Assembly (NCBI RefSeq): GCF_031157355.1
Contig: NZ_JAVIFT010000001.1
Coordinates: 1,178,001 to 1,242,000, forward strand
Direction of reading: 5' to 3'
Length of the DNA stretch: 64,000 nucleotides
DNA from: Hyphomicrobium sp. LHD-15
GTDB taxonomy: Bacteria; Pseudomonadota; Alphaproteobacteria; Rhizobiales; Hyphomicrobiaceae
The notes beneath the pieces were generated by a model. The model was not told where the DNA came from and did not search any database. It saw only the letters and a program-made list of their open reading frames with translations. The translations under genes were made by a program, and so were the position numbers. Shown one piece after another: positions 1 through 64,000 of the stretch (position 1 is its first letter; each line of letters starts with the position of its first letter).

Positions 1-3000
1 GAGATCGAGAGCGCGCGCGATGCTGGCAAGCAGCTCCACGTGCCCGATCGGCTTCTGAATGAAATCTGCGGCACCGGCCTTCATCGCTTCAACCGCCAAA
101 GCGATGTCTCCGTCGCCGGTGATCATGACCGTGGGCAGCGCACGGCCTTCCGCCCTGAGGCGCTCGATCAGCGCGAGACCGGTCATCCCAGGCAATCGGG
201 CATCGAGCAGCAGGCAGCCCTCGGACCGCGTGGCCCGTAAGAAGTCCTCGCCGTCCGCAAAGATTTCCACTGCGTAGCCATGCTCTTGGAGGAGATCCCG
301 CATTGTTTCAAGGAGGACAACGTCATCGTCAACGACGAATACCGTCGGCATCGCGGACCGATCTACCGGCGACGGCACGTCGACCGCCGCGGCGGCCCCT
401 TTTGCGCGCGACTTGATCAGAAGCTGTTGGATCATGCCAATCAGCTGCTGAGATTTCACCGGCTTGTTGAGCTGAATGTATCCCTGGTCCGCGACTGCGC
501 GCAGTGTGGTGGTCGCGATGTCGCCCGTCAGAACGATGGCGGGGATGTTTCGGCGGAGCTGCTGTCGCAGGCTTGCAATCGCATCCAGGCCGCTGACACC
601 ACGGGCCAGGTTGTAGTCGGCGATAACAAGGTCCAGTCGCGCCGGGTCTTTCCCGGCCAACTCGAGCGCTGTTGCGATGTCTCCGGCCGCCGACGTCCGA
701 TGTCCCTCCTCATCGAGAAGCATCTTGATCATATCCCGGACATTCTGGTCATCGTCGATGACCAGAATGGCACCGGTCGCGGGCGCCGCCTTCTCCTGAA
801 CCGCGCGTACCGGCCTCGTCTCGCCGATGTCGCCTGCGCCTCCGATCGGCACCTCTACCGCAAATGCCGACCCGTAGCCGGGGATCGAGCGGACATCGAT
901 CGAATGCCCGAGAAGGTCTCCCATCCGTTTGACAATTGAAAGCCCAAGCCCAAGACCCAGGCTGCTGTCGCGTGCTGGATTGGCGAGTTGGTGGAACTCC
1001 TCGAAGATTTTCCGCGCCTGATCCATGGGAAGGCCGATGCCGGTGTCCAGCACCTCGATGCGAATGATCCCGGCCCGTCGTCGGCATCCCAGAAGCACCT
1101 TCCCTTTGCTCGTATACTTGACGGCATTCGAGATCAGATTGTGAAGCATCTGCCCGAGCAGCTTTGGATCGCTCCGAGCGATGAGGTCGCAAGGCACCAC
1201 ATGCCATTGCAGGCCCTTTTCCTCGGCGAGGTAGGTGAATTCGGTTTTCAGTCGGGCGAGCAGGCTGTTGATTGGGAAATTGACCAGCTCAGGCCGCACG
1301 ACGCCAGCTTCGAGCTGGTTGATGTCGAGGAGCTTGTCGAGCATGTTCGACATGGCACCGACCGTGTCGTCGAGGCGCTCGAGCAGCTTCAGCGTGCCTT
1401 CGTCGCGTGTGCGTTTGGTCAATATGCCCTGCAGCAGATTGATTGTCTGCAGCGGTTGACGCAGATCGTGACTGGCGGCTGCAAGGAACCGCGATTTACC
1501 AATGTTGGCGCGCTCGGCCAGCGCCTTCGCGGTTGCCAGTGCCTCGCTTTCGCGCTTCACCTCCGTGACATCGATGATCGACAAAAGAATTTTCCGGCTC
1601 GTCACGGGCTCGTCGCCGATTGGGCGGGCGCTCACCGCAAAGGACCGGACGCCGCGTGTCGGCAGCTCAAGGGTAATTTCCGCGTCGGCCTCTCCCTTGC
1701 CTTCCGTGCGGAGTGCAGCAAGAAACTGGTGCAGCGCCGGCATGTCGAGATGGGAGCCGAAGTCGGGAAGGTGATGGCCGACCATTGTCGCCGGTTCGAC
1801 TTCGAACATCCGATAGAACGGTGTCGAGGCCGACATGACACGAAGATCCGCATCCAGGACGACGAGGGGCTGTCCGATCGTGGCGATGATGCTGTCAGAG
1901 TAGGCGCGCGCGGCCTGACTCTCTGCCTGCGCCGCCTTGATTTCGGAAATGCCCGCCAACGTGATGACCACGCCGTCGACGTGCGCCGCATCATTCCGAG
2001 ATGGCAAAATACTGCGGATATACCAGGCGCCGTCATCGGCCTCGACCTCACGGCGCACCGGAGTAGACGTTTCGAGAACGGCTTGCGCGTCGGTCAGCAT
2101 ATTGTCGTCCCTGAAGCGATGCGTGAGATCGCCGAGCGGACGTCCGATGTCGGTCGCAATGACGTTGAAAAGCGATTTAGTCGCCGGCGTGAAGAAGCGG
2201 ATCCTCAGTGTTTGATCGAGGAACAAGGTCGCCACGTCGGAGCTGTTGAGGATGTTGTTCAGGTCGTCCGACGTTGCCCGATGACGCTCCACCGTCTCCT
2301 GAAGCTGGCTGTTCAGCGCGTTCAGCTCCTCGTTGAGCGATTGCAGCTCCTCTTTCGAGGTCTCCAGCTCCTCGTTGATGGACTGGACTTCCTCGTTAAC
2401 GGACATAGCCTCCTCGTTGATCGCCTTGTGCTCCTCGTTGGCGGTCTCGAGTGCAAGAACAGCGTTGTCCAGCTCGGCGCGGAGCGAAGCCAGTTCCTGC
2501 TCCTGTTCGGCATTGCGCAACGGCTCCGGGGGCGTATTTCCCTCCGCGACGGGAGCCGGGCCGGGCTTTTCGTCGTCGCTGAAGCTGACGAGCAGAAAGG
2601 ACTCGCCGTTACTGGAAATCGGCACGACGTCGATCTTTACGGCAACACGCCCGTCGCCGCGATCCATCTCTCCGCCTCGCATGACGGCACCGGCTTTTTG
2701 ATCATTGGCACGTTGGATCGCCATCCTGAGCTTGCTGCGCAACCCCTCGCGCGCCATGACCAGAATGTCTTGGCTTGCCTCGCCCGATGCGATTTTGAGG
2801 TAGCGGTCGATGGCCCCGAAATAATGCACGCCTTCGCGCTTATCGTTGATGAGAACCGAAGCCGGGACGTAGCCGTCCATCAGCGCCCGCCTCGCAATTT
2901 CGGCAAGGGGCGGGAGGCGGGATTTGTGATCGGCCGCCTTGGGAAGCGCAACGTGCCCAAGAGTGCCGGCTTTGATCGGAAGCATGACCGCACCGGGCCG

Positions 3001-4497
3001 CGGACGTCCGACATGGCGATAAATGCGGTGTTTCTTGTTGATCTGCTCAAAGCAATCGGCGTGCTCGCCGACCGTCTCGGACGTGCCGAGGAACAGCACG
3101 CCCCGCTCACGAAGCGCGAAGTGAAAGAGCATGAGCGTTCTTTCCTGCGCTTCCGGGCCGAGATAGATGAGCACGTTCCGGCACGAGACGAGGTCAAGGC
3201 GCGAGAACGGGGCGTCGGCCAGCAGGTTCTGCGTCGTGAAGACCACCGTCTCCCGCAGCTCGCGGGTGACCCGATAGCCGCCGTCTTCCTTGACGAAATA
3301 GCGCGCAAGTCGCTCGGTCGTCACATCAGCTCGGATCTGCTCAGGGTACGCGCCGTTGCGGGCGAACGCCACGCACTCGGCGTCGATATCGGACGCAAAC
3401 ACCTGCAACTTGATGCGGGACCTTGCTGTCGCGATCTCATCGAGAAACAGGATGGCGATCGAGTAGGCTTCCTCGCCCGTGCTGCAGGCCGGTACCCAAA
3501 TGCGGAGCGGCTGACCCACCGGTTGATCGCGCACAAGATCCGCCACGACCGATGATGCCAGCGCATCGAAGGCCGGGCGATCGCGAAAGAACTGGGTGAC
3601 ATTGATGAGAAGATCCTTGGCCAGGAGGTCGCGCTCGTTCTCATCGTTGCGCAGAAGGTCCAGGTAGCGCGCCCGGCTTTCGATGGTCGCCAACGCCATG
3701 CGCCGCTCGATGCGGCGCTGCAGGGTTCCGCGCTTATAGTGTGAGAAATCGTGGGCGGTCGTCGCGGTCAGGAAGCTGATGATTTCCGCCAGCTCGCGTT
3801 CGACGGCGCCCTGCGAATGGCCGGCGTTTACGCCACCGCCATGCGCCTGACGAGAAAACCTCAAGAGCGCTTCGTGCATTTTTGCCACCGGAAGCACGAG
3901 ATCGACCCTGCCCGTATCGATGGCACTTTGCGGCATGCCGGCGTGCGCAGCCTCGTCTGGGTCCTGGACAACGACGAGCCCGCCCTGCTCGTGCACCGCC
4001 TTCAGTCCGAGGCTGCCGTCGGCGCCCGTTCCGGACAGGATGGCGCAAAGGGCGCGCTCACCGCATTCATCGGCAAGCGAACGCAGGAAGAAGTCAAACG
4101 CCATGCGTGCGCCGTGACGATCGCGCGGCTTGGAGAGGTGGAGCGATCCCGCCTTGAGCGAGAGGTAAAATCCGGGTGGAATGAGATAGACGTGATCGGG
4201 CTCCAGCGGCATGCCATCGGCGGCTTCCACCACGGGCATGCGTGTGTGGCCCGCCAGCAATTCGCTCATCATGCTCTCGTGCGTCGGATCCAAGTGCTGG
4301 ATGAGCACGTACGCCATGCCGCTCGTTCCGGGCACGGCGTCAAAGAAGCGCTGGAACGCATCGAGACCTCCGGCGGAGGCGCCAAGTCCGACGATGGGAA
4401 ACGTCGGCGTCCGGTCCGCTCCGCCTAGCTTGGGCGCACGCTCGCCGCTCGGCGGCTCTCGTGCCGCTTCCGCCGCGCCTGGACGAAGTCCAGTCAT
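1..4497 (-). CDS. Giant CheB-CheR-PAS-histidine kinase-double receiver hybrid protein (C-terminus outside window)
   Basis: Open on the minus strand from ATG 4497 to base 1 with no stop, giving at least 1499 codons. Domains in order: CheB-type methylesterase (residues about 33-215; GASAGGL with Ser41, His68, SGTGADGSLGL with Asp160); CheR-type methyltransferase (about 235-500; INVTQFFRD, PACSTGEEAYSIA, ASDID); a linker with the NEELETSKEELQSLNEEL coiled coil; PAS-like domains; HisKA with ASHDLRQPL (His about 1010); HATPase_c (NLISNAVKY, DTGIGLP, LGLGLSIVK); a receiver with Asp about 1294 (VIADYNL); and a second receiver with Asp about 1432 (LLLDARLPGMTG) that is complete or nearly so at the edge. 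No chemotaxis genes are adjacent, so a role outside classical chemotaxis is likely (inference). Divergent from an HWE kinase at 4766. The C-terminus may add an output domain not visible here. The long plus-strand frame opposite it is a GC shadow. Confidence 0.93.
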   Translation of the reverse strand, partial: MTGLRPGAAEAAREPPSGERAPKLGGADRTPTFPIVGLGASAGGLDAFQRFFDAVPGTSGMAYVLIQHLDPTHESMMSELLAGHTRMPVVEAADGMPLEPDHVYLIPPGFYLSLKAGSLHLSKPRDRHGARMAFDFFLRSLADECGERALCAILSGTGADGSLGLKAVHEQGGLVVVQDPDEAAHAGMPQSAIDTGRVDLVLPVAKMHEALLRFSRQAHGGGVNAGHSQGAVERELAEIISFLTATTAHDFSHYKRGTLQRRIERRMALATIESRARYLDLLRNDENERDLLAKDLLINVTQFFRDRPAFDALASSVVADLVRDQPVGQPLRIWVPACSTGEEAYSIAILFLDEIATARSRIKLQVFASDIDAECVAFARNGAYPEQIRADVTTERLARYFVKEDGGYRVTRELRETVVFTTQNLLADAPFSRLDLVSCRNVLIYLGPEAQERTLMLFHFALRERGVLFLGTSETVGEHADCFEQINKKHRIYRHVGRPRPGAVMLPIKAGTLGHVALPKAADHKSRLPPLAEIARRALMDGYVPASVLINDKREGVHYFGAIDRYLKIASGEASQDILVMAREGLRSKLRMAIQRANDQKAGAVMRGGEMDRGDGRVAVKIDVVPISSNGESFLLVSFSDDEKPGPAPVAEGNTPPEPLRNAEQEQELASLRAELDNAVLALETANEEHKAINEEAMSVNEEVQSINEELETSKEELQSLNEELNALNSQLQETVERHRATSDDLNNILNSSDVATLFLDQTLRIRFFTPATKSLFNVIATDIGRPLGDLTHRFRDDNMLTDAQAVLETSTPVRREVEADDGAWYIRSILPSRNDAAHVDGVVITLAGISEIKAAQAESQAARAYSDSIIATIGQPLVVLDADLRVMSASTPFYRMFEVEPATMVGHHLPDFGSHLDMPALHQFLAALRTEGKGEADAEITLELPTRGVRSFAVSARPIGDEPVTSRKILLSIIDVTEVKRESEALATAKALAERANIGKSRFLAAASHDLRQPLQTINLLQGILTKRTRDEGTLKLLERLDDTVGAMSNMLDKLLDINQLEAGVVRPELVNFPINSLLARLKTEFTYLAEEKGLQWHVVPCDLIARSDPKLLGQMLHNLISNAVKYTSKGKVLLGCRRRAGIIRIEVLDTGIGLPMDQARKIFEEFHQLANPARDSSLGLGLGLSIVKRMGDLLGHSIDVRSIPGYGSAFAVEVPIGGAGDIGETRPVRAVQEKAAPATGAILVIDDDQNVRDMIKMLLDEEGHRTSAAGDIATALELAGKDPARLDLVIADYNLARGVSGLDAIASLRQQLRRNIPAIVLTGDIATTTLRAVADQGYIQLNKPVKSQQLIGMIQQLLIKSRAKGAAAAVDVPSPVDRSAMPTVFVVDDDVVLLETMRDLLQEHGYAVEIFADGEDFLRATRSEGCLLLDARLPGMTGLALIERLRAEGRALPTVMITGDGDIALAVEAMKAGAADFIQKPIGHVELLASIARALDL

Positions 4498-4765
4498 GAT
4501 CCCGCTTTCTGTGCCTGCTCGCGTTCCGCAATGGGACGACACGAGAAGATGCACTCTAGCACGTTTTTGCTGCATTGCGGGGGCATGACTCCGAATGCGG
4601 AAAAACCACGTCGATAGAGCTGAGTACAATCCGAGTCTAACCGCATATTGCGGCTGCCCGCTACGGTCATGCCATGACGGGACATACGACATCCGAAGCC
4701 TCGTTTCTGCTCGGAAATCGCGTGCTAGGTCCCCCCAAGCCCTCACCGAGATCAGGAGAGCAGCC

Positions 4766-5494
4766 ATGCTGAAATTTCAATCGACCGGAAAGGCCGGCAG
4801 AATGTCAAAGACGTTCTCTCGCACCGATACGATAACCCGCCTTTTGATGAGAGAGAAAGGTCAGCAGCTTGTCATCAACGAGCTGCGCCACCGCACGAAA
4901 AATCTTCTTTCTGTCGTGTTGGCGATCGCACGCCAAACCGGATACGTGAGCCACGATGTCGAGTCGTTTCAATGCGAGTTTAGTCAACGTCTGAACGGGC
5001 TTTCGCGTTCCATGGATCTGCTTGTCGAGGACGGCGGGGGCGGCGCGGCCGTGTCGGGCTTGGTGCACAGCCAGCTCCAGCCCTTTGGCAATATCGATGG
5101 CGTGCGCATTTCCGCGACTGGTCCGGATCTTTTTCTGAACCTAAGCGCCACTCAGAACCTCGGCCTCGCGCTGCATGAGCTGGCGACCAACGCCCTGAAA
5201 TACGGAGCGCTCTCCGTGCCGGAGGGGACTGTCACCGTCGCCTGGCAAGTCGGACCTGGCCCGTTGGGGTCCACGTGCTTTCGGCTGACCTGGCGCGAGC
5301 AGAACGGCCCCGAAGTCAAGCCGCCGGAACATGCGGGCTTCGGCCAAGTCGTCCTGCAGCGCATGACGGGCGCAACGCTAGGAGGAAGCGTGAGCCACGA
5401 GTTCCACCCCAGCGGGGTAGTCTGGACGCTCGAGGTGTTTTCGGATGCGGTCCTGATACCGAGCACGGACGCGAGTGTTGTGGGGACCACATAG
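4766..5494 (+). CDS. HWE/HisKA_2-family sensor histidine kinase, no sensory domain
   Basis: A 242-residue protein from ATG 4766, chosen because AGGAG lies 8 bases upstream; the frame is open further upstream but without a better ribosome site. The H-box INELRHRTKNLLSVV (His about 42) and the N-box LALHELATNALKYGAL are typical of HWE/HisKA_2 kinases of alphaproteobacteria. There is no transmembrane or PAS segment, so it is a cytoplasmic kinase core that must receive its input from a partner. Divergently transcribed from the CheB-CheR hybrid kinase with a 268-bp shared upstream region, which suggests common regulation (inference). Such kinases often feed the PhyR/EcfG general stress pathway; two EcfG-like promoters occur elsewhere in this window, but no direct link is shown. 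Confidence 0.85.
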   Translation: MLKFQSTGKAGRMSKTFSRTDTITRLLMREKGQQLVINELRHRTKNLLSVVLAIARQTGYVSHDVESFQCEFSQRLNGLSRSMDLLVEDGGGGAAVSGLVHSQLQPFGNIDGVRISATGPDLFLNLSATQNLGLALHELATNALKYGALSVPEGTVTVAWQVGPGPLGSTCFRLTWREQNGPEVKPPEHAGFGQVVLQRMTGATLGGSVSHEFHPSGVVWTLEVFSDAVLIPSTDASVVGTT

Positions 5495-5629
5495 GTACTT
5501 TCCGACTCTAACCCTCGGCGGTCGTTAAGGCGCATTTTCCTCGGTGCGAGAGTCAGAGGATATGTCGCCCATCAAAAATGTTCGTCCCTCCGACACGAAA
5601 CGCCAACAATCAAACCGGTGAGGATATCC

Positions 5630-5809
5630 ATGAACGACACCGCCAAGACGGCAACTGACACGCTGGAAACTTCGGCTGAGGGCACACCAACCTCTCCGCC
5701 CACGCTGCCGATTGACCGTCCGCTCCCCGTCGGCGACCCCGAGATCGTCGCAAACCCGATCATTGCCGTGCAAAGGTATCCAATCGCACCGGCGCCATTG
5801 AAAATCTGA
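5630..5809 (+). CDS. Small Pro/Thr-rich hypothetical protein
   Basis: A 59-residue frame from ATG 5630, preceded by GTGAGGA at a reasonable distance; an in-frame ATG at 5618 is also possible. Composition is Thr- and Pro-rich (GTPTSPPTLPIDRPLPVG) with no membrane segment or known motif. I do not recognise a family. The opposite strand is also open, so coding status rests on the ribosome-site-like sequence and position only. Confidence 0.3.
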   Translation: MNDTAKTATDTLETSAEGTPTSPPTLPIDRPLPVGDPEIVANPIIAVQRYPIAPAPLKI

Positions 5810-5908
5810 GCCTATCGACTGGCTGTCCTTCTCCTCTATGGACCCGTTGCGGTAACGAGCCGGTGCATACGTTGCATCGGTTCGTTCTCGTTTGGAAAGG
5901 AGCTTTCG

Positions 5909-6034
5909 ATGAAACCGCTCACATTGGCTTTAACGTTCTTGACGGTGCTGCTTGCCTCGCCGGCTTCTGCCAACGGCCCACCGACAAGCCGGAGATTCCG
6001 CTGCGGGACGACGCCACCTTCGCCAATGACGTGA
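5909..6034 (+). CDS. Possible 41-residue secreted peptide
   Basis: A short frame starting at ATG 5909 behind GGAAAGGAG. It begins with a textbook signal peptide (MKPLTLALTFLTVLLASPAS followed by ANG), then about 20 residues rich in Pro, Arg and Thr, ending at TGA 6032-6034. The signal peptide and strong ribosome site support translation; the short mature part could be a real peptide or the start of a gene broken by a frameshift, since another plus-strand frame overlaps it and stays open to 6114. No family recognised. Confidence 0.4.
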   Translation: MKPLTLALTFLTVLLASPASANGPPTSRRFRCGTTPPSPMT

Positions 6035-6110
6035 CACGCGTGTCAACGTCCGCCGATACTCGGCTCTCTCACACCTCCATCCTCAGCCGTTCTTTGGAAA
6101 AGCGGAGACA

Positions 6111-6374
6111 ATGACGACGCAAACCACCAGGTCGATTGCGCTGTTTCAAGCCGCTTTCACTCTCTGTGGGATCGATGGCGAGTTGCCCGCCGGTAGCTAC
6201 CGGATCGAAACCGAGGAGGAGGTGATCGAAAGTTTGTCGTTCGTGGCCTTTCGTCGACTGGAAACCACCATCGAACTTCCCGCAATCGGCTCTGCCAGTC
6301 TTAAAAGACAGATTATCACCATCGATCCTCTCGACCTTGCGGCAGCCCAGCTGCGTGACGCCGCTCGTTCTTAA
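6111..6374 (+). CDS. Hypothetical protein, 87 aa
   Basis: Starts at ATG 6111 with GCGGAGA upstream. Soluble, with an acidic stretch (YRIETEEEVIESLSF) and a C-terminal DPLDLAAAQLRDAA helix. It reads like the short uncharacterised proteins common in Hyphomicrobiales, but I cannot name a family or function. It stands alone, converging on the minus-strand gene at 6386. Confidence 0.55.
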   Translation: MTTQTTRSIALFQAAFTLCGIDGELPAGSYRIETEEEVIESLSFVAFRRLETTIELPAIGSASLKRQIITIDPLDLAAAQLRDAARS

Positions 6375-6385
6375 GCAGCGCCGCC

Positions 6386-6682
6386 CTACGTGCGGAGCGC
6401 TCCACCCTCATTCTCCCAACGATCGATGCCAGCGCTATGGGGCTCCCGATCAGGCCGCCCGGCCTCGCTGTACGCGTTCACCATCTGATCGCGCTGTCGT
6501 CGCAGTCGCGCAGCCAGTCCATCGCGTCCGGACAGGCACGCGATCTCGATCGCACGCGCCATGTAAAAGTTTGCATCCTCGTAACAAAAAAGCGCGATCT
6601 GCCCTTTCGTCTCTCTCATCGACGCGTGGGATCTTTCGGCCCGTCTCTTGAAAGAGATGATTTCGCGACCGCTGTCCCTCAT
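6386..6682 (-). CDS. Hypothetical protein, about 98 aa
   Basis: The most likely start is the ATG at 6682, with CGGAGAAAC about 9 bases upstream; the frame stays open upstream to 6823. Charged and soluble, with Arg-rich stretches (FKRRAERSHASMRETKG) and a helix-forming centre (YMARAIEIACLSGRDGLAARL). No known domain recognised. Its stop lies 12 bases from the stop of the convergent gene at 6374. Confidence 0.45.
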   Translation of the reverse strand: MRDSGREIISFKRRAERSHASMRETKGQIALFCYEDANFYMARAIEIACLSGRDGLAARLRRQRDQMVNAYSEAGRPDREPHSAGIDRWENEGGALRT

Positions 6683-6825
6683 CGCACGTTTCTCCGATCG
6701 ATCTTCCAACGTCTCGACATGCGATCGGCGCCCGCTTTGCACAGGCGCCGAAAGCACTGACACCGACGCAGTACGATGCATAGCGGTAGCACCAGTGATG
6801 GCCGCTCTCCGATTACATGTCATCG

Positions 6826-6915
6826 TTAGACGAGGTCAATCTCAGCCGGCAGATAGCTCGTAACCTCGAGACCAACGGCCTGCTCGCGCACCTGCGGTGC
6901 GTTCCACATCCTCAT
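6826..6915 (-). CDS. pqqA: PQQ precursor peptide PqqA (orphan)
   Basis: A 29-residue peptide from ATG 6915, preceded by GGAG at 7-8 bases; ATG 6927 and 6909 are alternatives. It has the PqqA hallmark: a short peptide opening MWNAPQVREQ and then GLEVTSYLPAEID, in which the Glu and Tyr of E-V-T-S-Y have the spacing of the two residues that PqqE, PqqD and later enzymes join and convert to pyrroloquinoline quinone. It resembles methylotroph PqqA peptides. No pqqB-E genes lie in the window, so it must be served by genes elsewhere or be an extra copy; multiple pqqA copies are known in PQQ-dependent methylotrophs. Confidence 0.75.
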   Translation of the reverse strand: MRMWNAPQVREQAVGLEVTSYLPAEIDLV

Positions 6916-7092
6916 GGTTGTCTCCATTGGTTTGGACGGATGCCCATTGCATCGGTCACTATGAGGAAATGGGGATCCCATTCGCAAAGCGCCAATCACG
7001 TTCGCGTTTTTCTTCCAATGGCACAACGCGCCATGCGTTCGAGGATCTGAGCAGTATCCGACTCTGATGCCGCATTCCTGCTTGCGTTAAGG

Positions 7093-7413
7093 ATGTGTCA
7101 TTGGCCATCGCTTTGGTGGGCACGTAGCGAAAGGAACTTTGCTCTGTTGACCTTCCGACATCACAATGTCTTTGCCGCGCTCTCTATCGCCGCTTGCGCA
7201 ACAATCATAGCTTCGGCGCCGGCAAGCGGGCAGGAAACGACTACTGCGCCGGCCATCCCGCATACCCAAGATCCCTCCATCGGACTGGGAAATTATCCTC
7301 TCGTGACAAAGGAGGAGAAATTAGTCTCCTGCATGGCACTGTGGGAGCCAGCGACGCACATGACCAAGGAGCGGTGGAGGACGGTGTGCGAGCGCGTTCA
7401 AACGGACAACTGA
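7093..7413 (+). CDS. Small secreted protein, about 106 aa
   Basis: Frame from ATG 7093. A hydrophobic signal segment (VFAALSIAACATIIASAPAS) lies about 25-45 residues in, so the true start may be an internal TTG or GTG rather than 7093. The mature part ends in a compact domain with two cysteines (LVSCMALWEPATHMTKERWR, then VCERV), which suggests a disulfide in the periplasm. No family recognised. It is the only gene on this strand between 6.4 and 8.4 kb. Confidence 0.6.
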   Translation: MCHWPSLWWARSERNFALLTFRHHNVFAALSIAACATIIASAPASGQETTTAPAIPHTQDPSIGLGNYPLVTKEEKLVSCMALWEPATHMTKERWRTVCERVQTDN

Positions 7414-7608
7414 GCTGCGCGTATCGGTCAGGCTTACTCGGGCCGGGTTCATCCAGGTAGCGACTGCTCGCGGGAGCCAACTACATCAAGGAGGTTACGA
7501 GGACCTGAACCGACATGCCCTGAAATACGTCCGTCATAGGATAGTTCCTCGATGACCCCCGAGTGGGGCGGTTCGCCACTCCGCCCCAAGTTCGAAGTCG
7601 AGCGGTCG

Positions 7609-8067
7609 TTAGTGGTTTGTCGGCGTTCGATCAGACGTGCCGTTCTGCGTCTGACCTGCGTCCGTGCCGGCCGCACCGGTGCTGCTCGCGCCCGGGGTAC
7701 GGCTCGGCGATTGATCGCCTGGCGTCCGGTCCGATGTTTTGTCAGTGCCACTCATTCCGTCACCAGCTCCATCCGAAGAACTTTGGATCCCGCCGTGCCT
7801 GCAGGCGGCGGTCCATTCGACCTCCGAGAGGCTATTGTCGCCGTTCTTGTCCACCTTCTTGAAATCATTCACGTAGGGCTTGGCCTTCTCCTTGGAGAGG
7901 TTACCGGAAGAACCAGTAAGCGCCTGCGTCCACAGCGTGCTGCACTGCCCCTCAGTCATCTTCAAATCTGATGGCGTCTGCGCCAAAGCCGACGAGAGCC
8001 CAAATGTAACGAGGACAATCGTGGCCGCGCATACGGGCGACGCTTTCATTGCGATTCCAATCATCAT
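7609..8067 (-). CDS. Secreted EF-hand protein
   Basis: A 152-residue protein with an N-terminal signal peptide (CAATIVLVTFGLSSALAQ). One clear EF-hand loop, DKNGDNSLSEVEW, carries the 1-3-5-12 acidic ligands for Ca2+; an earlier half (ALTGSSGNLSKEKAK) may be a degenerate partner. The last 50 residues are a low-complexity Ser/Thr/Gly/Asp tail (SSTGAAGTDAGQTQNGTSD). Single EF-hand secreted proteins of this build are frequent in Rhizobiales; substrate and role are unknown. Monocistronic. Confidence 0.8.
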   Translation of the reverse strand: MMIGIAMKASPVCAATIVLVTFGLSSALAQTPSDLKMTEGQCSTLWTQALTGSSGNLSKEKAKPYVNDFKKVDKNGDNSLSEVEWTAACRHGGIQSSSDGAGDGMSGTDKTSDRTPGDQSPSRTPGASSTGAAGTDAGQTQNGTSDRTPTNH

Positions 8068-8481
8068 TATTTTCCTTGTTCATGGATGGTGTGCGTCCGC
8101 GCGTCGATCGACCGAAATCAACGTTCGATCTGCGCAACACCCATTTTTACGGGCTGCCACACGGTCCGCTCGATACTGAAAAATATCAAGCATCGATCAG
8201 CGCCGATAGCATCGGACAATACTCAATCGTAGCTCTGCGTGCCGCGCCGAGGTCGATAGGTGGAAACGTGTGTTCACCAGTGCAGATAACGGGCGAGGAA
8301 CCCCCAACCTGACGCTCATCCGAAGATATCGACCTTGTGTTTGGCGGACTGGCTGTGTGAGTAGTTCCCGCATCTAACCCCTCGTTTCCCAATGCGATAG
8401 GATTCGAGACCGCAGAGGCAAGCACCGACAATACGCTTGCAGCGTCGAAGTCTTACGCCAATCATCGAAGGGTCGCATCAG
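8068..8481. other. Intergenic region without a supported gene
   Basis: About 410 bases between the EF-hand gene and the glycosyltransferase gene. Short frames exist on both strands, but none has a ribosome site or recognisable motif. It presumably holds the divergent promoters; I see no confident promoter or hairpin. Confidence 0.4.
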
Positions 8482-9552
8482 ATGCGAATTGCGCAAGTTG
8501 CGCCTCTTGCCGAATCCGTGCCGCCAAAACTCTACGGGGGCACGGAGCGAGTCGTATCATGGCTGACCGAGGAGCTCGTTCGTCAGGGCCACGAGGTGAC
8601 ACTTTTCGCCTCTGGCGACTCCGAAACATCTGCTACGCTCGTTCCTTGTTGTTCCCGCGGATTGCGCCTAGGGGGCGTCCGCGATCACTTGGCAACTCAT
8701 CTCGTGATGCTTTCCCAGGTGATGAGAGCGGCCGAGGATTTCGACATCATCCATTTTCATGTCGACCTCCTTCAACACCTTCTTTTTAATCCCATCCGTC
8801 ACAAGACCATCACGACGATGCACGGTCGGCTCGACCTTCCCGACAACATGCCGATCTACAAGGCGTTCCCCTGCATGCCGATGGTTTCCATCTCAAATCA
8901 TCAGCGGCTTCCGATGCCGGCGTTCGTCGATTGGGTGGACACCATTCCGCATGGGCTCCCGTCATCCCTATGCACGTTCAACCAGCAAGGCGGCGACTAT
9001 CTCGCATTCCTGGGCCGCATCTGCCGGGACAAGCGGCCGGATCGCGCCATCGAGATCGCCAAGCGCACAGGAATTCCATTAAAGATAGCCGCCAAAGTCG
9101 ATCCGGCCGACACAGACTATTTCGAGCAGGTCATCAGACAGATGCTCGATCACCCCTTGATCGAGTTCATCGGCGAGATCGACGATCAGCAGAAAGGTGC
9201 GTTTCTCGGAAACGCCCTCGCGCTACTGTTCCCCATCGATTGGCCTGAGCCGTTCGGACTGGTGATGATCGAGGCGATGTCCGTTGGAACACCGGTCATC
9301 GCGTGGCGGGCCGGGTCTGTTCCCGAGATCATCACGGAAGGCGTTTCCGGCTACATCGTCGACTCGATCGAGGAAGGTGTCGCGGCTGTCGGGAAAAGCC
9401 TGACCCTCAACCGCGCCGTCGTGAGGCAAGCGTTCGAGAAAAGATTCACGGTCGAGAAAATGACGGGGGCCTACGTCGAGGCCTATAGGCGCCAGCTGGC
9501 TCTCACAAGCGACATTGGCTTGCAGCGCTCCGTGGCGCTTGCCGCAGAATAG
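8482..9552 (+). CDS. GT4-family glycosyltransferase
   Basis: A 356-residue GT-B fold glycosyltransferase from ATG 8482. The N-terminal domain begins MRIAQVAPLAESVPPKLYGG with the glycine-rich acceptor loop (YGGTERVVSWL). The C-terminal nucleotide-sugar domain shows LAFLGRICRDKRPDRAIEIA and the E-x7-E signature in EPFGLVMIEAMSVGTPVIA, followed by GSVPEIITEG. Acceptor and donor are not predictable. It lies 99 bp upstream of a glycogen-debranching-type enzyme on the same strand, and this pairing suggests a role in storage or protective polysaccharide metabolism (inference). Confidence 0.9.
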   Translation: MRIAQVAPLAESVPPKLYGGTERVVSWLTEELVRQGHEVTLFASGDSETSATLVPCCSRGLRLGGVRDHLATHLVMLSQVMRAAEDFDIIHFHVDLLQHLLFNPIRHKTITTMHGRLDLPDNMPIYKAFPCMPMVSISNHQRLPMPAFVDWVDTIPHGLPSSLCTFNQQGGDYLAFLGRICRDKRPDRAIEIAKRTGIPLKIAAKVDPADTDYFEQVIRQMLDHPLIEFIGEIDDQQKGAFLGNALALLFPIDWPEPFGLVMIEAMSVGTPVIAWRAGSVPEIITEGVSGYIVDSIEEGVAAVGKSLTLNRAVVRQAFEKRFTVEKMTGAYVEAYRRQLALTSDIGLQRSVALAAE

Positions 9553-9651
9553 CCATTTGCCGGGCGCGACCTTCTCCTCTAGCGACAAACGCGCAGATCC
9601 CAATCCGCTATAGTAATCTCGTACGCAGCCCGTTGATTAGCAGGAAGCCAC

Positions 9652-11841
9652 ATGATCACCGCCAAGCTGACCGGTGCCGTGGATCGGGAACACGATGATT
9701 CCGACTATCACATCGACGCGCGAACCTCGCTAACGGAGCGTACGTTGCGGACGCTCAAGCACGGAGACGCGTTCGCCGTTCTCGATGCATATGGGGATCT
9801 GGGAGTCGAGTTGGGCACGCCAGAAGGCATCTACTTCCGCGACATGCGATTTCTGTCGCGCATGAAGTTGATCTGTTCCGGACAACGGCCTTTGCTGCTC
9901 TCATCCGTCATTCACGACGATAACTCCGCATTGTCTATCGACCTGACCAATGCCGACATCGAGCCCCCCGGCCGGCCCCCCTTCGCCCGCAACACCATCG
10001 CGATCTCGCGCACCAAGTTTCTCTGGAACGCGGCGTCCTACGAACGCATCGCGCTGCGGAACTACGATGCGCTGGAGCGATTGGTCTCGATCGAACTTCT
10101 GTTCGATGCCGATTTCGTTGACCTGTTCGAAGTGCGTGGGATGCCTCGCGCAAAGCGAGGTCGGATCACCATAAAGCGAACGGCAGCCGACGCTATCCAG
10201 TATGTTTATGATGGGCTCGACGGCGTCCAGCGGCGCACTACATTGACCTTTGCGCCAATGCCAAAGCGGCTGGATCTGCATCGGGCGGTTTTTGAACGTG
10301 TTCTTGAGGCGGGCGAGCGCTCGACGATCCTGGTCACGGCCTCCTTCGACGAGAGTGACGAGCCGGACCCACCTGTCTCTTTCCACTCGGCCTACCGCGC
10401 CAAGCGCAAGGCATCGCGCTCTGATACAGAGAACATTGCTACCATCGAGAGCTCTAACCCGCTCTTCGACGAGCTCATGTGCCGTTCGACCGCCGATATC
10501 TATACGTTGTCGACGCGCGCCGGCGAAGAGCTGTATCCCTACGCCGGCATCCCCTGGTACAACACGGTATTTGGGCGCGACGGCATCATCACAGCGATGA
10601 TGATGCTCTGGATCGATCCTGCGATCGCCCGCGGCGTGCTTCTACACCTTGCCGAAACACAGGCTACACACCACGATCCGGGGTCGGACGCACAGCCGGG
10701 AAAGATTCTGCACGAGCGGCGCAGTTGCGAGATGGCGCAGCTTGGTGAAATCCCGTTTCGTCGCTACTACGGCACCGTCGACGCCACGCCGCTGTTCGTC
10801 ATGCTCGCGGGACTCTATTTCGAGCGCACCGGCGATGTGGGGACGTTGCAGAAGATTTGGCTCAACGTCAAAGCGGCCCTCGAGTGGTGCGACGTGTTTG
10901 GCGACCGGGATGGCGACGGCTTCGTGGAGTATCTGCGGGAGACGCCGAACGGCCTTGCCAACCAGGGCTGGAAAGACAGCCACGACTCGGTTTTTCACGC
11001 CGATGGCTCGCAGGCCACGGGACCGATCGCTTTGGTCGAGGTGCAGGCGTATGTTTTCGGCGCAAAGCGCCAGGCTGCCAAGCTCGCCCAGCATTTCGGC
11101 GAGACCGCCATGGCGGAACGCCTGAGCCAAGCCGCTGACGATCTTCAGGCGCGCTTCCAAAGCGCCTTCTGGTGCGAAGATATCGGGACGTATGCCTTGG
11201 CGTTGGACGGCGACAAGAGACCCTGCAAGGTGGTTACCTCCAACGCGGGACACTCGCTTTTCACCGGTATCGCGACGCTCGCTTCGGCGCGGAAAGTCGT
11301 TGCGTCCCTGATGCGCCGAACGTCATTCAGTGGCTGGGGCATCCGCACGGTTGCGCATAACGAGGCGCGGCACAATCCAATGTCCTACCACAATGGGTCC
11401 GTATGGCCGCACGACAATGCGCTGATCGCTCTGGGATTCGATCGGTACGGCTTCAAAGCCGAGTCCGCCGCCCTCTTCGAGGCCATCTTCGAAGCTGTCG
11501 GTTATCAGCAGGACCGGCGTCTGCCGGAGCTGTTCTGCGGGTTCACGCGCAGATCCGGACGCGGGCCCATCGCCTATCCTGTCGCGTGCTCACCGCAAGC
11601 GTGGGCGGCCGTATCGCCGTTCGCATTTCTCGGCGCCTGTCTCGGCGTTTCGATCGAGCATGCAGCAGAGCGCGTTCGCTTCATAAAGCCGACCCTGCCG
11701 AGCTTCTTGAACGAGGTCGTCGTGCGCAGGATCGTGGTAGGCAATTCAAGACTTGATGTGCGCGTTGCTCGCCACGGCACCGATGTATCGGTGAACATCA
11801 CGGGGCGCGTAGGAAATGCGCAAGCCATTATCGTGACCTGA
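9652..11841 (+). CDS. Amylo-alpha-1,6-glucosidase / glycogen debranching-type enzyme
   Basis: A 729-residue protein. The N-terminal beta domain (DGDLGVELGTPEG-like region, GIYFRDMRFLSRMKL) is the GDE N-terminal family; the C-terminal (alpha/alpha)6 barrel (from about residue 280) has IPWYNTVFGRDGIITA, GEIPFRRYYGTVDATPLFV, GWKDSHDSVFHADG and YHNGSVWPHDNALIALG, motifs of the GH133/amylo-1,6-glucosidase group. Expected to hydrolyse alpha-1,6 branches or related alpha-glucosides in the cytoplasm. Likely co-transcribed with the upstream GT4 gene. Full length for the family. Confidence 0.9.
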   Translation: MITAKLTGAVDREHDDSDYHIDARTSLTERTLRTLKHGDAFAVLDAYGDLGVELGTPEGIYFRDMRFLSRMKLICSGQRPLLLSSVIHDDNSALSIDLTNADIEPPGRPPFARNTIAISRTKFLWNAASYERIALRNYDALERLVSIELLFDADFVDLFEVRGMPRAKRGRITIKRTAADAIQYVYDGLDGVQRRTTLTFAPMPKRLDLHRAVFERVLEAGERSTILVTASFDESDEPDPPVSFHSAYRAKRKASRSDTENIATIESSNPLFDELMCRSTADIYTLSTRAGEELYPYAGIPWYNTVFGRDGIITAMMMLWIDPAIARGVLLHLAETQATHHDPGSDAQPGKILHERRSCEMAQLGEIPFRRYYGTVDATPLFVMLAGLYFERTGDVGTLQKIWLNVKAALEWCDVFGDRDGDGFVEYLRETPNGLANQGWKDSHDSVFHADGSQATGPIALVEVQAYVFGAKRQAAKLAQHFGETAMAERLSQAADDLQARFQSAFWCEDIGTYALALDGDKRPCKVVTSNAGHSLFTGIATLASARKVVASLMRRTSFSGWGIRTVAHNEARHNPMSYHNGSVWPHDNALIALGFDRYGFKAESAALFEAIFEAVGYQQDRRLPELFCGFTRRSGRGPIAYPVACSPQAWAAVSPFAFLGACLGVSIEHAAERVRFIKPTLPSFLNEVVVRRIVVGNSRLDVRVARHGTDVSVNITGRVGNAQAIIVT

Positions 11842-11885
11842 CCCCAAACTGCCTCGGCAAAGCAGAGACCGCGTGCTGCCGTGCG

Positions 11886-12071
11886 TTACGGAGAGGATAC
11901 AGGTAGCGTCATTCCCATATACGTACCGACTATTAGCAACGCGACAACAACTCCGGCGAGGCCGAAGCCCAAAACGTACCGTACATTGTGGCCTGTTACA
12001 CCTTGCCGGACGGCGGTGGTGCTTTTCGACGGCGCTACGGCGTCGCGATTATCCAATTGCATCGGTTGCAT
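11886..12071 (-). CDS. Small single-pass membrane protein
   Basis: 61 residues with one transmembrane helix (YVLGFGLAGVVVALLIVGTY) and short polar tails. The start codon (12071, or the in-frame ATG at 12062) overlaps the end of the response-regulator gene, suggesting translational coupling. It resembles the tiny one-helix proteins common in stress-related regions of Rhizobiales; no function can be assigned. Confidence 0.5.
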   Translation of the reverse strand: MQPMQLDNRDAVAPSKSTTAVRQGVTGHNVRYVLGFGLAGVVVALLIVGTYMGMTLPVSSP

Positions 12072-12456
12072 CCTCTGGGTTTGATTGAACTGGACCTTGA
12101 CCGTTGATCAGGTGCTCGACAGCAGCGACAAGCGCTTCTGCCGTTGCGGGTTTTCTCAAATGCGGCGCACCACTGCAGGGTCCATCGATGTACAGGTGAC
12201 CGCTATAGATCAGGTAAGGAATGCCGCGCGCTGTGAGGCGGATACACAGAGCGGAACTGTCACCCCCTCCCAATGAGTGATCGAGGATGGCTGCGGCAAG
12301 GCCGTCATGTTCCGTGAGGAGCAGGGCGTGCTTCAGAGTGTTGGTGCTTGTGATTGCGGCGCCAGTTGTTTCGAGGCACTTCGTCATATCCATGACGATT
12401 AAAGGCTCATCCTCTACAATGAGGATGGATCGCCCTTGCAGAGTAGGGCTTGCCAT
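12049..12456 (-). CDS. Stand-alone response-regulator receiver
   Basis: 135 residues made almost only of a receiver domain: acidic pocket ILIVEDEPLIVMD, phosphoacceptor Asp in AAAILDHSLGGG, and Lys in HLRKPATAEAL. There is no output domain, so it acts through protein contacts or phosphate transfer. The switch Thr/Ser region reads LIYSGH. Candidate kinases in the window are the HWE kinase at 4766 and the hybrid kinase at 1-4497, but no linkage is shown. Overlaps the start of a one-helix membrane protein. Confidence 0.88.
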   Translation of the reverse strand: MASPTLQGRSILIVEDEPLIVMDMTKCLETTGAAITSTNTLKHALLLTEHDGLAAAILDHSLGGGDSSALCIRLTARGIPYLIYSGHLYIDGPCSGAPHLRKPATAEALVAAVEHLINGQGPVQSNPEDATDAIG

Positions 12457-12763
12457 TTGGGTTCCAGTTACGCGGCTAAGCGCAAACTGCCGGGAGGCGG
12501 CGCGACCCAGTAAGATTGGTCACGGATGACCCGAGCGTCGATCAATCCAGAGATACGCAACAAGCGTTATGATCGACTAAAAAGGCCCTGGCGGCGTAGC
12601 GACGACAGCCAGAGTGCTGCGAGTTGACGGCCATTGAAGCGGCGCTGCTGGCAAAAGAACAGACTCGGAAAATACCTACTTGAGGTGGAAGCACGCTAGT
12701 TACGTAAATAAAGAGGAACCCTCCTGGGTGTGGGCCGTTTCTTTCACAACCTAGGAGGCTACA
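12457..12763. other. Intergenic region with an EcfG-type promoter
   Basis: 307 bases between divergent genes. The right part carries the GGAAC-N16-CGTT promoter annotated separately and the ribosome site of the gene at 12764; nothing else is recognisable. Confidence 0.5.
12715..12739 (+). promoter_or_regulatory. EcfG (general stress sigma factor) type promoter
   Basis: GGAAC at 12715-12719, a 16-base spacer, and CGTT at 12736-12739. This matches the -35/-10 consensus of EcfG-dependent promoters in alphaproteobacteria. It lies 24 bases upstream of the start codon at 12764, a suitable distance for a short leader. Confidence 0.7.
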
Positions 12764-13006
12764 ATGGCATATACCGATCCGAATACAGGTGCTACCCGCG
12801 ATAAGTACGGCAACGAGGTCGCTCGCGACCCGACAGGCACTGCAAGGCCGGGCACCAACTACATGGCGTGGGCGATTGGCGTTGCAGTAGCTGCTGCGAT
12901 TGTGTTCGCCGTCATGATCAACTCGACGGACCAATCGTCGGTGCGCACCAACTCGCCGGATGGTCCGATCGTCACCCAGCCAGTCGCACCAAAGACCACC
13001 CCGTAA
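12764..13006 (+). CDS. Small membrane protein under an EcfG-type promoter
   Basis: 80 residues with a strong ribosome site (CTAGGAGG, 6 bases upstream). Hydrophilic N-terminus (TDPNTGATRDKYGNEVARDP), one transmembrane helix (MAWAIGVAVAAAIVFAVMI) and a short Thr/Pro-rich tail. The EcfG-type promoter upstream and the intrinsic terminator at 13031 define a complete monocistronic stress unit. Function unknown. Confidence 0.75.
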   Translation: MAYTDPNTGATRDKYGNEVARDPTGTARPGTNYMAWAIGVAVAAAIVFAVMINSTDQSSVRTNSPDGPIVTQPVAPKTTP

Positions 13007-13030
13007 ACGCCATTACCGACACGACGACAG

Positions 13031-13065
13031 AGCCCGCGAGCCAGTTTTAGGTTCGCGGGCTTTTC
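13031..13065 (+). terminator. Rho-independent terminator
   Basis: A 10-bp stem (AGCCCGCGAG with TTCGCGGGCT, one wobble pair), loop of about 11 bases, then TTTT. It closes the gene at 12764-13006. Confidence 0.8.
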
Positions 13066-13190
13066 TATGAGCGTGTCACAAGCCCGACCAAACTTCGCCA
13101 AAACATTTTCCGAGCCTGTTTGAACGCACATCTGCACATCATCTCTGCGAAATCCGACAAGTCTTGAAAACAACACACCAAACTACCAGT

Positions 13191-13210
13191 TACCATCCAG
13201 CTGGATGGTA
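13191..13210. promoter_or_regulatory. Perfect 20-bp palindrome, probable operator of the adjacent RHH regulator
   Basis: TACCATCCAGCTGGATGGTA is identical to its reverse complement and ends 5 bases before the start codon of the ribbon-helix-helix gene; a further half-site-like GGATGGT overlaps the start codon. Ribbon-helix-helix repressors bind such palindromes and repress themselves, so autoregulation is the simplest reading (inference). Confidence 0.65.
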
Positions 13211-13215
13211 CTCGG

Positions 13216-13647
13216 ATGGTGAAGATGCCCAAGAGCAATGTGAATGAGTTGCCTTCTAAAGGGCCTGACTTCGAGAAGATCACCATCAACCTCGGATATG
13301 TCGATCTTGGCCAGATCGATCTGATGGTGAGTGAAGGGTTCTATTCCAACAGGACGGACTTCATCCGCACCGCTATCCGCAATCATCTCGACCGTCACGC
13401 TGATGTCGTCAAGCGGACGGTGACGCGCAACACTCTCGACTTGGGCCTCCGTCACTATTCGCGCGAGGACCTCGAAAAGGCTTTGGCTTCGGGCGAACAG
13501 CTTAACATCCGCGTGCTCGGTCTTCTAACCATAGCGCCCGACGTAACAGCAAAGCTGGCGCGAGCAACAATTGCGTCTCTGACGGTGCTCGGTGCGCTGC
13601 ACGCCAGCGTAGAGGTCAAGAAAGCGCTCTCCGAGCGCATGAAATAG
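13216..13647 (+). CDS. Ribbon-helix-helix (CopG/Arc-like) transcriptional regulator
   Basis: 143 residues from ATG 13216. The RHH fold is seen in FEKITINLGYVDLGQIDLMV (beta strand, then helix) followed by SNRTDFIRTAIRNHLDRHAD, the second helix of the motif. The C-terminal half (about 70 residues) has no recognised fold and may bind a ligand or oligomerise. No toxin gene is adjacent, so an antitoxin role is not supported. The perfect palindrome immediately upstream is the likely operator. Confidence 0.82.
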   Translation: MVKMPKSNVNELPSKGPDFEKITINLGYVDLGQIDLMVSEGFYSNRTDFIRTAIRNHLDRHADVVKRTVTRNTLDLGLRHYSREDLEKALASGEQLNIRVLGLLTIAPDVTAKLARATIASLTVLGALHASVEVKKALSERMK

Positions 13648-13719
13648 CGGTCCACACGCTACTCTAATTATTTCGCAGCAGATTTGTCGGCAACTCCCGG
13701 CGCAACAGGATCCCCAAGC

Positions 13720-14880
13720 ATGAAACATCTTGATCGCGCGCAAATGTTGGAGGCGACACGCCTTACTCAGGCCGGGCGGCTCACAGAAGCGACCGTGCTC
13801 CTGCAGCGGGCACTTGGAGGCGACACCGGCGCCGCTTCCCCAGCACCCAATACCTATTCGATGCGGTCCGTCCCGCTGATCGCCGGAGCAGCGATCGTTT
13901 CCGAGCCGGCATCCGCTCTTGCTCCGATCCCATTGGCACGAGCAAGTGTGTCGACGCCGCTCGACTGGAAGGCGAATCTTCCGGGACGCCTAGGCCAGCG
14001 TGTGCAGCCCAGCGATATTGCGCCGAGCGCCGGGCGCTATCTTAGCGGATCATACTCGAATGCTGCCGGCAGCCGTTCGTACAAACTATACATCCCGAGC
14101 CGGCAAGACGACCTGCCCCGCCCGCTGATTGTGATGCTACATGGCTGCACGCAATCCGCGGATGACTTCGCAGCAGGCACGCGGATGAACTTTGCTGCGG
14201 AGCAGTTCGGGTGTTTCGTCGTCTACCCCGAGCAGCCTCAAGCCGCCAACGCCTCGAAGTGTTGGAACTGGTTTCGCGCTGGTGACCAGACGCGTGACCA
14301 GGGCGAGCCAGCGTTAATTGCCGGCATAACCCAGCAGATCACGAAGGACCACAACCTCGATCCAAGCCGCGTGTACGTGGCTGGACTGTCCGCTGGCGGC
14401 GCCGCCGCAGCTATTATGGGGGAGGCCTATCCCGAGCTCTATGCGGCGGTCGGCGTGCATTCCGGCCTCGCCTGCGGTTCGGCTCAAGATCTGCCATCGG
14501 CTTTCAAGGCCATGCGCGGCCCGGCAATGCCGCAGAGCGTTGATGGCGTCCGCGCAATGGTGCCAAAGCCAACGATCGTTTTTCACGGCGATCAAGATTC
14601 AACCGTGCATCCGTCCAATGGCTCGCAAGTGATCATGCGCGCGAACGGTGATGCAAAATTGAGAGCCGCTACTGCGCGTAAGACAGCAAAATCCGGACAT
14701 CGTTACTCGCACACCGTACAGCACGACGCCGAGGGCCGCAGCATCCTCGAGCTTTGGGAGCTTCACGGAGCAGACCATGCCTGGTCTGGTGGGAGCCCTG
14801 CCGGCTCGTTCACGAACCCGAACGGTCCCGATGCAACGCAAGAGATGTTGCGTTTCTTTCTGAAGCACCAACATAAGTGA
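13720..14880 (+). CDS. PHB depolymerase-family esterase (alpha/beta hydrolase)
   Basis: 386 residues from ATG 13720 (a TTG at 13684 is the alternative). Hydrolase features: oxyanion region LIVMLHGCTQSADDFA, nucleophile elbow YVAGLSAGGAAAA, catalytic Asp around FHGDQDSTVHP and His in HGADHAWSGG. This is the poly(3-hydroxybutyrate) depolymerase / feruloyl-esterase-like group. The N-terminal 100 residues are low-complexity with Ala/Pro-rich linkers and an opening helix, with no clear signal peptide, which favours an intracellular polymer-granule or general ester substrate (inference). Confidence 0.85.
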   Translation: MKHLDRAQMLEATRLTQAGRLTEATVLLQRALGGDTGAASPAPNTYSMRSVPLIAGAAIVSEPASALAPIPLARASVSTPLDWKANLPGRLGQRVQPSDIAPSAGRYLSGSYSNAAGSRSYKLYIPSRQDDLPRPLIVMLHGCTQSADDFAAGTRMNFAAEQFGCFVVYPEQPQAANASKCWNWFRAGDQTRDQGEPALIAGITQQITKDHNLDPSRVYVAGLSAGGAAAAIMGEAYPELYAAVGVHSGLACGSAQDLPSAFKAMRGPAMPQSVDGVRAMVPKPTIVFHGDQDSTVHPSNGSQVIMRANGDAKLRAATARKTAKSGHRYSHTVQHDAEGRSILELWELHGADHAWSGGSPAGSFTNPNGPDATQEMLRFFLKHQHK

Positions 14881-15276
14881 AACGGACGGACCACCGGCTC
14901 AGCTTGCATCGCTTCATCGGAGAGACTGTCCTCGTTTGGCACGCCGAGGTCGTTTTGAAAGGCGATGCCTAAGCGTCACCTCCTCTCCCACGATCGACGT
15001 CCCCAATCAGCGCTTAACGCTGCTGGCCGCCCTGCTGACCACCACCCTGCTCATTGCCCCTGTCGCGATTGTGGTCGTTATTCGACTTCATTCTTCAGCA
15101 TTCAACTCTCCCCAGTTGCGTCGGGTCACGCCGCCGCGTGATTTGCGTTCAAATAATCCGCCGCATCTGATCACTGTCCCGCGACCGACTAGACTTCAAC
15201 TGGCTCCGTTATTTCGTAAGACACGGAACTTGCCGGGGCTCCGGCATCTTTCTACTGATCAACGCTGGAGGACGCC
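14881..15276. other. Intergenic region without a supported gene
   Basis: About 400 bases between the esterase and the YciE/YciF-like gene. A frame with one hydrophobic stretch (LLAALLTTTLLIAPVAIVVV) is present but has no ribosome site and runs out of frame into the next gene, so I do not call it. A GGAAC at about 15225 lacks a good CGTT partner. Confidence 0.4.
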
Positions 15277-15783
15277 ATGGCTAAGGCTAAAGAACCGAAG
15301 ATGCTGGACGACCTGTTCCACGACACGCTCAAGGACATCTACTACGCAGAGAAAAAGATACTGAGCACGCTGCCAAAAATGGCAAAGGCGGCGCAGGATA
15401 AGCAGCTGCGCGCTGCTTTCGAGAAACACCACCGGGAGACCGAAGGTCAGATCGAGCGCCTTGAGCAGGTGTTCGAGGATATCGGCAAGAAGCCCCAGGG
15501 CAAAACCTGCGCCGCAATCGTCGGTATTACAGAAGAGGGCGCAGAAATCATGTCAGAGTACAAAGGCTCGCCCGCCCTAGACGCGGGCCTGCTCGCCGCT
15601 GCGCAGGCTGTCGAGCACTACGAAATTGCCCGGTACGGCACGCTGATCGCATGGGCGGAAGAGCTTGGGCACTCGGGAGCAGTCCGGCTGTTGAAGCAAA
15701 CGCTCGCCGAAGAGGAAAAAACCGACGAAGCTTTGACGCAGCTTGCGAAGACCGCGGTCAACCAGGAAGCGCAGGCTGCCTGA
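15277..15783 (+). CDS. YciE/YciF-family ferritin-like protein (DUF892)
   Basis: 168 residues, start set by GGAGG upstream of ATG 15277. It opens with MLDDLFHDTLKDIYYAEKKI and has paired helices with ferritin-like metal ligands (the E/H residues in KHHRETEGQIERLEQVF and AVEHYEIARYGTL). Family members are stress-induced four-helix bundles of unknown chemistry. A strong terminator follows at once, so it is monocistronic. Confidence 0.92.
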   Translation: MAKAKEPKMLDDLFHDTLKDIYYAEKKILSTLPKMAKAAQDKQLRAAFEKHHRETEGQIERLEQVFEDIGKKPQGKTCAAIVGITEEGAEIMSEYKGSPALDAGLLAAAQAVEHYEIARYGTLIAWAEELGHSGAVRLLKQTLAEEEKTDEALTQLAKTAVNQEAQAA

Positions 15784-15798
15784 ACGCCCTTGAACGTA

Positions 15799-15828
15799 GA
15801 AGGCCCGCGGCACACTCCGCGGGCCTTC
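15799..15828. terminator. Strong hairpin terminator
   Basis: A perfect 12-bp stem GAAGGCCCGCGG / CCGCGGGCCTTC around a 6-base loop, flanked by GTA and TAC that could extend the stem. It closes the gene at 15277-15783 and could also serve the convergent gene ending at 15879. Confidence 0.8.
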
Positions 15829-15878
15829 CATTCTACCTACCGTTCAGAGACATTGCGACGTGTTGCCCTTTTTTGAGG

Positions 15879-16865
15879 TCAAAACAACTGGTCGACGCTT
15901 CCGAAGCGTAGCAGCAGCGTCGCGCGTTCGTTGTCGTTGTCCGTCACCGCGTAAATGTTGCCATCGACGGCCAATGCCAAGCCTTCGACCTCTTTCTCGA
16001 CCTTTCTGCCCGAAGAGATGAAAAGTTGGACAAGATCAAGCGCGCGGCGTTTGACCAGGAGGGGCGGAGTCTCGTCGGGTGCGGCCCCGGCCTCAGGTGC
16101 GAGTTCGAACGTCGTGATCCATTTGATGGAACGCTTTCCGCCTTTGCCGTCCCTCTCGATCGCCGCGAAAGTCCGGTCGCGGAGGTGGAGGACCTCACTC
16201 AAGCCCGTAAGCTCACCCGAGCCTGTTCGGTCGAGTGGGTAGAAGGAAAACCGCCAAGTTTCATTTGCGGCGTCGACCACCCCGATGCGTGTGTATTCGG
16301 GAGGATCGCCAACGAGCGGGGCCTGAAACACCACCACGAGGTGCCCATTATCTGCCGTCCGTTCGAGGGTAACGCCTTCAATCCCCTTTCTGCCCATCCT
16401 CGGCGCAAGAGACGCCGGCAAACTAATGCTTCGCAAGATTTGGCCTGCAGAGTCGACCTCGATCAACCTGTTGGGGGGCGCGTTCCCCGCGCTGCCTTCC
16501 GACGCTAGCCAAAAGCCACCGTCTTGCTTGGCCACGATTCCTTCCGGATCGATCGCGTCGTCACCGCGACCGTTTACGTTGATCTGGCGGACAACTTTCA
16601 CAGAATCCGGCGAGAGCTGAATCTCGACGATGCGAATGGGTCGCGAATCTTGATCGGTCACCGCGTACAAGCGCTGCGGATCCGTCGGATGAGCCGTCAG
16701 ACCTGAGAGCGTACCCCAAGCTGGCCCATCACCGGGTTCGATTTCCAAAATGGCGCCCTGCGCCGAAGGAATGTCCCACCTACTGTCTGCCGCAGTGGTG
16801 CTGACCAAGACAGCCAATGCGCTTCTGCACAGCGACGCAAGAGCCGCTGCAATGTTCTCGAACAT
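15879..16865 (-). CDS. Secreted phytase-like esterase family protein
   Basis: 328 residues with an N-terminal hydrophobic segment (ALASLCRSALAVLVSTTAA) compatible with export. The body is a beta-propeller-like repeat protein of the esterase-like activity of phytase family: LSGLTAHPTDPQRLYAVTDQ, DPEGIVAKQDGGFWLASEG, KGIEGVTLERTADN and EVEGLALAVDGNIYAVTDND. Family members hydrolyse phosphate or other esters in the periplasm; the substrate here is unknown. Upstream promoter not recognised. Confidence 0.85.
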   Translation of the reverse strand: MFENIAAALASLCRSALAVLVSTTAADSRWDIPSAQGAILEIEPGDGPAWGTLSGLTAHPTDPQRLYAVTDQDSRPIRIVEIQLSPDSVKVVRQINVNGRGDDAIDPEGIVAKQDGGFWLASEGSAGNAPPNRLIEVDSAGQILRSISLPASLAPRMGRKGIEGVTLERTADNGHLVVVFQAPLVGDPPEYTRIGVVDAANETWRFSFYPLDRTGSGELTGLSEVLHLRDRTFAAIERDGKGGKRSIKWITTFELAPEAGAAPDETPPLLVKRRALDLVQLFISSGRKVEKEVEGLALAVDGNIYAVTDNDNERATLLLRFGSVDQLF

Positions 16866-16976
16866 CGATTAACCTCTAACCGATCGGCGTGCTCATCAGC
16901 TGCCATCTTCGTTCATTGTTAGATCAATTCACGCTAAGGGAGCCAGCCCGGTGCGCAGGGTGACTTACTGAGGCTC

Positions 16977-17289
16977 CTATACACTTGCGGCCCGTGAACA
17001 ATTGACTAGCTGCCCGATGGCCGGCGCTTGCGTGGCCACAACCACATCAGCTTCCGGTTTCTCGGTTCGTGGAGTACGCGAGCAGTTTCTGTTGTAGCGA
17101 GATTGGCGTCCACTGAACGGGTGCGTCCTTGCCAATCGCGCCTTGCCCCACGGCCGGCGCTTGCGGGGCCGCATCAACATCAGCTTTCAATTGCTCCAGG
17201 TTCTTCGAGTACGCGCGTAGTTTCTGTTGCAGTGAGATTGGCGCCCACTGAAAGACTGCGCCCATCCCAAACGAGTCGCTTCCCATCAT
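16977..17289 (-). pseudogene. Tandem-repeat protein gene, probably frameshifted
   Basis: The intact 5' frame (17047-17289, 80 aa, ribosome site AGGGAGG, ATG 17289 or 17286) carries two copies of a unit: FQWAPISLQQKLRAYSKN and VQWTPISLQQKLLAYSTN, separated by ADVDAAPQAPAVGQ. A third partial unit (ADVVVATQAPAIGQ) follows in another frame, down to about 16990, showing that a longer repeat array was broken by an indel. The unit is about 105-120 bp at DNA level. The 80-residue product may still be made. No family recognised. Confidence 0.55.
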
Positions 17290-17334
17290 GGCCTCCCTAA
17301 AGGTTGTGGTCTTCTAATTGGAGCCTTGGTCGAC

Positions 17335-17368
17335 GAAAAACAGCCCCGACCGCGAAGGCCAGGGCTGT
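17335..17368 (-). terminator. Rho-independent terminator of the gene at 17377
   Basis: On the minus strand: an 11-bp stem starting CAGCCCTGGCC with two G-U pairs, a short loop containing TTCG, then TTTTTC. It lies 9 bases past the stop codon of the small secreted protein gene. Confidence 0.75.
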
Positions 17369-17376
17369 ATTCAGCG

Positions 17377-17646
17377 CTAGTTGCAGTACGTACGTCCGCG
17401 ACGCCGGTAGCAATCACGGTCGTCATTTAGTGCATCCGCTGCCACTGCGCCCAGAATTCCGAGCGCGATCCATTTGCCATTCACGTAATGGCCACGGCCG
17501 CGGTGTCCCCTATGGTGGTGCTGAGAGTAATGGTTGCCACCTTTGAAGTGATCTCCGCGGTGCCGTCTATCCGCCTGAGCGGCGGGAATGGATGTTGCGA
17601 ATGCTAGGGCGCCGACAAGCGCCATCGTTGCAATATTCTTGCTCAT
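17377..17646 (-). CDS. Small secreted His/Arg-rich protein under an EcfG-type promoter
   Basis: 89 residues, ribosome site CGGAG upstream of ATG 17646. Signal peptide (MALVGALAFATSIPAAQA), then a His/Gly/Arg-rich part (HHHRGHRGRGHYVNGKWI), a hydrophobic GILGAVAADAL segment and a C-terminal pair of cysteines. The His-rich part could bind metal (inference). An EcfG-type promoter lies 71-95 bases upstream of the start codon and a terminator follows. Confidence 0.75.
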   Translation of the reverse strand: MSKNIATMALVGALAFATSIPAAQADRRHRGDHFKGGNHYSQHHHRGHRGRGHYVNGKWIALGILGAVAADALNDDRDCYRRRGRTYCN

Positions 17647-17716
17647 GATCTGCTCCGATTTTTGGGGGGATTGCCTAGGTCTCTGATCGAGACCGATCGT
17701 GCGGCCTTACCAAACA

Positions 17717-17741
17717 AACGAGCCTGGGCACACAAAGTTCC
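17717..17741 (-). promoter_or_regulatory. EcfG-type promoter
   Basis: Reading the minus strand: GGAAC at 17741-17737, a 16-base spacer, CGTT at 17720-17717. Same architecture as the site at 12715. It would drive the small secreted protein gene starting at 17646. Confidence 0.7.
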
Positions 17742-17894
17742 GGTAAAACGTCGGGCAATGACCCTAAGCATAAAAAGCAAAAGGTGAGGCCGGGTCCTTC
17801 GCTTTATCGCGCGAGGGCGCCGAATTCGAGGCGCAGCTTCGTGAGCCATGCAGTCGCCGAGTGAAAGGCGCACAGTCGTACACTAATCGCGGTT

Positions 17895-18273
17895 TTGCAA
17901 CGGAACGTTGCAGCTCCATCGCCGTTCGATTCACACGGGGCATTCGGGACGCGGCACAGAATGTGCCTCGGTAAGGAATACGGATCGGTCACGGAAGGGC
18001 TAGTCCTAGTCGCGACCATTGTCGTCTGGGAATACCTTATCGACTTGCTTCAGTACCGGTTTCCCCGCCTGCGGCCGATTTTGAGCGCGCCACCCTTGTC
18101 GGTAATTGAAAACGGTAAGGCTGTTCGAGCCAATCTCGCGCGCGAGATGCTCACAGAAGACGAGTTGCGCTCGCAGCTGCGGCGAAAAGGAGGTGCTCTC
18201 CTTCGAGGAGGTGAGGTTGGCACCGCTCGAAGGCGACGGACGCCTCAGCGTCATCAAGATCCGTTCGTCGTGA
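17895..18273 (+). pseudogene. DUF421 (YetF-like) membrane protein remnant, truncated and frameshifted
   Basis: Reading from about 17985: TEGLVLVATIVVWEYLIDLL, YRFPRLRPILSAPPLSVIENGK and REMLTEDELRSQLRRK match the central and C-terminal part of DUF421 proteins. After LRRK at about 18186 the homology continues one frame back (EVLSFEEVRLAPLEGDGRLS) to a stop at 18271-18273; the junction is in an AAAAGG run. The N-terminal transmembrane helices are missing. Both defects indicate a dead gene. Homology starts near 17985; bases before that are not recognisable. Confidence 0.7.
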
Positions 18274-18615
18274 AGGGAAAAGCGCGACGGCTTGCGCTTC
18301 GGGCCGCTCTGCGCCTCACAGGGTAAAGTCTCTGGAAATCCCGAACTGGCAACCCCTATCACCAAAACCTACTAAGGGGCCGCCATAGCCGCGGTTGCCG
18401 CCGCAACGGAGACCGTCAGTTTCACCTAATCGCTCGGCATCCACACCGTTGAGTCAGATCGCCGTGAATGTCTGCATTTGGCCTTAGCAGAATCCCACGT
18501 GATGGCCGCTTAGTGAGGCACTACGGTCGCGGAACTGTGCTGGAAAATGGCTGAGGCTTCTCAGAGTATCGACGTCCGCTAACTCGGCAAAGCAGACTTT
18601 CCACCGCCCCAACCT
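18274..18615. other. Intergenic region, probable left flank of the island
   Basis: About 340 bases between the DUF421 remnant and the recombinase gene with no gene or RNA that I can support. The left boundary of the island may lie here, but I found no copy of the tRNA-Leu 3' end to mark it. Confidence 0.35.
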
Positions 18616-19179
18616 CTAGCTGCCTACCTTTCGACGATATGAAATCGCTCGGCGTAGAGTTGATGGAGACACGTCGAGGTCCTTTGCGATCGTCGATAGC
18701 GGTCGACGCTTAGCATGCAACATCGCGGCATCTATCTTCGCAGTATCGAGCTTTGGCGGACGACCGAGGGGTGATCCTCTGGCGCGCGCTGCAGCCATTC
18801 CAGCTTTGGTTCGCTCTCCGATTAGCGAACGCTCAAACTCGGCCAGAGCACCCAGCATGTGAAACTGAAGCCTACCTCCGGCCGTGCGCGTGTCGATCGC
18901 GTCGGACAGCGACTTGAAGCTCACCTGCTTGTTTTCAAGCTCCGCAATGAGCGAGATGAGATGCGATAGGCTGCGACCCAGTCTATCAAGCTTCCAGGTC
19001 ACCAGTGTGTCACCAGACTTCAAAAGCGCGATTGCTTGGTCGAGAGCTGGCCTGCTCGTCAGCGCACCTGAGAAGCCCGTGTCACTAAATATCTGCTCGC
19101 ATCCCGCTTGCTCTAGCGCATCTATCTGCAGGTCTAAACTCTGCTCACCTGTCGACACACGAGCGTAGCCAACTAGCAT
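18616..19179 (-). CDS. Serine recombinase (resolvase/invertase family)
   Basis: 187 residues from ATG 19179 (the frame is open further upstream, but MLVGYARVST is the normal start of the family). Catalytic Ser in YARVSTGEQSLDLQ, conserved SDTGFSG, TLVTWKLDRLGRSLSHLI with the active-site Arg residues, FHMLGALAEFERSLIGERT, and a C-terminal DNA-binding HTH (LSTIAKDLDVSPSTLRRAI). Small serine recombinase of the Tn3-resolvase/Hin type, about the usual length. It marks the left part of the island. Confidence 0.92.
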   Translation of the reverse strand: MLVGYARVSTGEQSLDLQIDALEQAGCEQIFSDTGFSGALTSRPALDQAIALLKSGDTLVTWKLDRLGRSLSHLISLIAELENKQVSFKSLSDAIDTRTAGGRLQFHMLGALAEFERSLIGERTKAGMAAARARGSPLGRPPKLDTAKIDAAMLHAKRRPLSTIAKDLDVSPSTLRRAISYRRKVGS

Positions 19180-19377
19180 TTTTCTATCCCTGCCGGCGTT
19201 TGGCCTTCGCTCTGGACGACGATGAGCACTCGAACGACAAGGCAGTGGCAAAGTATCAAAAGGGGTCCTTTTTGCTCGTTACTCTGGAGCGACCCATCTG
19301 GAGATGGGATCCGCGCAACGACGAGCCTACGTCACGCTAACCATCACGCAAGGCCGCTGCGCAATAAAGCACCCTTT

Positions 19378-19689
19378 ATGAGTTCGTCAGTTTCCGCGTC
19401 AAAAATCAAACTACCGGCATTCCTATCGGCCATCGAAACGGCCGTTCATTTGGGACTTACGGCCGCCGATATGGAAAAGATGCGGAGGGAGTCAAAAGGA
19501 CCAAAATACTATCGGTTGGACGTCAACGGGCGCGGCAAAGGCAAAATCCTTTACCGACTAGATGAGGTGGAAACCTGGCATCGCCAGCAGCGCGCCGTGA
19601 TTGACAATTCACAAAGTTCGCAAATCACGTCACCGACGGTCGATGAAGCTTGGCTAACCATTCTTCGACATCAGCCAGCCTGTAAATAA
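19378..19689 (+). CDS. Excisionase/AlpA-like HTH protein A
   Basis: 103 residues from ATG 19378. Core: FLSAIETAVHLGLTAADMEK, then GPKYYRLDVNGRGKGKILYR and LDEVETWH, the HTH_17/MerR-like winged-helix pattern of excisionases and AlpA regulators. It is one of four related genes between 19.4 and 21.7 kb. Its 3' end overlaps the 3' end of the convergent gene by 65 bp. Likely a recombination directionality factor or island regulator (inference). Confidence 0.65.
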   Translation: MSSSVSASKIKLPAFLSAIETAVHLGLTAADMEKMRRESKGPKYYRLDVNGRGKGKILYRLDEVETWHRQQRAVIDNSQSSQITSPTVDEAWLTILRHQPACK

Positions 19690-20002
19690 CTTTCGCACGT
19701 CCCGCATTTCCCAAACGGAAATACTCTGGACCTCTTTTCTCCAAACGCATTTTTTCGAGCGTTTTTGGAGACAGTCGCAACATGTGCGCTACCTCTATGG
19801 AGGTTAGAAAAACAGGGACGTTTGCAGGACTACCCCGGTCGCTTGGCTTGTCCTGCGAACCTCCTCCACCACCACTTGGGGCAGATGGACCTGCGGCCAT
19901 GGCCTCGAAGCAGCCGTCGGCATCTTCGTAGGAACCAGGAAAGAACCTACCGCCAAGCGGGTATTTCGCAGCCGTGTGCCGAACGCAATTTTCGAAGTCC
20001 AT
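19625..20002 (-). CDS. Excisionase/AlpA-like HTH protein B
   Basis: 125 residues. An N-terminal extension of about 60 residues ends in a Gly-rich linker (SGGGGGSQDKPSDRG), followed by the HTH core FLTSIEVAHMLRLSPKTLEK, GPEYFRLGNAGRAKVIYRLA and DVEEWLAKL. Overlaps HTH protein A tail-to-tail. Paralogous to the genes at 19378, 20615 and 21482. Confidence 0.65.
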   Translation of the reverse strand: MDFENCVRHTAAKYPLGGRFFPGSYEDADGCFEAMAAGPSAPSGGGGGSQDKPSDRGSPANVPVFLTSIEVAHMLRLSPKTLEKMRLEKRGPEYFRLGNAGRAKVIYRLADVEEWLAKLHRPSVT

Positions 20003-20614
20003 AATTACGAGCGACCGCAGATAAAGAGGATCCTACGTGGCACAGGCGAGTAACCTTGGTCAGATACCCGCGAACCTTACTATTGGCTACCCTCTCGCCT
20101 ACTGCAAGGGCGTGTCTCAAACAATTTCGACTATCTAGTGAGGAAGGGGCTGGTGGAGAGGGCTGGATTCGAACCTGCGCATTCGTACTGCCAGCTACGT
20201 TAGCCTGCTCGCTTCTACGCGGGCGCCCCGTAGGGGACTCGAACCCCTAAATGCTACGCTGCTTTACGAGCGACTGCGCCGCGCTACGATGGTGGAGCCA
20301 AGCGGGATCGAACCCCAGAAAGTCCACGAAGCTCAACGTAGCGCTACTAGGCAAGACTGGCCGCATCTCTTACGTGTTCCCCCGCATTGGTACGGACTTC
20401 TACGGTTCGACTCCTACCCACGGAGCCAGCGAACCTCTGCGCACGCTGACGCGTTGAGCTCGGCCTCCGCCGTGACAGGGCGGCGCTTTGGCGCGTAGAG
20501 GTTGCCAGCTAAACCCTCCACTTTCCCATGCTGCGGCCCACCTGCGCTCTGGCACACAGAGCGGGGACCCGAGATTGCAACTCTCAGTCTCCGCTCCGGG
20601 ACTTATTCGGTGCC
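20003..20614 (-). other. Degenerate tRNA-like sequences between HTH genes
   Basis: About 610 bases without a protein gene. On the minus strand three T-arm/acceptor-like 3' halves occur at 20150-20180, 20222-20250 and 20290-20318. Their TTCGA cores are centred at 20171, 20241 and 20310, i.e. 70 and 69 bases apart. The first and third end in CTCCACCA (CCA encoded). I could not fold a full cloverleaf for any of them: matching 5' acceptor strands and normal anticodon arms are absent. A plus-strand GGTTCGACTCC at 20404 is a weaker fourth case, and 20565-20590 contains a hairpin with a 7-base loop like an anticodon arm. Probably decayed or non-canonical tRNAs. Confidence 0.4.
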
Positions 20615-20998
20615 TCAGTTAGCTCTCGCATTATGAGTTAAAAGGGCGTCGATCCAGCTATCTTCCTCCTCGCTCCCAGGCCGCTCCCGATCGTGTTGGG
20701 CAGTCTGCGACGTTCCGCATTTCGATGTAGGGACGACCTTAACATGTGTTTTGTCCGCCAACCATTCGAGGATACCGGAGAGCCGATATACGACCTTAGC
20801 ATTTTGGTCGTTCCCCATTCTCGTGAATGGAGGTCCCTTTCCATTGCGACGCTTCGCTTCCAATGTTCTTGCTGACAATCTAAGGAACTCTGCGGCCTCT
20901 TTCGTGGTCAAAAACACAAACTCGAACTCTTTATTGCGCGTCATGAAGCCTCGCGGTTTTTGCCGATCACCCTTCTTTATTTGATCAGCTTTTGTCAT
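20615..20998 (-). CDS. Excisionase/AlpA-like HTH protein C
   Basis: 127 residues; the core is near the middle: FVFLTTKEAAEFLRLSARTL, GPPFTRMGNDQNAKVVYRLS and ILEWLADKTHVK. The 25-residue N-terminus is basic (KKGDRQKPRGFMTRNKE), so an internal start at that Met is possible. The C-terminal 30 residues are polar and unlike the other copies. Paralogous to the other three HTH genes here. Confidence 0.65.
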   Translation of the reverse strand: MTKADQIKKGDRQKPRGFMTRNKEFEFVFLTTKEAAEFLRLSARTLEAKRRNGKGPPFTRMGNDQNAKVVYRLSGILEWLADKTHVKVVPTSKCGTSQTAQHDRERPGSEEEDSWIDALLTHNARAN

Positions 20999-21481
20999 TG
21001 CTCAACTCAAAATTTTGAGCTGGCGGGGCTAGGAGTAGATGGGAGTGGCTAAGCAGGTATCACTATTTTGTGAGCTTCGAATTGCTTCGTGCGAATTGGC
21101 AGGAATGATGTTTCGCAGTGCGTGTTGCAGATCTCACATTTCGTCGACCGCGATCCAGAGCATGTTTTTGCATGACAGCAAGAACGGGCTGTCAATTTCA
21201 CTGCTGGTGAGGTGCTAGCGGGTAGCTACGGGGTCTTAAAGAGGGTCTAGGAAATAGATGTTTGGCGCTGCGCGCGTCCCTGCCACAATGGATGCATGAC
21301 ACACCGAACCAAGGCTTTGCCGACCACGCGGCGCTCTATGAAGTCGCTTGCTACACTAAGGCCGCCGAGCAGAAGCAGCTCGCACGAGCCGCCATCGATA
21401 GACTGTCGGGCCAACCCTATGGCATCAAACTCTACTCATCTCCCCGCTTCGACAGCACCTCGGACTTGGAGACCAGACACT
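20999..21481. other. Intergenic region with one doubtful frame
   Basis: About 480 bases. A plus-strand frame at 21262-21513 (WMHDTPNQGFADHAALYEVA) has protein-like composition but no ribosome site or family, and it overlaps the next gene, so it is not called. Confidence 0.3.
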
Positions 21482-21712
21482 ATGGCTGCAAGCGACGCCT
21501 ATCCTCACAATGAGCAACTTCTCACCACAAAGGAGGCTGCGCGCTACCTGAGGCTGTCGTCCCGAACGCTCGAGGGGTTCCGTGTGCGCGGGATAGGACC
21601 CCGCTTCATCAAAGCGGGATCAGGTCTCCGCTCGCGCGTTCTCTATCACCCTGCAGACATCCGCGCATGGTTGGAGCGGCGGTTTTCGTCGACGTCGGAA
21701 TATGGGGTGTGA
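21482..21712 (+). CDS. Excisionase/AlpA-like HTH protein D
   Basis: 76 residues from ATG 21482, the most compact of the four paralogs: LLTTKEAARYLRLSSRTLEG, GPRFIKAGSGLRSRVLYHPA and DIRAWLERR. This is the complete minimal HTH_17 excisionase unit. An in-frame upstream start at 21296 would add a low-complexity Ser/Arg/Pro stretch that looks non-coding. Confidence 0.65.
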   Translation: MAASDAYPHNEQLLTTKEAARYLRLSSRTLEGFRVRGIGPRFIKAGSGLRSRVLYHPADIRAWLERRFSSTSEYGV

Positions 21713-21787
21713 AACGGAGTACACCTTCGACGCCAGATAACCTGATCTGCCCCCCGGAGGAATGCTGAAAAGACTGGCGTCGAGAGC

Positions 21788-22003
21788 TCACGACCGAGCA
21801 ACGACCAGTTGAGCGGCGGATACGTCCGCCTCGACGAATTCGAACAGGCGCCTGAAACATTGGAAATGAGCAGTTGCCTTGCCCCCGAAGATGCTCGCTC
21901 GTAACTGGCGTCCGTTCTGGTGATGGTCCGTCTCAGGCCTCCTTGCAAACTCGTTCGGCGTGAGCCCGTCGAGGCTTGTGTGTGGTCGCTCTCCGTTGTA
22001 GTC
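21788..22003 (-). pseudogene. IS3-family transposase C-terminal remnant
   Basis: On the minus strand the frame from 22003 reads DYNGERPHTSLDGLTPNEFA and then RRPETDHHQNG, the well-known C-terminus of IS3-family OrfB transposases (after the last catalytic Glu). It continues to a stop at 21788. The rest of the transposase and both IS ends are missing. It lies just downstream of zorD. Confidence 0.75.
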
Positions 22004-22097
22004 CGACTGCGAGTCGGACCGCCCCGCGGGCGTGAGCCAAGCGGTGTAGCTTGGTGTCGTTCGGGAGCGGCGGTTGTTGGCAAGTGGGGCGGCGCAC

Positions 22098-25000
22098 TTA
22101 AGAAACTCGCTCTTCAGCGAGCTTGGCTAAAACATCAAGCCGTCCTATTGGATGCTCATCGAGCAATCGCGCGATGCCGTCTTGCTCGATGAGCTGAACA
22201 TTACTCGCACGCGCCCTATCGTGGGCCCGCAGATTGAAGCGCTGGTTTGTCATACCAATGCGCCGAAAGCGTACCGCTGGATACTTTTCTTCATAAATTG
22301 CGGTGCCACCAACCACATCTCTAACGGCCTCCCAACCAAGCTGCTTGTCCGTTGACGACGACGTCTTGCACTGGATGAGGATGCCCTCTTGGCCCCGAAT
22401 GCCCACAACATCAACGCCTGCATCTGACTGCTGGGTCAGTTGGCACCGATAGCCTTGTTTTTGCCAAAGGGCGGCCGCGAGCGCCTCAAAGAAGCCGGGC
22501 GCACTGCGCTCAACAAGATCAAGTGTAACGGGATCATTGCGGAGCGTCCTCTCTGCATCGGGGGCAATATCACGCAAATCAAAATCCGCGAGAGAGACTG
22601 CACCGGCTCCTTCGAGCATGTCCCCGGCCAGTTCCCTCTTGAGTTCGAGGAGCTCATCCAATTTAACGTCGAAAGTTTTGAAATCGGACGCCCGCGTGAG
22701 CGGGCAATAGACGGTGACATCCTTCTTTTGTCCGATGCGATAGGCGCGGTCCGTTGCCTGATCCTCTTTGGCCGGATTCCAATGGCGTAGATAGTGGATC
22801 ACATGGTTGGCTTCTTGAATATTGACACCATAGCCGACTGCTAAAGGCGATAGGATCAGCACACCAAACCCAGGAACGCTCTGGAATTTCGTGATAATTT
22901 TCTCGCGGCTTCTTTGGGATTTGGCCGAGACGGCGGTATCGCCATTGACAATGGCCGGCACAATCTTGAACTCGGCCCGAACGTAATGTTGCAGCAAACG
23001 CTGCACGTCCCGGTGCTCGGCAAAAACAAGTGCCTTTTCACCCTTGGCCTTGATGTCATGCAATGTTCGCAAGAGCCAGTCCATCTTGGGCGCCTTGCGG
23101 CGGTAGATTGCAAGGTCTTCGGGAACGAATGTCTCGATCCCATAATGGCGTGGATCAGCGCAGATGAGGCGGAGATGTTGAAGCAGCCCGAGATGGTGCA
23201 AAGCCGCCTGGCCCTCAGCATCAGACTGCCCGTTGAAAAGTTCCAAGGCGCCAGCATAAAGCATGCGCTGTTCGTTCGACATCTCAACGTTGCAAACAGC
23301 CTTGATCTTTTTCTTCAAGTTCGTCGCCACGTCTTTTTTGAGGCGGCGGATGACTTGCGGTTCAATAATACGACGTAACGCCTCAAGCTTTTGAGCTGCG
23401 GTATCCGTGCGCGTCTCGATGACACGACCGTACTCGCGACCGAAGGTATTGAGGGCGCCCAGCAAGCCGGGCTGCACCATGTCAAACAGGCACCAGATGT
23501 CAGTCAGGCTGTTTTCTACTGGCGTTCCGGTGCAGGCAACGCGGAAACGGACATTGAGCTTTTTTGCTGCCCGGGTCACCATCGTGTTCGGGTTTTTGAT
23601 CTTCTGGGCTTCGTCGCAGACAAGGATTGACCACTGATCCTGCGCGAATGTGAACTCGAGGTCCCGCAGGGTCTCGTAGGTCGTCAGCACGATCTTGGCA
23701 TTGCCGCGCCAGCCGGGTTTGAGGAAGCGGACGAGGCCTTCTTTTTGTAGATCGACATCGATGCTGGCGCGTGGGACGCGGAGATCGGCAAGCGCGTCGC
23801 CATAGGCAGTCAGGACAAGTGTTGTGCCTGGCTCAAAATAGCGGACGATCTCTTTCTGCCAATTTTCGAGAAGCGAGACCGGGGCCACGATCATAGCGGC
23901 CGGCAGATCAGGATTCTGTTCGAACGCCCAAGTAATGAAGGTCAAGAGCTGCAGCGTTTTGCCGAGGCCCATATCGTCAGCTAACAGGACGCCACGACAA
24001 TGATCTGGCGAGGCCTTGAAGAGGTGCTGAAGACGGGCAACACCAGAGACTTGGTGCGGATAGAGGCTAACCTCGGCCCGAAGGGCACGGGGGCGTTCCA
24101 TTTCAGCACCAGTGCCTGCAAGGCGCTGCTCGCGGGTTTCCTGATGATCCAGTTCATCAATATTCGACTTGATGAGCAACGTGAGACGCGATCGGCTTTG
24201 AGGTTCCTGCTCCGGCGCGACGGCTTCCGGCGGCGGAGGCTGCTGGATGGCAGCCTCAAACGCCGTGACAGCAGCATCAACCTCATCGAGCGGGAGCTCT
24301 GTCGGACATCCCGGCAGCTTCACAGTTGCGCTGCCGTCTTGCTTGGCCTCCGCTATGGCGGTGGCGATATCTGGCAGGCCTTCCGCGCTCAGAGGAAACG
24401 TCACGTCTTCTGCTGCGTTGTGCGGACGGAACTTTAGGATGGCGAGGAGATTCTTCTGGAACCATCCTTCCTCATCACTCTTCTTGACGATATAGGCTGA
24501 AATAAAAGGCTGCGCATCGCCGATCCCCATGATGCGATCGTAATAAGACGAGAGATCGTAGACGCGATCGTGACGGATAAGAGTGGGGTTGGCACGCGCC
24601 GCAAGCGCTGCTTTCAGATCTGCAAGATGGAGAGGCGCATCTCCGTCCAGTTCAAACTCAAACTCCTGCCAGGAAAGAAGCTGTAAGCCATTTTGCAGGC
24701 GGTGCTCGAGTGCGGATACGAATGCCTCAATATCCGTTGTGTCGTAAAACATCTTGCGGACGGTGTTGCCGTTGGGGAGGTCAATCTCAATACCGACTTC
24801 GCCGGGATAACCCGCGGCGTCGCGCAGGATGATGGGGCGGAATTTCTCAAATTGAATTTCTGCGCGATCTCGCGCGGCCGTGAACTGGTCGATATCTATA
24901 ACTTTTGCCGCGTCATCGCCGAGCGCGGCAATGGGGTTAAGGAGGAACGCCTCGGCCCTCGCGCCTGCCGCGCGCCGTCCCGGCAAACGTTTGATCTCAC

Positions 25001-25826
25001 GCAAGACCGATCGCACAGGCTCGGTGAACGCGACGTGTACCGCGCCTTGGGCCGTCGGAATGTTTATATGCGGGGGAACGGACTCCCATTGGTCGAAAGC
25101 TTCGAGCCAACGCTCGGGGGCTCCCTCAAAACCTGGCTGAATTTCCACCACCGAGGTCTCGCCAAGATGAATCCGGCGAAACTCGATATCGAGCGTTTCA
25201 GGCGTGACGACGATGCTGCGCGCGAGGAAGTGATCAAGGACGGCGTCCGCTTCCACGGCCAAACGCCGGATACTGCCCCAGTGCCTGCGTGTCGTGACAG
25301 CGTTCCGATCTTGCGGGGGTCGCGCGTCAAATGCCGCAATGTCAGCGAGTAAACGCCAAACCGGCGCAGGCAAAAGGCAAAGAGCACCATCGACGCGTAT
25401 CATCCCGCCTGTCAGAGCCTGAATGCGGACGGGCCTACCGGTCGCGTCGACCCATCCGCTGATGGCAATGGAGAAATCTGGATCGGTCAAGGAGCCTTGA
25501 GATTGAAGGCGTGGAACCAACGGAAGGAATGGCGGCAAAAGAAGGAGCGGGAGGCTGGACGCATAGGCCCGCGACCGGCTCAGCTCATAAACTTGTTCCC
25601 ATGACATCGCATAGGCAAGATCTTGCTGCGTTGCGAGATCTTCGGTCACAAGCTGGTCGAGAAGGGAGGCGACCTCGGGTGACGACAAGGCGGCGCCTAT
25701 AACCTCCGGATCGTCACGCATAGACGTTTGGGGCTCCACCTGCAGACCCTCAGATGTCGCCAGCCAGTGAAATTGTGTTTCGCCTTCAGGGGGCGTGCGA
25801 TCGCGAAAAAGGCTCTGAAGCCTCAT
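22098..25826 (-). CDS. zorD: Zorya type I ZorD: SNF2 helicase with C-terminal Mrr-like nuclease domain
   Basis: 1242 residues, ATG 25826 directly after the zorC stop with GGTGGAGG upstream. Domains: a long N-terminal region (1-600) without a clear fold; SNF2 ATPase with Walker A GVLLADDMGLGKTLQLL (about 610), DEAQ in LVCDEAQKIKN (about 740), ATP-hydrolysis motifs in ACTGTPVENSLTDIW; helicase C lobe to RAYRIGQKKDV (about 1030); and a C-terminal Mrr-type PD-(D/E)XK domain (DAGVDVVGIRGQEGILIQCK, about 1130-1150). Known role in type I Zorya: the DNA-acting effector that handles invading phage DNA after ZorAB signalling. Last gene of the zorABCD operon. Confidence 0.92.
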   Translation of the reverse strand: MRLQSLFRDRTPPEGETQFHWLATSEGLQVEPQTSMRDDPEVIGAALSSPEVASLLDQLVTEDLATQQDLAYAMSWEQVYELSRSRAYASSLPLLLLPPFLPLVPRLQSQGSLTDPDFSIAISGWVDATGRPVRIQALTGGMIRVDGALCLLPAPVWRLLADIAAFDARPPQDRNAVTTRRHWGSIRRLAVEADAVLDHFLARSIVVTPETLDIEFRRIHLGETSVVEIQPGFEGAPERWLEAFDQWESVPPHINIPTAQGAVHVAFTEPVRSVLREIKRLPGRRAAGARAEAFLLNPIAALGDDAAKVIDIDQFTAARDRAEIQFEKFRPIILRDAAGYPGEVGIEIDLPNGNTVRKMFYDTTDIEAFVSALEHRLQNGLQLLSWQEFEFELDGDAPLHLADLKAALAARANPTLIRHDRVYDLSSYYDRIMGIGDAQPFISAYIVKKSDEEGWFQKNLLAILKFRPHNAAEDVTFPLSAEGLPDIATAIAEAKQDGSATVKLPGCPTELPLDEVDAAVTAFEAAIQQPPPPEAVAPEQEPQSRSRLTLLIKSNIDELDHQETREQRLAGTGAEMERPRALRAEVSLYPHQVSGVARLQHLFKASPDHCRGVLLADDMGLGKTLQLLTFITWAFEQNPDLPAAMIVAPVSLLENWQKEIVRYFEPGTTLVLTAYGDALADLRVPRASIDVDLQKEGLVRFLKPGWRGNAKIVLTTYETLRDLEFTFAQDQWSILVCDEAQKIKNPNTMVTRAAKKLNVRFRVACTGTPVENSLTDIWCLFDMVQPGLLGALNTFGREYGRVIETRTDTAAQKLEALRRIIEPQVIRRLKKDVATNLKKKIKAVCNVEMSNEQRMLYAGALELFNGQSDAEGQAALHHLGLLQHLRLICADPRHYGIETFVPEDLAIYRRKAPKMDWLLRTLHDIKAKGEKALVFAEHRDVQRLLQHYVRAEFKIVPAIVNGDTAVSAKSQRSREKIITKFQSVPGFGVLILSPLAVGYGVNIQEANHVIHYLRHWNPAKEDQATDRAYRIGQKKDVTVYCPLTRASDFKTFDVKLDELLELKRELAGDMLEGAGAVSLADFDLRDIAPDAERTLRNDPVTLDLVERSAPGFFEALAAALWQKQGYRCQLTQQSDAGVDVVGIRGQEGILIQCKTSSSTDKQLGWEAVRDVVGGTAIYEEKYPAVRFRRIGMTNQRFNLRAHDRARASNVQLIEQDGIARLLDEHPIGRLDVLAKLAEERVS

Positions 25827-25829
25827 GTA

Positions 25830-27416
25830 TCACCTCCACCAGCCGCGGCCGGCGCGGTAGTTGAAACCCCATTGGCTAAGCTGTCGGACGATATCCGGAT
25901 CCGCATCATCGATGCGGAGCCAAAGGTTGCCACCTTTGGAACGGTGATCTTCGAGGGCGATGGCGTTAGCAAAGGCGAAGTCGGTGATATCGGGAAGTGC
26001 AACACCGGTCTGTGGCTTTGCCGAAAACGCCGCGCGCTGATCACCAAGAACGCGCGCAAAAAGCTCCTGCCAACTGTAGCCATTGTTGCCCGCATGACGC
26101 ATTTGCTTGCCTGGAGGCTCGCGCTTCAGTCGCGAAACCGAAATAGCTTGCTTGGCGTCCTGGAGAGGCAGATCTGAACGCCTATAGCGATAGGCAGCGT
26201 TACCCTTCTTGCTGAACTCGACGACGACAATGTCGCCCATGCACATGATGAAAGCATTGTTGCTAGATTCGCTTCCTGTAAAATTGAGCAGGCGGCCGTC
26301 CATCGAGCGGCGAAGCTTTTCAATGTCGGGGTTTGTCGACCAGTAAGTGCGGCTGCCGAGCGCAAAGTATACGTCATCCATCCGATCATGATATTTGCGC
26401 CAGAATTCGAAGCGGCTTTTGTCCTGCCGCCCATCCTCGGACAGCACCTCAAAAAACTGATGGATGAGATCTAGCTTCAGCCAACCAGCGACCATCGAGC
26501 GAGCGGCCCCCGCTCGGCTCCATGCTGGATCATTGCGGTCGAGCCATGGGTTTTTCCAAGCCGAAACCAGTGCATCGCGTAGCGGCGCGTGAACGGGCGG
26601 GGACGGAATTGCGGCATACCGCTTGATGAGATCGACATAGATGTCGTCGCGCAGATGTTGGAAGCGGGGCTCCACCGCCGCCTCAAGAAACGCGGGAATG
26701 TGGGTCGCAAACGCCTGGTGGTCGAGGCTAAGCGCGATCTCAAGTGCAGATCGTATCGTTTCCCCGGCAAGCCATGACGTCCCCGGAAGCCTCAGACGCT
26801 GCATTGCATCCTGGAACGGGGCTTTGTCGCCTGCAATCCACGCAGCACCGAAGCGGTCTCCGGGGTCGGCTCCCAGAACGCCGGCGTAGTCGGCAAGCGC
26901 CCCCACCCATTCCGGGGAGGGTTCGATAGACTGGATTAGATCAACATTTTCTTGGAGAAATTTGCGCAACTGATCGTTGCCTGCACGAACCAGCTGAGTC
27001 CCGAACCATCGGCCCGTGCGCTCAGCGGTGAGATAAGAGGTGAGAAGGCCCTCGTAGAGACGGCGAAATCGGCGAGGCTGCTGACAGTGCGATGAGACCG
27101 CGGCAAGGAGCATATTGAGGCAGGCGTGGTCACCCAGGATGAGGTAGTCGTCAGATGCCAAGTGTAGGGTGACTCCATAACAGGCACGGCGGAGCGTTCT
27201 GAAGTCGACGTCGCCGTTCTGGTCGCGAACCCGCCGTATGGCCTCAATCATGCGGTCACCCGAAAGACTAGACGAACGGCGTGACGAGGAGCCGAAACGC
27301 CGTGCGATTGCCTCGGTTGCCTTTGCCATGCCCTCTGCAGTAGGCGATGCCCATGCGGCGAGAAGCTCATGATTGATCTTGGCCAGAGACGATGTGAGCG
27401 CAGAGATTGGACTCAT
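25830..27416 (-). CDS. zorC: Zorya type I ZorC (EH-signature protein)
   Basis: About 528 residues. Starts ATG 27419 or 27416, overlapping the zorB stop in ATGATGA, so translation is coupled; the upstream frame to 27437 is unlikely to be used. Mostly helical, no membrane segment. C-terminal motifs MCMGDIVVVEFSKKGNAAYR, HAGNNGYSWQELFARVLGD and GGNLWLRIDD fit the EH-signature family that defines ZorC. Role in the family: a DNA-associated cytoplasmic partner of ZorD. Identification rests on order between zorB and zorD plus these motifs. Confidence 0.85.
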   Translation of the reverse strand: MSPISALTSSLAKINHELLAAWASPTAEGMAKATEAIARRFGSSSRRSSSLSGDRMIEAIRRVRDQNGDVDFRTLRRACYGVTLHLASDDYLILGDHACLNMLLAAVSSHCQQPRRFRRLYEGLLTSYLTAERTGRWFGTQLVRAGNDQLRKFLQENVDLIQSIEPSPEWVGALADYAGVLGADPGDRFGAAWIAGDKAPFQDAMQRLRLPGTSWLAGETIRSALEIALSLDHQAFATHIPAFLEAAVEPRFQHLRDDIYVDLIKRYAAIPSPPVHAPLRDALVSAWKNPWLDRNDPAWSRAGAARSMVAGWLKLDLIHQFFEVLSEDGRQDKSRFEFWRKYHDRMDDVYFALGSRTYWSTNPDIEKLRRSMDGRLLNFTGSESSNNAFIMCMGDIVVVEFSKKGNAAYRYRRSDLPLQDAKQAISVSRLKREPPGKQMRHAGNNGYSWQELFARVLGDQRAAFSAKPQTGVALPDITDFAFANAIALEDHRSKGGNLWLRIDDADPDIVRQLSQWGFNYRAGRGWWR

Positions 27417-28375
27417 CATCGCCCTCCAATGCCGCAACGCCCGGACAGGTTGGGCACTGGGGCCGTGACAGTTTTGTCTTCATCAACCTGGTAGAATTCG
27501 ATGCGAAGTTCGATGCGGCGGCTTTCTTCGTCCGTGGCTTTGAGAGAGTTCGACGAGTAGCCGCCGACCAGAAAGAGCTGTTCGACGCGTGTCTGCTCGT
27601 CAGGTGGCAACGGGTCTAAAGACGGGGAGGTTTCGCGCCGGATTGAGCCTGTGGTGCTTGGCGCAAAGGGATCCTGCGCCGTTTGCGCGGTGGGCATGAC
27701 GCGCGAAGGAGCCGCATATTCTCCAGCCAGCAAAACGCACATCACGCGCTGGCTGCGGTTCAAACTAAGATTCAGATTGTGAAGATACGTACCCTTTTTG
27801 TCAGTGAAACCTTCGACCACGACCCGTTTGAGCCAAGACTGGCAGATGTCGCGATCCCTCCTAAGCACGGATAGGAATTGCAGAGTGAAGTTGCGTAGTG
27901 TCTGCGCCTGCTCGTAGCTCAACTCATTGCTGTTGAAGCCAAACTGCGCCCGAGACCCGAAATCGATGACATTGCGCGCTCGATCCAGGCGCACGCCGCC
28001 AGTAGCATTGTCATTGAAGTCGGCAATCAGGCGCTCGAGCTCGCCATGACAAGCAGAAATCTCAGCATTCCGCTGCTCACGACGTGTGTCGCGTTCCTCT
28101 TCTCGCCGCTTGAGTTCCGCCAGCGCTTCTGCCAACTTCTGCTTTTCGGCCTCAAGCGCCTTGTGAGCATTTTTGGCCGACGCTTCAGCTTCCTTGGCTT
28201 GCTTTTCCGCCTGGGTCGCCCGCTCGGTGTCTTTCTGAGCCTGCACGAGTGCGCTCGTGAGCGACACCAAAAATAGTACCATCAGTGCGGTCATCAGATC
28301 AGCGAACGAGATCCAGAATGGCTTCTCTGCTTCGTCGCGGTTGCCACGTTTCAAGCTGTGTCTGCGCCCTTGCAT
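27416..28375 (-). CDS. zorB: Zorya ZorB (MotB/OmpA-like stator subunit)
   Basis: 319 residues. One N-terminal transmembrane helix (FWISFADLMTALMVLFLVSL) with Asp26 in the position used for ion binding by MotB-type stators; a coiled coil with KQAKEAEASAKNAHKALEAE; then an OmpA-like peptidoglycan-binding domain (VIDFGSRAQFGFNSNELSYE, VEGFTDKKGTYLHNLNLSLN, RSQRVMCVLL). ZorB anchors the ZorA5-ZorB2 motor to the cell wall. The ATG lies 6 bases after the zorA stop. Confidence 0.92.
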   Translation of the reverse strand: MQGRRHSLKRGNRDEAEKPFWISFADLMTALMVLFLVSLTSALVQAQKDTERATQAEKQAKEAEASAKNAHKALEAEKQKLAEALAELKRREEERDTRREQRNAEISACHGELERLIADFNDNATGGVRLDRARNVIDFGSRAQFGFNSNELSYEQAQTLRNFTLQFLSVLRRDRDICQSWLKRVVVEGFTDKKGTYLHNLNLSLNRSQRVMCVLLAGEYAAPSRVMPTAQTAQDPFAPSTTGSIRRETSPSLDPLPPDEQTRVEQLFLVGGYSSNSLKATDEESRRIELRIEFYQVDEDKTVTAPVPNLSGRCGIGGR

Positions 28376-28381
28376 GTCGGA

Positions 28382-30370
28382 CTACGCGACCCTCTTCGGA
28401 GGCTCAGGCAAATCGCTCAGGGTGTCTTGCAGGTGGTCGATCGCGCTGGCGAGGAGTTGTGTCGACTTGGAGAGATGAGTGTGGAATTCTGCGTTCGCAT
28501 TGCTCAGAGCGCTTAACATCTGCTGATTGAAGGACCCGTGCGCGCCGGCAAGGACGTCATTTACCTTATCAAGGTAGACGTCCGCTTGGTTTTGCGCGGA
28601 GATGAGCTTCTGGGCTGCGGCCTCCATTCGCGCGACGATATCGTTTGTCATCGCGACTTCGCGCTTTGCAGTTTCCACAGTTCCCCTTAGTCCGTCCACC
28701 ACGCCAGCGAAAGTTTCGCGCGCGGCCCGATAGTCACTGACCACCGTCTGCACGTCTTGCGATGAATGGGAGAGCGTCGAGGCAGCCAGAGATAGCTCGG
28801 ATGACAGCACGCGCGATCGGTCCAACACCTCGGCCATAGCCGAACCGGAGGAAATAAAGCGGTCTGCGGCGTTGCGTATCTCGCCTGCACCCTCGCCCAT
28901 CAACGCAATGTTCCGATGGGTCGCGCTTCCGAGATCCGTGACGGCGGCGCGCATCGCGAGAGTAGTGTGTTCGATAGCCTCCGTTTGCGCACGAACACTG
29001 GTCGTCAGCTCGGCTATTGACTCCCTGGTATGGGACGCCATGGCCGAGACGCTATCCTGATGTGCAAGGCTCGAGGCCTTAGTTTCGGTCTGAAGCGTCT
29101 GCACGACCTGGCCGACCTGGGCTCCGATCTCCTGCAACATCGTCTGCACGTTCGATGTCGTATCTGCCTGTGTCTTGGTGACGACGCTGCGCAACTCGTC
29201 AACGACGGTACGCATGGTGTCATTCATCTGGCCTTGCTGTGCAGACAAGTCTTCGAGGGTACGGCTGAGTTGGGTTGAAATGGAAGCCGTCGCGCTTTCA
29301 CCGGCGCTCCCCACTTGCTGGGCCATGGATTGAAAGGATGTGACGGCCGACTCGAGGACTTGCAGCGTCTGTGCCTGCAACGCTCTGGCCTGGCCAACCT
29401 GGCCGCCCAGCATCTGATCCAGTTTGTCTGCAAAAGCGGCCATCGAGTCCTGAAGACCCTGGCTTAGCTGTTCACCTTGCCGGCTGCGAAATTGACCGAG
29501 ACTTTCGGCAATTTCGCCGAAGGGCTCGCGCAATCCATGATCTATCGCACTGACGAACTGGTCCCGAAGCTGGGCGTGCTGCTCGGCCGCCGTCTCAATC
29601 TGTCGTTCTGTAAGGCGTTCAAGAATGGCGCTCAAATCCCCGACAAGCGCGTCCTTAAGAATTTTTGCTTGGGCGGTGGATTCCTCTGACGCGTGCACGA
29701 GGCGCGAGAGATAGTCTTCGCTGGCGCCTGCGGCGTAGAGGGCGTCGATGTCCTGACACAAGTGTTCAACACTGCGATGTAAGCTCGCGACGATGAGCTT
29801 TTCAAAGAATGTGACGACCATCGCGAGGGTGATCGCCGCGGCGGAGACGTGAAAAGCCTCCTTCACCGAATCAATAAGCAAGTTCGTTTTTAGTGGCCCT
29901 CCGTCTCCCGGCGTGGCATTGCCGAGACCGTTGATGAGCCCCAAAAAGGTGGCGATGATGCCGAGGCCGGTCAAAAGCCCGGGCAAGTGTTTGAAAAACT
30001 CCGTATGGATGCGCCCTTCATAGACCGATTGAGCGTTGAAAAATGCTTCTGCTGGCACGGTGGCGCGCAATGGCGCGTCCCGGTGGATGCCACTCCGAGG
30101 ATCTAACGCGCCCCTCGGCAAATGTAGGGTTTCGCAATACTCGCTCCAGAGATGCTCCAGTCGCTCATCGCCGACTTTAAGGCGCTTAGGATCGCCGCGT
30201 GTTTGGCGGAGTTGGCGAATTTCGCGTGCTAACGCCGAAAGTTTCCGACGCAGGTTCACCCATGGCGCAATGAAGCCGAACAGAAACATGAGGACCGCAA
30301 GCATCAGCAGTCCCGCAAGCACGGGATTTTCCACCGCAGCGGTTGCGGCGTGGCGCAGTAGTTCTGGCAT
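28382..30370 (-). CDS. zorA: Zorya ZorA (MotA/ExbB-like motor subunit with long cytoplasmic tail)
   Basis: About 662 residues from ATG 30370 (a TTG at 30382 is the alternative). Transmembrane segments at about 17-38 (LAGLLMLAVLMFLFGFIAPW), about 130-150 (LPGLLTGLGIIATFLGLING) and about 175-195 (VSAAAITLAMVVTFFEKLIV), the MotA/TolQ/ExbB pattern. The rest, more than 400 residues, is a helical coiled-coil tail rich in Gln/Ala/Ser/Thr; this long tail is characteristic of ZorA and forms the rod projecting into the cytoplasm. First gene of zorABCD; upstream promoter not recognised. Confidence 0.92.
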   Translation of the reverse strand: MPELLRHAATAAVENPVLAGLLMLAVLMFLFGFIAPWVNLRRKLSALAREIRQLRQTRGDPKRLKVGDERLEHLWSEYCETLHLPRGALDPRSGIHRDAPLRATVPAEAFFNAQSVYEGRIHTEFFKHLPGLLTGLGIIATFLGLINGLGNATPGDGGPLKTNLLIDSVKEAFHVSAAAITLAMVVTFFEKLIVASLHRSVEHLCQDIDALYAAGASEDYLSRLVHASEESTAQAKILKDALVGDLSAILERLTERQIETAAEQHAQLRDQFVSAIDHGLREPFGEIAESLGQFRSRQGEQLSQGLQDSMAAFADKLDQMLGGQVGQARALQAQTLQVLESAVTSFQSMAQQVGSAGESATASISTQLSRTLEDLSAQQGQMNDTMRTVVDELRSVVTKTQADTTSNVQTMLQEIGAQVGQVVQTLQTETKASSLAHQDSVSAMASHTRESIAELTTSVRAQTEAIEHTTLAMRAAVTDLGSATHRNIALMGEGAGEIRNAADRFISSGSAMAEVLDRSRVLSSELSLAASTLSHSSQDVQTVVSDYRAARETFAGVVDGLRGTVETAKREVAMTNDIVARMEAAAQKLISAQNQADVYLDKVNDVLAGAHGSFNQQMLSALSNANAEFHTHLSKSTQLLASAIDHLQDTLSDLPEPPKRVA

Positions 30371-30598
30371 GAAGATATCCAAGCCTTGTGCCGCAGTTCC
30401 GATTGTGGCACGGCGACTAACACCTAAATTCAGAAGGCTGAATACTAACCGGCTAAATGATTCGTAACGGCCTGAACGAGGGGTTATCCACGGGCTGTGT
30501 TCGCGTGCGGAATGTTACGATCAGCTGAAACCACAAAAAGCGCTGAGTTTGCGGCCCTATAATCCGCCGGAGCCACATCCTGCTGAAAACCGACCTGC

Positions 30599-30893
30599 AT
30601 GTCTGCATTGCCCTCGCCAGCGGAGATCGACCTGCCTGCTCACGACGGACTGCACATTCGAAAGCGAGCTTCTCTCCGTACCGCTCGCTCGTACGCCGTG
30701 TCCCGCATAATCTCGCGACATGAGCGGGGGGGGCACAATCGATTCGAAAAGAAGTCGCTTAGCAAGGTCACTGGCGCAACTAAGGCATCGAACGACCTGT
30801 CCGAAAGCTGCGTCGCGTTCGCAACGGCGGTCGACGGTACGACAGTGATCGGCATCGAGAACGATGACAATGTCTCGCCGCCGCAGAAGCACC
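30599..30893 (+). pseudogene. Possible AlbA_2/Schlafen-like ATP-binding domain remnant
   Basis: The frame from ATG 30599 contains SESCVAFATAVDGTTVIGIE and NDDNVSPP, close to the AlbA_2 domain consensus (K-x-ICAFAN-x-GGTLLIGI-x-DDG). The frame before it is irregular and the frame after it runs out into the start of the DUF3883 gene, so only a fragment remains. It lies between the zor operon and the divergent cassette. Homology is short, so the call is tentative. Confidence 0.4.
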
Positions 30894-31784
30894 ATGACAG
30901 ACCGCGTTCCTCCTCATCTGATTGCAAATCCCGACACAGGACTCATGCTGCCTACCGTGGATACGATACCGCCAAATTTTGATTGGACGACGGGAGAACT
31001 GATCCTCATCGTCACCGACTATTTTTCGATGCTTGATGCGGAGTTGGCGGGTCGCGCCTACTCGAAGGCCGAGCACCGAAGAGCGTTGCTTGAACTAGTC
31101 AAAAGGAGCGAGGGATCGATAGAGTTTAAGCACCAGAACATCAGTGCAGTTCTGCAGGATCTCGGCCTCCCCTGGATTCCCGGCTATAAGCCCAGGTCCA
31201 ACTATCAAAACGCCTTGCTGGAAGCCGTCGAGGTTCATCTCGATCGACATCTGCCGATACAGAACACTCCCTTCGACAACTTCCGTTATCCCTTTGATGC
31301 CGCGGACGTCCTGGTGCCGCCGCCTGATCGCCGGATAGGCTCAACTAGTCCAGTTTTCGAACGGGTTATTCGAAAGTTCGATCCGGCTGCACGTGATGCG
31401 CACAATCGAAAGCTCGGCAGGGCGGGGGAGGAGTTTGTCCTCAACTTCGAGCGACAACGTCTTAACGCCCTTGGCTGCGGCAGGCTCGCGGACAAAGTCC
31501 GGTGGGTCGCAGATGTCGACGGTGACGGCGCCGGGTTCGATATCCTGTCGTTCGAACCCGACGGCGATGAAAGATTGCTGGAGGTCAAAACGACCTGCGG
31601 TGCCGCCCGTACGCCATTCTACATCAGTCGAAACGAGCTTAGTCTTGCCGAACAACGGCCGACGGAGTTCCGGTTGGTCCGGGTCCATCAATTCGCGAAC
31701 GACCCCAAGATATTCATTCTTGAACCTCCCCTGCCGGACCAGATAAGCATAGAACCGGTTGCGTATCGGGCAGCCTGGAACTAA
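30894..31784 (+). CDS. DUF3883-domain protein
   Basis: About 296 residues from ATG 30894. N-terminal half: LILIVTDYFSMLDAELAGRA, RRALLELVKRSEGSIEFKHQ and LGLPWIPGYKPRSNYQ, a pattern found in restriction-associated proteins. C-terminal half: GRAGEEFVLNFERQR, ADVDGDGAGFDILSFEPDGD and RLLEVKTTCGAARTPFYISR, the DUF3883 domain, which has the E-x-D-x-ExK spacing of PD-(D/E)XK nucleases. It heads the plus-strand cassette, 92 bp upstream of the methyltransferase. Probably a nuclease or DNA-recognition component (inference). Confidence 0.75.
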   Translation: MTDRVPPHLIANPDTGLMLPTVDTIPPNFDWTTGELILIVTDYFSMLDAELAGRAYSKAEHRRALLELVKRSEGSIEFKHQNISAVLQDLGLPWIPGYKPRSNYQNALLEAVEVHLDRHLPIQNTPFDNFRYPFDAADVLVPPPDRRIGSTSPVFERVIRKFDPAARDAHNRKLGRAGEEFVLNFERQRLNALGCGRLADKVRWVADVDGDGAGFDILSFEPDGDERLLEVKTTCGAARTPFYISRNELSLAEQRPTEFRLVRVHQFANDPKIFILEPPLPDQISIEPVAYRAAWN

Positions 31785-31876
31785 CACGTCACTACGACTC
31801 CTGACATAATACAGATTATTGGCCGAACGGCCGACTTCGCTGCCCATGTCCACGATGGGATTCTGCCACACCGCGG

Positions 31877-32998
31877 TTGCATGCATCCATGACTCAACGC
31901 CGACGTCCCTCAACGTCTAAAGCCCGGAAAGCAGGCTCGTTTGCAAAGCTGAAATCGGCGGCGCGACCGTCAGCGATTGACCTATTCTGCGGTTGTGGCG
32001 GTCTTTCTCTGGGCTTGAAGAACGCGGGGTTTTCGGTCGTCGCTGCCGTCGACACCGATGCCCTCGCTTGTGCCACCTACCGGGCGAATCATCGCGCCAC
32101 GCTGCTGCTGGAAAAGGATATCCAGGACATCGATCCTGCCGAACTAATGGTCGAACTCGGTCTCAAAGAGGGTGAGTTAGGCCTACTCGCAGGCTGCCCG
32201 CCTTGCCAGGGCTTCTCAACGCTCAGAACGCTTAACGGCGGCAAGAAGATTTCCGAGCCGATGAACGACCTTGTGTTTCAGTTTTCACGCTTCATCAAGG
32301 TCTTCAAGCCGAAATCTGTGATGGTGGAAAATGTGCCTGGTCTGGCGGGCGACGAACGTCTGGCGAAGTTCCGAGGCTTTTTGTCGGCCATGGGATACAA
32401 GTCCTGCATCGACGTCTTCGATGCCGCCGACTTCGGCGTTCCACAGCGCCGCCGTAGGATGATCCTTCTGGCCGCACGTGGGACCAGGCCTGAGTTCGCA
32501 GCGCCCGCTAAGCGCAAGCGTTCAGTGCGCTCTGCGATAGCGAATCTCCCGGCGCCACAGGTAACGACCGATCCCGCACACAATCATCCTGCCGACCGTG
32601 CACCTCACGTCATGGATATCATTCGCAGGATTCCCAAAGACGGAGGCAGTCGCAGGGAGCTGGGCGAAGATGCGCAGCTGCCGTGCCACCGCAAATGCAA
32701 CGGGTTCAAAGACATTTATGGACGGATGAGTTGGGACAAACCTTCGCCGACCATTACGGGTGGCTGCATCAATCCGTCGAAAGGCCGTTTCCTCCATCCT
32801 GAGCAGGACCGGGCGATAACGCTGCGCGAAGCTGCCATGCTTCAAGGGTTCCCGGTCAATTATCGTTTTGATCTCTCAAAGGGGCGTTATCCCGCCGCTC
32901 AGATGATCGGTAACGCTTTCCCGCCGGCGTTTGCAGCTCATCACGCCAAGTCTCTTCGCGGTCTTATTAGCTGCTATTTGCGCAATCTAGAGACATGA
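31877..32998 (+). CDS. DNA (cytosine-5) methyltransferase
   Basis: 373 residues from ATG 31877 (ATG 31889 possible). Motifs: I, AIDLFCGCGGLSLGLKNAGF; IV, GCPPCQGFS with the catalytic Cys; VI, VMVENVPGL; VIII, QRRRRMILL; IX, TLREAAMLQGFP; X, QMIGNAFPPAFA. The target-recognition region between VIII and IX (about 200-300) is short. Makes 5-methylcytosine in DNA using SAM. First methyl-donor gene in a run with GHKL, DUF4420 and Z1 genes; the convergent Vsr gene fits as repair of 5mC deamination products. Confidence 0.95.
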   Translation: MHASMTQRRRPSTSKARKAGSFAKLKSAARPSAIDLFCGCGGLSLGLKNAGFSVVAAVDTDALACATYRANHRATLLLEKDIQDIDPAELMVELGLKEGELGLLAGCPPCQGFSTLRTLNGGKKISEPMNDLVFQFSRFIKVFKPKSVMVENVPGLAGDERLAKFRGFLSAMGYKSCIDVFDAADFGVPQRRRRMILLAARGTRPEFAAPAKRKRSVRSAIANLPAPQVTTDPAHNHPADRAPHVMDIIRRIPKDGGSRRELGEDAQLPCHRKCNGFKDIYGRMSWDKPSPTITGGCINPSKGRFLHPEQDRAITLREAAMLQGFPVNYRFDLSKGRYPAAQMIGNAFPPAFAAHHAKSLRGLISCYLRNLET

Positions 32999-33017
32999 CG
33001 AAAGAGCGGGGGAAGTT

Positions 33018-34640
33018 ATGGTGGGCTGGCGATCGAGATTTGGCTTCCAGCACCTCACCGGTGCTGGGTCCTCTTCCCGGCCCAGCCATGATGACGAAGC
33101 CGTTGAAGCGTTAGCCCAACCGACCGCCACCGCAGATCAAGGGGCCATTTGGTCCGTCGACATTCCGATAGCGGGAAAGAGGACACTTCCTCCGGACCCT
33201 CGGATGATGAAGGCTATCGGCTTAAACCATTCGTTTGAGTCGGCCGTCGCGGACATCGTAGACAACTCGTTGGATGCCGGTGCGAGGAAGGTGCTGATCC
33301 GGTTTATCCGTGACTCAGCGAGCCTACGCAGCATCTGCATCGTCGACGACGGCCACGGGATGGATGACAAGACCATCGACCGCGCCATGACTGTGGGCGG
33401 CGATCGGAATTACGACGAAGACGATCTTGGACACTTCGGTATCGGCTTAAAGGCCGCGTCTCTCGGTCAGGCTCGGAAGCTTACTGTCGTATCGAGAGCT
33501 GCCAACCAACCCGCCGTCGGAAGGCGCTGGTTGATCGACGCTGCATCCAAGGGCTTCGAATGCGACGTAGTAGGAAGCGGCTTCGCAACTTCGCTGCTCG
33601 ATCGTGATTGGAGACATCTAACGCCGTCCAGTGGTACCATCGTGCTGTGGACCGAGGTAAAGAGCTTTGCCGCTATCGCCGACGCCAAAGCCTTAGACCG
33701 ATTTATCGACAGTTACTTGACTAAGCTTCGGCACCATCTGGGGCTCGTCTATCATCGTCTGCTCGCGGCCAAGAAAGTGGAGATCGCTGTTGATGTCGAG
33801 GACGTCGCCGCTGGCGAGGTCGGATTGCCCTTCTCAGTCGATCCTATCGATCCGTTTGGATACATTCGCTCGTGTCGAGGAGACTATCCGAAGGTCTTGA
33901 GATCGACTTGGCGGGATCGACCTATCGAGCTGAACTGCTGTATCTGGCCTGGTCGTTCGAACCACGCGAACTTTAAATTGTCGGGCGAGAAGGCTGAACC
34001 GTTCCAAGGCTTCTTCATCTATCGGAACGGCCGGCTACTTCAGCGCGGCTCCTGGAACGGCGCTGTCCTTCCGGAAAGAGAGCTTCAGCTCGCAAGGGTC
34101 GCCATCGATATCGACGACACGCAATCAGCCCTTTTTACGATGAACGCCGAGAAGACGCGCGTCGAAGCTTCTTCCGAATTCGGTGCCGTGGTCCAGTCCG
34201 CAACCGACGGGAAAACCACCTTCTTGCAATACCTTGATCACGCGCGATCGGCCTACCGAGACAGTCAAAAACGCAAGCGGGAACGACCGAAGGTTCGGCG
34301 ACCGGGCAAGGGATTTGCCGAGGCGGTCAGATCGGCCATCGACGACGAGTACGAATTTCTACCGGGGGAGGCCTTGGACGTTCGTTGGGTCGACCTGGGC
34401 GACGATACGTTTTTTGAGCTCGATCGCGAGGATTCGTTGATCAGACTGAATCGCCGGTACCGCTCGGCGATCATCGGGGGACGCGATTCCAGCCTCAACG
34501 ATGCCCCGTTGGTCAAAGCGCTCATCTATCTTCTGGCCGAAGAGAGCTTCCATGGTGCGTTTCTAGGCGCCAAGCGAAAAGACAATTTGGCCATGTGGCA
34601 GTCTATCCTGACGGCTGCAGCACGCGCGGAGTCGAAATGA
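33018..34640 (+). CDS. GHKL ATPase of the MORC/MutL-like type (R-M associated)
   Basis: 540 residues, ribosome site GGGGGAAG before ATG 33018. The ATPase lobe has FESAVADIVDNSLDAGARK (about 76-90), VDDGHGMD (about 111) and DLGHFGIGLKAASLGQARKL (about 139-158), all three GHKL motifs. C-terminal part (KRKRERPKVRRPGKGFAEAV) is charged. Homologues in modification-type systems are predicted relatives of eukaryotic MORC ATPases that act as DNA clamps. Overlaps the next gene in ATGA (34637-34640), so translation is coupled. Confidence 0.85.
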   Translation: MVGWRSRFGFQHLTGAGSSSRPSHDDEAVEALAQPTATADQGAIWSVDIPIAGKRTLPPDPRMMKAIGLNHSFESAVADIVDNSLDAGARKVLIRFIRDSASLRSICIVDDGHGMDDKTIDRAMTVGGDRNYDEDDLGHFGIGLKAASLGQARKLTVVSRAANQPAVGRRWLIDAASKGFECDVVGSGFATSLLDRDWRHLTPSSGTIVLWTEVKSFAAIADAKALDRFIDSYLTKLRHHLGLVYHRLLAAKKVEIAVDVEDVAAGEVGLPFSVDPIDPFGYIRSCRGDYPKVLRSTWRDRPIELNCCIWPGRSNHANFKLSGEKAEPFQGFFIYRNGRLLQRGSWNGAVLPERELQLARVAIDIDDTQSALFTMNAEKTRVEASSEFGAVVQSATDGKTTFLQYLDHARSAYRDSQKRKRERPKVRRPGKGFAEAVRSAIDDEYEFLPGEALDVRWVDLGDDTFFELDREDSLIRLNRRYRSAIIGGRDSSLNDAPLVKALIYLLAEESFHGAFLGAKRKDNLAMWQSILTAAARAESK

Positions 34641-35629
34641 GCCGTCAAGATGAGCCACAACGACACCTGAGCATCGACGGCTTCTCCGAGTATTTGGCTG
34701 CTGGCGCACCTTCTGCGCTAAAGATCGACGGTGAGCCGGTCGTCTACATCTCGTTCGATCCCAACCTTCCCAGGCTCACCTTGAGAACACCGCTTGGGAA
34801 GCAATCGATACCCGACCTCTCCGGTTACGATCGCATATCGGCTTCGTCGGTTTATTGGAACGACGGTCAATGGTGTGAGCTTCGCCTGGATGGAGAGATT
34901 ATCAAGGACGCGTATCCGATATTTTGTTCGATTGCCGACCGTATTCAACTCCGAGCTATGAATTTCGGAGGCGCAGTGGTCGACGCTCTTGGCTCATTAC
35001 GCGAATTGCTGTCCGGAAAAGGCAGACTTAGCCACGAGCAGGAGATTGGACTTTACGGCGAAGTATTACTGGTCTGCTCTTTGCTGAGCACAATGCCGGC
35101 TTCGGAAGTCCTTGCGTCTTGGCGTGGACCTGAAGCCGAAGAACACGACTTCACGCTTCATTTCGACGATGTCGAAGTGAAGTGCACGACCGCCGAGGAA
35201 CGTGCTCACTGGGTCAACGGTTTCCGCCAGTTGGAACCGACCGTAGGGAGAAAACTCTGGCTTCTATCCGTTCAGTTGACGGCAGCCGGATCGTCCGGAA
35301 CTTCTCTGGCGGAACTCGTAGCCCAAACACGGTCCCTTTTGGCAGATCCCGCGCTGCTGCGGGAACTCGACCAAAAGCTTGCACTTCTGAATTGGCGAGA
35401 CGACTCCGCTGCGCTGTACGGCCGACGGTATCGTCTCAGGTCATTGCCTCGTTTATTCCAGATCGACGATGGGTTCCCTGCGTTGACCCCGAGTCGGTTT
35501 GAGAGCGCAGGGCTGGCGCACGAACGTGTTAGCCAAATCCGATATCAAATCGACTTGGAGGGGCTTCCCGGAGCATCGGAGTTCCCCCGCGAGCTAACGA
35601 ATTTCTGTGCGGGGGGTGAATTTGTCTGA
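34637..35629 (+). CDS. DUF4420 PD-(D/E)XK-motif protein
   Basis: 330 residues from ATG 34637, overlapping the ATPase stop. The nuclease-like core is LSHEQEIGLYGEVLLV, EEHDFTLHFDDVEVKCTTAE, giving E-x-D-x-ExK. Such proteins are the presumed restriction nuclease of the methylase/GHKL/Z1 systems. No membrane segments. The 3' end overlaps the Z1 gene by up to 22 bases. Confidence 0.8.
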   Translation: MSRQDEPQRHLSIDGFSEYLAAGAPSALKIDGEPVVYISFDPNLPRLTLRTPLGKQSIPDLSGYDRISASSVYWNDGQWCELRLDGEIIKDAYPIFCSIADRIQLRAMNFGGAVVDALGSLRELLSGKGRLSHEQEIGLYGEVLLVCSLLSTMPASEVLASWRGPEAEEHDFTLHFDDVEVKCTTAEERAHWVNGFRQLEPTVGRKLWLLSVQLTAAGSSGTSLAELVAQTRSLLADPALLRELDQKLALLNWRDDSAALYGRRYRLRSLPRLFQIDDGFPALTPSRFESAGLAHERVSQIRYQIDLEGLPGASEFPRELTNFCAGGEFV

Positions 35630-38564
35630 TGTCCTCATTGCGGCCTATTCGGCCGCCCTAGGTGCAATGGAAGCCGGCGGGCCGAAGCCACTGCTGCCGC
35701 GTGCAATGCTTGAAGGGTCGGAGCGCGATGCAAAGACCGACGTTGGGCTTACTGCACTTAGCGCATACCTGAACACGGCGTCTCTCAACGACGATCTGCG
35801 TAAGCGACTGCACATGGCAGTCTCACGTTGGGATATCAGTCCCGAAGGTGCTGAATGGGCTTCGGACACGCCGGCTAGGTCGAGTGCTCGCAGGCAAGCC
35901 ATCTACGATCGACTAGGTCTTCTCACACACCAAACAATCGTTGACCAGTTCAACGACCTGTTTCCGCTTGAGACCGATACTCCGGTTGTCATTAGCGATA
36001 AGTTCGAACCCTGGTATACGGCGGAGCGAAGTGAAAAGAATGCCTTCTATTGGCCCGGCTACATTAAGCTACTTGCTGGAAAAGGATGGTCGGCGGACGC
36101 ATTAGCCGGTCTTGACGAAGCCACGACCAAGGTCGTCGAGCGTTTGACCGATCCATACAGGTTAGAGGCGCGTCAAGCGAAGGGCCTCGTGGTCGGATAC
36201 GTTCAAAGCGGAAAAACGGCCAACTTTACGGGGGTGGTCGCAAAGGCCGTAGATGCCGGCTACAGGCTGATCGTCATTCTCACTGGCACGATCGATGTAC
36301 TTCGGAAACAAACGCAACGCCGCTTGGACATGGAGTTACTTGGCAAGGAGAACATTCTGCGCGGCGTCGATCCGAACGATCCCGAGACCGTTGCCCACGC
36401 AGACTACCAGGACGACCCCGATTGGTCTCGATTCGTCGAGTTTGGCTTCCTGCCGTCAACCCGCAACTTTCCCGACATCATCCGCCTTACAAGTCGCAAC
36501 TTCGATTACAAGAGCCTGCGAGCGGGCATTGTGGCACTTGAATTCGAGAAGTCAGATAAGTCTAAGGCATTAGTCGATCCGGCCAATCTTCCTTCAAGCT
36601 CAGCACGCATCGTGGTGGTCAAGAAAAACAAGGCGGTCCTCAAGAAGTTCGTAAAGGACTTGAAGAGCATCAAGACTCCAAGGCACGAAATCCCCGCGCT
36701 CATCATCGACGATGAATCCGACCAAGCATCGGTCAATACGTCCAACCCGAGCAAGTGGAAGGGACAACTTCCGGGCAGCGAAGAGCGAACCGCCATCAAT
36801 AAGAGTATCTCGGACCTGCTTACCCTGCTCCCGCGCGCGCAATATGTAGGCTACACCGCGACCCCCTTCGCTAATGTGTTCATCGATCCGGGCGACGCAT
36901 TCGACATATTCCCCAGAGACTTTCTCATCAGCTTAAGTCGGCCTGTTGGCTACATGGGGGTGAAGAACTTTCACGATATCGGCAACGAAGTCGATCCCGA
37001 CGATAGGACCGTTTCCAACTCGAACGAGGCTGCCTTTGTCCGCGATCTGCGCGATGGGGAGGACTGGGACAAGAAGCTTCAGGAAAGCCTGGATGCCTAC
37101 GTGCTGGCCGGTGCCCTCAAGCTTTATCGCGAGAAGACCGATGGCGAAACTTATCGTCACCATACGATGCTCGTTCATGCCTCGGTTCAGCAGCAGGAGC
37201 ATGCCGAACTAGCGAAACAGATTCGCGATCTTTGGAAATCTGCCGGGTACAGCAGCACAAGCGGATTGGCCCGACTAAGAAAGCTGTACGATGGCGATTT
37301 CCTACCGGTGTGCAGAGCGCGGGCAGGCAATTACACTTTCCCTTCGCACTTCGACGATCTGAAACCACACATCGCAGGTGCAATCAGCAGGATTACTAGT
37401 CACACGGATCCAGTGCTCGTCGTCAACGGGGACAAGGAGATGGCGTCGGAAGACGTCGACTTCGATAAGCGCCAAGTATGGAGGATTCTTGTAGGCGGCA
37501 CCAAGCTCAGTAGGGGGTTCACAGTCGAAGGGCTAACCGTTTCCTACTATCGTCGAAAGACCAAACAGGCCGACACCCTTATGCAAATGGGTCGCTGGTT
37601 TGGTTTCCGTAATGGGTACGAAGACCTGGTAAGACTGTACATCGGCAGGGCAGAGCCCGACGGTATTAAAACGGTCGATCTTTATGAGGCGTTTGACGCG
37701 ATCGTGCGGGACGAAGAGGCGTTCCGAGACCAACTCCGGCAGTATGCCGAGATGGTTGACGGCCGCCCTCAAATTACGCCCAAGGACATACCTCCGTTGG
37801 TGTCCCAGCATCTGCCATGGCTGAAGCCAGCAGCGAAGAACAAGATGTTCAACGCGGAGCTGGTCGTAAGGCGCTCGGCAGGATCACTAGTTATCCCGAC
37901 CGGGTACCCGGTGGCCGACGATCTGAAGGAACATAACTACCGAGCGGTACTTCCGCTTCTAGCGGCAGCCTCTGAGAAGGTGCAACTGCTAGTCCCTACC
38001 TTGCCCAATGTGACGGCAACCCAGTTTGATGCCTGGATCGGCGAAGTCGACACGGACAAGTTTCTGAGAGCTATCGACGGAATAAAGTGGATCACCACCG
38101 ACTACTACGCTCCGGACAAGGCTTTCCTGCACGAGATATCGGGAGTGGTCCGCAACTGGACCGTAATCGTTCCGCAAACGGGCGTAGCGAAGAACCGGCG
38201 CGACCTGCCCGATGTTGGCGAGCGTGTTATCGTCGAGCGTGGACCGAAACCGCCGTCGAACAAGCTATGGGGCGAGCCTACCGATCGAAAGCATCGTCCC
38301 GCCGCGCAGTTTTTGGCAGGCAGCCTCGCCGATTATGGCGATACGGTTCTTAGTTCACGTAAATCTCCGGATAAAGGTGCGGTACTCGTGTACCCCATGG
38401 CTCCGAATCCCGCGGAATTGCCCGCCAAACCGGAACCCAAGGACATTGTTCTCGGCGTAGCGTGGATTGCTCCATCGCATCTCAGGTCATCAGCAAACGA
38501 GGTCGTTCAGTTCAGAGCCAAGAACAGCGATCTGGCCAATGAGCCGATCGTGCCGGCGAATTAG
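35607..38564 (+). CDS. Z1-domain superfamily II-type ATPase
   Basis: About 985 residues. Start GTG 35607 or GTG 35616; both overlap the upstream gene. Walker A GLVVGYVQSGKTANFTG (about 193-209), Walker B ALIIDDESDQASVNT (about 365), YVGYTATPFANVFIDP, and the Z1 signature GGTKLSRGFTVEGLTVSYYR (about 630) with QMGRWFGFRNGYEDLVRLYI. The Z1 domain is the family-defining C-terminal helicase-like part. Predicted DNA-translocating motor of the cassette. Last gene of the coupled group. Confidence 0.92.
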   Translation: MRGVNLSDVLIAAYSAALGAMEAGGPKPLLPRAMLEGSERDAKTDVGLTALSAYLNTASLNDDLRKRLHMAVSRWDISPEGAEWASDTPARSSARRQAIYDRLGLLTHQTIVDQFNDLFPLETDTPVVISDKFEPWYTAERSEKNAFYWPGYIKLLAGKGWSADALAGLDEATTKVVERLTDPYRLEARQAKGLVVGYVQSGKTANFTGVVAKAVDAGYRLIVILTGTIDVLRKQTQRRLDMELLGKENILRGVDPNDPETVAHADYQDDPDWSRFVEFGFLPSTRNFPDIIRLTSRNFDYKSLRAGIVALEFEKSDKSKALVDPANLPSSSARIVVVKKNKAVLKKFVKDLKSIKTPRHEIPALIIDDESDQASVNTSNPSKWKGQLPGSEERTAINKSISDLLTLLPRAQYVGYTATPFANVFIDPGDAFDIFPRDFLISLSRPVGYMGVKNFHDIGNEVDPDDRTVSNSNEAAFVRDLRDGEDWDKKLQESLDAYVLAGALKLYREKTDGETYRHHTMLVHASVQQQEHAELAKQIRDLWKSAGYSSTSGLARLRKLYDGDFLPVCRARAGNYTFPSHFDDLKPHIAGAISRITSHTDPVLVVNGDKEMASEDVDFDKRQVWRILVGGTKLSRGFTVEGLTVSYYRRKTKQADTLMQMGRWFGFRNGYEDLVRLYIGRAEPDGIKTVDLYEAFDAIVRDEEAFRDQLRQYAEMVDGRPQITPKDIPPLVSQHLPWLKPAAKNKMFNAELVVRRSAGSLVIPTGYPVADDLKEHNYRAVLPLLAAASEKVQLLVPTLPNVTATQFDAWIGEVDTDKFLRAIDGIKWITTDYYAPDKAFLHEISGVVRNWTVIVPQTGVAKNRRDLPDVGERVIVERGPKPPSNKLWGEPTDRKHRPAAQFLAGSLADYGDTVLSSRKSPDKGAVLVYPMAPNPAELPAKPEPKDIVLGVAWIAPSHLRSSANEVVQFRAKNSDLANEPIVPAN

Positions 38565-38586
38565 TCAGGCGTGCGTTTGCCTAGGC

Positions 38587-38988
38587 TTAATCTAAGAATG
38601 TTCGAAGCCGCCGCCTAAGTTTTGCGGGATCGGCCATATCGCATTCCCATAAGACCAGCACACGCCAACCGTCCTGTCGCAAGGAACGAATGTTGCGCAG
38701 ATCGCGTGCTTGGTTTCTTTTCAGTTTTGCGGTCCAGAAGCCCCTATTCGTCGCGGGAGGCGCGCCCCGTTTGCACGTATGCCCGTGCCAAAAGCAGCCG
38801 TGCACCAAAATTATCTTACGCCGCGACGCGAAAACCAGGTCCGGCCGACCGGGTAGCTTCGACCCGTGCAACCGATACCGATAACCGAGCGAATGAGCCA
38901 GCCTTCGAACAAGCAATTCGGGCCTAGTATCTTTGCCGCGAATGCGCGACATAAGTTCCGATCTCTGCCCTTTGGTGAGCCGATCCAC
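38587..38988 (-). CDS. vsr: Very short patch repair endonuclease (Vsr)
   Basis: 133 residues with start GTG 38988 (VDRLTKGQRSELMSRIRGKD is the normal Vsr opening). Other motifs: RLHGSKLPGRPDLVFASRRK with catalytic Asp, ILVHGCFWHGHTCKRGAPPA with the structural Cys/His, and GWRVLVLWECDM. Nicks 5' of T in T:G mismatches created by deamination of 5-methylcytosine, matching the C5 methyltransferase at 31877. Convergent with the Z1 gene (23-bp gap). The reading frame continues unbroken upstream into a recombinase remnant, annotated separately. Confidence 0.9.
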   Translation of the reverse strand: MDRLTKGQRSELMSRIRGKDTRPELLVRRLAHSLGYRYRLHGSKLPGRPDLVFASRRKIILVHGCFWHGHTCKRGAPPATNRGFWTAKLKRNQARDLRNIRSLRQDGWRVLVLWECDMADPAKLRRRLRTFLD

Positions 38989-39186
38989 GTCTTGGACTGA
39001 GCCTCCCTGTGGACTAACGGGTCTAACCGATATCGCCTTGACCTTGTCGATATCCAAGTACGCGGACGTGGCCGACAGTGACTCGTGCCCCAGCAGTCTG
39101 CGCACGACTTCCGGATTATCGGTTATCTCGTAGACGCGCACGGCCTTCGTGGGGCCGGAGCTATTGTCCGGCCCAAAACGGAAGTT
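38989..39186 (-). pseudogene. Tyrosine recombinase C-terminal remnant, in frame with vsr
   Basis: Upstream of the vsr start in the same frame: EITDNPEVVRRLLGHESLSA then TSAYLDIDKVKAISV, the box II of tyrosine recombinases with the conserved His (LGH) and the nucleophile Tyr. The catalytic Arg region and N-terminal half are missing; a TAA stop lies upstream near 39190. A former integrase was cut at the edge of the cassette, and no stop separates it from vsr, so a fused product is possible. Confidence 0.65.
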
Positions 39187-39653
39187 TTCAAGTTACGTGC
39201 TGCGCGAACAATCAACGGCATGTTGCCGATGTTCGGCCGTGGGCAAAAAGAATGGGGAACCTCGCAGTCGCGGCATCTCAATTTCGATTTTGAGCAAAGC
39301 GCCTCGCTGACGGACGATGAACTTTGCTTCTCTAGACCATGCCGGGTCGATGCAGCCTGGAAACTGTTGGATGGATCCCTTAGTGGCGCTCTTTCCGCCC
39401 AATAAGCGTCGTGTGAACAGGAAGGAGCGGTCATGCCGACCCGAAGAAGCCAGGATGAGAGCGTGATATATAGCACCGAATGGAAACCTAACTCCGTTAT
39501 CTGATAATGTGTCACTACGTACGGTTTTCGCACTTATTTTTCAAAATCGACACGTGGTGATCCTGTGAACTTCCGCACACTTTGCCATCAATCAAGTTGC
39601 AGGACACCGGCATGTCGCATGGCTGTTCAGCCATGCATACGCGGGGCTGATTT
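39187..39653. other. Unassigned region between integrase remnant and PIN gene
   Basis: About 470 bases. Both strands have open frames of about 70-135 codons (minus strand ALLKIEIEMPRLRGSPFFL; plus strand GMLPMFGRGQKEWGTSQSR), but none has a ribosome site or family match I can recognise. It may contain the rest of the decayed integrase module. Confidence 0.3.
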
Positions 39654-40601
39654 GTGAAGGTCATCTTCGACACGAATATCTGGCGCTATCTAGTGGATGA
39701 TGAAGCCATCACGGTTGTGCAGCAGTTATGCAGACGTCGAAAGCTGACTGTTGTGGTGCCCCCAGCGACAGCGTTTGAGTTCGCAGCGACAGGAGATCGG
39801 GAAGTTCGTCTGGCACTCATCCGAGCAATATGTTCGCCAGAGTGGAAGCGGCTGATGCCCGAGGCATACACGTCGAGCCTTGAGATTGTGGATGAACTCG
39901 CGCGGTGCCGCCCGCAATGGATGCTGCCGAAGACCGATAAACATAGGCTCCAGCCGCTGTTTCGCGACTGGAAGGCAAAAAATGGGTTCTGGAGGCGGCT
40001 GACAGAGCAACCGGACGAATTCGCAGACGTCCTCAAGCATGCAGATTTACCAACGCTCAACGGTGCTCGCGCGCAAGCTTACGGTCGCCGAAAGGATTTT
40101 CTCGCACAAGGGCTGACGAAAACAGCACATCTCGATAAATGGGAGGGAGCTTTCCCTGCACCGCGTGAAGGCTGGGATGGTGATAAGATTGAAGCCTGGC
40201 GGCCTGAATCAATGGCAGCAATCACCTATGCGCTGTCCCTAGCGCACGGCCCTTATTGGGATTGGATTCGCTGTTTCGTCGACCTCGATAGAGTTGACGT
40301 CCACGGCCCTGATTGGCTCAGATTTTGGCTATACGATTGCGAACGCGATCGCCTGCCGCTGCAGTGGTTGTGGTGGGCAGTAAGTTTTCTTCAGGCCTTT
40401 CGCAAGACAACGGACGGTAATCCAGCGGATACCCAGTTGGCACAATACCTGCCCGAGTGCGATGTCTTCGTAACGGCCGATAAGGGCTTCGGCTGGGTCG
40501 TCGATGAGTGCCGCAAGTACGACGTGTGCGCCTTGCCTGATGTTTGGATCATTCCGGGCGGTGGAAATGGCGTGACACAAATGCTTGCCCGGTTTGCATA
40601 A
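39654..40601 (+). CDS. PIN-domain protein
   Basis: 315 residues; start GTG 39654 (M in VIFDTNIWRYL). Acidic PIN residues: FDTNIW near the N-terminus, FEFAATGDREV, and ADTQLAQYLPECDVFVTADK with KGFGWVVDEC near the C-terminus. The PIN fold is thus split by a long insert (about 90-250) with several Trp residues. Not a VapC-type toxin by size and without an antitoxin neighbour. It is the last gene before tRNA-Leu, probably an island-encoded RNase (inference). Confidence 0.75.
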   Translation: MKVIFDTNIWRYLVDDEAITVVQQLCRRRKLTVVVPPATAFEFAATGDREVRLALIRAICSPEWKRLMPEAYTSSLEIVDELARCRPQWMLPKTDKHRLQPLFRDWKAKNGFWRRLTEQPDEFADVLKHADLPTLNGARAQAYGRRKDFLAQGLTKTAHLDKWEGAFPAPREGWDGDKIEAWRPESMAAITYALSLAHGPYWDWIRCFVDLDRVDVHGPDWLRFWLYDCERDRLPLQWLWWAVSFLQAFRKTTDGNPADTQLAQYLPECDVFVTADKGFGWVVDECRKYDVCALPDVWIIPGGGNGVTQMLARFA

Positions 40602-40853
40602 GGCGACGTGCCGACAGGGCTCATGCATTGGCTTGTCCAAGTGTGAGTTGGCAACGATCAAATGCACAAGTGGCCACTTCACCGCTTAGCATCCCATCTG
40701 CTCTTCACTTGCCGAAGACTACTGCCACGCGACCTATGCCCATTGCTGCCAGACCCGCAGAAATCGTTCCAGAAGTGGTTGCTAGTTGGTTGCTAGGACT
40801 CAAAACACCGTTCAATACTGAACGCCGTCGACCTAGTAACTTATTGATTTTAT

Positions 40854-40940
40854 TGGTGCGGACGGTGGGACTCGAACCCACACGACGTTGCCGTCTCAGG
40901 ATTTTAAGTCCTGTGTGTCTACCGATTCCACCACGTCCGC
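40854..40940 (-). tRNA. tRNA-Leu(UAA)
   Basis: 87 bases with encoded CCA: acceptor GCGGACG/CGTCCGC, long variable arm, anticodon TAA at 40904-40906 in loop CTTAAAA, T-arm GTGGGTTCGAGTCCCAC. Its 3' end faces the island, the usual side for tyrosine-recombinase integration. Confidence 0.97.
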
Positions 40941-41092
40941 ATGCCCTGCCCGTTCCGCCCGGGGTTCGGGCGCGCCTTTATGCGCTGGCAGGCCCGGAAG
41001 CTCAAGGCCGTCCCGGCCCCATCAACGGCCGCGCGCGCACCCCTCGGCCGGCTGACCGGGCGGCAGCGCATGCCCTCGGCTCTCCAGGCCGC

Positions 41093-41839
41093 TCATCCTG
41101 CCGCACGGGCCGCATCGCCAACCCGTTGTTGCGGTGCGCCATAGAGGATCGCGGCGCGCAGCAGCACATAGAGCGTCACGGCATTGAGGACATGCCACGC
41201 GGTGTGGGTTCCACGCAGGTGACCGCCGAGGGTCGTCAGCTCGCACAGCTCCAGATCCAGGGTGCGGAAGGTCATGGAGACCAGAAATACCACCGAAGCG
41301 AGCGCGAGCAGGCGCCAAGCCGGATGGCGGAGCGCGGCCAAAAGCATGGCCGAGAAGGCCAGCGCGAACCAGGCCGGCGAGTAGGCCGCGGTGCCGTTCA
41401 GGCAACGGGCGCCCGCCCGCGCCGTGATCGGCAACAGTGCACCCTGTTCGCAACTGATCGTGGCGGCGTAGCGCAGGCACGCAAAGAACACCGCCAGCCC
41501 GATCAGCACCACGAGCCAATTTTGGCCGAGATAGCGGCGGAGGACGAACGCAAGGTAGGCGAGCATGAACACGGCGATCGGGATCTGATCGGCCAGCGAC
41601 GCCCATCGCGTTGCATAGGTGTGGAAAAGAAAGCTTCCGATGCCGATCACGAACGTCAACGCAACCAGTGCGGCGGTCGCGATACTCCGGCGCTCGGGTG
41701 GTGCCGCGAAGTAGTCACGCGACGCCACAAGCGCGGCGATAATGAAGGCGGCATTGCTCACCGCATTGAACGGCTCGGCCCAAAACGACGGGTCTTGCCC
41801 GCGCTCGCAGTAGATGAAGATCTTCTCGGTGAGGGACAT
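41093..41839 (-). CDS. Ceramidase-family multi-pass membrane protein
   Basis: 248 residues, about seven hydrophobic helices. Motifs of the alkaline ceramidase family: YCERGQDPSFWAEPFNAVSN, IGSFLFHTYATRWASLADQI, and GTHTAWHVLNAVTLYVLL with the His/Asp residues that bind the catalytic zinc. The substrate in bacteria is unknown; ceramide-like lipids or related amides are possible. Lies 36 bp downstream of the thioredoxin-fold gene on the same strand, so they may be co-transcribed. Confidence 0.88.
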   Translation of the reverse strand: MSLTEKIFIYCERGQDPSFWAEPFNAVSNAAFIIAALVASRDYFAAPPERRSIATAALVALTFVIGIGSFLFHTYATRWASLADQIPIAVFMLAYLAFVLRRYLGQNWLVVLIGLAVFFACLRYAATISCEQGALLPITARAGARCLNGTAAYSPAWFALAFSAMLLAALRHPAWRLLALASVVFLVSMTFRTLDLELCELTTLGGHLRGTHTAWHVLNAVTLYVLLRAAILYGAPQQRVGDAARAAG

Positions 41840-41875
41840 GCCACCCGTGCCCAGATTGCGGTTCGAGCAACGCGA

Positions 41876-42454
41876 TCAGTTTTCGGCGCGATCGTCGGGC
41901 CGCTCAGATCTTTTGCTTCCGGCTTTTTGCATCAGCGTGCGCAGCTCGGTCGGATCGTCGAGATCGATGGTGTGCGGGTACGCGGGGTCTTTGCCGTGCA
42001 TCTCCGCCATCACGTCGCCTTCGGCATTGTAGAAGATCGTGCGCGGGACATAGGTGCCATCGGGCGAGAACGCGCCGTTGGCGTCGGGATCCTTGTCGAC
42101 GTCCACCAGGATCATCACGAAATCCTTGGAGGCCGCAACGACGCCAGGGTCTTTCCAAACCTGGCGGTAGCGCTTGCACGAGGTGCACCAGGAGGCGTGG
42201 AACAGCATGATGACCGGCTTGCCGGTGCGGGTCGATTCACGAATGCCGGGACCGACCTCCTGCCAAGCGATCTCGGCGCCGTTCCAGAGCTCGGCCATGT
42301 TCGGCTGACCGGCAACCACACGGCCGGGGAGAAGCAGAAAGGCCGAAAGCAACGCGAGGCCGACCGTTGCGGACGTTCGCGCCCAGGCAGCCGACCAACA
42401 GGCGGAGCGGGATCTCATCGGCATGGTTTCGGCTGGCGTGATTTCGGCTGACAT
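41876..42454 (-). CDS. Exported thioredoxin-fold protein
   Basis: 192 residues, start ATG 42454 (AGGAG about 9 bases upstream; internal ATGs at 42424 and 42418 possible). Signal segment TVGLALLSAFLLLPGRVVAG, then a thioredoxin domain with CTSC in FHASWCTSCKRYRQVW and cis-Pro in TYVPRTIFYNAEGD. Periplasmic disulfide chemistry is likely. The first 13 codons contain three near-repeats of TTTCGGCTGG-like sequence on the opposite strand. Confidence 0.85.
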   Translation of the reverse strand: MSAEITPAETMPMRSRSACWSAAWARTSATVGLALLSAFLLLPGRVVAGQPNMAELWNGAEIAWQEVGPGIRESTRTGKPVIMLFHASWCTSCKRYRQVWKDPGVVAASKDFVMILVDVDKDPDANGAFSPDGTYVPRTIFYNAEGDVMAEMHGKDPAYPHTIDLDDPTELRTLMQKAGSKRSERPDDRAEN

Positions 42455-42632
42455 GGGTTCGGCTCCTGATCTTGCGGGATCTTTTCCCGCTTCCCGGCGG
42501 CTAAAGCAAGGCCGGATCCTCGAAGCAGAGCCAGCTCTTCACCGTTGCTTAACCAGGAAAATCCCGAAAATCTTAAAGTTCGGCGTCTAATCTCGCGAGA
42601 TTAATTTCATAGATTTGCAGGAGTGTCCCTCT

Positions 42633-44897
42633 GTGGGCCCCTCGTTTCTCATCGGTGCCCTACGGCGGTCAAACGCTACCGGCGAGCTGCGGAACGCGCA
42701 TCCTTTGCGCGCGCTCGCGCTTGGCAGCGTGCTAACACTTATCCTGACCGCCATCCTCGTCACCGGCGTCGTGCTGTGGTCGGCTTCGCGCAGCGATGAA
42801 GTGACGAAGGAATGGCGTCTGCAGCTCGTCTCCGACGCACTTACGAGCCGCCTGCAGAAAATTTCAACCGATCAGGAAAGCGTGGCGGACTGGGACGAGG
42901 CGGTCGTGAACACGCGCGATGTGTTCAACCGCGAATGGGTCGACGTCAATCTCGGCGTCTGGATGTACGACTATTTCAAGCACGACCGCGTTTATATTCT
43001 CAACGCGCAGAACCGTGTGCTCTATGCCATGGCCGATGGAAAGGAGACCTTCGTCGGTGAAGGCGGCAAACCCGACGGTTTGGTTGGCGCTCTCGCGACA
43101 TCGCTCAGGCAACAGATCGCGACAACGCAGCCCTTGGTGGGTGCAAAAAAACATATCCCCCGCACGCACGATCTCGGGTTCGTCGAAGGACGGCCTGCGC
43201 TGGTCAGCGTCATGGCGCTGGTTCCGCATAGCGGGGCGGTTTCCCAGGAGCGCGGAACCGAAAGCCTGATCGCGAGCGTGCGCTTTCTCGATGCAAGCTT
43301 TCTGACCGAAATGTCGGATGCCTACGTTCTCAACGGCGTGCGCTTTACGCGCACAAACGACATCGCCCCCGATGAGCAGTCCTATACGTTCAAGAACGAT
43401 GCCGGAGAAACCATCGGCCGGTTCGTCTGGAAGCCGAGACTGCCGGGCGCCAAAATCCTTTCCGACGTTCTGCCGGTGCTCGCGATCGGCCTGTTCTTCA
43501 TCGGATTGGCGATCACGTTCCTCATCCAGGGCTTGCGCAGGACCTACACCGAACTCGTCACCAGCGAAGCCCAGGCCCGTCACCTCGCGTTGCACGATGC
43601 ACTGACCGGGCTCCCAAATCGCGCATTTCTCAACGACCGCCTGGACGAGGCGCTCACCGATGTGAAGAAGGGGCATGGGCAGATTGCGCTCATGTTCCTG
43701 GACCTGGATCGCTTCAAGCAGGTCAACGACACGCTCGGCCATGCGGCGGGCGACGCCCTGATCCGCGAGCTTGCCGCCAATCTCAACATTACCCTCCGCC
43801 CAGGCGACGCGCTCGCGCGCATGGGAGGCGACGAGTTCGCGATCATCATGCACGACGTTGCGGATCGTACCGAGGTGGAAGAGCTCTGCCTCGATATCGT
43901 CTCTGCCGTTTCGCGGCCGTTCGATATTCTCGGAAATTCGGCAATGGTCGGCATCAGCATCGGTGTCGCGATGGCGCCGGAGGCCGGCGTGGATCGCAGC
44001 GAGCTGGCGCGGAAGGCCGACATCGCGCTTTATCAGGCGAAAAAGAACGGCACCCAGCGCTTCCAATTCTTCACCGAGGAGATGAGCGCGGACGTGCAGC
44101 AGCGCCGAACGCTGGAATGCGAGCTTCGCGACGCGCTCGATGCACCCGGCCAGCTCGAGATCGTCTATCAGCCGATCTATTCGGCCGACCTTGCGGGGAT
44201 TTCCAGCGTCGAAGCGCTGGCCCGATGGCATCATCCACGGCTCGGCGCCATTTCGCCGATCGTCTTCATCGCGCTCGCCGAGGAGTGCGGCCTCATCGAC
44301 AGGCTCGGTGATTGGGTTCTGCGCCAAGCCTGCACGACCGCGCGAACGTGGGATGTGGGAACAGTGGCCGTCAACGTGTCACCGACCCAGTTCCGGCAAA
44401 AGGATTTCGCGGAGCGCGTATTCGCGATCCTGAACGAATCCGGCTTATCGCCCAACCGCCTCGAAATCGAGATCACAGAAAGCACGCTGCTCGATGGCTC
44501 GGACTCCTCGACGAGGGGTCTCAAGGTGCTGCGGGAAGCCGGCATCAAGATCGCGCTCGACGATTTCGGAACGGGCTACTCCTCGCTCAGCTATCTGATG
44601 CGGCTCGAGGTGGACCGGATCAAGATCGACAAGTCGTTCGTACGCCATCTCGGGGATTCCGCGCAGTCGTGCTCGATCGTGCAGGCCATCGTGACGATGG
44701 CGCATGCGGTTGGCGTCGCGGTCACGGCGGAGGGTGTGGAAACCGGAGACCAGCAGGAATTTCTTTCGCGCGTCGGCTGCAACAATCTGCAGGGCTATCT
44801 GCTCTCGCCCCCGGTCTCCGCGCTCGGCCTGGTCGAGCTGTTCGGCAGCAAGAAGATCCCGCCCAGAGAGCGCGACATCGGCTCGGCCGTCGCTTAG
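42633..44897 (+). CDS. CHASE4-GGDEF-EAL c-di-GMP signalling protein
   Basis: 754 residues from GTG 42633 (CAGGAG about 9 bases upstream; a TTG at 42615 is the other choice). Two transmembrane helices bracket a periplasmic CHASE4-type sensor (SRLQKISTDQESVADWDEAV, WVDVNLGVWMYDYFKHDRVY). Then GGDEF (HDALTGLPNRAFLNDRLDEA, RMGGDEFAIIMHD) and EAL (SVEALARWHHP, ITESTLLDG, IALDDFGTGYSSLSYL, IKIDKSF). Both catalytic motifs are intact, so it could make or break c-di-GMP. Confidence 0.93.
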   Translation: MGPSFLIGALRRSNATGELRNAHPLRALALGSVLTLILTAILVTGVVLWSASRSDEVTKEWRLQLVSDALTSRLQKISTDQESVADWDEAVVNTRDVFNREWVDVNLGVWMYDYFKHDRVYILNAQNRVLYAMADGKETFVGEGGKPDGLVGALATSLRQQIATTQPLVGAKKHIPRTHDLGFVEGRPALVSVMALVPHSGAVSQERGTESLIASVRFLDASFLTEMSDAYVLNGVRFTRTNDIAPDEQSYTFKNDAGETIGRFVWKPRLPGAKILSDVLPVLAIGLFFIGLAITFLIQGLRRTYTELVTSEAQARHLALHDALTGLPNRAFLNDRLDEALTDVKKGHGQIALMFLDLDRFKQVNDTLGHAAGDALIRELAANLNITLRPGDALARMGGDEFAIIMHDVADRTEVEELCLDIVSAVSRPFDILGNSAMVGISIGVAMAPEAGVDRSELARKADIALYQAKKNGTQRFQFFTEEMSADVQQRRTLECELRDALDAPGQLEIVYQPIYSADLAGISSVEALARWHHPRLGAISPIVFIALAEECGLIDRLGDWVLRQACTTARTWDVGTVAVNVSPTQFRQKDFAERVFAILNESGLSPNRLEIEITESTLLDGSDSSTRGLKVLREAGIKIALDDFGTGYSSLSYLMRLEVDRIKIDKSFVRHLGDSAQSCSIVQAIVTMAHAVGVAVTAEGVETGDQQEFLSRVGCNNLQGYLLSPPVSALGLVELFGSKKIPPRERDIGSAVA

Positions 44898-44936
44898 CAC
44901 CGTTCCAGCTCTAACGGATCCGCGAGGCGGGCACGC

Positions 44937-45941
44937 TTATTTCGGACATTCAACGGCAACGGTCGTTTGCGCCGATGGAATGAACCGTCTGCATTCCGAG
45001 ACACGCGCGACCGAAGCCGCCGGCTCGGATCGAGATTGCGACTGCGGCGCCGGGTTTGACACCGGCGCGACAACGGCCAGCGGCTCGAGCGTGGTCAAGC
45101 GGGCGCGAGCATCGTCCTGGGCGGCGCGGGCATCCAACGACTTCGGCGCGCCCTCGAGCACCTTCTTGAAACTCGCCGCGGCTTTGTCTTTTTCGCCTTG
45201 CTGCTCCTCGATGCGTCCGCGCAACATCAATGCTGCGGGGAAGGCCGCCTTCAGCGAAAGCGCCTTCTCGATATCCGTGAGCGCAGCGGCGTAGCTCGCT
45301 TCGCGGAACGCAACTGTCGCGCGGGCGTAGTAGGCGTCTGCATTGTCGGCACCGGCGGTGACGGCTTTTTCCGCTTCGAGACGCGCAGGCCCCTGCTCAC
45401 CCAGATCGGACAGAACAAGAGCGCGTAGGATCTGAGCCTTGATTTCTCCCGGATCGAGCGCAGACGCCTTCTGCAGCTCGGAGAATGCCTGGTTCAGCTC
45501 GCCCCGGCGACGGAACAAGCGCGCGCGGTTGATATGCGCTTCCGCGATCTCGCCCCTTTTCTCCAGATAGCGGTCGAGATCGGCAAGCGAGCGTTCGCGA
45601 TCGCCGCGCTCGTGCTGAACAAGCGCACGTTTGTAGTAGGTGTCGGCGTAGCCCGGATTGTAATCGATGGACTTGTCGAAATCGGAGAGGGCTTTGTCGT
45701 AGCTACCAGCGTGGAAGTGGGCCGAGCCGCGATTAAAGTGACCGATGTAGAGCTGGTTCTTCGGCAGGCGCCCGCTGTTCATCACGCGGGTGCAGGCGTC
45801 CGCACTGGCCTTGCGGTCGGCCGCCGTGCAATCCGCGAGGTCTTGCGTCATGCCAGCGAGGCCCGGCGTCGCGAAGGTGCCCGCGCATATAAACGCAACC
45901 GCTAACCGGCTGATCGTCGAAATAGCTATGAAACGCGGCAT
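44937..45941 (-). CDS. Secreted TPR-repeat protein
   Basis: 334 residues from ATG 45941 (the frame is open upstream to 46241 but the signal peptide begins here: STISRLAVAFICAGTFATP). About six tetratricopeptide units, e.g. GHFNRGSAHFHAGSYDKALS, DTYYKRALVQHERGDRERSL, AHINRARLFRRRGELNQAF. The C-terminus has a Pro/Ser-rich linker and a Cys pair (SECRRFIPS, AVECPK). A periplasmic scaffold is likely; partner unknown. Confidence 0.8.
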   Translation of the reverse strand: MPRFIAISTISRLAVAFICAGTFATPGLAGMTQDLADCTAADRKASADACTRVMNSGRLPKNQLYIGHFNRGSAHFHAGSYDKALSDFDKSIDYNPGYADTYYKRALVQHERGDRERSLADLDRYLEKRGEIAEAHINRARLFRRRGELNQAFSELQKASALDPGEIKAQILRALVLSDLGEQGPARLEAEKAVTAGADNADAYYARATVAFREASYAAALTDIEKALSLKAAFPAALMLRGRIEEQQGEKDKAAASFKKVLEGAPKSLDARAAQDDARARLTTLEPLAVVAPVSNPAPQSQSRSEPAASVARVSECRRFIPSAQTTVAVECPK

Positions 45942-46252
45942 GAGGCGACACCCCCGTCTGGCAATTTCGCTCGCGGCACATTTTCCGTTCGTGTCCGAGT
46001 ATGGACGGGATGCCGGCGTCCGGTCAGTTACGGGGGTAACAAGCCTGCGCGCGGGCTCGCCAGGGACAAGGCACACACCACCGCCGCATCCGAGTTTCGG
46101 CCAGCATCCTGACGGGCACCCGCTTTGCGAAGCCGCCCTCGCTTCCCACATGTGACCCGGCTGAACTCTTCCAAATCGGCGCAACAGCCCTTGACGGCGC
46201 GCTACCGATGCCCCAATTATGTTAATGTGATAAACATTCACATGAGGATGCG

Positions 46253-46732
46253 ATGCACGACATGGTTATGAGGCTCGACGACATGGGGCGGCCGGCGTGG
46301 CTCGCACTCATGGTTGTCAGTTTTGTTCTGTTCTGGCCGCTGGGACTGGCCGTCCTGGCTTTTCTTCTCTGGAGTGGACGCATGGGACACGGATGGGGTT
46401 GCGGAAAACACGGTGAGCGCAGCCGCTGGCAGGCCCGTTTCGCCGAAAAATGGGGCCGCCACGGGAGCGGCGCTTGGGGCGAGCATCGGGGCGGCGACGC
46501 CTTCCGGGGCGGCTTTGGCTCGTCGGGGAACCGCGCCTTCGACGAATACCGCGAGGCGACCCTGAAGCGCCTCGAAGACGAACAGCGTGAATTCCGCGAT
46601 TTCCTCGAGCGCTTGCGCTTGGCGAAAGACCGCTCGGAGTTCGATCAGTTCATGGCGGACCGGAAATCGCGCCCATCTTCGGGCGAAGAGAACTCCGGGC
46701 CGGAAGGTCCGGCACCTTCTCCGCAGACCTGA
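46253..46732 (+). CDS. DUF2852 membrane protein
   Basis: 159 residues. One hydrophobic N-terminal segment (LALMVVSFVLFWPLGLAVLAF), a Gly/Arg/His-rich middle, and the conserved helix FDEYREATLKRLEDEQREFR followed by FLERLRLAKDRSEFDQFMAD, as in DUF2852 proteins of Rhizobiales. Function unknown. Followed by a hairpin terminator. Confidence 0.85.
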   Translation: MHDMVMRLDDMGRPAWLALMVVSFVLFWPLGLAVLAFLLWSGRMGHGWGCGKHGERSRWQARFAEKWGRHGSGAWGEHRGGDAFRGGFGSSGNRAFDEYREATLKRLEDEQREFRDFLERLRLAKDRSEFDQFMADRKSRPSSGEENSGPEGPAPSPQT

Positions 46733-46763
46733 TTGCCAACTACCCTCCCCCACAACTCGATCG

Positions 46764-46790
46764 GGCCGGCCTGACCAGGGCCGGCCTTTT
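46764..46790 (+). terminator. Rho-independent terminator
   Basis: GGCCGGCC twice around a 7-base loop, followed by TTTT. Closes the DUF2852 gene. Confidence 0.75.
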
Positions 46791-46951
46791 GATTGTGGCC
46801 TCCGACCAAATGCAGGACAGACCTTAACGCGCAATAAACGATATCCCACTGTAATATAAGGGAATATCATTGGGTATGTAACTCTTTATCATCATACCCG
46901 AGCTAAGCATTGAGCTTCGACCGGCATGATGTCGGTTGGGAGATGGGTTCG

Positions 46952-47761
46952 ATGCTCGAGCGCCGCGGGGTCGCCGGCTGCATTTTTGCGTTGTTTGCGA
47001 CGTCACTTGTCGCGCTGGTTGCGATTGAGCGGAACGACGTTGCTATTTTCGACCTCGCCCTCTCCACACCCATGCTCGTCCTCTCCGTCGCCGCGATTGT
47101 CGCCGCCGCTTGCGTCCTCTATCGCCGATACACACGACGGCATGCCCCGCGCGCGCGCTTTCCGACGTTGATCGTCGTCAACGGAGGCTTGTCCCTCGCA
47201 GAAGATCCCGTGCCCGAGGTCGACGAGCTGATCCATATGCTCGACGATGCCGTCGTTCTCTCGCGCGAGGTTCCGGTCGTTTCGAGGCTCCAGGCCGTGG
47301 AACTCACAGGCTTGCTGAAGGAGCAGATCGCCGCACACGGCACAGAGGCCAACCCCCGGCAGCTGACGCTTACCGGCACGCCGCCCCCTCTCATGACGCT
47401 CGCCGATCCCGCTTCCCTCTCGCGCGTTTTCCAAATCTTGATCAGAAACGCACTCTCGGCAGGTTCACGCGCGATGCTTCGGATCGACCACGGCACGAGC
47501 GCGCTCGTCGTGCATGTCGACGACAATGGCTTCGGGCTACCCAAGAGTGAGCGCGAAGCCGTTTTCGAGCGCGCCTATCATATGGAAATTCTACCGTCGC
47601 AGCGCTCGAACCACTGCGCGGAGCTGGTGATCGCGCGGCAGATCGCGCGCGCCCACGACGGCGACATCACCGTCTCGGCCTCTCCCGAAGGTGGAGCACG
47701 CTTTACGCTTCGTCTCCCGTTGCTGCTCGAACAGGAGCGCACTCTTCAGGCCGCTTGCTAG
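46952..47761 (+). CDS. Membrane sensor ATPase, histidine-kinase-like but without H-box
   Basis: About 269 residues from ATG 46952 (GGGAG 9 bases upstream; ATG 46943 and TTG 46910 are alternatives). Two N-terminal transmembrane helices (FALFATSLVALVAIERN, LVLSVAAIVAAACVLY). C-terminal HATPase_c: LIRNALSAG (N-box), VDDNGFGLPKSEREAVFERA (G1), ELVIARQIARAHDGDITVSA (G2 region). The segment between the helices and the ATPase has no recognisable HisKA histidine box, so it may be a degenerate kinase or a regulator. Confidence 0.75.
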   Translation: MLERRGVAGCIFALFATSLVALVAIERNDVAIFDLALSTPMLVLSVAAIVAAACVLYRRYTRRHAPRARFPTLIVVNGGLSLAEDPVPEVDELIHMLDDAVVLSREVPVVSRLQAVELTGLLKEQIAAHGTEANPRQLTLTGTPPPLMTLADPASLSRVFQILIRNALSAGSRAMLRIDHGTSALVVHVDDNGFGLPKSEREAVFERAYHMEILPSQRSNHCAELVIARQIARAHDGDITVSASPEGGARFTLRLPLLLEQERTLQAAC

Positions 47762-47771
47762 CTATCGCGCG

Positions 47772-48605
47772 TCAGCGGATGGTCTTGTCGAGATTGAGCG
47801 CCTGATCGAGCCCTTTCACGGTCGCGAGACCTTTGACGCCCGCGAGATTTGCTCCGTCAAAATCAGCTCCAGTGACGTTCGCCCCCTCCAGGGTCGCGCC
47901 CGAAAGATCGACTTTCGAAAGATCCGCTTCGACCAGGATTGCGCCGGTCAGATCCGCGCCGACCATGTTCGAGAACATCAGGATCGAGCGCGTCAGATCT
48001 GCATGCCGCAGGGTCGCGCCGGAGAAGTCGCAGGATTTCAGGACATTGCGCGCGAGCGTGACGAGCGTGCCCTGGCCGGGGCGGCCTTCAAGCGGGCTGA
48101 AATTCGCATACGTGAGATCGGCACCGCGAAAATCGGCACCCGACAGATCGGCTTGTACGCGGATGCCGGTCAGGTTCGCGCCGGCAAAGCGCGGCGCATC
48201 GGCATGGCTGTTCTGTAGGTCGGTGTAGACGGTCGGGCGGAAAATGGTGCTGCCCCGCAGATTGGCCCCGGACATGTCGGCACGGATCAGCACCGCGCGG
48301 TCGAGGCGGGCAAAGGAGATGTCCGCTCCCTTGAGATTCGATCCCGTAAAATCAACGCCGTAGAGGTCGGTCCGAGCAAGCTTCGCCTGTTTGAAATCGA
48401 GGCCGGAGAGATCGAGATAGGTGAGATCGCGCCCGGCGTAGTCCACACGCTCGCCAGGCTGGGCCTTGAACAATTGCTGCGTGATTTCGCGCGCCGTGAA
48501 GTCGGCTTTCGGAGAGACGTTCTCGTCGGCCGCAAAAACGGCTCCCGCGCCGACGGCAACCGCCAGGGCGCCGACTACCCCCTGCTGCCAACGAACAGCC
48601 GCCAT
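47772..48605 (-). CDS. Secreted pentapeptide-repeat protein
   Basis: 277 residues with a signal peptide (GVVGALAVAVGAGAVFAADE). Tandem A(D/N)LXX repeats: LDLSGLDFKQAKLARTDLYG, FTGSNLKGADISFARLDRAV, ADMSGANLRGSTI, ADLSGADFRGADLTYANFS and a final block VDLSGATLEGANVTGADFDG. These form a right-handed square beta helix. Convergent with the sensor ATPase gene (10-bp gap). Confidence 0.88.
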   Translation of the reverse strand: MAAVRWQQGVVGALAVAVGAGAVFAADENVSPKADFTAREITQQLFKAQPGERVDYAGRDLTYLDLSGLDFKQAKLARTDLYGVDFTGSNLKGADISFARLDRAVLIRADMSGANLRGSTIFRPTVYTDLQNSHADAPRFAGANLTGIRVQADLSGADFRGADLTYANFSPLEGRPGQGTLVTLARNVLKSCDFSGATLRHADLTRSILMFSNMVGADLTGAILVEADLSKVDLSGATLEGANVTGADFDGANLAGVKGLATVKGLDQALNLDKTIR

Positions 48606-48898
48606 GACCTGTCCATCTCCATCGCGGCCCGCCAGCCGCCGTCCCCCATATCCTCAATGATTGCACGTGGCGCCGAGACTTCAAGGCCTCGTTCGGAGAG
48701 AGAGGCTTCCCGGCTACGTTTTCCTTGCCGTTTCTCGCTGATCTCACCAAGGAGCTAAAATCGCCGATCGATAAAATTCGAGTGAATCTCTAAGGCTCAC
48801 GTTCACGTCTGGTCGGCACGATCTGTCGCGCGGCAACTTGGTCCGTCAGCAGAACGGATTCGGCCGAGCCACCGCGAACGCGCGCGCAGGGAACAACA

Positions 48899-49189
48899 AT
48901 GATAAACCTACCAATCGGAACGCCGGCAGCGTCCTCCTCGTTGCGCAATGGCATTCCGTCCCAGGATTCGACATCGTCGCCCCAATCGAATCTCGATCTC
49001 AAGTCGCGTAATGCGGAGATCGAGGAGCGTCCGTCGCGGCAGACGGGCGGGATCGCGAGCTTGGTTCAGCTCAACCTCTCGGTAGAAGAGGCCTTCGCGC
49101 AGGCTCAGCAGATCAAGACCCAGCTCCTGGCGGAGCTTTTCAGCATTGCGAACGAAGACCCGCAGGACATTGCCGCGCTGTTGAGATAG
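48899..49189 (+). CDS. Hypothetical protein, 96 aa
   Basis: ATG 48899 without a strong ribosome site (weak AACAACA leader). Ser-rich N-terminus, then a helical C-terminus (GGIASLVQLNLSVEEAFAQA, IKTQLLAELFSIANEDPQDI). It ends 4 bases from the convergent hydantoinase gene stop. No family recognised. Confidence 0.5.
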   Translation: MINLPIGTPAASSSLRNGIPSQDSTSSPQSNLDLKSRNAEIEERPSRQTGGIASLVQLNLSVEEAFAQAQQIKTQLLAELFSIANEDPQDIAALLR

Positions 49190-49193
49190 CGGA

Positions 49194-52100
49194 TCAGGTC
49201 TCGCCGACACCGCCGCCCGTTGGCGTTTGAAGACTGATTGCGTCTCCGGCTTCGAGAGCGACGGCAGCCGCGCCCGGCAGCTCCTCCACCGAACCGTCCT
49301 TGCGGCGGATCGCGTTGCGTCCGGCTTCTCCCGGCTCGCCGCCCAGGAGCCCGAACGGCCGCACCTTTCGGTAGCCCGACAAAATCGCCGCGCGCATCGG
49401 TTCGAGAAAACGAATGATGCGGAGCGTGCCGTCGCCGCTCGCCCAGCGCCCCTTGCCGCCCGAGCCGCGCCGGATCGAAAAGCGCTCGAGCAACACCGGA
49501 TAGCGGCTTTCCAGGATTTCGGGATCGGTGAGGCGCGTGTTGGTCATGTGCACCTGGACAGCCGCCGCGCCGTCGAAGCCATCGCCATTCCGGTCGAAGC
49601 CCGCCGGCGCGCCCGAGCAGATTGTCTCGTAGTACTGCACCTTGTCATTTCCGAACGTGAGATTGTTCATCGTGCCTTGCGAGGAACCGAGCACGCGAAG
49701 GGCCGCAAACAGCGCGTTCGTGATCACCTGACTGGTCTCGACGTTGCCAGCGACAACGGCGGCTGGAAAGACCGGCTTCAACATCGAACCGTCCGGCACG
49801 ACGATCTCAATGGGCCGCAAGCAGCCGGCATTGAGCGGGATCGGTTCGTCAAGCAGCACACGAACGACGTAGAGCACGGCGGCGCGGGCGACCGGCTCTG
49901 GTGCATTGACGTTCGTCGGCTGCTGCGGAGACGTTCCGGTGAAATCGATCCTTGCGGAGCGGCGTGCGCGATCGATGGTCACCGCGACCTCGATCGCCCA
50001 ACCGCCATCGGTCTCGACCCTGAAGCGGCCATCGCTCAACCGCCCAATGAGGCGGCGCACGGCTTCCTCGGCGTTAGCCTCAACGTGCGCCATGTAGCTC
50101 GCGATCGTCTCGGCGCCGAATTCCGAGACGAGACGCAGGAGCTCGGCTCGTCCGCGCGCGTTGGCGGCAACCTGGGCTTTGAGATCGGCGATGTTCTGGG
50201 CGGGATTGCGAGCTGGATAGCGCGCACCTGTGAGCAGCGCCAACGTCTCGACTTCGAGAAAGCGACCCTCTTTCACCAGTGGCACGCAATCGATGTAAAC
50301 GCCTTCTTCCTCGATGTTCGTGGCGTTCGGGCTCATGGAGCCGGGGGCGATGCCGCCGATGTCCGCGTGGTGACCACGGCTCGCGACATAGAACGCCGGG
50401 CGCTCGGCCCCCTCGACGAAGACCGGCGTCACGACCGTGATATCGGGAAGATGCGTTCCGCCGGAATAGGGCGCGTTCAGCATGTAGACGTCGCCCGGCG
50501 CCATCTCGGCGCCGCGCACTCGGATCACCGTTTCGACGGCGCTCTCCATGCTGCCGAGGTGCACAGGCACGTGGGGCGCATTGGCGACGAGCTGGCCATC
50601 GCCATCGAACACGGCGCAGGAAAAATCGAGCCGCTCCTTGATGTTCACCGACTGCGCGGTGGCTCGCAGCGCTTCGCCCATCTCCTCGGCAATTCCCATG
50701 AAGAGATTGCCGAACACTTCGAGCAGCACGGGATCGACTTCGAGGCCCACTTGCTCACGCGTGCGGGTGGCGGTTCGTGTGAGCACGAGGTCGCCGCCCG
50801 GCGTCATCTTCGCGGCCCAGCCTGCTTCGAGCACGACGGTCTGGTTGGCTTCGACAATGACAGCCGGACCCGATACCGCCTGGCCTGCCGCTAAGCTCTC
50901 GCGCCGCCACACGTCGCCCTCGTGCCAGGCGCCCCGCGCGTAGAACCGCGTGCGTGAAACCGGCGCTCCCGGCGTGGCGGCAGGCGGCGCGATCCGAGCG
51001 ACCTCATCGCCGCCGCCTTCGGCCTCGACCTCGACCATGGCGATGACGACGCGCTTTTCGGGCGAGACGAAGCCGAAGCGCTGTGCGTGAGCGGCTTCAA
51101 AGGCCCTCTGCATGCTAGCCACTTCGGCGAGAGCGATCGGGATCGCGACCTCGGTTGCCTCGTAGCGGAGATGAACCAACGTTTTCGTGCGCAGCGCTTC
51201 GGGCGCGACACCTTGGGAAGCAAGCTCGTCCTGCACCTCGGCCAACATCGTGGCTGCCTGTGACTCAGCGGCGGCAATCCCGACCGCATCGAGCGGCACT
51301 TCGAGCGAACGTTCGCGGCTGGCGCGCACAGAAGAAAGGCCGATCCCGAAAGCCGACAGAAGCCCTGAAAGCGGATGCAGCAAAACCTGGCGTATGCCGA
51401 GCGTATCGGCCATCAAGCACACATGCTGGCCCGCGGCGGAGCCGAAGCCATTCAGCACGTAGGTGCTCACGTCGTAGCCGCGCTCGATGGAGATTTTCTT
51501 GACGGCCTTGGCCATGTTCTCGACGGCGATGCGAATGAAACCGTCGGCGACCTGCTCGGACGTGCGGCCGTCGCCGATTTGAGCGGCGAGATCCGCGAAC
51601 GCGGCGCGGGGGGCCTCCGCGTCGATCGGCTCTTGGCCACTCGCGCCAAATACACGCGGCAGAAACGCGGGATCGAGCTTGCCCATCACCACGTTGGCGT
51701 CCGTAACCGTCAACGGACCGCCGCGGCCGTAGCACATCGGGCCGGGATCGGAGCCTGCGCTTTCGGGGCCGACTTGAAGACGCGCGCCGTCGAACGAAAG
51801 GATCGAGCCGCCGCCCGCCGCCACGGTGTGAATGCGCAGCATCGGCACGCGCAAGCGCACGCCCGCGACCTCGGTTTCGAAGGTCCGCTCATAGGCGCCG
51901 GCATAGTGCGAGACGTCGGTCGAGGTTCCGCCCATGTCGAAACCGATGACACGATCGAAGCCGGCGCGACGGGCTGTTTCCGCCATGCCGACGACACCTC
52001 CCGCCGGACCCGAGAGCACCGCATCGCGGCCGTGGAAGTGGGTACCCGCCTTGAGCCCTCCGGATGACGCCATGAACAGGAGGCGGGATTCGAGACCGCC

Positions 52101-52802
52101 TGCAAACGCGCCGGCGACGCCTTCGGTGTAGGTCCTCAGCACAGGTGAGAGATAGGCATCGGCGACAGTGGTATCGCCGCGCGGCACGATCTTGATCAGC
52201 GGCGCGACTTCATGGCTGACCGAGACCTGCGTGAAACCGGCTTCGCGGGCGAGCTCTGCGGCCTGCCGCTCGTGATCGGGAAACGCGTAGGCGTGCATGA
52301 ACACGATCGCGATGCTTGCGTATCCCTCGCGCCGAGCTGCCGACAAATCCGCCGCGAGACGTTCCGTATCGAGCGGCTGCTCGATGGTGCCGTCCGCGCG
52401 CACGCGCTCGCGGGCGCCGATCACACGGTCGTAGAGCATGTCGGGCTTTACGATCCGGCGCGCGAAGATATCCGGGCGGGCCTGGGTGCCGATCTCGAGC
52501 TGATCCTCTAGCCCCCCGGTGATGACCAGAACCGTCGGTTCGCCCTTGCGCTCGAGCAACGCATTGGTGGCTACGGTCGTGCCGACCTTCACTGCCTCGA
52601 GGTGATGCGCAGGGATCGGCGCATCCGGAGCGAGGCCCAGAATCCTGCGAATGCCCGCGATGGCGGCATCGTTGTAGAGGCCGGGGGCCTCCGACAGCAG
52701 CTTCAAGGCCGAAATCCGGCCGTCCGGCGCGACCGCAACAATATCCGTGAAGGTGCCGCCGCGGTCGACCCAGAACTGCCACGCCGCGCGCTCGTGTCCC
52801 AT
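49194..52802 (-). CDS. Hydantoinase/5-oxoprolinase, fused HyuA-HyuB
   Basis: 1202 residues from ATG 52802 (an earlier start would add 8 residues). N-terminal HyuA half: [58 protein letters not shown], the ATPase of the hydantoinase A/oxoprolinase family. C-terminal HyuB half (from about 690): [40 protein letters not shown] and [23 protein letters not shown]-dependent opening of a 5-oxoproline or hydantoin-like ring; substrate not predictable. Stands alone on this strand. Confidence 0.93.
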
Positions 52803-52928
52803 GGATCCAACCGCCCTCAAGATCAACGATCCTGCTGGCTATCGGCGCGCCCTCGCCACGTCAACCGCAGAACATGAAATTTAGTCCATGCCCTTCATCA
52901 TCGGGCCGGAAGCGGGTAAGGAGTGCTC

Positions 52929-53657
52929 ATGCCCCTCGACAGCATGTCCCATTTCATCGAGCAGGAGCGAGGCCCGGGGGTTCGCGCCCGCCTCTCCGCT
53001 CTGCTTGGCCGCTGGTGGCCCGCTCTCGGCCGCTTCATCCGCCCGAGGCCTGTCCATCAGACGGCCGCGTTTTCCGCTGCCATCATCGCGCTCGCCGCAA
53101 AAATGGCGAAGGCAGACGGCGTGGCGGTCAAGGTCGAATGCCAGACCTTCGAACGTTTTTTCGAACCCTCGCCCGAGGACGTGCCGCGGATCCGCCGCCT
53201 CTACCAGCTCGCCAGCCAGGACACGGCCGGGTTCGAGATCTATGCCGAGAGCGTGGCGCACATGCTCAAAGGCGATCACGATCTCAAGGTCAACGTGCTC
53301 GAGTGCCTGTTGATGATCGCGTGCGCCGATGGGATCCTCCACCCGGCCGAGGAAGCGTTTCTCAAGACCGTCGGGCAGGCTTTCGGAATATCCTGCGAGG
53401 AGTTCCGCCGGATCAGGGCGCATTTCGTGCGCGATGCGGACGACCCCTACCATGTACTCGGGCTGGAGCCGACCGTCTCCGAGCAGGACCTCCGGAAACG
53501 CTACGTGGAGCTTGTGCAGCGGTTTCATCCCGATCGCCTGACCGCGAGGGGCGCGCAGGCGGCGCTGATCAAAGCCGCAACCCAAAAGCTCGCTGCGATC
53601 AACGCGGCTTATGAGGCCATCGTCGACGGGCGGCGCGTGGAGGGAGAACGGGTATGA
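52929..53657 (+). CDS. TerB/DnaJ-domain protein (DjlA-like)
   Basis: 242 residues from ATG 52929 (AAGGAG upstream; GTG 52923 possible). TerB-like middle (SAAIIALAAKMAKADG, LKVNVLECLLMIACADGILH), C-terminal J domain DPYHVLGLEPTVSEQDLRKR with HPD in VQRFHPDRLTA. No N-terminal transmembrane helix, unlike enterobacterial DjlA. Likely a DnaK co-chaperone. Its stop overlaps the amidase start in ATGA. Confidence 0.88.
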   Translation: MPLDSMSHFIEQERGPGVRARLSALLGRWWPALGRFIRPRPVHQTAAFSAAIIALAAKMAKADGVAVKVECQTFERFFEPSPEDVPRIRRLYQLASQDTAGFEIYAESVAHMLKGDHDLKVNVLECLLMIACADGILHPAEEAFLKTVGQAFGISCEEFRRIRAHFVRDADDPYHVLGLEPTVSEQDLRKRYVELVQRFHPDRLTARGAQAALIKAATQKLAAINAAYEAIVDGRRVEGERV

Positions 53658-54442
53658 GCGCAAGCCTCATAACGCGACCGGATACGCCGCTGGTCGTCGA
53701 ACTCTTTCCGTCGCCTAACATCGAGCCGCGCAAGCCCGGTTTCACGCCCTCGATCCTGATCCTTCATTACACGGGGCTGCCGACGGTCGAGCGCGCCCTC
53801 GACGTGCTGTCGCGGCCCGACTGCAAGGTTTCGTGCCACTACGTGATCGACGAGGGCGGGCGCATCATCCAGATGGTGTCGGAAACCGATCGCGCCTGGC
53901 ACGCGGGTGTTTCTTACTGGGCGGGCGAAACAGACATTAACTCGGCCTCGATCGGAATCGAGATCCAGAATCCCGGCCACATGCTCGGCTATCCGGAGTT
54001 TCCGGCCGTGCAGATGCGGGCGGTCGCCGCGCTCTCGAAGGACATCGCCATCCGGCACGCCATCCAGCCCCATCGCATTCTGGCGCACTCGGATATCGCG
54101 CCGGGGCGCAAGATCGACCCCGGCGAGAAGTTCGACTGGGCCTGGCTCGCGCGGCAGGGGGTCGGGAACTGGGTGGAGCCTGCGCCCATCGATCCGGACG
54201 ATGCCGGGCTTAGCCTCGGGGCCAGGGGGGCAGACGTTGATCTGGCCCGGCAACTGCTGGCCGACTACGGGTATAAAATTGATCTCAAAGGCGCTTTCGA
54301 CGCCGACCTGCAGACGGTGCTGCGCGCGTTCCAGTTGCATTTCCGACAAGAGCGCCCGGATGGGCGACTCGACCGGTCGACCTTGGAAACGCTATCGCGC
54401 CTCAAGGCCCCCGCGAGCCTCAATGATGGCCGGATCGTTTGA
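53654..54442 (+). CDS. N-acetylmuramoyl-L-alanine amidase (AmiD-like) with peptidoglycan-binding domain
   Basis: 262 residues, coupled to the upstream DnaJ gene by a 4-base overlap. Amidase_2 fold: ILILHYTGLPTVERAL with zinc His, SCHYVIDEGGRIIQMVSETD, DINSASIGIEIQNPGH with catalytic Glu, RILAHSDIAPGRKIDPGEKF with zinc His and Asp. C-terminal PG_binding_1 domain (VDLARQLLADYGYKIDLKGA, VLRAFQLHFRQERPDGRLD). No signal peptide, so it may work on recycled muropeptides or be exported otherwise. Confidence 0.9.
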   Translation: MSASLITRPDTPLVVELFPSPNIEPRKPGFTPSILILHYTGLPTVERALDVLSRPDCKVSCHYVIDEGGRIIQMVSETDRAWHAGVSYWAGETDINSASIGIEIQNPGHMLGYPEFPAVQMRAVAALSKDIAIRHAIQPHRILAHSDIAPGRKIDPGEKFDWAWLARQGVGNWVEPAPIDPDDAGLSLGARGADVDLARQLLADYGYKIDLKGAFDADLQTVLRAFQLHFRQERPDGRLDRSTLETLSRLKAPASLNDGRIV

Positions 54443-54616
54443 TTAATCCTGACAATTGATTTTGACTCGTAAACGGCCTGGTCGCTGGGGCGCTGTTAAG
54501 CTTTCAACGCTCATCTGTCGCGGCGTTTGGGCCTGGAAGCGCGGCGGCAATTTAGGGCATTGTGCGGGCAAGCCGACCAGAAACGCGCACTCCCAGGGAA
54601 TTAAAGGAAACGCCTC

Positions 54617-55981
54617 ATGAAGATCGTCATCGCCCCGGATTCCTTCAAAGAGAGCCTCACCTCTCTCGAAGTGGCGAACGAGCTCGAGGCAGGCCTGCGC
54701 CGGGTGTGGCCCGATGCGGAATACGTCAAGGTGCCGATGGCGGACGGCGGCGAAGGCACCGTGCAGTCGCTGGTGGACGCCACCGGCGGGCGTATCGTGA
54801 AGTGCGCCGTGTCTGGCCCCCTCGGCCAGAAGGTGCTCGCCTCATACGGCTTGCTCGGCGACGGACGGACAGCCGTGATCGAGATGGCGGAAGCCTCCGG
54901 CTTACCGCTGGTGCCGCGCTCCGAGCGCGATCCGCTCACAGCCAGCACGTTCGGCACCGGCGAACTCGTATCCGATGCCATTCATCGCGGTGTCGAAGAA
55001 ATCATCGTCGGCCTTGGCGGCTCGGCCACCAACGACGGCGGCGCGGGCTTTGCGCAAGCACTCGGCGTCCGCTTCCTCGACAAGGACGGCGCTGAGATCG
55101 TCGGCGCGCTCGGCGGCGGACGCCTCGACGAGGTTCACGCCATCGATATGACGAACGCCAATCCGGGCCTTGCCCGCGTGAAGGTCAGCGTTGCGTGCGA
55201 CGTCACTAATCCGCTTTGCGGCGAGAAGGGCGCTTCGGCCGTTTACGGGCCGCAGAAGGGCGCCACGCCCGAGATGGTTCAGCGGCTCGATCGCAACCTC
55301 GCGCACCTCGCCTCTCTCATCAAACGCGATATCGGGCGCGACATCGCCGAATTCCCGGGCGCAGGCGCAGGCGGCGGCCTCGGCGCAGGATTGCTCGCCT
55401 TCACCGACGCCACCATGAAACGCGGCGTGGAGCTTGTCGTTGCCGCGACCAAGCTCGACGATCACATGAAAGGCGCGTTCCTGGCGGTCACCGGCGAAGG
55501 ACGCGTCGATTTCCAGACCGCATTCGGCAAGACGCCGGCCGGCGTCGCTGCCTCGGCGCGCCGTCATGGCGTGCCTGTCGTCGCCATCGGCGGCGGCCTG
55601 TCGGACGATGCAAACGGCGTGTTCGAGCACGGCATCGACGGCCTCGAAGCCGCGACTTCCAATCCGATGCCGCTCGAAGTGGCGATGAAGAAATCGCGCG
55701 AATACCTGCAGAATGCCGCAGAACGCGTCGCGCGCCTCATCATGATCGGACAGCGCTCGGCGGCAGCCGCCACGCTTTCGTCTCCGGACACAACCGGCAC
55801 CACATCCGCCGATGCGCCCGCCAAGCTCAACGGCTCTCATCCCGCGCTGCTGCAGCCAACGGGGAAGCGTAACAAGCCGGTCAAACGGATGCTGCGCGCC
55901 AAGCGCATCCAGGGCCTCACGCGCGCTGCCGTCGAACTCGGCCAGAGGCGCCGTTCGCGCCAGGTAAGCCCGACCGCTTAG
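54617..55981 (+). CDS. Glycerate kinase (GckA/GlxK type)
   Basis: 454 residues, ribosome site AAAGGAAAC. MKIVIAPDSFKESLTSLEVA, PMADGGEGTVQSLVDATGG, IEMAEASGLPLVPRSERDPL, GLGGSATNDGGAGFAQALGV and LVVAATKLDDHMKGAFLAVT define the type I glycerate kinase family. Phosphorylates glycerate, a serine/glyoxylate-cycle step. The last 70 residues are an extra tail with Ser/Thr/Pro-rich and then basic sequence (RNKPVKRMLRAKRIQGLTRA), beyond the usual family length of about 380. Confidence 0.93.
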   Translation: MKIVIAPDSFKESLTSLEVANELEAGLRRVWPDAEYVKVPMADGGEGTVQSLVDATGGRIVKCAVSGPLGQKVLASYGLLGDGRTAVIEMAEASGLPLVPRSERDPLTASTFGTGELVSDAIHRGVEEIIVGLGGSATNDGGAGFAQALGVRFLDKDGAEIVGALGGGRLDEVHAIDMTNANPGLARVKVSVACDVTNPLCGEKGASAVYGPQKGATPEMVQRLDRNLAHLASLIKRDIGRDIAEFPGAGAGGGLGAGLLAFTDATMKRGVELVVAATKLDDHMKGAFLAVTGEGRVDFQTAFGKTPAGVAASARRHGVPVVAIGGGLSDDANGVFEHGIDGLEAATSNPMPLEVAMKKSREYLQNAAERVARLIMIGQRSAAAATLSSPDTTGTTSADAPAKLNGSHPALLQPTGKRNKPVKRMLRAKRIQGLTRAAVELGQRRRSRQVSPTA

Positions 55982-56144
55982 CCGCGGCGTTTCGGGGCAT
56001 TTTCCAGCGGAAGAGCCGACCGCGCCGACCGGCCGGCGCGATGATTAACCCCCGGCGTTAACCGGGGCAGCGCATCCCGTTTGCCGGGCGCAATCAAGCT
56101 TGCCATAACCGGCCAATTGGCATGGCTAAGGCCCGCATAAAAAA

Positions 56145-57272
56145 ATGGGAACCTCTCCCAAAAGAGATCTGAGAATCGATCTGTTCCGCGGCCTCGCCCT
56201 CGTCATCATCTACATTGACCATATTCCGTCGGACCGCCTCTCTCACCTCACGCTCAGAAATTTCGGGTTCACGAGCGCGGCCGACATTTTCGTTCTGCTC
56301 GCCGGGATCTCGTTTGCACTCGCCTACGCGCCGCGCCTCGATACGCGCGGCCTTGGGGCCGTGGTCAGTCAGGTTGGACGGCGCATCGGCACGATCTATC
56401 TCGCGCATATCGCGGTGCTTCTCGGTGCATTGGCGATGCTGATCGCCATCGGTCGCGACTCCCCGCTCGATCTCTTCGCCGTCGCGCCACCGTCGTGGGC
56501 GGGCTCGACTTATTCCCATGCGGCGACAATGGCGCTCACGCTTCAGTATCAGCCGCCTTACTTCGATATTTTGCCGCTCTACATCGTGCTGCTTTTCTTC
56601 GCGGTTCCGCTGCTGCTCTTGGCGCGCGTTCATTGGGCGCTCGCGCTTATGGCATCCGCGCTCGTCTGGGTGCTTGGGGAAGTCTACACGCTCAATTTTC
56701 CCAGCACACGTTCGGCAGCCGGCTGGTATTTCGATCCGATGTCGTGGCAGATCGTTTTTGCGCTCGGCCTCGTGATCGGCCTCTTCAGTCTCGATCGGAC
56801 CCCTATGAAGCGGTCGACCTGGCTCTCGGTCCTGAGCGTCCTCGTCATCGCCGCTTGTTTCCTGCTGGTTTTTCCGTGCCGCCATTATGGCCCGCTCTCG
56901 GCCCACTGCTATTTCGAACCGCTCTCGCACATCACCGGACTTCTGGACCGGCAAACGCCGTGGCGCTTTCTCAACACGCTGGCCTGGATGTACCTGATCT
57001 TGCGTTTCATCCCGCGGGATGCGCGCTGGCTCGCCAATCCGCTCGCGAGAATCCTGACCCGCATGGGAAAGCACTCGCTCGCCGTGTTTTCGCTTGGAAC
57101 CTTGCTGTCGCTTGTTGCGCGCATCTTCCTGTCTGGCCCGCAAGCCGGGTGGGTCGCGCAGATCGGCGTGTTCGTGTTGGGAACAGCGGTGCTGGCGCTC
57201 GCGGCCTATCTGCTCGATGCCCGACCGCGCAACACGACGGGCTGGTTCGAGCCGGGCGCCAAATCGGTATAG
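56145..57272 (+). CDS. opgC: OpgC-family membrane protein
   Basis: 375 residues with about ten hydrophobic helices. RDLRIDLFRGLALVIIYIDH, FTSAADIFVLLAGISFALAY and LMASALVWVLGEVYTLNFPS match the OpgC family, which transfers succinyl groups to osmoregulated periplasmic glucans. Family assignment is solid; the modified glucan is not visible here. Upstream of rnpB. Confidence 0.88.
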   Translation: MGTSPKRDLRIDLFRGLALVIIYIDHIPSDRLSHLTLRNFGFTSAADIFVLLAGISFALAYAPRLDTRGLGAVVSQVGRRIGTIYLAHIAVLLGALAMLIAIGRDSPLDLFAVAPPSWAGSTYSHAATMALTLQYQPPYFDILPLYIVLLFFAVPLLLLARVHWALALMASALVWVLGEVYTLNFPSTRSAAGWYFDPMSWQIVFALGLVIGLFSLDRTPMKRSTWLSVLSVLVIAACFLLVFPCRHYGPLSAHCYFEPLSHITGLLDRQTPWRFLNTLAWMYLILRFIPRDARWLANPLARILTRMGKHSLAVFSLGTLLSLVARIFLSGPQAGWVAQIGVFVLGTAVLALAAYLLDARPRNTTGWFEPGAKSV

Positions 57273-57334
57273 GGCGTACCCCTCGCCACCCTTTCCCTTG
57301 ACGCCGAGCGCGATCCCACCCTTATGTGCCCTGG

Positions 57335-57711
<377 letters not shown>

Positions 57712-57914
57712 ATTTCTCTCGCGATAACGGGGCGCGAAGCGCAAGGCTTCGTCATGACGCAGGCTGCGCCCATTTTCTGTCGCAGAAGCTGTGATAGTAA
57801 ATCGCCACGATATTGTTTTATCTCGCCATTTTCAAATCGCCTCGAGCGGGTCAACCATTGGCCGCGCCCAGGCGTTAACCCCCAGTCGGATCAACCAAAA
57901 GAAGGAAGTTTGCG

Positions 57915-58184
57915 ATGAAAGTGATCCTGCCTCTGGCCGCCGCTCTGCTGCTCGGTGCAGCCCCTGCACTCGCCGTCGACGACAGCTTCTCCTCCGAGCC
58001 CGCGCCGGCTCCGTCGCGGAAAGCTGCCGACATTTACAGCCGTATCTCCGCGCACTACGGCCCGATGGGCCGCGACGTGAAGGAGAAGTTCCGCGATGGT
58101 CCGTGCCGGATCGAGCGGCGCTGGTGGACCGATGGCGACTACGAAGAGACGATCAAGTGCCGCGGCCCGCGTGATCGCGACTAA
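57915..58184 (+). CDS. Small secreted protein with C-x-IER-W motif (first of a pair)
   Basis: 89 residues, ribosome site GAAGGAAG. Signal peptide (MKVILPLAAALLLGAAPALA), then YSRISAHYGPMGRDVKEKFR and a C-terminal GPCRIERRWWTDGDYEETIK followed by Cys. The Cys pair with IER-W and D-Y-E-E-x-I spacing recurs in the next gene. Periplasmic or surface location likely; function unknown. Confidence 0.75.
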   Translation: MKVILPLAAALLLGAAPALAVDDSFSSEPAPAPSRKAADIYSRISAHYGPMGRDVKEKFRDGPCRIERRWWTDGDYEETIKCRGPRDRD

Positions 58185-58234
58185 GGTCTGACCTCTATCA
58201 GCCCGATCGCTTCGGGTTGTCGGAACCTACACCG

Positions 58235-58283
58235 AGCCCGCTCGTTCTCCCGGCATGACCTTGAGAACGGGCGGGCTTTCGTT
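58235..58283 (+). terminator. Rho-independent terminator
   Basis: A 15-bp stem AGCCCGCTCGTTCTC / GAGAACGGGCGGGCT (one wobble), 13-base loop, then TTTC. It follows the gene ending at 58184. Confidence 0.8.
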
Positions 58284-58377
58284 TGCCGTCCACCATAGTT
58301 ACCAGGTCGAATTGACAGGCTGAAGCTTCGGGTTCTCTCATGGAACGGGAGGCGGCAACCTGGAGGAGCATGGACAC

Positions 58378-58674
58378 ATGAAGCGCATCGTGATTGTCCT
58401 GGCCTTGCTGGCGGCATCGGCCCCCGCCGCGTTCGCTGGTGGGGATTGGGACGACGACTATTACGAATATGAAGCGCGGCCATGGCGTGGCGAGTACCGC
58501 TCTTACAGCTACGGCGTGCCGACTTATCGCATCCCTTCGCACGGATACTACGTGCCCTACGGCGCCTACTACGCAGACGAGGACTACGATTACGGTCCGA
58601 ACTGCAAGATCGAGCGCAAGTGGCGGCGCGGCTATTACAAAGAACGCATCGAGTGCGATGACGACGACGATTGA
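58378..58674 (+). CDS. Small secreted Tyr/Asp-rich protein with C-x-IER-W motif (second of a pair)
   Basis: 98 residues, ribosome site CTGGAGGAG. Signal peptide (MKRIVIVLALLAASAPAAFA), a Tyr/Asp-rich middle (DWDDDYYEYEARPWRGEYRS) and a C-terminal NCKIERKWRRGYYKERIECD that mirrors the C-terminus of the gene at 57915. The shared motif suggests a duplicated secreted domain. Confidence 0.75.
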   Translation: MKRIVIVLALLAASAPAAFAGGDWDDDYYEYEARPWRGEYRSYSYGVPTYRIPSHGYYVPYGAYYADEDYDYGPNCKIERKWRRGYYKERIECDDDDD

Positions 58675-58705
58675 GGCCGGGGAAATGGGCTCAAGCGTTG
58701 GCGGG

Positions 58706-58732
58706 TGTCGGTTTTTGACCCGGAGCGGACGT
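58706..58732. repeat. Degenerate copy of the GTCCGCT inverted-repeat element
   Basis: TGTCGGTTTTTGACCC followed by GGAGCGGACGTC: the same arms as the element at 60317-60344, with mismatches in the left arm. Lies between two convergent genes. Confidence 0.4.
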
Positions 58733-58751
58733 CGAGCGGCGCCCTGAGCGG

Positions 58752-60026
58752 CTAGCGTGCATCCGACGCGATCGCACCGAAGCGACTGTGGGCTTCAAGT
58801 GCGAGCCCCGTGGCTACGGAGCCGAACGCATCGCCTTCGACGACGCGGGCATTGCCGAACGCCTTTCGCAAGGTCGCAAGCAGCAGCGGTATCCGCGACG
58901 AGCCGCCGGTCAGAAACAGCGAGCCGATGGCGTCGGCGGCCACGTTGCTTTGGCTTAGGGTGCTTCTGATTGTCTTATGGATCTGGCCGATCTGGTCGGC
59001 AATCGCGCCCTCGAACTGCTTCCTCGTGATGTCGATCGACTCGATACCGGCGAGCTTCTGCAAATCCATCGCAACGAGCTTTGCGGAGGAGAGCTGGATC
59101 TTGACGTCCTCGACGGCGGTCAGCAGCGCGTGACCCTTCCTGTTCTCCAGAACCTCGAGCAGCCGGTCGAGCTTTTCGGGCTCGAACACATCTCGGCGTA
59201 CTCGGCGAATGTCGGCAAAGATCTTGTGGTCATAGAGGAAGTTGATGCGCTGCCAGGTTGCAAGGTCCTGGTACCACCACGAGGGTGTTTCCATGTCCTT
59301 GTGACGAAGCTTGGCACCAAGCCCGAGATCGGGAAGCACGGCATCGACTTCAAGACGACGGTCGAAATCGGTGCCGCCGATGTGCACGCCCGAATAGGCG
59401 AGAATATCGGACTTCCGATCCGGTTTGCCGCGCCGATGCGGAGAGACGCGGACAATGGAGAAGTCCGAAGTGCCGCCGCCGATGTCGACGACGAACGCGA
59501 GCTCTTCGGTGCCGACTTGGCGCTCATAGTCGAGGGCAGCGGCGATGGGCTCGAACTGGAATTCGATATACTTGAAGCCTGCGTGTTGCGCCGCCTGCCG
59601 GAGTTGATCCTCTGCACTCTTGTCGGCCTCCGAGTCGTCGTCCACGAAAAACACCGGGCGGCCCATGACGACGGACGACGGTTCGTCGGCGGCCTTGCGC
59701 ACGTAGCTGAGGAAAAGCGAGATGATCTCATCGAACCGGAGTCGCTTTGTTCCAACTTGCGTTTGCTCGTGGATGAGGGAGGATCCGAGAACCGATTTCA
59801 GCGAGCGCATCAGGCGTCCATTCTCGCGCTGCAAGTAGCGGGAGACTGCATCGCGGCCAAAGGTGACGCTTGCGTCCTCGAAGCTGAAGAATACTGCGGT
59901 GGGGATTGAAACGCGGCCCTCCTGCAGGGGGATCAGAGAGGGATGAGTTTCCGCAGCATGGCCGATAGCGCTGTTGGATGTGCCGAAGTCAAGGCCGCAC
60001 GCGCCGGAGGCAAGTGTCACAATCAT
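58752..60026 (-). CDS. Hsp70-family protein, YegD-like
   Basis: 424 residues, only the actin-like ATPase part. CGLDFGTSNSAIGHAAETHP (phosphate 1), FVVDIGGGTSDFSIVRVSPH (phosphate 2), GVHIGGTDFDRRLEVDAVLP and FLTGGSSRIPLLLATLRKAF (adenosine). No substrate-binding domain, as in YegD. An Hsp70 homologue of unknown client range. Confidence 0.92.
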   Translation of the reverse strand: MIVTLASGACGLDFGTSNSAIGHAAETHPSLIPLQEGRVSIPTAVFFSFEDASVTFGRDAVSRYLQRENGRLMRSLKSVLGSSLIHEQTQVGTKRLRFDEIISLFLSYVRKAADEPSSVVMGRPVFFVDDDSEADKSAEDQLRQAAQHAGFKYIEFQFEPIAAALDYERQVGTEELAFVVDIGGGTSDFSIVRVSPHRRGKPDRKSDILAYSGVHIGGTDFDRRLEVDAVLPDLGLGAKLRHKDMETPSWWYQDLATWQRINFLYDHKIFADIRRVRRDVFEPEKLDRLLEVLENRKGHALLTAVEDVKIQLSSAKLVAMDLQKLAGIESIDITRKQFEGAIADQIGQIHKTIRSTLSQSNVAADAIGSLFLTGGSSRIPLLLATLRKAFGNARVVEGDAFGSVATGLALEAHSRFGAIASDAR

Positions 60027-60393
60027 TTCCTATGAGGATTTGGAGGTGCCGCATGCGGTCCGCGAGGACGCTTCAAGGGCGACAACACGCGCGCGATGGC
60101 GCAGGGATGCATGAGTTAGCAAGTTGCGAGGATGCCTACAAGTTGTTGCTTTGGGTGAGCGTGTTCGGTCGTACGAGCCTCCGAACAAATGTCAGCATCA
60201 GCGCCGATTAAGCGGACGTCTCCCACAAAAAAATCGAACGAGAGCAGACTTTGTTAGAACCAAAGTTCGCTCCTAGGATGGAGCTACGAAGCTCGCGAAT
60301 GCACGCAGGTCGGTTCACGTCCGCTTATGGCCCCGAGCGGACGTCGGTAAGGGAAGAAGGTTCGCGAACTGTAAGCCGGATCTCCGGCGCCGC
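60027..60393. other. Intergenic region with inverted repeats
   Basis: About 370 bases between two minus-strand genes. Contains the GTCCGCT inverted repeat at 60317 and a half-copy AGCGGACGTC near 60211. No gene supported. Confidence 0.45.
60317..60344. repeat. GTCCGCT-type intergenic palindrome
   Basis: ACGTCCGCT (60317-60325), a 10-base centre TATGGCCCCG, then AGCGGACGT: a perfect 9-bp inverted repeat. Similar palindromes are scattered between genes in several alphaproteobacteria; here a degenerate second copy (58706) and a half copy (60211) occur within 1.7 kb. Confidence 0.6.
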
Positions 60394-60804
60394 TCAGAGC
60401 GGGCGGCCCTTGCCGGTCAGCAGCCACTTCGGATCGAACCAGCGGTCGGCGGGGCCATCATAGGGGAGCCGCGTGATATCCCAGTGCATGATGAACGGCG
60501 CGTAGACATCCCACAGGGCCGGTCCTCCACCGATGAAGACGACCCGATCTGCAAATTCCGCGAGCACGTCTTCCGGCCGCTCGCTGGAGCGGGCGACACG
60601 AAGTGTCATCTGAGCACGTCCGAAATCCGGGACAGCGCCGATGGTCTTGGGGCCGGCGATCAGAACATGCCCACGCGTGATCTCGAAAAAGCGCTCGACG
60701 TCCGCCCTGAATTCGGGCCGCGGATCGCCTTCCCAAGGCAGCTCGCCCTTGAGGCCCAGCTGGCCGCTCAACCCAATGGCGCAGATGCAGCGCACGTCGC
60801 TCAT
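60394..60804 (-). CDS. Dihydrofolate reductase-family protein
   Basis: 136 residues, shorter than typical DHFR (about 160). ICAIGLSGQLGLKGELPWEG (substrate/NADPH loop), HVLIAGPKTIGAVPD, and DRVVFIGGGPALWDVYAPFI (GG dinucleotide loop) match the DHFR fold. Likely reduces dihydrofolate with NADPH, or acts on a related pterin. Confidence 0.8.
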   Translation of the reverse strand: MSDVRCICAIGLSGQLGLKGELPWEGDPRPEFRADVERFFEITRGHVLIAGPKTIGAVPDFGRAQMTLRVARSSERPEDVLAEFADRVVFIGGGPALWDVYAPFIMHWDITRLPYDGPADRWFDPKWLLTGKGRPL

Positions 60805-60904
60805 TCACGTTTCGCGGTCGCCCGCGCCTCTCAATTTGCAAAATTCATAAACGTTTCGGACTGGTAGTAGATCCCCGTGATTTCCTCAAGCGACTTGGGA
60901 CGAC

Positions 60905-61870
60905 CTACTTTTCAAGGAACGGCGCCAGTACCTTCAAAAGCTGCTGCGGGCGTTCGTGCTGAGGCAGATGGTGGCATCCCTCCAGCACCGTAAACTCCGC
61001 ACGCGGGATCGCGGCTTTGAGACGGCGACCAGCCTTCAGCGGCACGATCGGATCCTTCCGGCACCAGACGATCAGGGTCGGCCGGCCGATTGTGGCGTAG
61101 CGCTTCGCGACCGCGTCGGCGCCCTCCTCCGTCACGATGGCGCGTGCGGTTGCCAGGAACGCCGTCATCGCAGCGGGATCGCGGTAGGGCGCGGCGTAAC
61201 CTTCTACGAGGTCGTCGGTGATCGCGGTGTTCTTTTTTCCGCCAACATGGCCGCCCATGGCCTCGCGCAGCAGCAAACGCGCCATGGCTTCCGGCGACAG
61301 CGCCGAGACGAGCGTATCGGGGACCAGCGGCGCCTTGACAAGATCGAAATAGCGCGGCGTCGAGCGCGGCAAGGCGGGCGAACCGATGACGACGATCCGG
61401 CGAATGCGCGATGTGCCGGCAATCCCCTCGGCCAAAGCGGTTCGCAACGCGACCGTGCCGCCAAAGGAATGACCGATCAACGTCACCCCTTCGAGGCCGC
61501 GTTCCACGATGAAGCGAGCGACGAGCGCCGCCTGATCCTCGGCCGAATAGGCGCCATCATCGGGCTTTTCCGATCGGCCGAAGCCCTTGAGGTCGAGCGC
61601 GATGACGCGATGGCGCGCCGCCAACGCCGGGGCGATCTCGCGCCAGGTGAAGGTCGACTCGCCAAGTCCATGCAGCAGGAGCAACGGCGCACCCTGGCCG
61701 TGCTCCTCGACGTAGAGGGTGACGGACGGCCGACCCGGCTGTGCAACGGCGATGCGCTGACCAAGGGGCTCCGCGGCCGGGGCAGAGAGGGCATTGGAAG
61801 CCATGCCGGCCGCAAACGCCGTCAAGACGGCGCCAAGCATCGCCGTGGTTCGCGCACGCCGCCCATTCAT
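60905..61870 (-). CDS. Exported alpha/beta-fold hydrolase
   Basis: 321 residues with a signal segment (MLGAVLTAFAAGMASNALSA). LLLLHGLGESTFTWREIAPA, VIALDLKGFGRSEKPDDGAY, nucleophile elbow LIGHSFGGTVALRTAL, and C-terminal GCHHLPQHERPQQLLK with the catalytic His. General esterase/lipase/haloalkane-type hydrolase group; substrate unknown. Confidence 0.88.
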   Translation of the reverse strand: MNGRRARTTAMLGAVLTAFAAGMASNALSAPAAEPLGQRIAVAQPGRPSVTLYVEEHGQGAPLLLLHGLGESTFTWREIAPALAARHRVIALDLKGFGRSEKPDDGAYSAEDQAALVARFIVERGLEGVTLIGHSFGGTVALRTALAEGIAGTSRIRRIVVIGSPALPRSTPRYFDLVKAPLVPDTLVSALSPEAMARLLLREAMGGHVGGKKNTAITDDLVEGYAAPYRDPAAMTAFLATARAIVTEEGADAVAKRYATIGRPTLIVWCRKDPIVPLKAGRRLKAAIPRAEFTVLEGCHHLPQHERPQQLLKVLAPFLEK

Positions 61871-62235
61871 TCAACCCGTTCCTTTCCGCCCTTGCTCACC
61901 TTTGCATAACGCTGCCGCGCGGAGCTGACGATGGGTCGGGTTATGAACGTCGTGCAGATAACGCCGACATCTTTGCCCGGAAATACAGGCTTAAACCCCG
62001 TCCAAATCCTTAACGATCCATTGACGCCCATACCGAACCATGGCATCCCATATATGCCCGACCGCACCGGGCAAGGGCCCGTGGTCGTGGCGCTGGCTTC
62101 GAGAGAGGGCCGAAGCACAAGCGACCGCCACGGCCCAGCCCGGAGCGGTGGGTGTTGTCCCCGCTCAGGGGCCATCGGTGGGATTTCGGAAAAGCGTTTC
62201 TGTAGTGGCGTTGGAGAACGAGGCTCGAAAAGGGG
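61871..62235. other. Promoter region of the division cluster
   Basis: About 365 bases between divergent genes, containing the leader of mraZ (ribosome site AAAAGGGG). Two TGGG motifs at 62149 and 62179 are 30 bases apart, but they are too few and spaced wrongly to call MraZ boxes. Confidence 0.4.
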
Positions 62236-62739
62236 ATGGACCGCTTTGTCTCGACGTTCACCAACAAGATCGACGCCAAAGGGCGCGTCTCAATCCCTGC
62301 TCCCTTCCGCGCCGTCCTCGAGCGCGACGGCTATAGCCAGGGAAGCACCGGCGGAATCTATTGCTACCCCTCGATCGATGCTCCGGCTCTCGATGCAGGC
62401 GGCGAAAGACTTGCGAAAAAGATCGACGGGCTTCTCGCAGGCCTGCCGGACTATTCGGACGAGCGAGACGAGCTCTCTGTCGCACTCTATGGCGACGTCC
62501 AGGTTCTCAGCATCGACGGCGACGGGCGTATCGTCCTTCCTGAAAGCCTTCGTCGCCACGCCGGTCTTCAGGATCTCGTCACATTTGTCGGCCTTGGCGA
62601 CAAGTTTCAAATCTGGGCTCCTCAAGCCTTCGAAGAGCGGCGCGCACGCGCCCGCGAAAAGGCTCAGGAGCATCGAAAGCTGTTCGGCGCGGGGAGCGCC
62701 CATCGCACCGGCGATGGCGACGAGGGGGCACGGGAATGA
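62236..62739 (+). CDS. mraZ: Division/cell wall cluster transcriptional regulator MraZ
   Basis: 167 residues. MDRFVSTFTNKIDAKGRVSI and PAPFRAVLERDGY open the first MraZ half; VQVLSIDGDGRIVLPESLRR and HAGLQDLVTFVGLGDKFQIW form the second, each with the D-x(1-2)-GR swapped-hairpin motif of the AbrB-like fold. First gene of the mra/dcw cluster, followed by rsmH. Confidence 0.96.
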   Translation: MDRFVSTFTNKIDAKGRVSIPAPFRAVLERDGYSQGSTGGIYCYPSIDAPALDAGGERLAKKIDGLLAGLPDYSDERDELSVALYGDVQVLSIDGDGRIVLPESLRRHAGLQDLVTFVGLGDKFQIWAPQAFEERRARAREKAQEHRKLFGAGSAHRTGDGDEGARE

Positions 62740-62898
62740 CGCCCCGGAGCACCGGCTCGAGACCGGTGCGCCAGGACGTGCGGGCTCAAATTCCCGTGCC
62801 TCTCTCGGAACTCGGCTGAATTAGCCGTTCAAACTTAGCGGCTCGTGCGCGCGATAAGCGTGGCCCGGGCCGCAGAATGCCCTATAAAGCGGCCGATC

Positions 62899-63870
62899 AT
62901 GACTGCGGCCTCCCCAGATACTCCCCGTCACATCTCCGTCCTCCTCGCGGAGGTCGTCGAGCAATTGCAACCGGCGGCGGGTGAAACCTACATTGACGGA
63001 ACCTTCGGAGCGGGCGGCTATTCCCGCGCCATTCTCGAGGCGGCCGACTGCCGGCTGATCGCGATCGAGCGCGATCCCACGGCCCTCGCAGGCGGACAAG
63101 ATCTCGTTCGTGAATTCGGCGGGCGGCTGACGCTGGTTCCCGACACCTTCAGCAACATGGAACAGGCGGCAGCTTCGGCCGGGTTCGCTCAGGTCGACGG
63201 CGTCGTGCTCGATATCGGCGTCTCGTCGATGCAGCTCGACCAGCCTGCCCGTGGCTTCTCGTTCCTGCGCGACGGCCCGCTCGACATGCGCATGTCGCTG
63301 GATGGCCCTTCGGCTGCCGATGTCGTCAACACTGCCGACGAGGAAGACCTCGCCAATATTCTCTACGAATTCGGCGAAGAACGCCGCTCGCGGGCGATCG
63401 CGCGCACGCTGGTGAAAGCGCGGGCGGATGCACCGATCACCACCACCAAGGCGCTCGCCGATATCGTCGAACGCGTACTCGGACGGGCGCGCGGAGACGA
63501 GAAGCATCCGGCGACGCGGACGTTCCAGGCGCTCCGGATTTACGTCAATGACGAGCTGGGCGAACTCGAACGCGCGCTGGCGGCGGCCGAATGCCTGCTC
63601 AAGCCCGGCGGGCGGCTGCTCGTCGTCACTTTCCATTCGCTGGAAGACCGCATCGTCAAACGCTTCCTGCAGGAGCGCTCCGGCAAGGTGGAGGGCGGAT
63701 CACGCTACCTTCCGGCGCCAAAAGGCCCCGTCCACGCGCCAAGTTTCCGAATTGTTAACACTCGCGGATTTACACCTAACAAAAAGGAAACGGACGCAAA
63801 TCCGCGGGCGCGCTCGGCGCGGCTACGGGTGGGTTTCAGGACAGATGCCCCTGCGTGGCACGCGCGTTAA
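62899..63870 (+). CDS. rsmH: 16S rRNA (cytosine(1402)-N(4))-methyltransferase RsmH
   Basis: 323 residues from ATG 62899 ([15 protein letters not shown] is the normal start). SAM motif [60 protein letters not shown] and [20 protein letters not shown]. Methylates N4 of C1402 in the 16S decoding centre. Second gene of the dcw cluster. Confidence 0.97.
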
Positions 63871-63928
63871 TCGGGTGCTTTCCTTTCCAAGGTCTTGACT
63901 TTGTTTCTCGTTGGTTGAGGTCGATCCG

Positions 63929-64000
63929 ATGCATCCGCTCACAGTTTCGGCAGCGTTTCTCGCCATTTCGAGTGCCTTTCTGCTCTACGGGCTCTCATAC
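63929..64000 (+). CDS. ftsL: Putative FtsL start, cut by window edge
   Basis: ATG 63929 with GAGG upstream; MHPLTVSAAFLAISSAFLLY and GLSY reach the end of the window. A short cytoplasmic tail then a transmembrane helix, in the ftsL position between rsmH and the expected ftsI. Identity rests mainly on position. Confidence 0.55.
   Translation, partial: MHPLTVSAAFLAISSAFLLYGLSY

What the first reader, a model, noticed from the sequence alone, without database searches (positions are those of the whole stretch)
31877..38988. Methyltransferase - MORC-like GHKL ATPase - DUF4420 nuclease - Z1 ATPase - Vsr cassette
Four tightly spaced or overlapping plus-strand genes plus convergent vsr form an intact system with a DNA motor, clamp-like ATPase, nuclease-like protein and C5 methylase. 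This architecture has been predicted computationally as a restriction-like conflict system related to eukaryotic MORC origins, but its mechanism is largely untested. It is the best candidate here for poorly described biology.
Basis: partly seen in the sequence, partly recalled or inferred. Interest (0 to 1): 0.75.

Follow-up and report, generated by a model that had tools for sequence, protein, structure and literature searches.

The report
MORC-Z1 restriction-like cassette, chimeric origin
The finding is a real, intact-looking five-gene cassette predicted to restrict foreign DNA, of a kind already described in print; its DNA-handling proteins resemble actinobacterial ones while its repair enzyme is of the local type, and in relatives the methyl-marking gene is often a different one.

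Summary
In detail: 31877-38988 encodes a C5-cytosine methyltransferase (M), a MORC-type GHKL ATPase (B), a DUF4420 PD-(D/E)XK protein (D), a Z1/SF2 helicase (C) and a convergent Vsr (V), family motifs intact. The kind is not new: MORC + Z1 + RE-fold + cytosine methylase/Vsr operons were described in 2008 (Iyer), and a Z1/PD-(D/E)XK/MTase putative defence system in 2022 (PMC9523054). It is a sibling of the MZA system, not MZA: other gene order, no AIPR, separate clade. New here: (1) in 25 genomes of this type (window's included) a C5-MTase lies within 15 kb of the Z1 gene in 24 and a Vsr in 22, yet B, D and C diverge in step (r 0.84-0.91) while M and V follow them only weakly (r 0.21-0.32); (2) the window cassette looks chimeric: its Z1 protein nests among actinobacterial relatives, its Vsr among alphaproteobacterial ones; (3) D is missing beside C in 9 of 26 loci, and in one a NaeI restriction endonuclease follows C instead. 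Best reading: an ATP-driven restriction system with an inherited engine (MORC clamp, SF2 motor, usually D as nuclease) and an often-exchanged methyl-mark gene. What tells the engine which DNA to spare is the open question. No activity was measured.

The parts
31877..32998 (+). M: C5-cytosine DNA methyltransferase, 373 aa (possible ATG at 31889); the only C5-MTase match at E 1e-6 in the 4.29-Mb assembly
   Evidence: Pfam DNA_methylase 9e-56; PCQ 109, ENV 151; 1 match in G000
33018..34640 (+). B: MORC-type GHKL ATPase, 540 aa
   Evidence: HATPase_c_3 1.2e-25; MORC S5 motif GFFIYRNGRLL from residue 331; K379 invariant in 20 of 20 aligned
34637..35629 (+). D: DUF4420, predicted PD-(D/E)XK nuclease, 330 aa from the ATG that overlaps the B stop
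   Evidence: PF14390 9.5e-37; E142, D171, E180, K182 invariant in 23 of 23; AlphaFold2 pLDDT 90.1; no PDB match at E 0.001 or better
35607..38564 (+). C: Z1 protein, SF2 helicase-like motor, 985 aa; the Pfam Z1 domain (491-735) appears to be the second RecA-like half
   Evidence: Z1 5.7e-58; motifs; AlphaFold2 pLDDT 79.9; Foldseek best matches DEAD-box helicases, E 7.3e-8, TM-score 0.26 by query and 0.51 by target
38587..38988 (-). V: Vsr very-short-patch mismatch endonuclease (ORF open to 39141); the only Vsr match at E 0.001 in the assembly
   Evidence: Vsr 1.5e-28, TIGR00632 1e-41; 1 match in G000; groups with alphaproteobacterial Vsr

Best explanation
The cassette is an ATP-dependent restriction-modification-type defence made of two loosely joined modules. 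Engine (B, D, C): C is an SF2 motor that moves on or remodels DNA; B is a dimeric MORC clamp that closes on DNA with ATP; D is the PD-(D/E)XK nuclease that cuts foreign DNA. Mark (M, V): M methylates the host at one motif so that host DNA is spared, and V repairs the T:G mismatches that arise when methylated cytosine deaminates. The engine is inherited as a unit while the methyltransferase is often a different one, so the engine probably does not carry a large fixed recognition domain matched to one M; it may be told where to act by M itself or by another exchangeable recogniser. Shown by sequence: genes, motifs, linkage, co-divergence, mixed ancestry. Inferred: enzyme activities, complex formation, defence, self/non-self logic.
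For: Families and intact motifs. C model resembles SF2 helicases. D model has helix(E142)-strand(D171 at its start)-strand(E180, K182)-strand-helix-strand, the order of a PD-(D/E)XK core (the core order is recalled). MTase and Vsr linkage in 24 and 22 of 25 genomes. Co-divergence B-C 0.91, D-C 0.84, B-D 0.88, against M-C 0.21, M-B 0.26, M-D 0.32 and V-C 0.23 in the fullest set. Defence surroundings: a type I Zorya set at 22098-30382 and a PDC-S36 gene at 30864-31784. Precedents: a Z1-domain ATPase driving a restriction nuclease beside a C5-MTase in CglI and NgoAVII (PMC4267653 passages; PMC5737866 abstract); a GHKL domain joined to a PD-(D/E)XK nuclease in the phage-defence protein VcSduA, both needed (PMC12137116 passages).
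Against: No experiment. D has no significant match to a solved structure. D is missing beside C in 9 of 26 loci and 3 of 11 genomes searched have no DUF4420 match, so another nuclease serves there or cutting is not the output. The mark is not fully independent: after I fetched MTase and Vsr genes that lay outside the first stretches, correlations rose from 0.14-0.25 to 0.21-0.32, several at p below 0.01; Vsr proteins of L017-L020 are 55-66% identical, and the M proteins of L018 and L019 71%. The gene nearest to C need not be its partner. B has Asp at the general-base position.
Confidence: 0.6

Rival explanations
1. Conventional matched restriction-modification: B-D-C recognises the same motif as M through its own compact DNA-reading segment, for example the fast-changing part of C after Z1, and unmethylated motifs trigger cutting.
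For: CglI works with recognition by its R-protein. C residues 751-850 are among the least conserved; identity there falls to 23-53% in the pairs L018-L020, L019-L020 and L017-L020, against 60-97% over residues 106-450. M does follow the engine weakly (r 0.21-0.32).
Against: The first 60 residues of C are also variable (37-67% in those pairs). No segment of B, D or C clearly tracks M, its target region or V in 48 partial tests; the best p is 0.002 (limit 0.001 after Bonferroni) and lies in B 251-430, not in that part of C (run before the further M and V genes were fetched). C is 69-73% identical in L017-L018, L017-L020 and L018-L020 while M is 30-32% identical.
Confidence: 0.22
2. B-C(-D) is an accessory machine for ordinary type II restriction systems: a standard REase finds the motif and cuts, and the MORC-Z1 pair processes the DNA or helps the REase.
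For: NaeI follows C on the same strand in L044, where D is missing (1.7e-117), and lies beyond M in L022, which has D (3.4e-79); NaeI was found in 2 of 27 genomes, both times at this locus. An Eco29kI-like gene is about 1 kb upstream of B-D-C in L019; an HNH protein lies between M and V in L053. A Corynebacterium island in print holds an EcoRII-like REase with Z1, DUF4420 and Dcm-like genes (PMC5379612 passage).
Against: Such an enzyme was seen in 4 loci; not every neighbour was scanned (30 entries, some repeats or genes already assigned). None was found beside the window cassette. The one candidate there, the NOV_C/PDC-S36 gene, was tested and rejected: 0 of 16 homologous loci had a C5-MTase in the roughly 5-8 kb of flank read.
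Confidence: 0.15
3. MORC-Z1 is a DNA-structure or silencing machine that compacts incoming DNA, with D and the MTase as secondary parts.
For: MORC kinship; D is dispensable in the family.
Against: Strong linkage to methylation and repair genes; D motifs are invariant where D is present.
Confidence: 0.08

Closest known systems
Third type of MORC operon of Iyer, Abhiman and Aravind 2008 (PMC2292703; parts 1 and 2 of 4 read)
   Same: MORC with its S5 motif, SF2 helicase with DThhQXuRhFG, RE-fold partner with E-D-ExK; cytosine methylases and Vsr frequent nearby
   Different: No difference seen in the gene set; the parts read report no experiment and nothing on exchange of M or V between engines
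Putative defence system type I of PMC9523054 (section 11 read)
   Same: Z1 + PD-(D/E)XK + C5-MTase core; AIPR is named for type II only; association with DNA repair endonucleases
   Different: Described as six genes; the three extra genes are not named in the text read, so one-to-one identity is unproven
MZA (mzaABCDE), called validated in PMC9523054 (passages; Gao 2020 itself is not held)
   Same: Homologous MORC/MutL-like ATPase, Z1 and DUF4420 proteins
   Different: Order B-C-D with AIPR (L014, L015) against M-B-D-C without AIPR; window 86/218/36 bits for MzaB/C/D against 361/558/93 in a Rhizobium etli locus; separate clade
CglI / NgoAVII ATP-dependent RM systems (PMC4267653 passages; PMC5737866 abstract)
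   Same: Z1-domain SF2 ATPase working with a nuclease, C5-MTase partner
   Different: The nuclease is a PLD-B3 R-protein; the system is described as three genes, with no MORC or DUF4420

Membership tests
Iyer 2008 type-3 MORC operon | MORC-specific S5 motif GhXhhpXXRhl | tested here: met
   GFFIYRNGRLL from B 331
Iyer 2008 type-3 MORC operon | SF2 helicase with motif DThhQXuRhFG | tested here: met
   DTLMQMGRWFG from C 656
Iyer 2008 type-3 MORC operon | Extra RE-fold gene with E-D-ExK | tested here: met
   E142, D171, E180, K182 invariant in 23 of 23
PMC9523054 type I putative system | Z1 + PD-(D/E)XK DUF protein + C5-MTase | tested here: met
   (the paper prints DUF4220; I take it to mean DUF4420)
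PMC9523054 type I putative system | Six genes, three beyond the core | tested here: inconclusive
   Five genes found; the extra genes are not named in the section read
MZA | AIPR protein MzaE | tested here: not met
   No AIPR or MzaE match among the five genes and the two flanking genes (for M only the best 25 of 58 PADLOC matches were shown)
MZA | NCBIfam equivalog cut-offs for MzaB/C/D | tested here: not met
   124.6 of 850, 287.3 of 1500, 82.5 of 420 bits
MZA | Z1 protein falls in the AIPR-associated clade | tested here: not met
   7 AIPR rows form one group (100/98), 2 more rows without a seen AIPR lie on that side; the window is in the other clade (100/100)
CglI-type RM | PLD-B3 restriction subunit | tested here: not met
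   No such Pfam match among the cassette proteins
ATP-dependent restriction system (function) | Sequence-specific methylation and ATP-dependent cleavage of unmethylated DNA | not testable with these tools
   Needs bench work

The most novel reading that the evidence does not exclude
The MORC-Z1(-DUF4420) unit is a restriction engine that accepts different methyltransferases and takes its target from whichever C5-MTase module it is joined to, so a new specificity is gained by exchanging the mark genes, even across phyla, as the actinobacterial-type Z1 protein with an alphaproteobacterial Vsr in this window suggests. The nuclease is exchangeable too (DUF4420, NaeI).
Probability: 0.25. Interest if true: 0.7.

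Novelty: new member of a known kind. Interest (0 to 1): 0.45.

Why it matters
In ordinary restriction-modification the methyltransferase and nuclease must read the same motif, so exchanging one alone should be dangerous. A family in which the cutting engine and the methyl mark stay linked but evolve largely apart makes a direct, testable question: what tells the engine which DNA to spare? It also bears on what MORC ATPases did before eukaryotes used them on chromatin.

Tried and rejected
1. Upstream NOV_C/DUF3883 gene (30864-31784, PDC-S36) as the cassette's restriction enzyme: rejected, 0 of 16 homologous loci had a C5-MTase nearby (5 plasmid loci; 11 genome loci; scan, in which the profiles for NOV and the Zor proteins were missing and gave errors, while those for M, B, C, D, V and AIPR ran; phmmer found the NOV homologue in all 16).

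3. Full independence of M and V from the engine: my first tests gave M-C 0.14, p 0.064, and V-C 0.14, p 0.22, and M-C 0.16, p 0.044 with another distance. So the coupling is weak, not absent, and I lowered the probability of the novel reading from 0.3 to 0.25 and raised that of matched recognition from 0.2 to 0.22.

4. A recognition segment in B, C or D that tracks M: not found. Reading the window methyltransferase motif from relatives: not possible; identity over the TRD region to the other 27 M proteins compared is 11-41%.

5. Structure match for D: none at E 0.001 or better. The second-look library was not available.

6. Repeat of the tRNA-Leu end as an island border: none in the window. 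Promoter and terminator scans: not above shuffles. 16S rRNA of the host: not found.

7. Rows left out: L026 (near copy of L025) and L049 (Z1 gene without motifs, no B or D) from the Mantel tests; L049 and L050 (contig end) from the Z1 tree; G797 and G654; L013, L014 and L015 from the alignments that were folded. G028, a distant relative in the same family, was not fetched beyond short hits.
Full report
Observation. Four genes run head to tail with a 19-nt gap, a 4-nt overlap and a 23-nt overlap; vsr converges on them 22 nt after the Z1 gene. The assembly has one match each for C5-MTase (E 1e-6) and Vsr (E 0.001), both here. The general-base position of the MORC ATPase holds Asp in 20 of 20 relatives aligned, a family trait rather than decay.

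What it is. Iyer et al. 2008 (PMC2292703, parts 1 and 2 of 4 read) describe this gene set as the third type of prokaryotic MORC operon, with cytosine methylases and Vsr frequent nearby. PMC9523054 (section 11 read; passages) names a putative defence system with a Z1 protein, a PD-(D/E)XK protein and a C5-MTase; its type II has AIPR and resembles mzaABCDE, which it calls validated. Gao 2020 could not be read. The window cassette is not MZA: it scores far below the NCBIfam cut-offs, shows no AIPR match, has another gene order (compare L014 and L015), and its Z1 protein lies in a separate clade. Hence a new member of a known kind. I saw no experimental study of this type in the listings (titles and abstract openings; open-licence papers only; one search matched 1,337 papers, most by chance, of which 25 were listed).

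Where its relatives are. With the Z1 protein at E 1e-100, 13 of 394 genomes of the class of Actinomadura (G495) match, two of them known beforehand, against 2 of 398 in the window's phylum; at E 1e-60, 1 of 385 in its class. The last two counts include the window's own genome. In the host's own family 6 of 103 genomes match at E 1e-20; apart from the window these are distant partial matches, and the four of five that I fetched carry AIPR. In the Z1 tree the window groups with an Acidimicrobiia sequence (98/95) inside a 25-row group (99/98) whose other rows are actinobacterial by record name or drawn from the class or order of Actinomadura. Its Vsr groups with Vsr of Rhizobium, Neorhizobium and a genome of the window's class (98/94), and all 6 Vsr rows from that side separate from the 14 actinobacterial ones (99/98). 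The host is probably an alphaproteobacterium: one backbone protein (hydantoinase) is closest to Rhizobium plasmid records at about 60%, but no name was obtained. So the cassette looks chimeric. M is undecided: its best matches are 38% (actinobacterial) and 36% (the class relative).

Engine and mark. In 25 genomes taken for their Z1 gene (25 of 27, see observation check), a C5-MTase lies within 15 kb in 24 and a Vsr in 22, with 0.31 and 0.20 expected. Distance matrices of B, D and C agree closely (B-C 0.91, n 24; D-C 0.84, n 17; B-D 0.88, n 17). M and V follow them weakly. First tests: M-C 0.14 (n 18, p 0.064), M-B 0.15 (p 0.047), M-D 0.20 (n 14, p 0.054), V-C 0.14 (n 15, p 0.22), V-D 0.25 (n 12, p 0.078), M-V 0.29 (n 14, p 0.002); with BLAST scores and another choice of M, 0.16, 0.15 and 0.17. 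With the MTase and Vsr genes of six more loci added: M-C 0.21 (n 23, p 0.007), M-B 0.26 (n 22), M-D 0.32 (n 16), V-C 0.23 (n 21, p 0.06), V-D 0.31 (n 14), M-V 0.34 (n 20, p 0.0005). In the close set L017-L020, Z1 proteins are 69-80% and B 75-84% identical; M is 30-32% in five of six pairs but 71% in L018-L019, and Vsr is 55-66% in all six. Three other pairs keep both M and engine alike (L022/L023, L041/L042, L025/L044). So M is often, not always, a different one; Vsr follows more than M in the close set.

Nuclease. D stands within 300 nt of C in 17 of 26 loci of this type (window included) and not in 9, two of which (L025, L026) are near copies; the tree needs 5 changes for the D-less label, one of them outside this clade. 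Of 11 genomes searched, 3 (all D-less at the locus) have no DUF4420 match, and in a fourth the only one belongs to a neighbouring MZA-side locus; the other D-less genomes were not searched whole. In L044 a NaeI restriction endonuclease follows C on the same strand; L022 has NaeI besides D, L019 an Eco29kI-like gene, L053 an HNH protein between M and V. NaeI was found in 2 of 27 genomes, both times here. So the MORC-Z1 pair is the constant core and the nuclease appears exchangeable.

Structure. The AlphaFold2 model of D (pLDDT 90.1) has the secondary-structure order of a PD-(D/E)XK core with the four invariant residues placed as expected, but no significant match to a solved structure. The model of C (pLDDT 79.9) matches DEAD-box and other SF2 helicases (best E 7.3e-8, modest TM-scores). 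The Pfam Z1 region holds the strands of the second RecA-like half, and DTLMQMGRWFG sits where SF2 motif VI would be; that assignment is recalled, not computed.

How it most likely works. C moves on or remodels DNA, B clamps it with ATP, D cuts, M marks the host motif, V repairs deaminated methylcytosines. This is inference from families and from CglI/NgoAVII, in which a Z1-domain ATPase drives a nuclease, and from VcSduA, in which GHKL and PD-(D/E)XK parts are both needed. Since M often differs where the engine is close, a large fixed, matched recognition domain in B, D or C is not favoured, though a small one is not excluded. Guidance by M, or by a separate exchangeable enzyme, would explain both the linkage and the loose coupling.

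Limits.

Noticed in passing
22098-30382 (-): Complete-looking type I Zorya set: ZorD 22098-25826, ZorC 25830-27437, ZorB 27416-28375, ZorA 28382-30382, on the strand opposite to the cassette (PADLOC; ZorB by NCBIfam below its cut-off).
   Followed up: partly
30864-31784 (+): NOV_C/DUF3883 gene (PADLOC PDC-S36, 5.3e-107) 92 nt upstream of M; none of 16 homologous loci had a C5-MTase near.
   Followed up: yes
38989-39141 (-): The open frame in front of vsr reads, by eye, like the last part of a tyrosine recombinase (RRLLGHESLSATSAYLDI); no Pfam match.
   Followed up: partly
39654-40601 (+): 315-aa protein without Pfam, PADLOC or NCBIfam match; by eye PIN-like.
   Followed up: no
40854-40940 (-): tRNA-Leu(taa) at the right edge of a lower-GC stretch, a possible island border; no repeat of its end elsewhere in the window.
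   Followed up: partly
18619-19251 (-): Serine resolvase (Pfam Resolvase 4.9e-48).
   Followed up: no
L013:3120-6407: 1096-aa TmtA-like protein (PADLOC 2.7e-47) between M and B of an Arthrobacter plasmid cassette.
   Followed up: no
L048:12882-19000: HEPN_Swt1/DUF499 and DUF1156 methylase genes lie directly before B-D-C, with a C5-MTase and a Vsr about 9 kb from the Z1 gene.
   Followed up: partly
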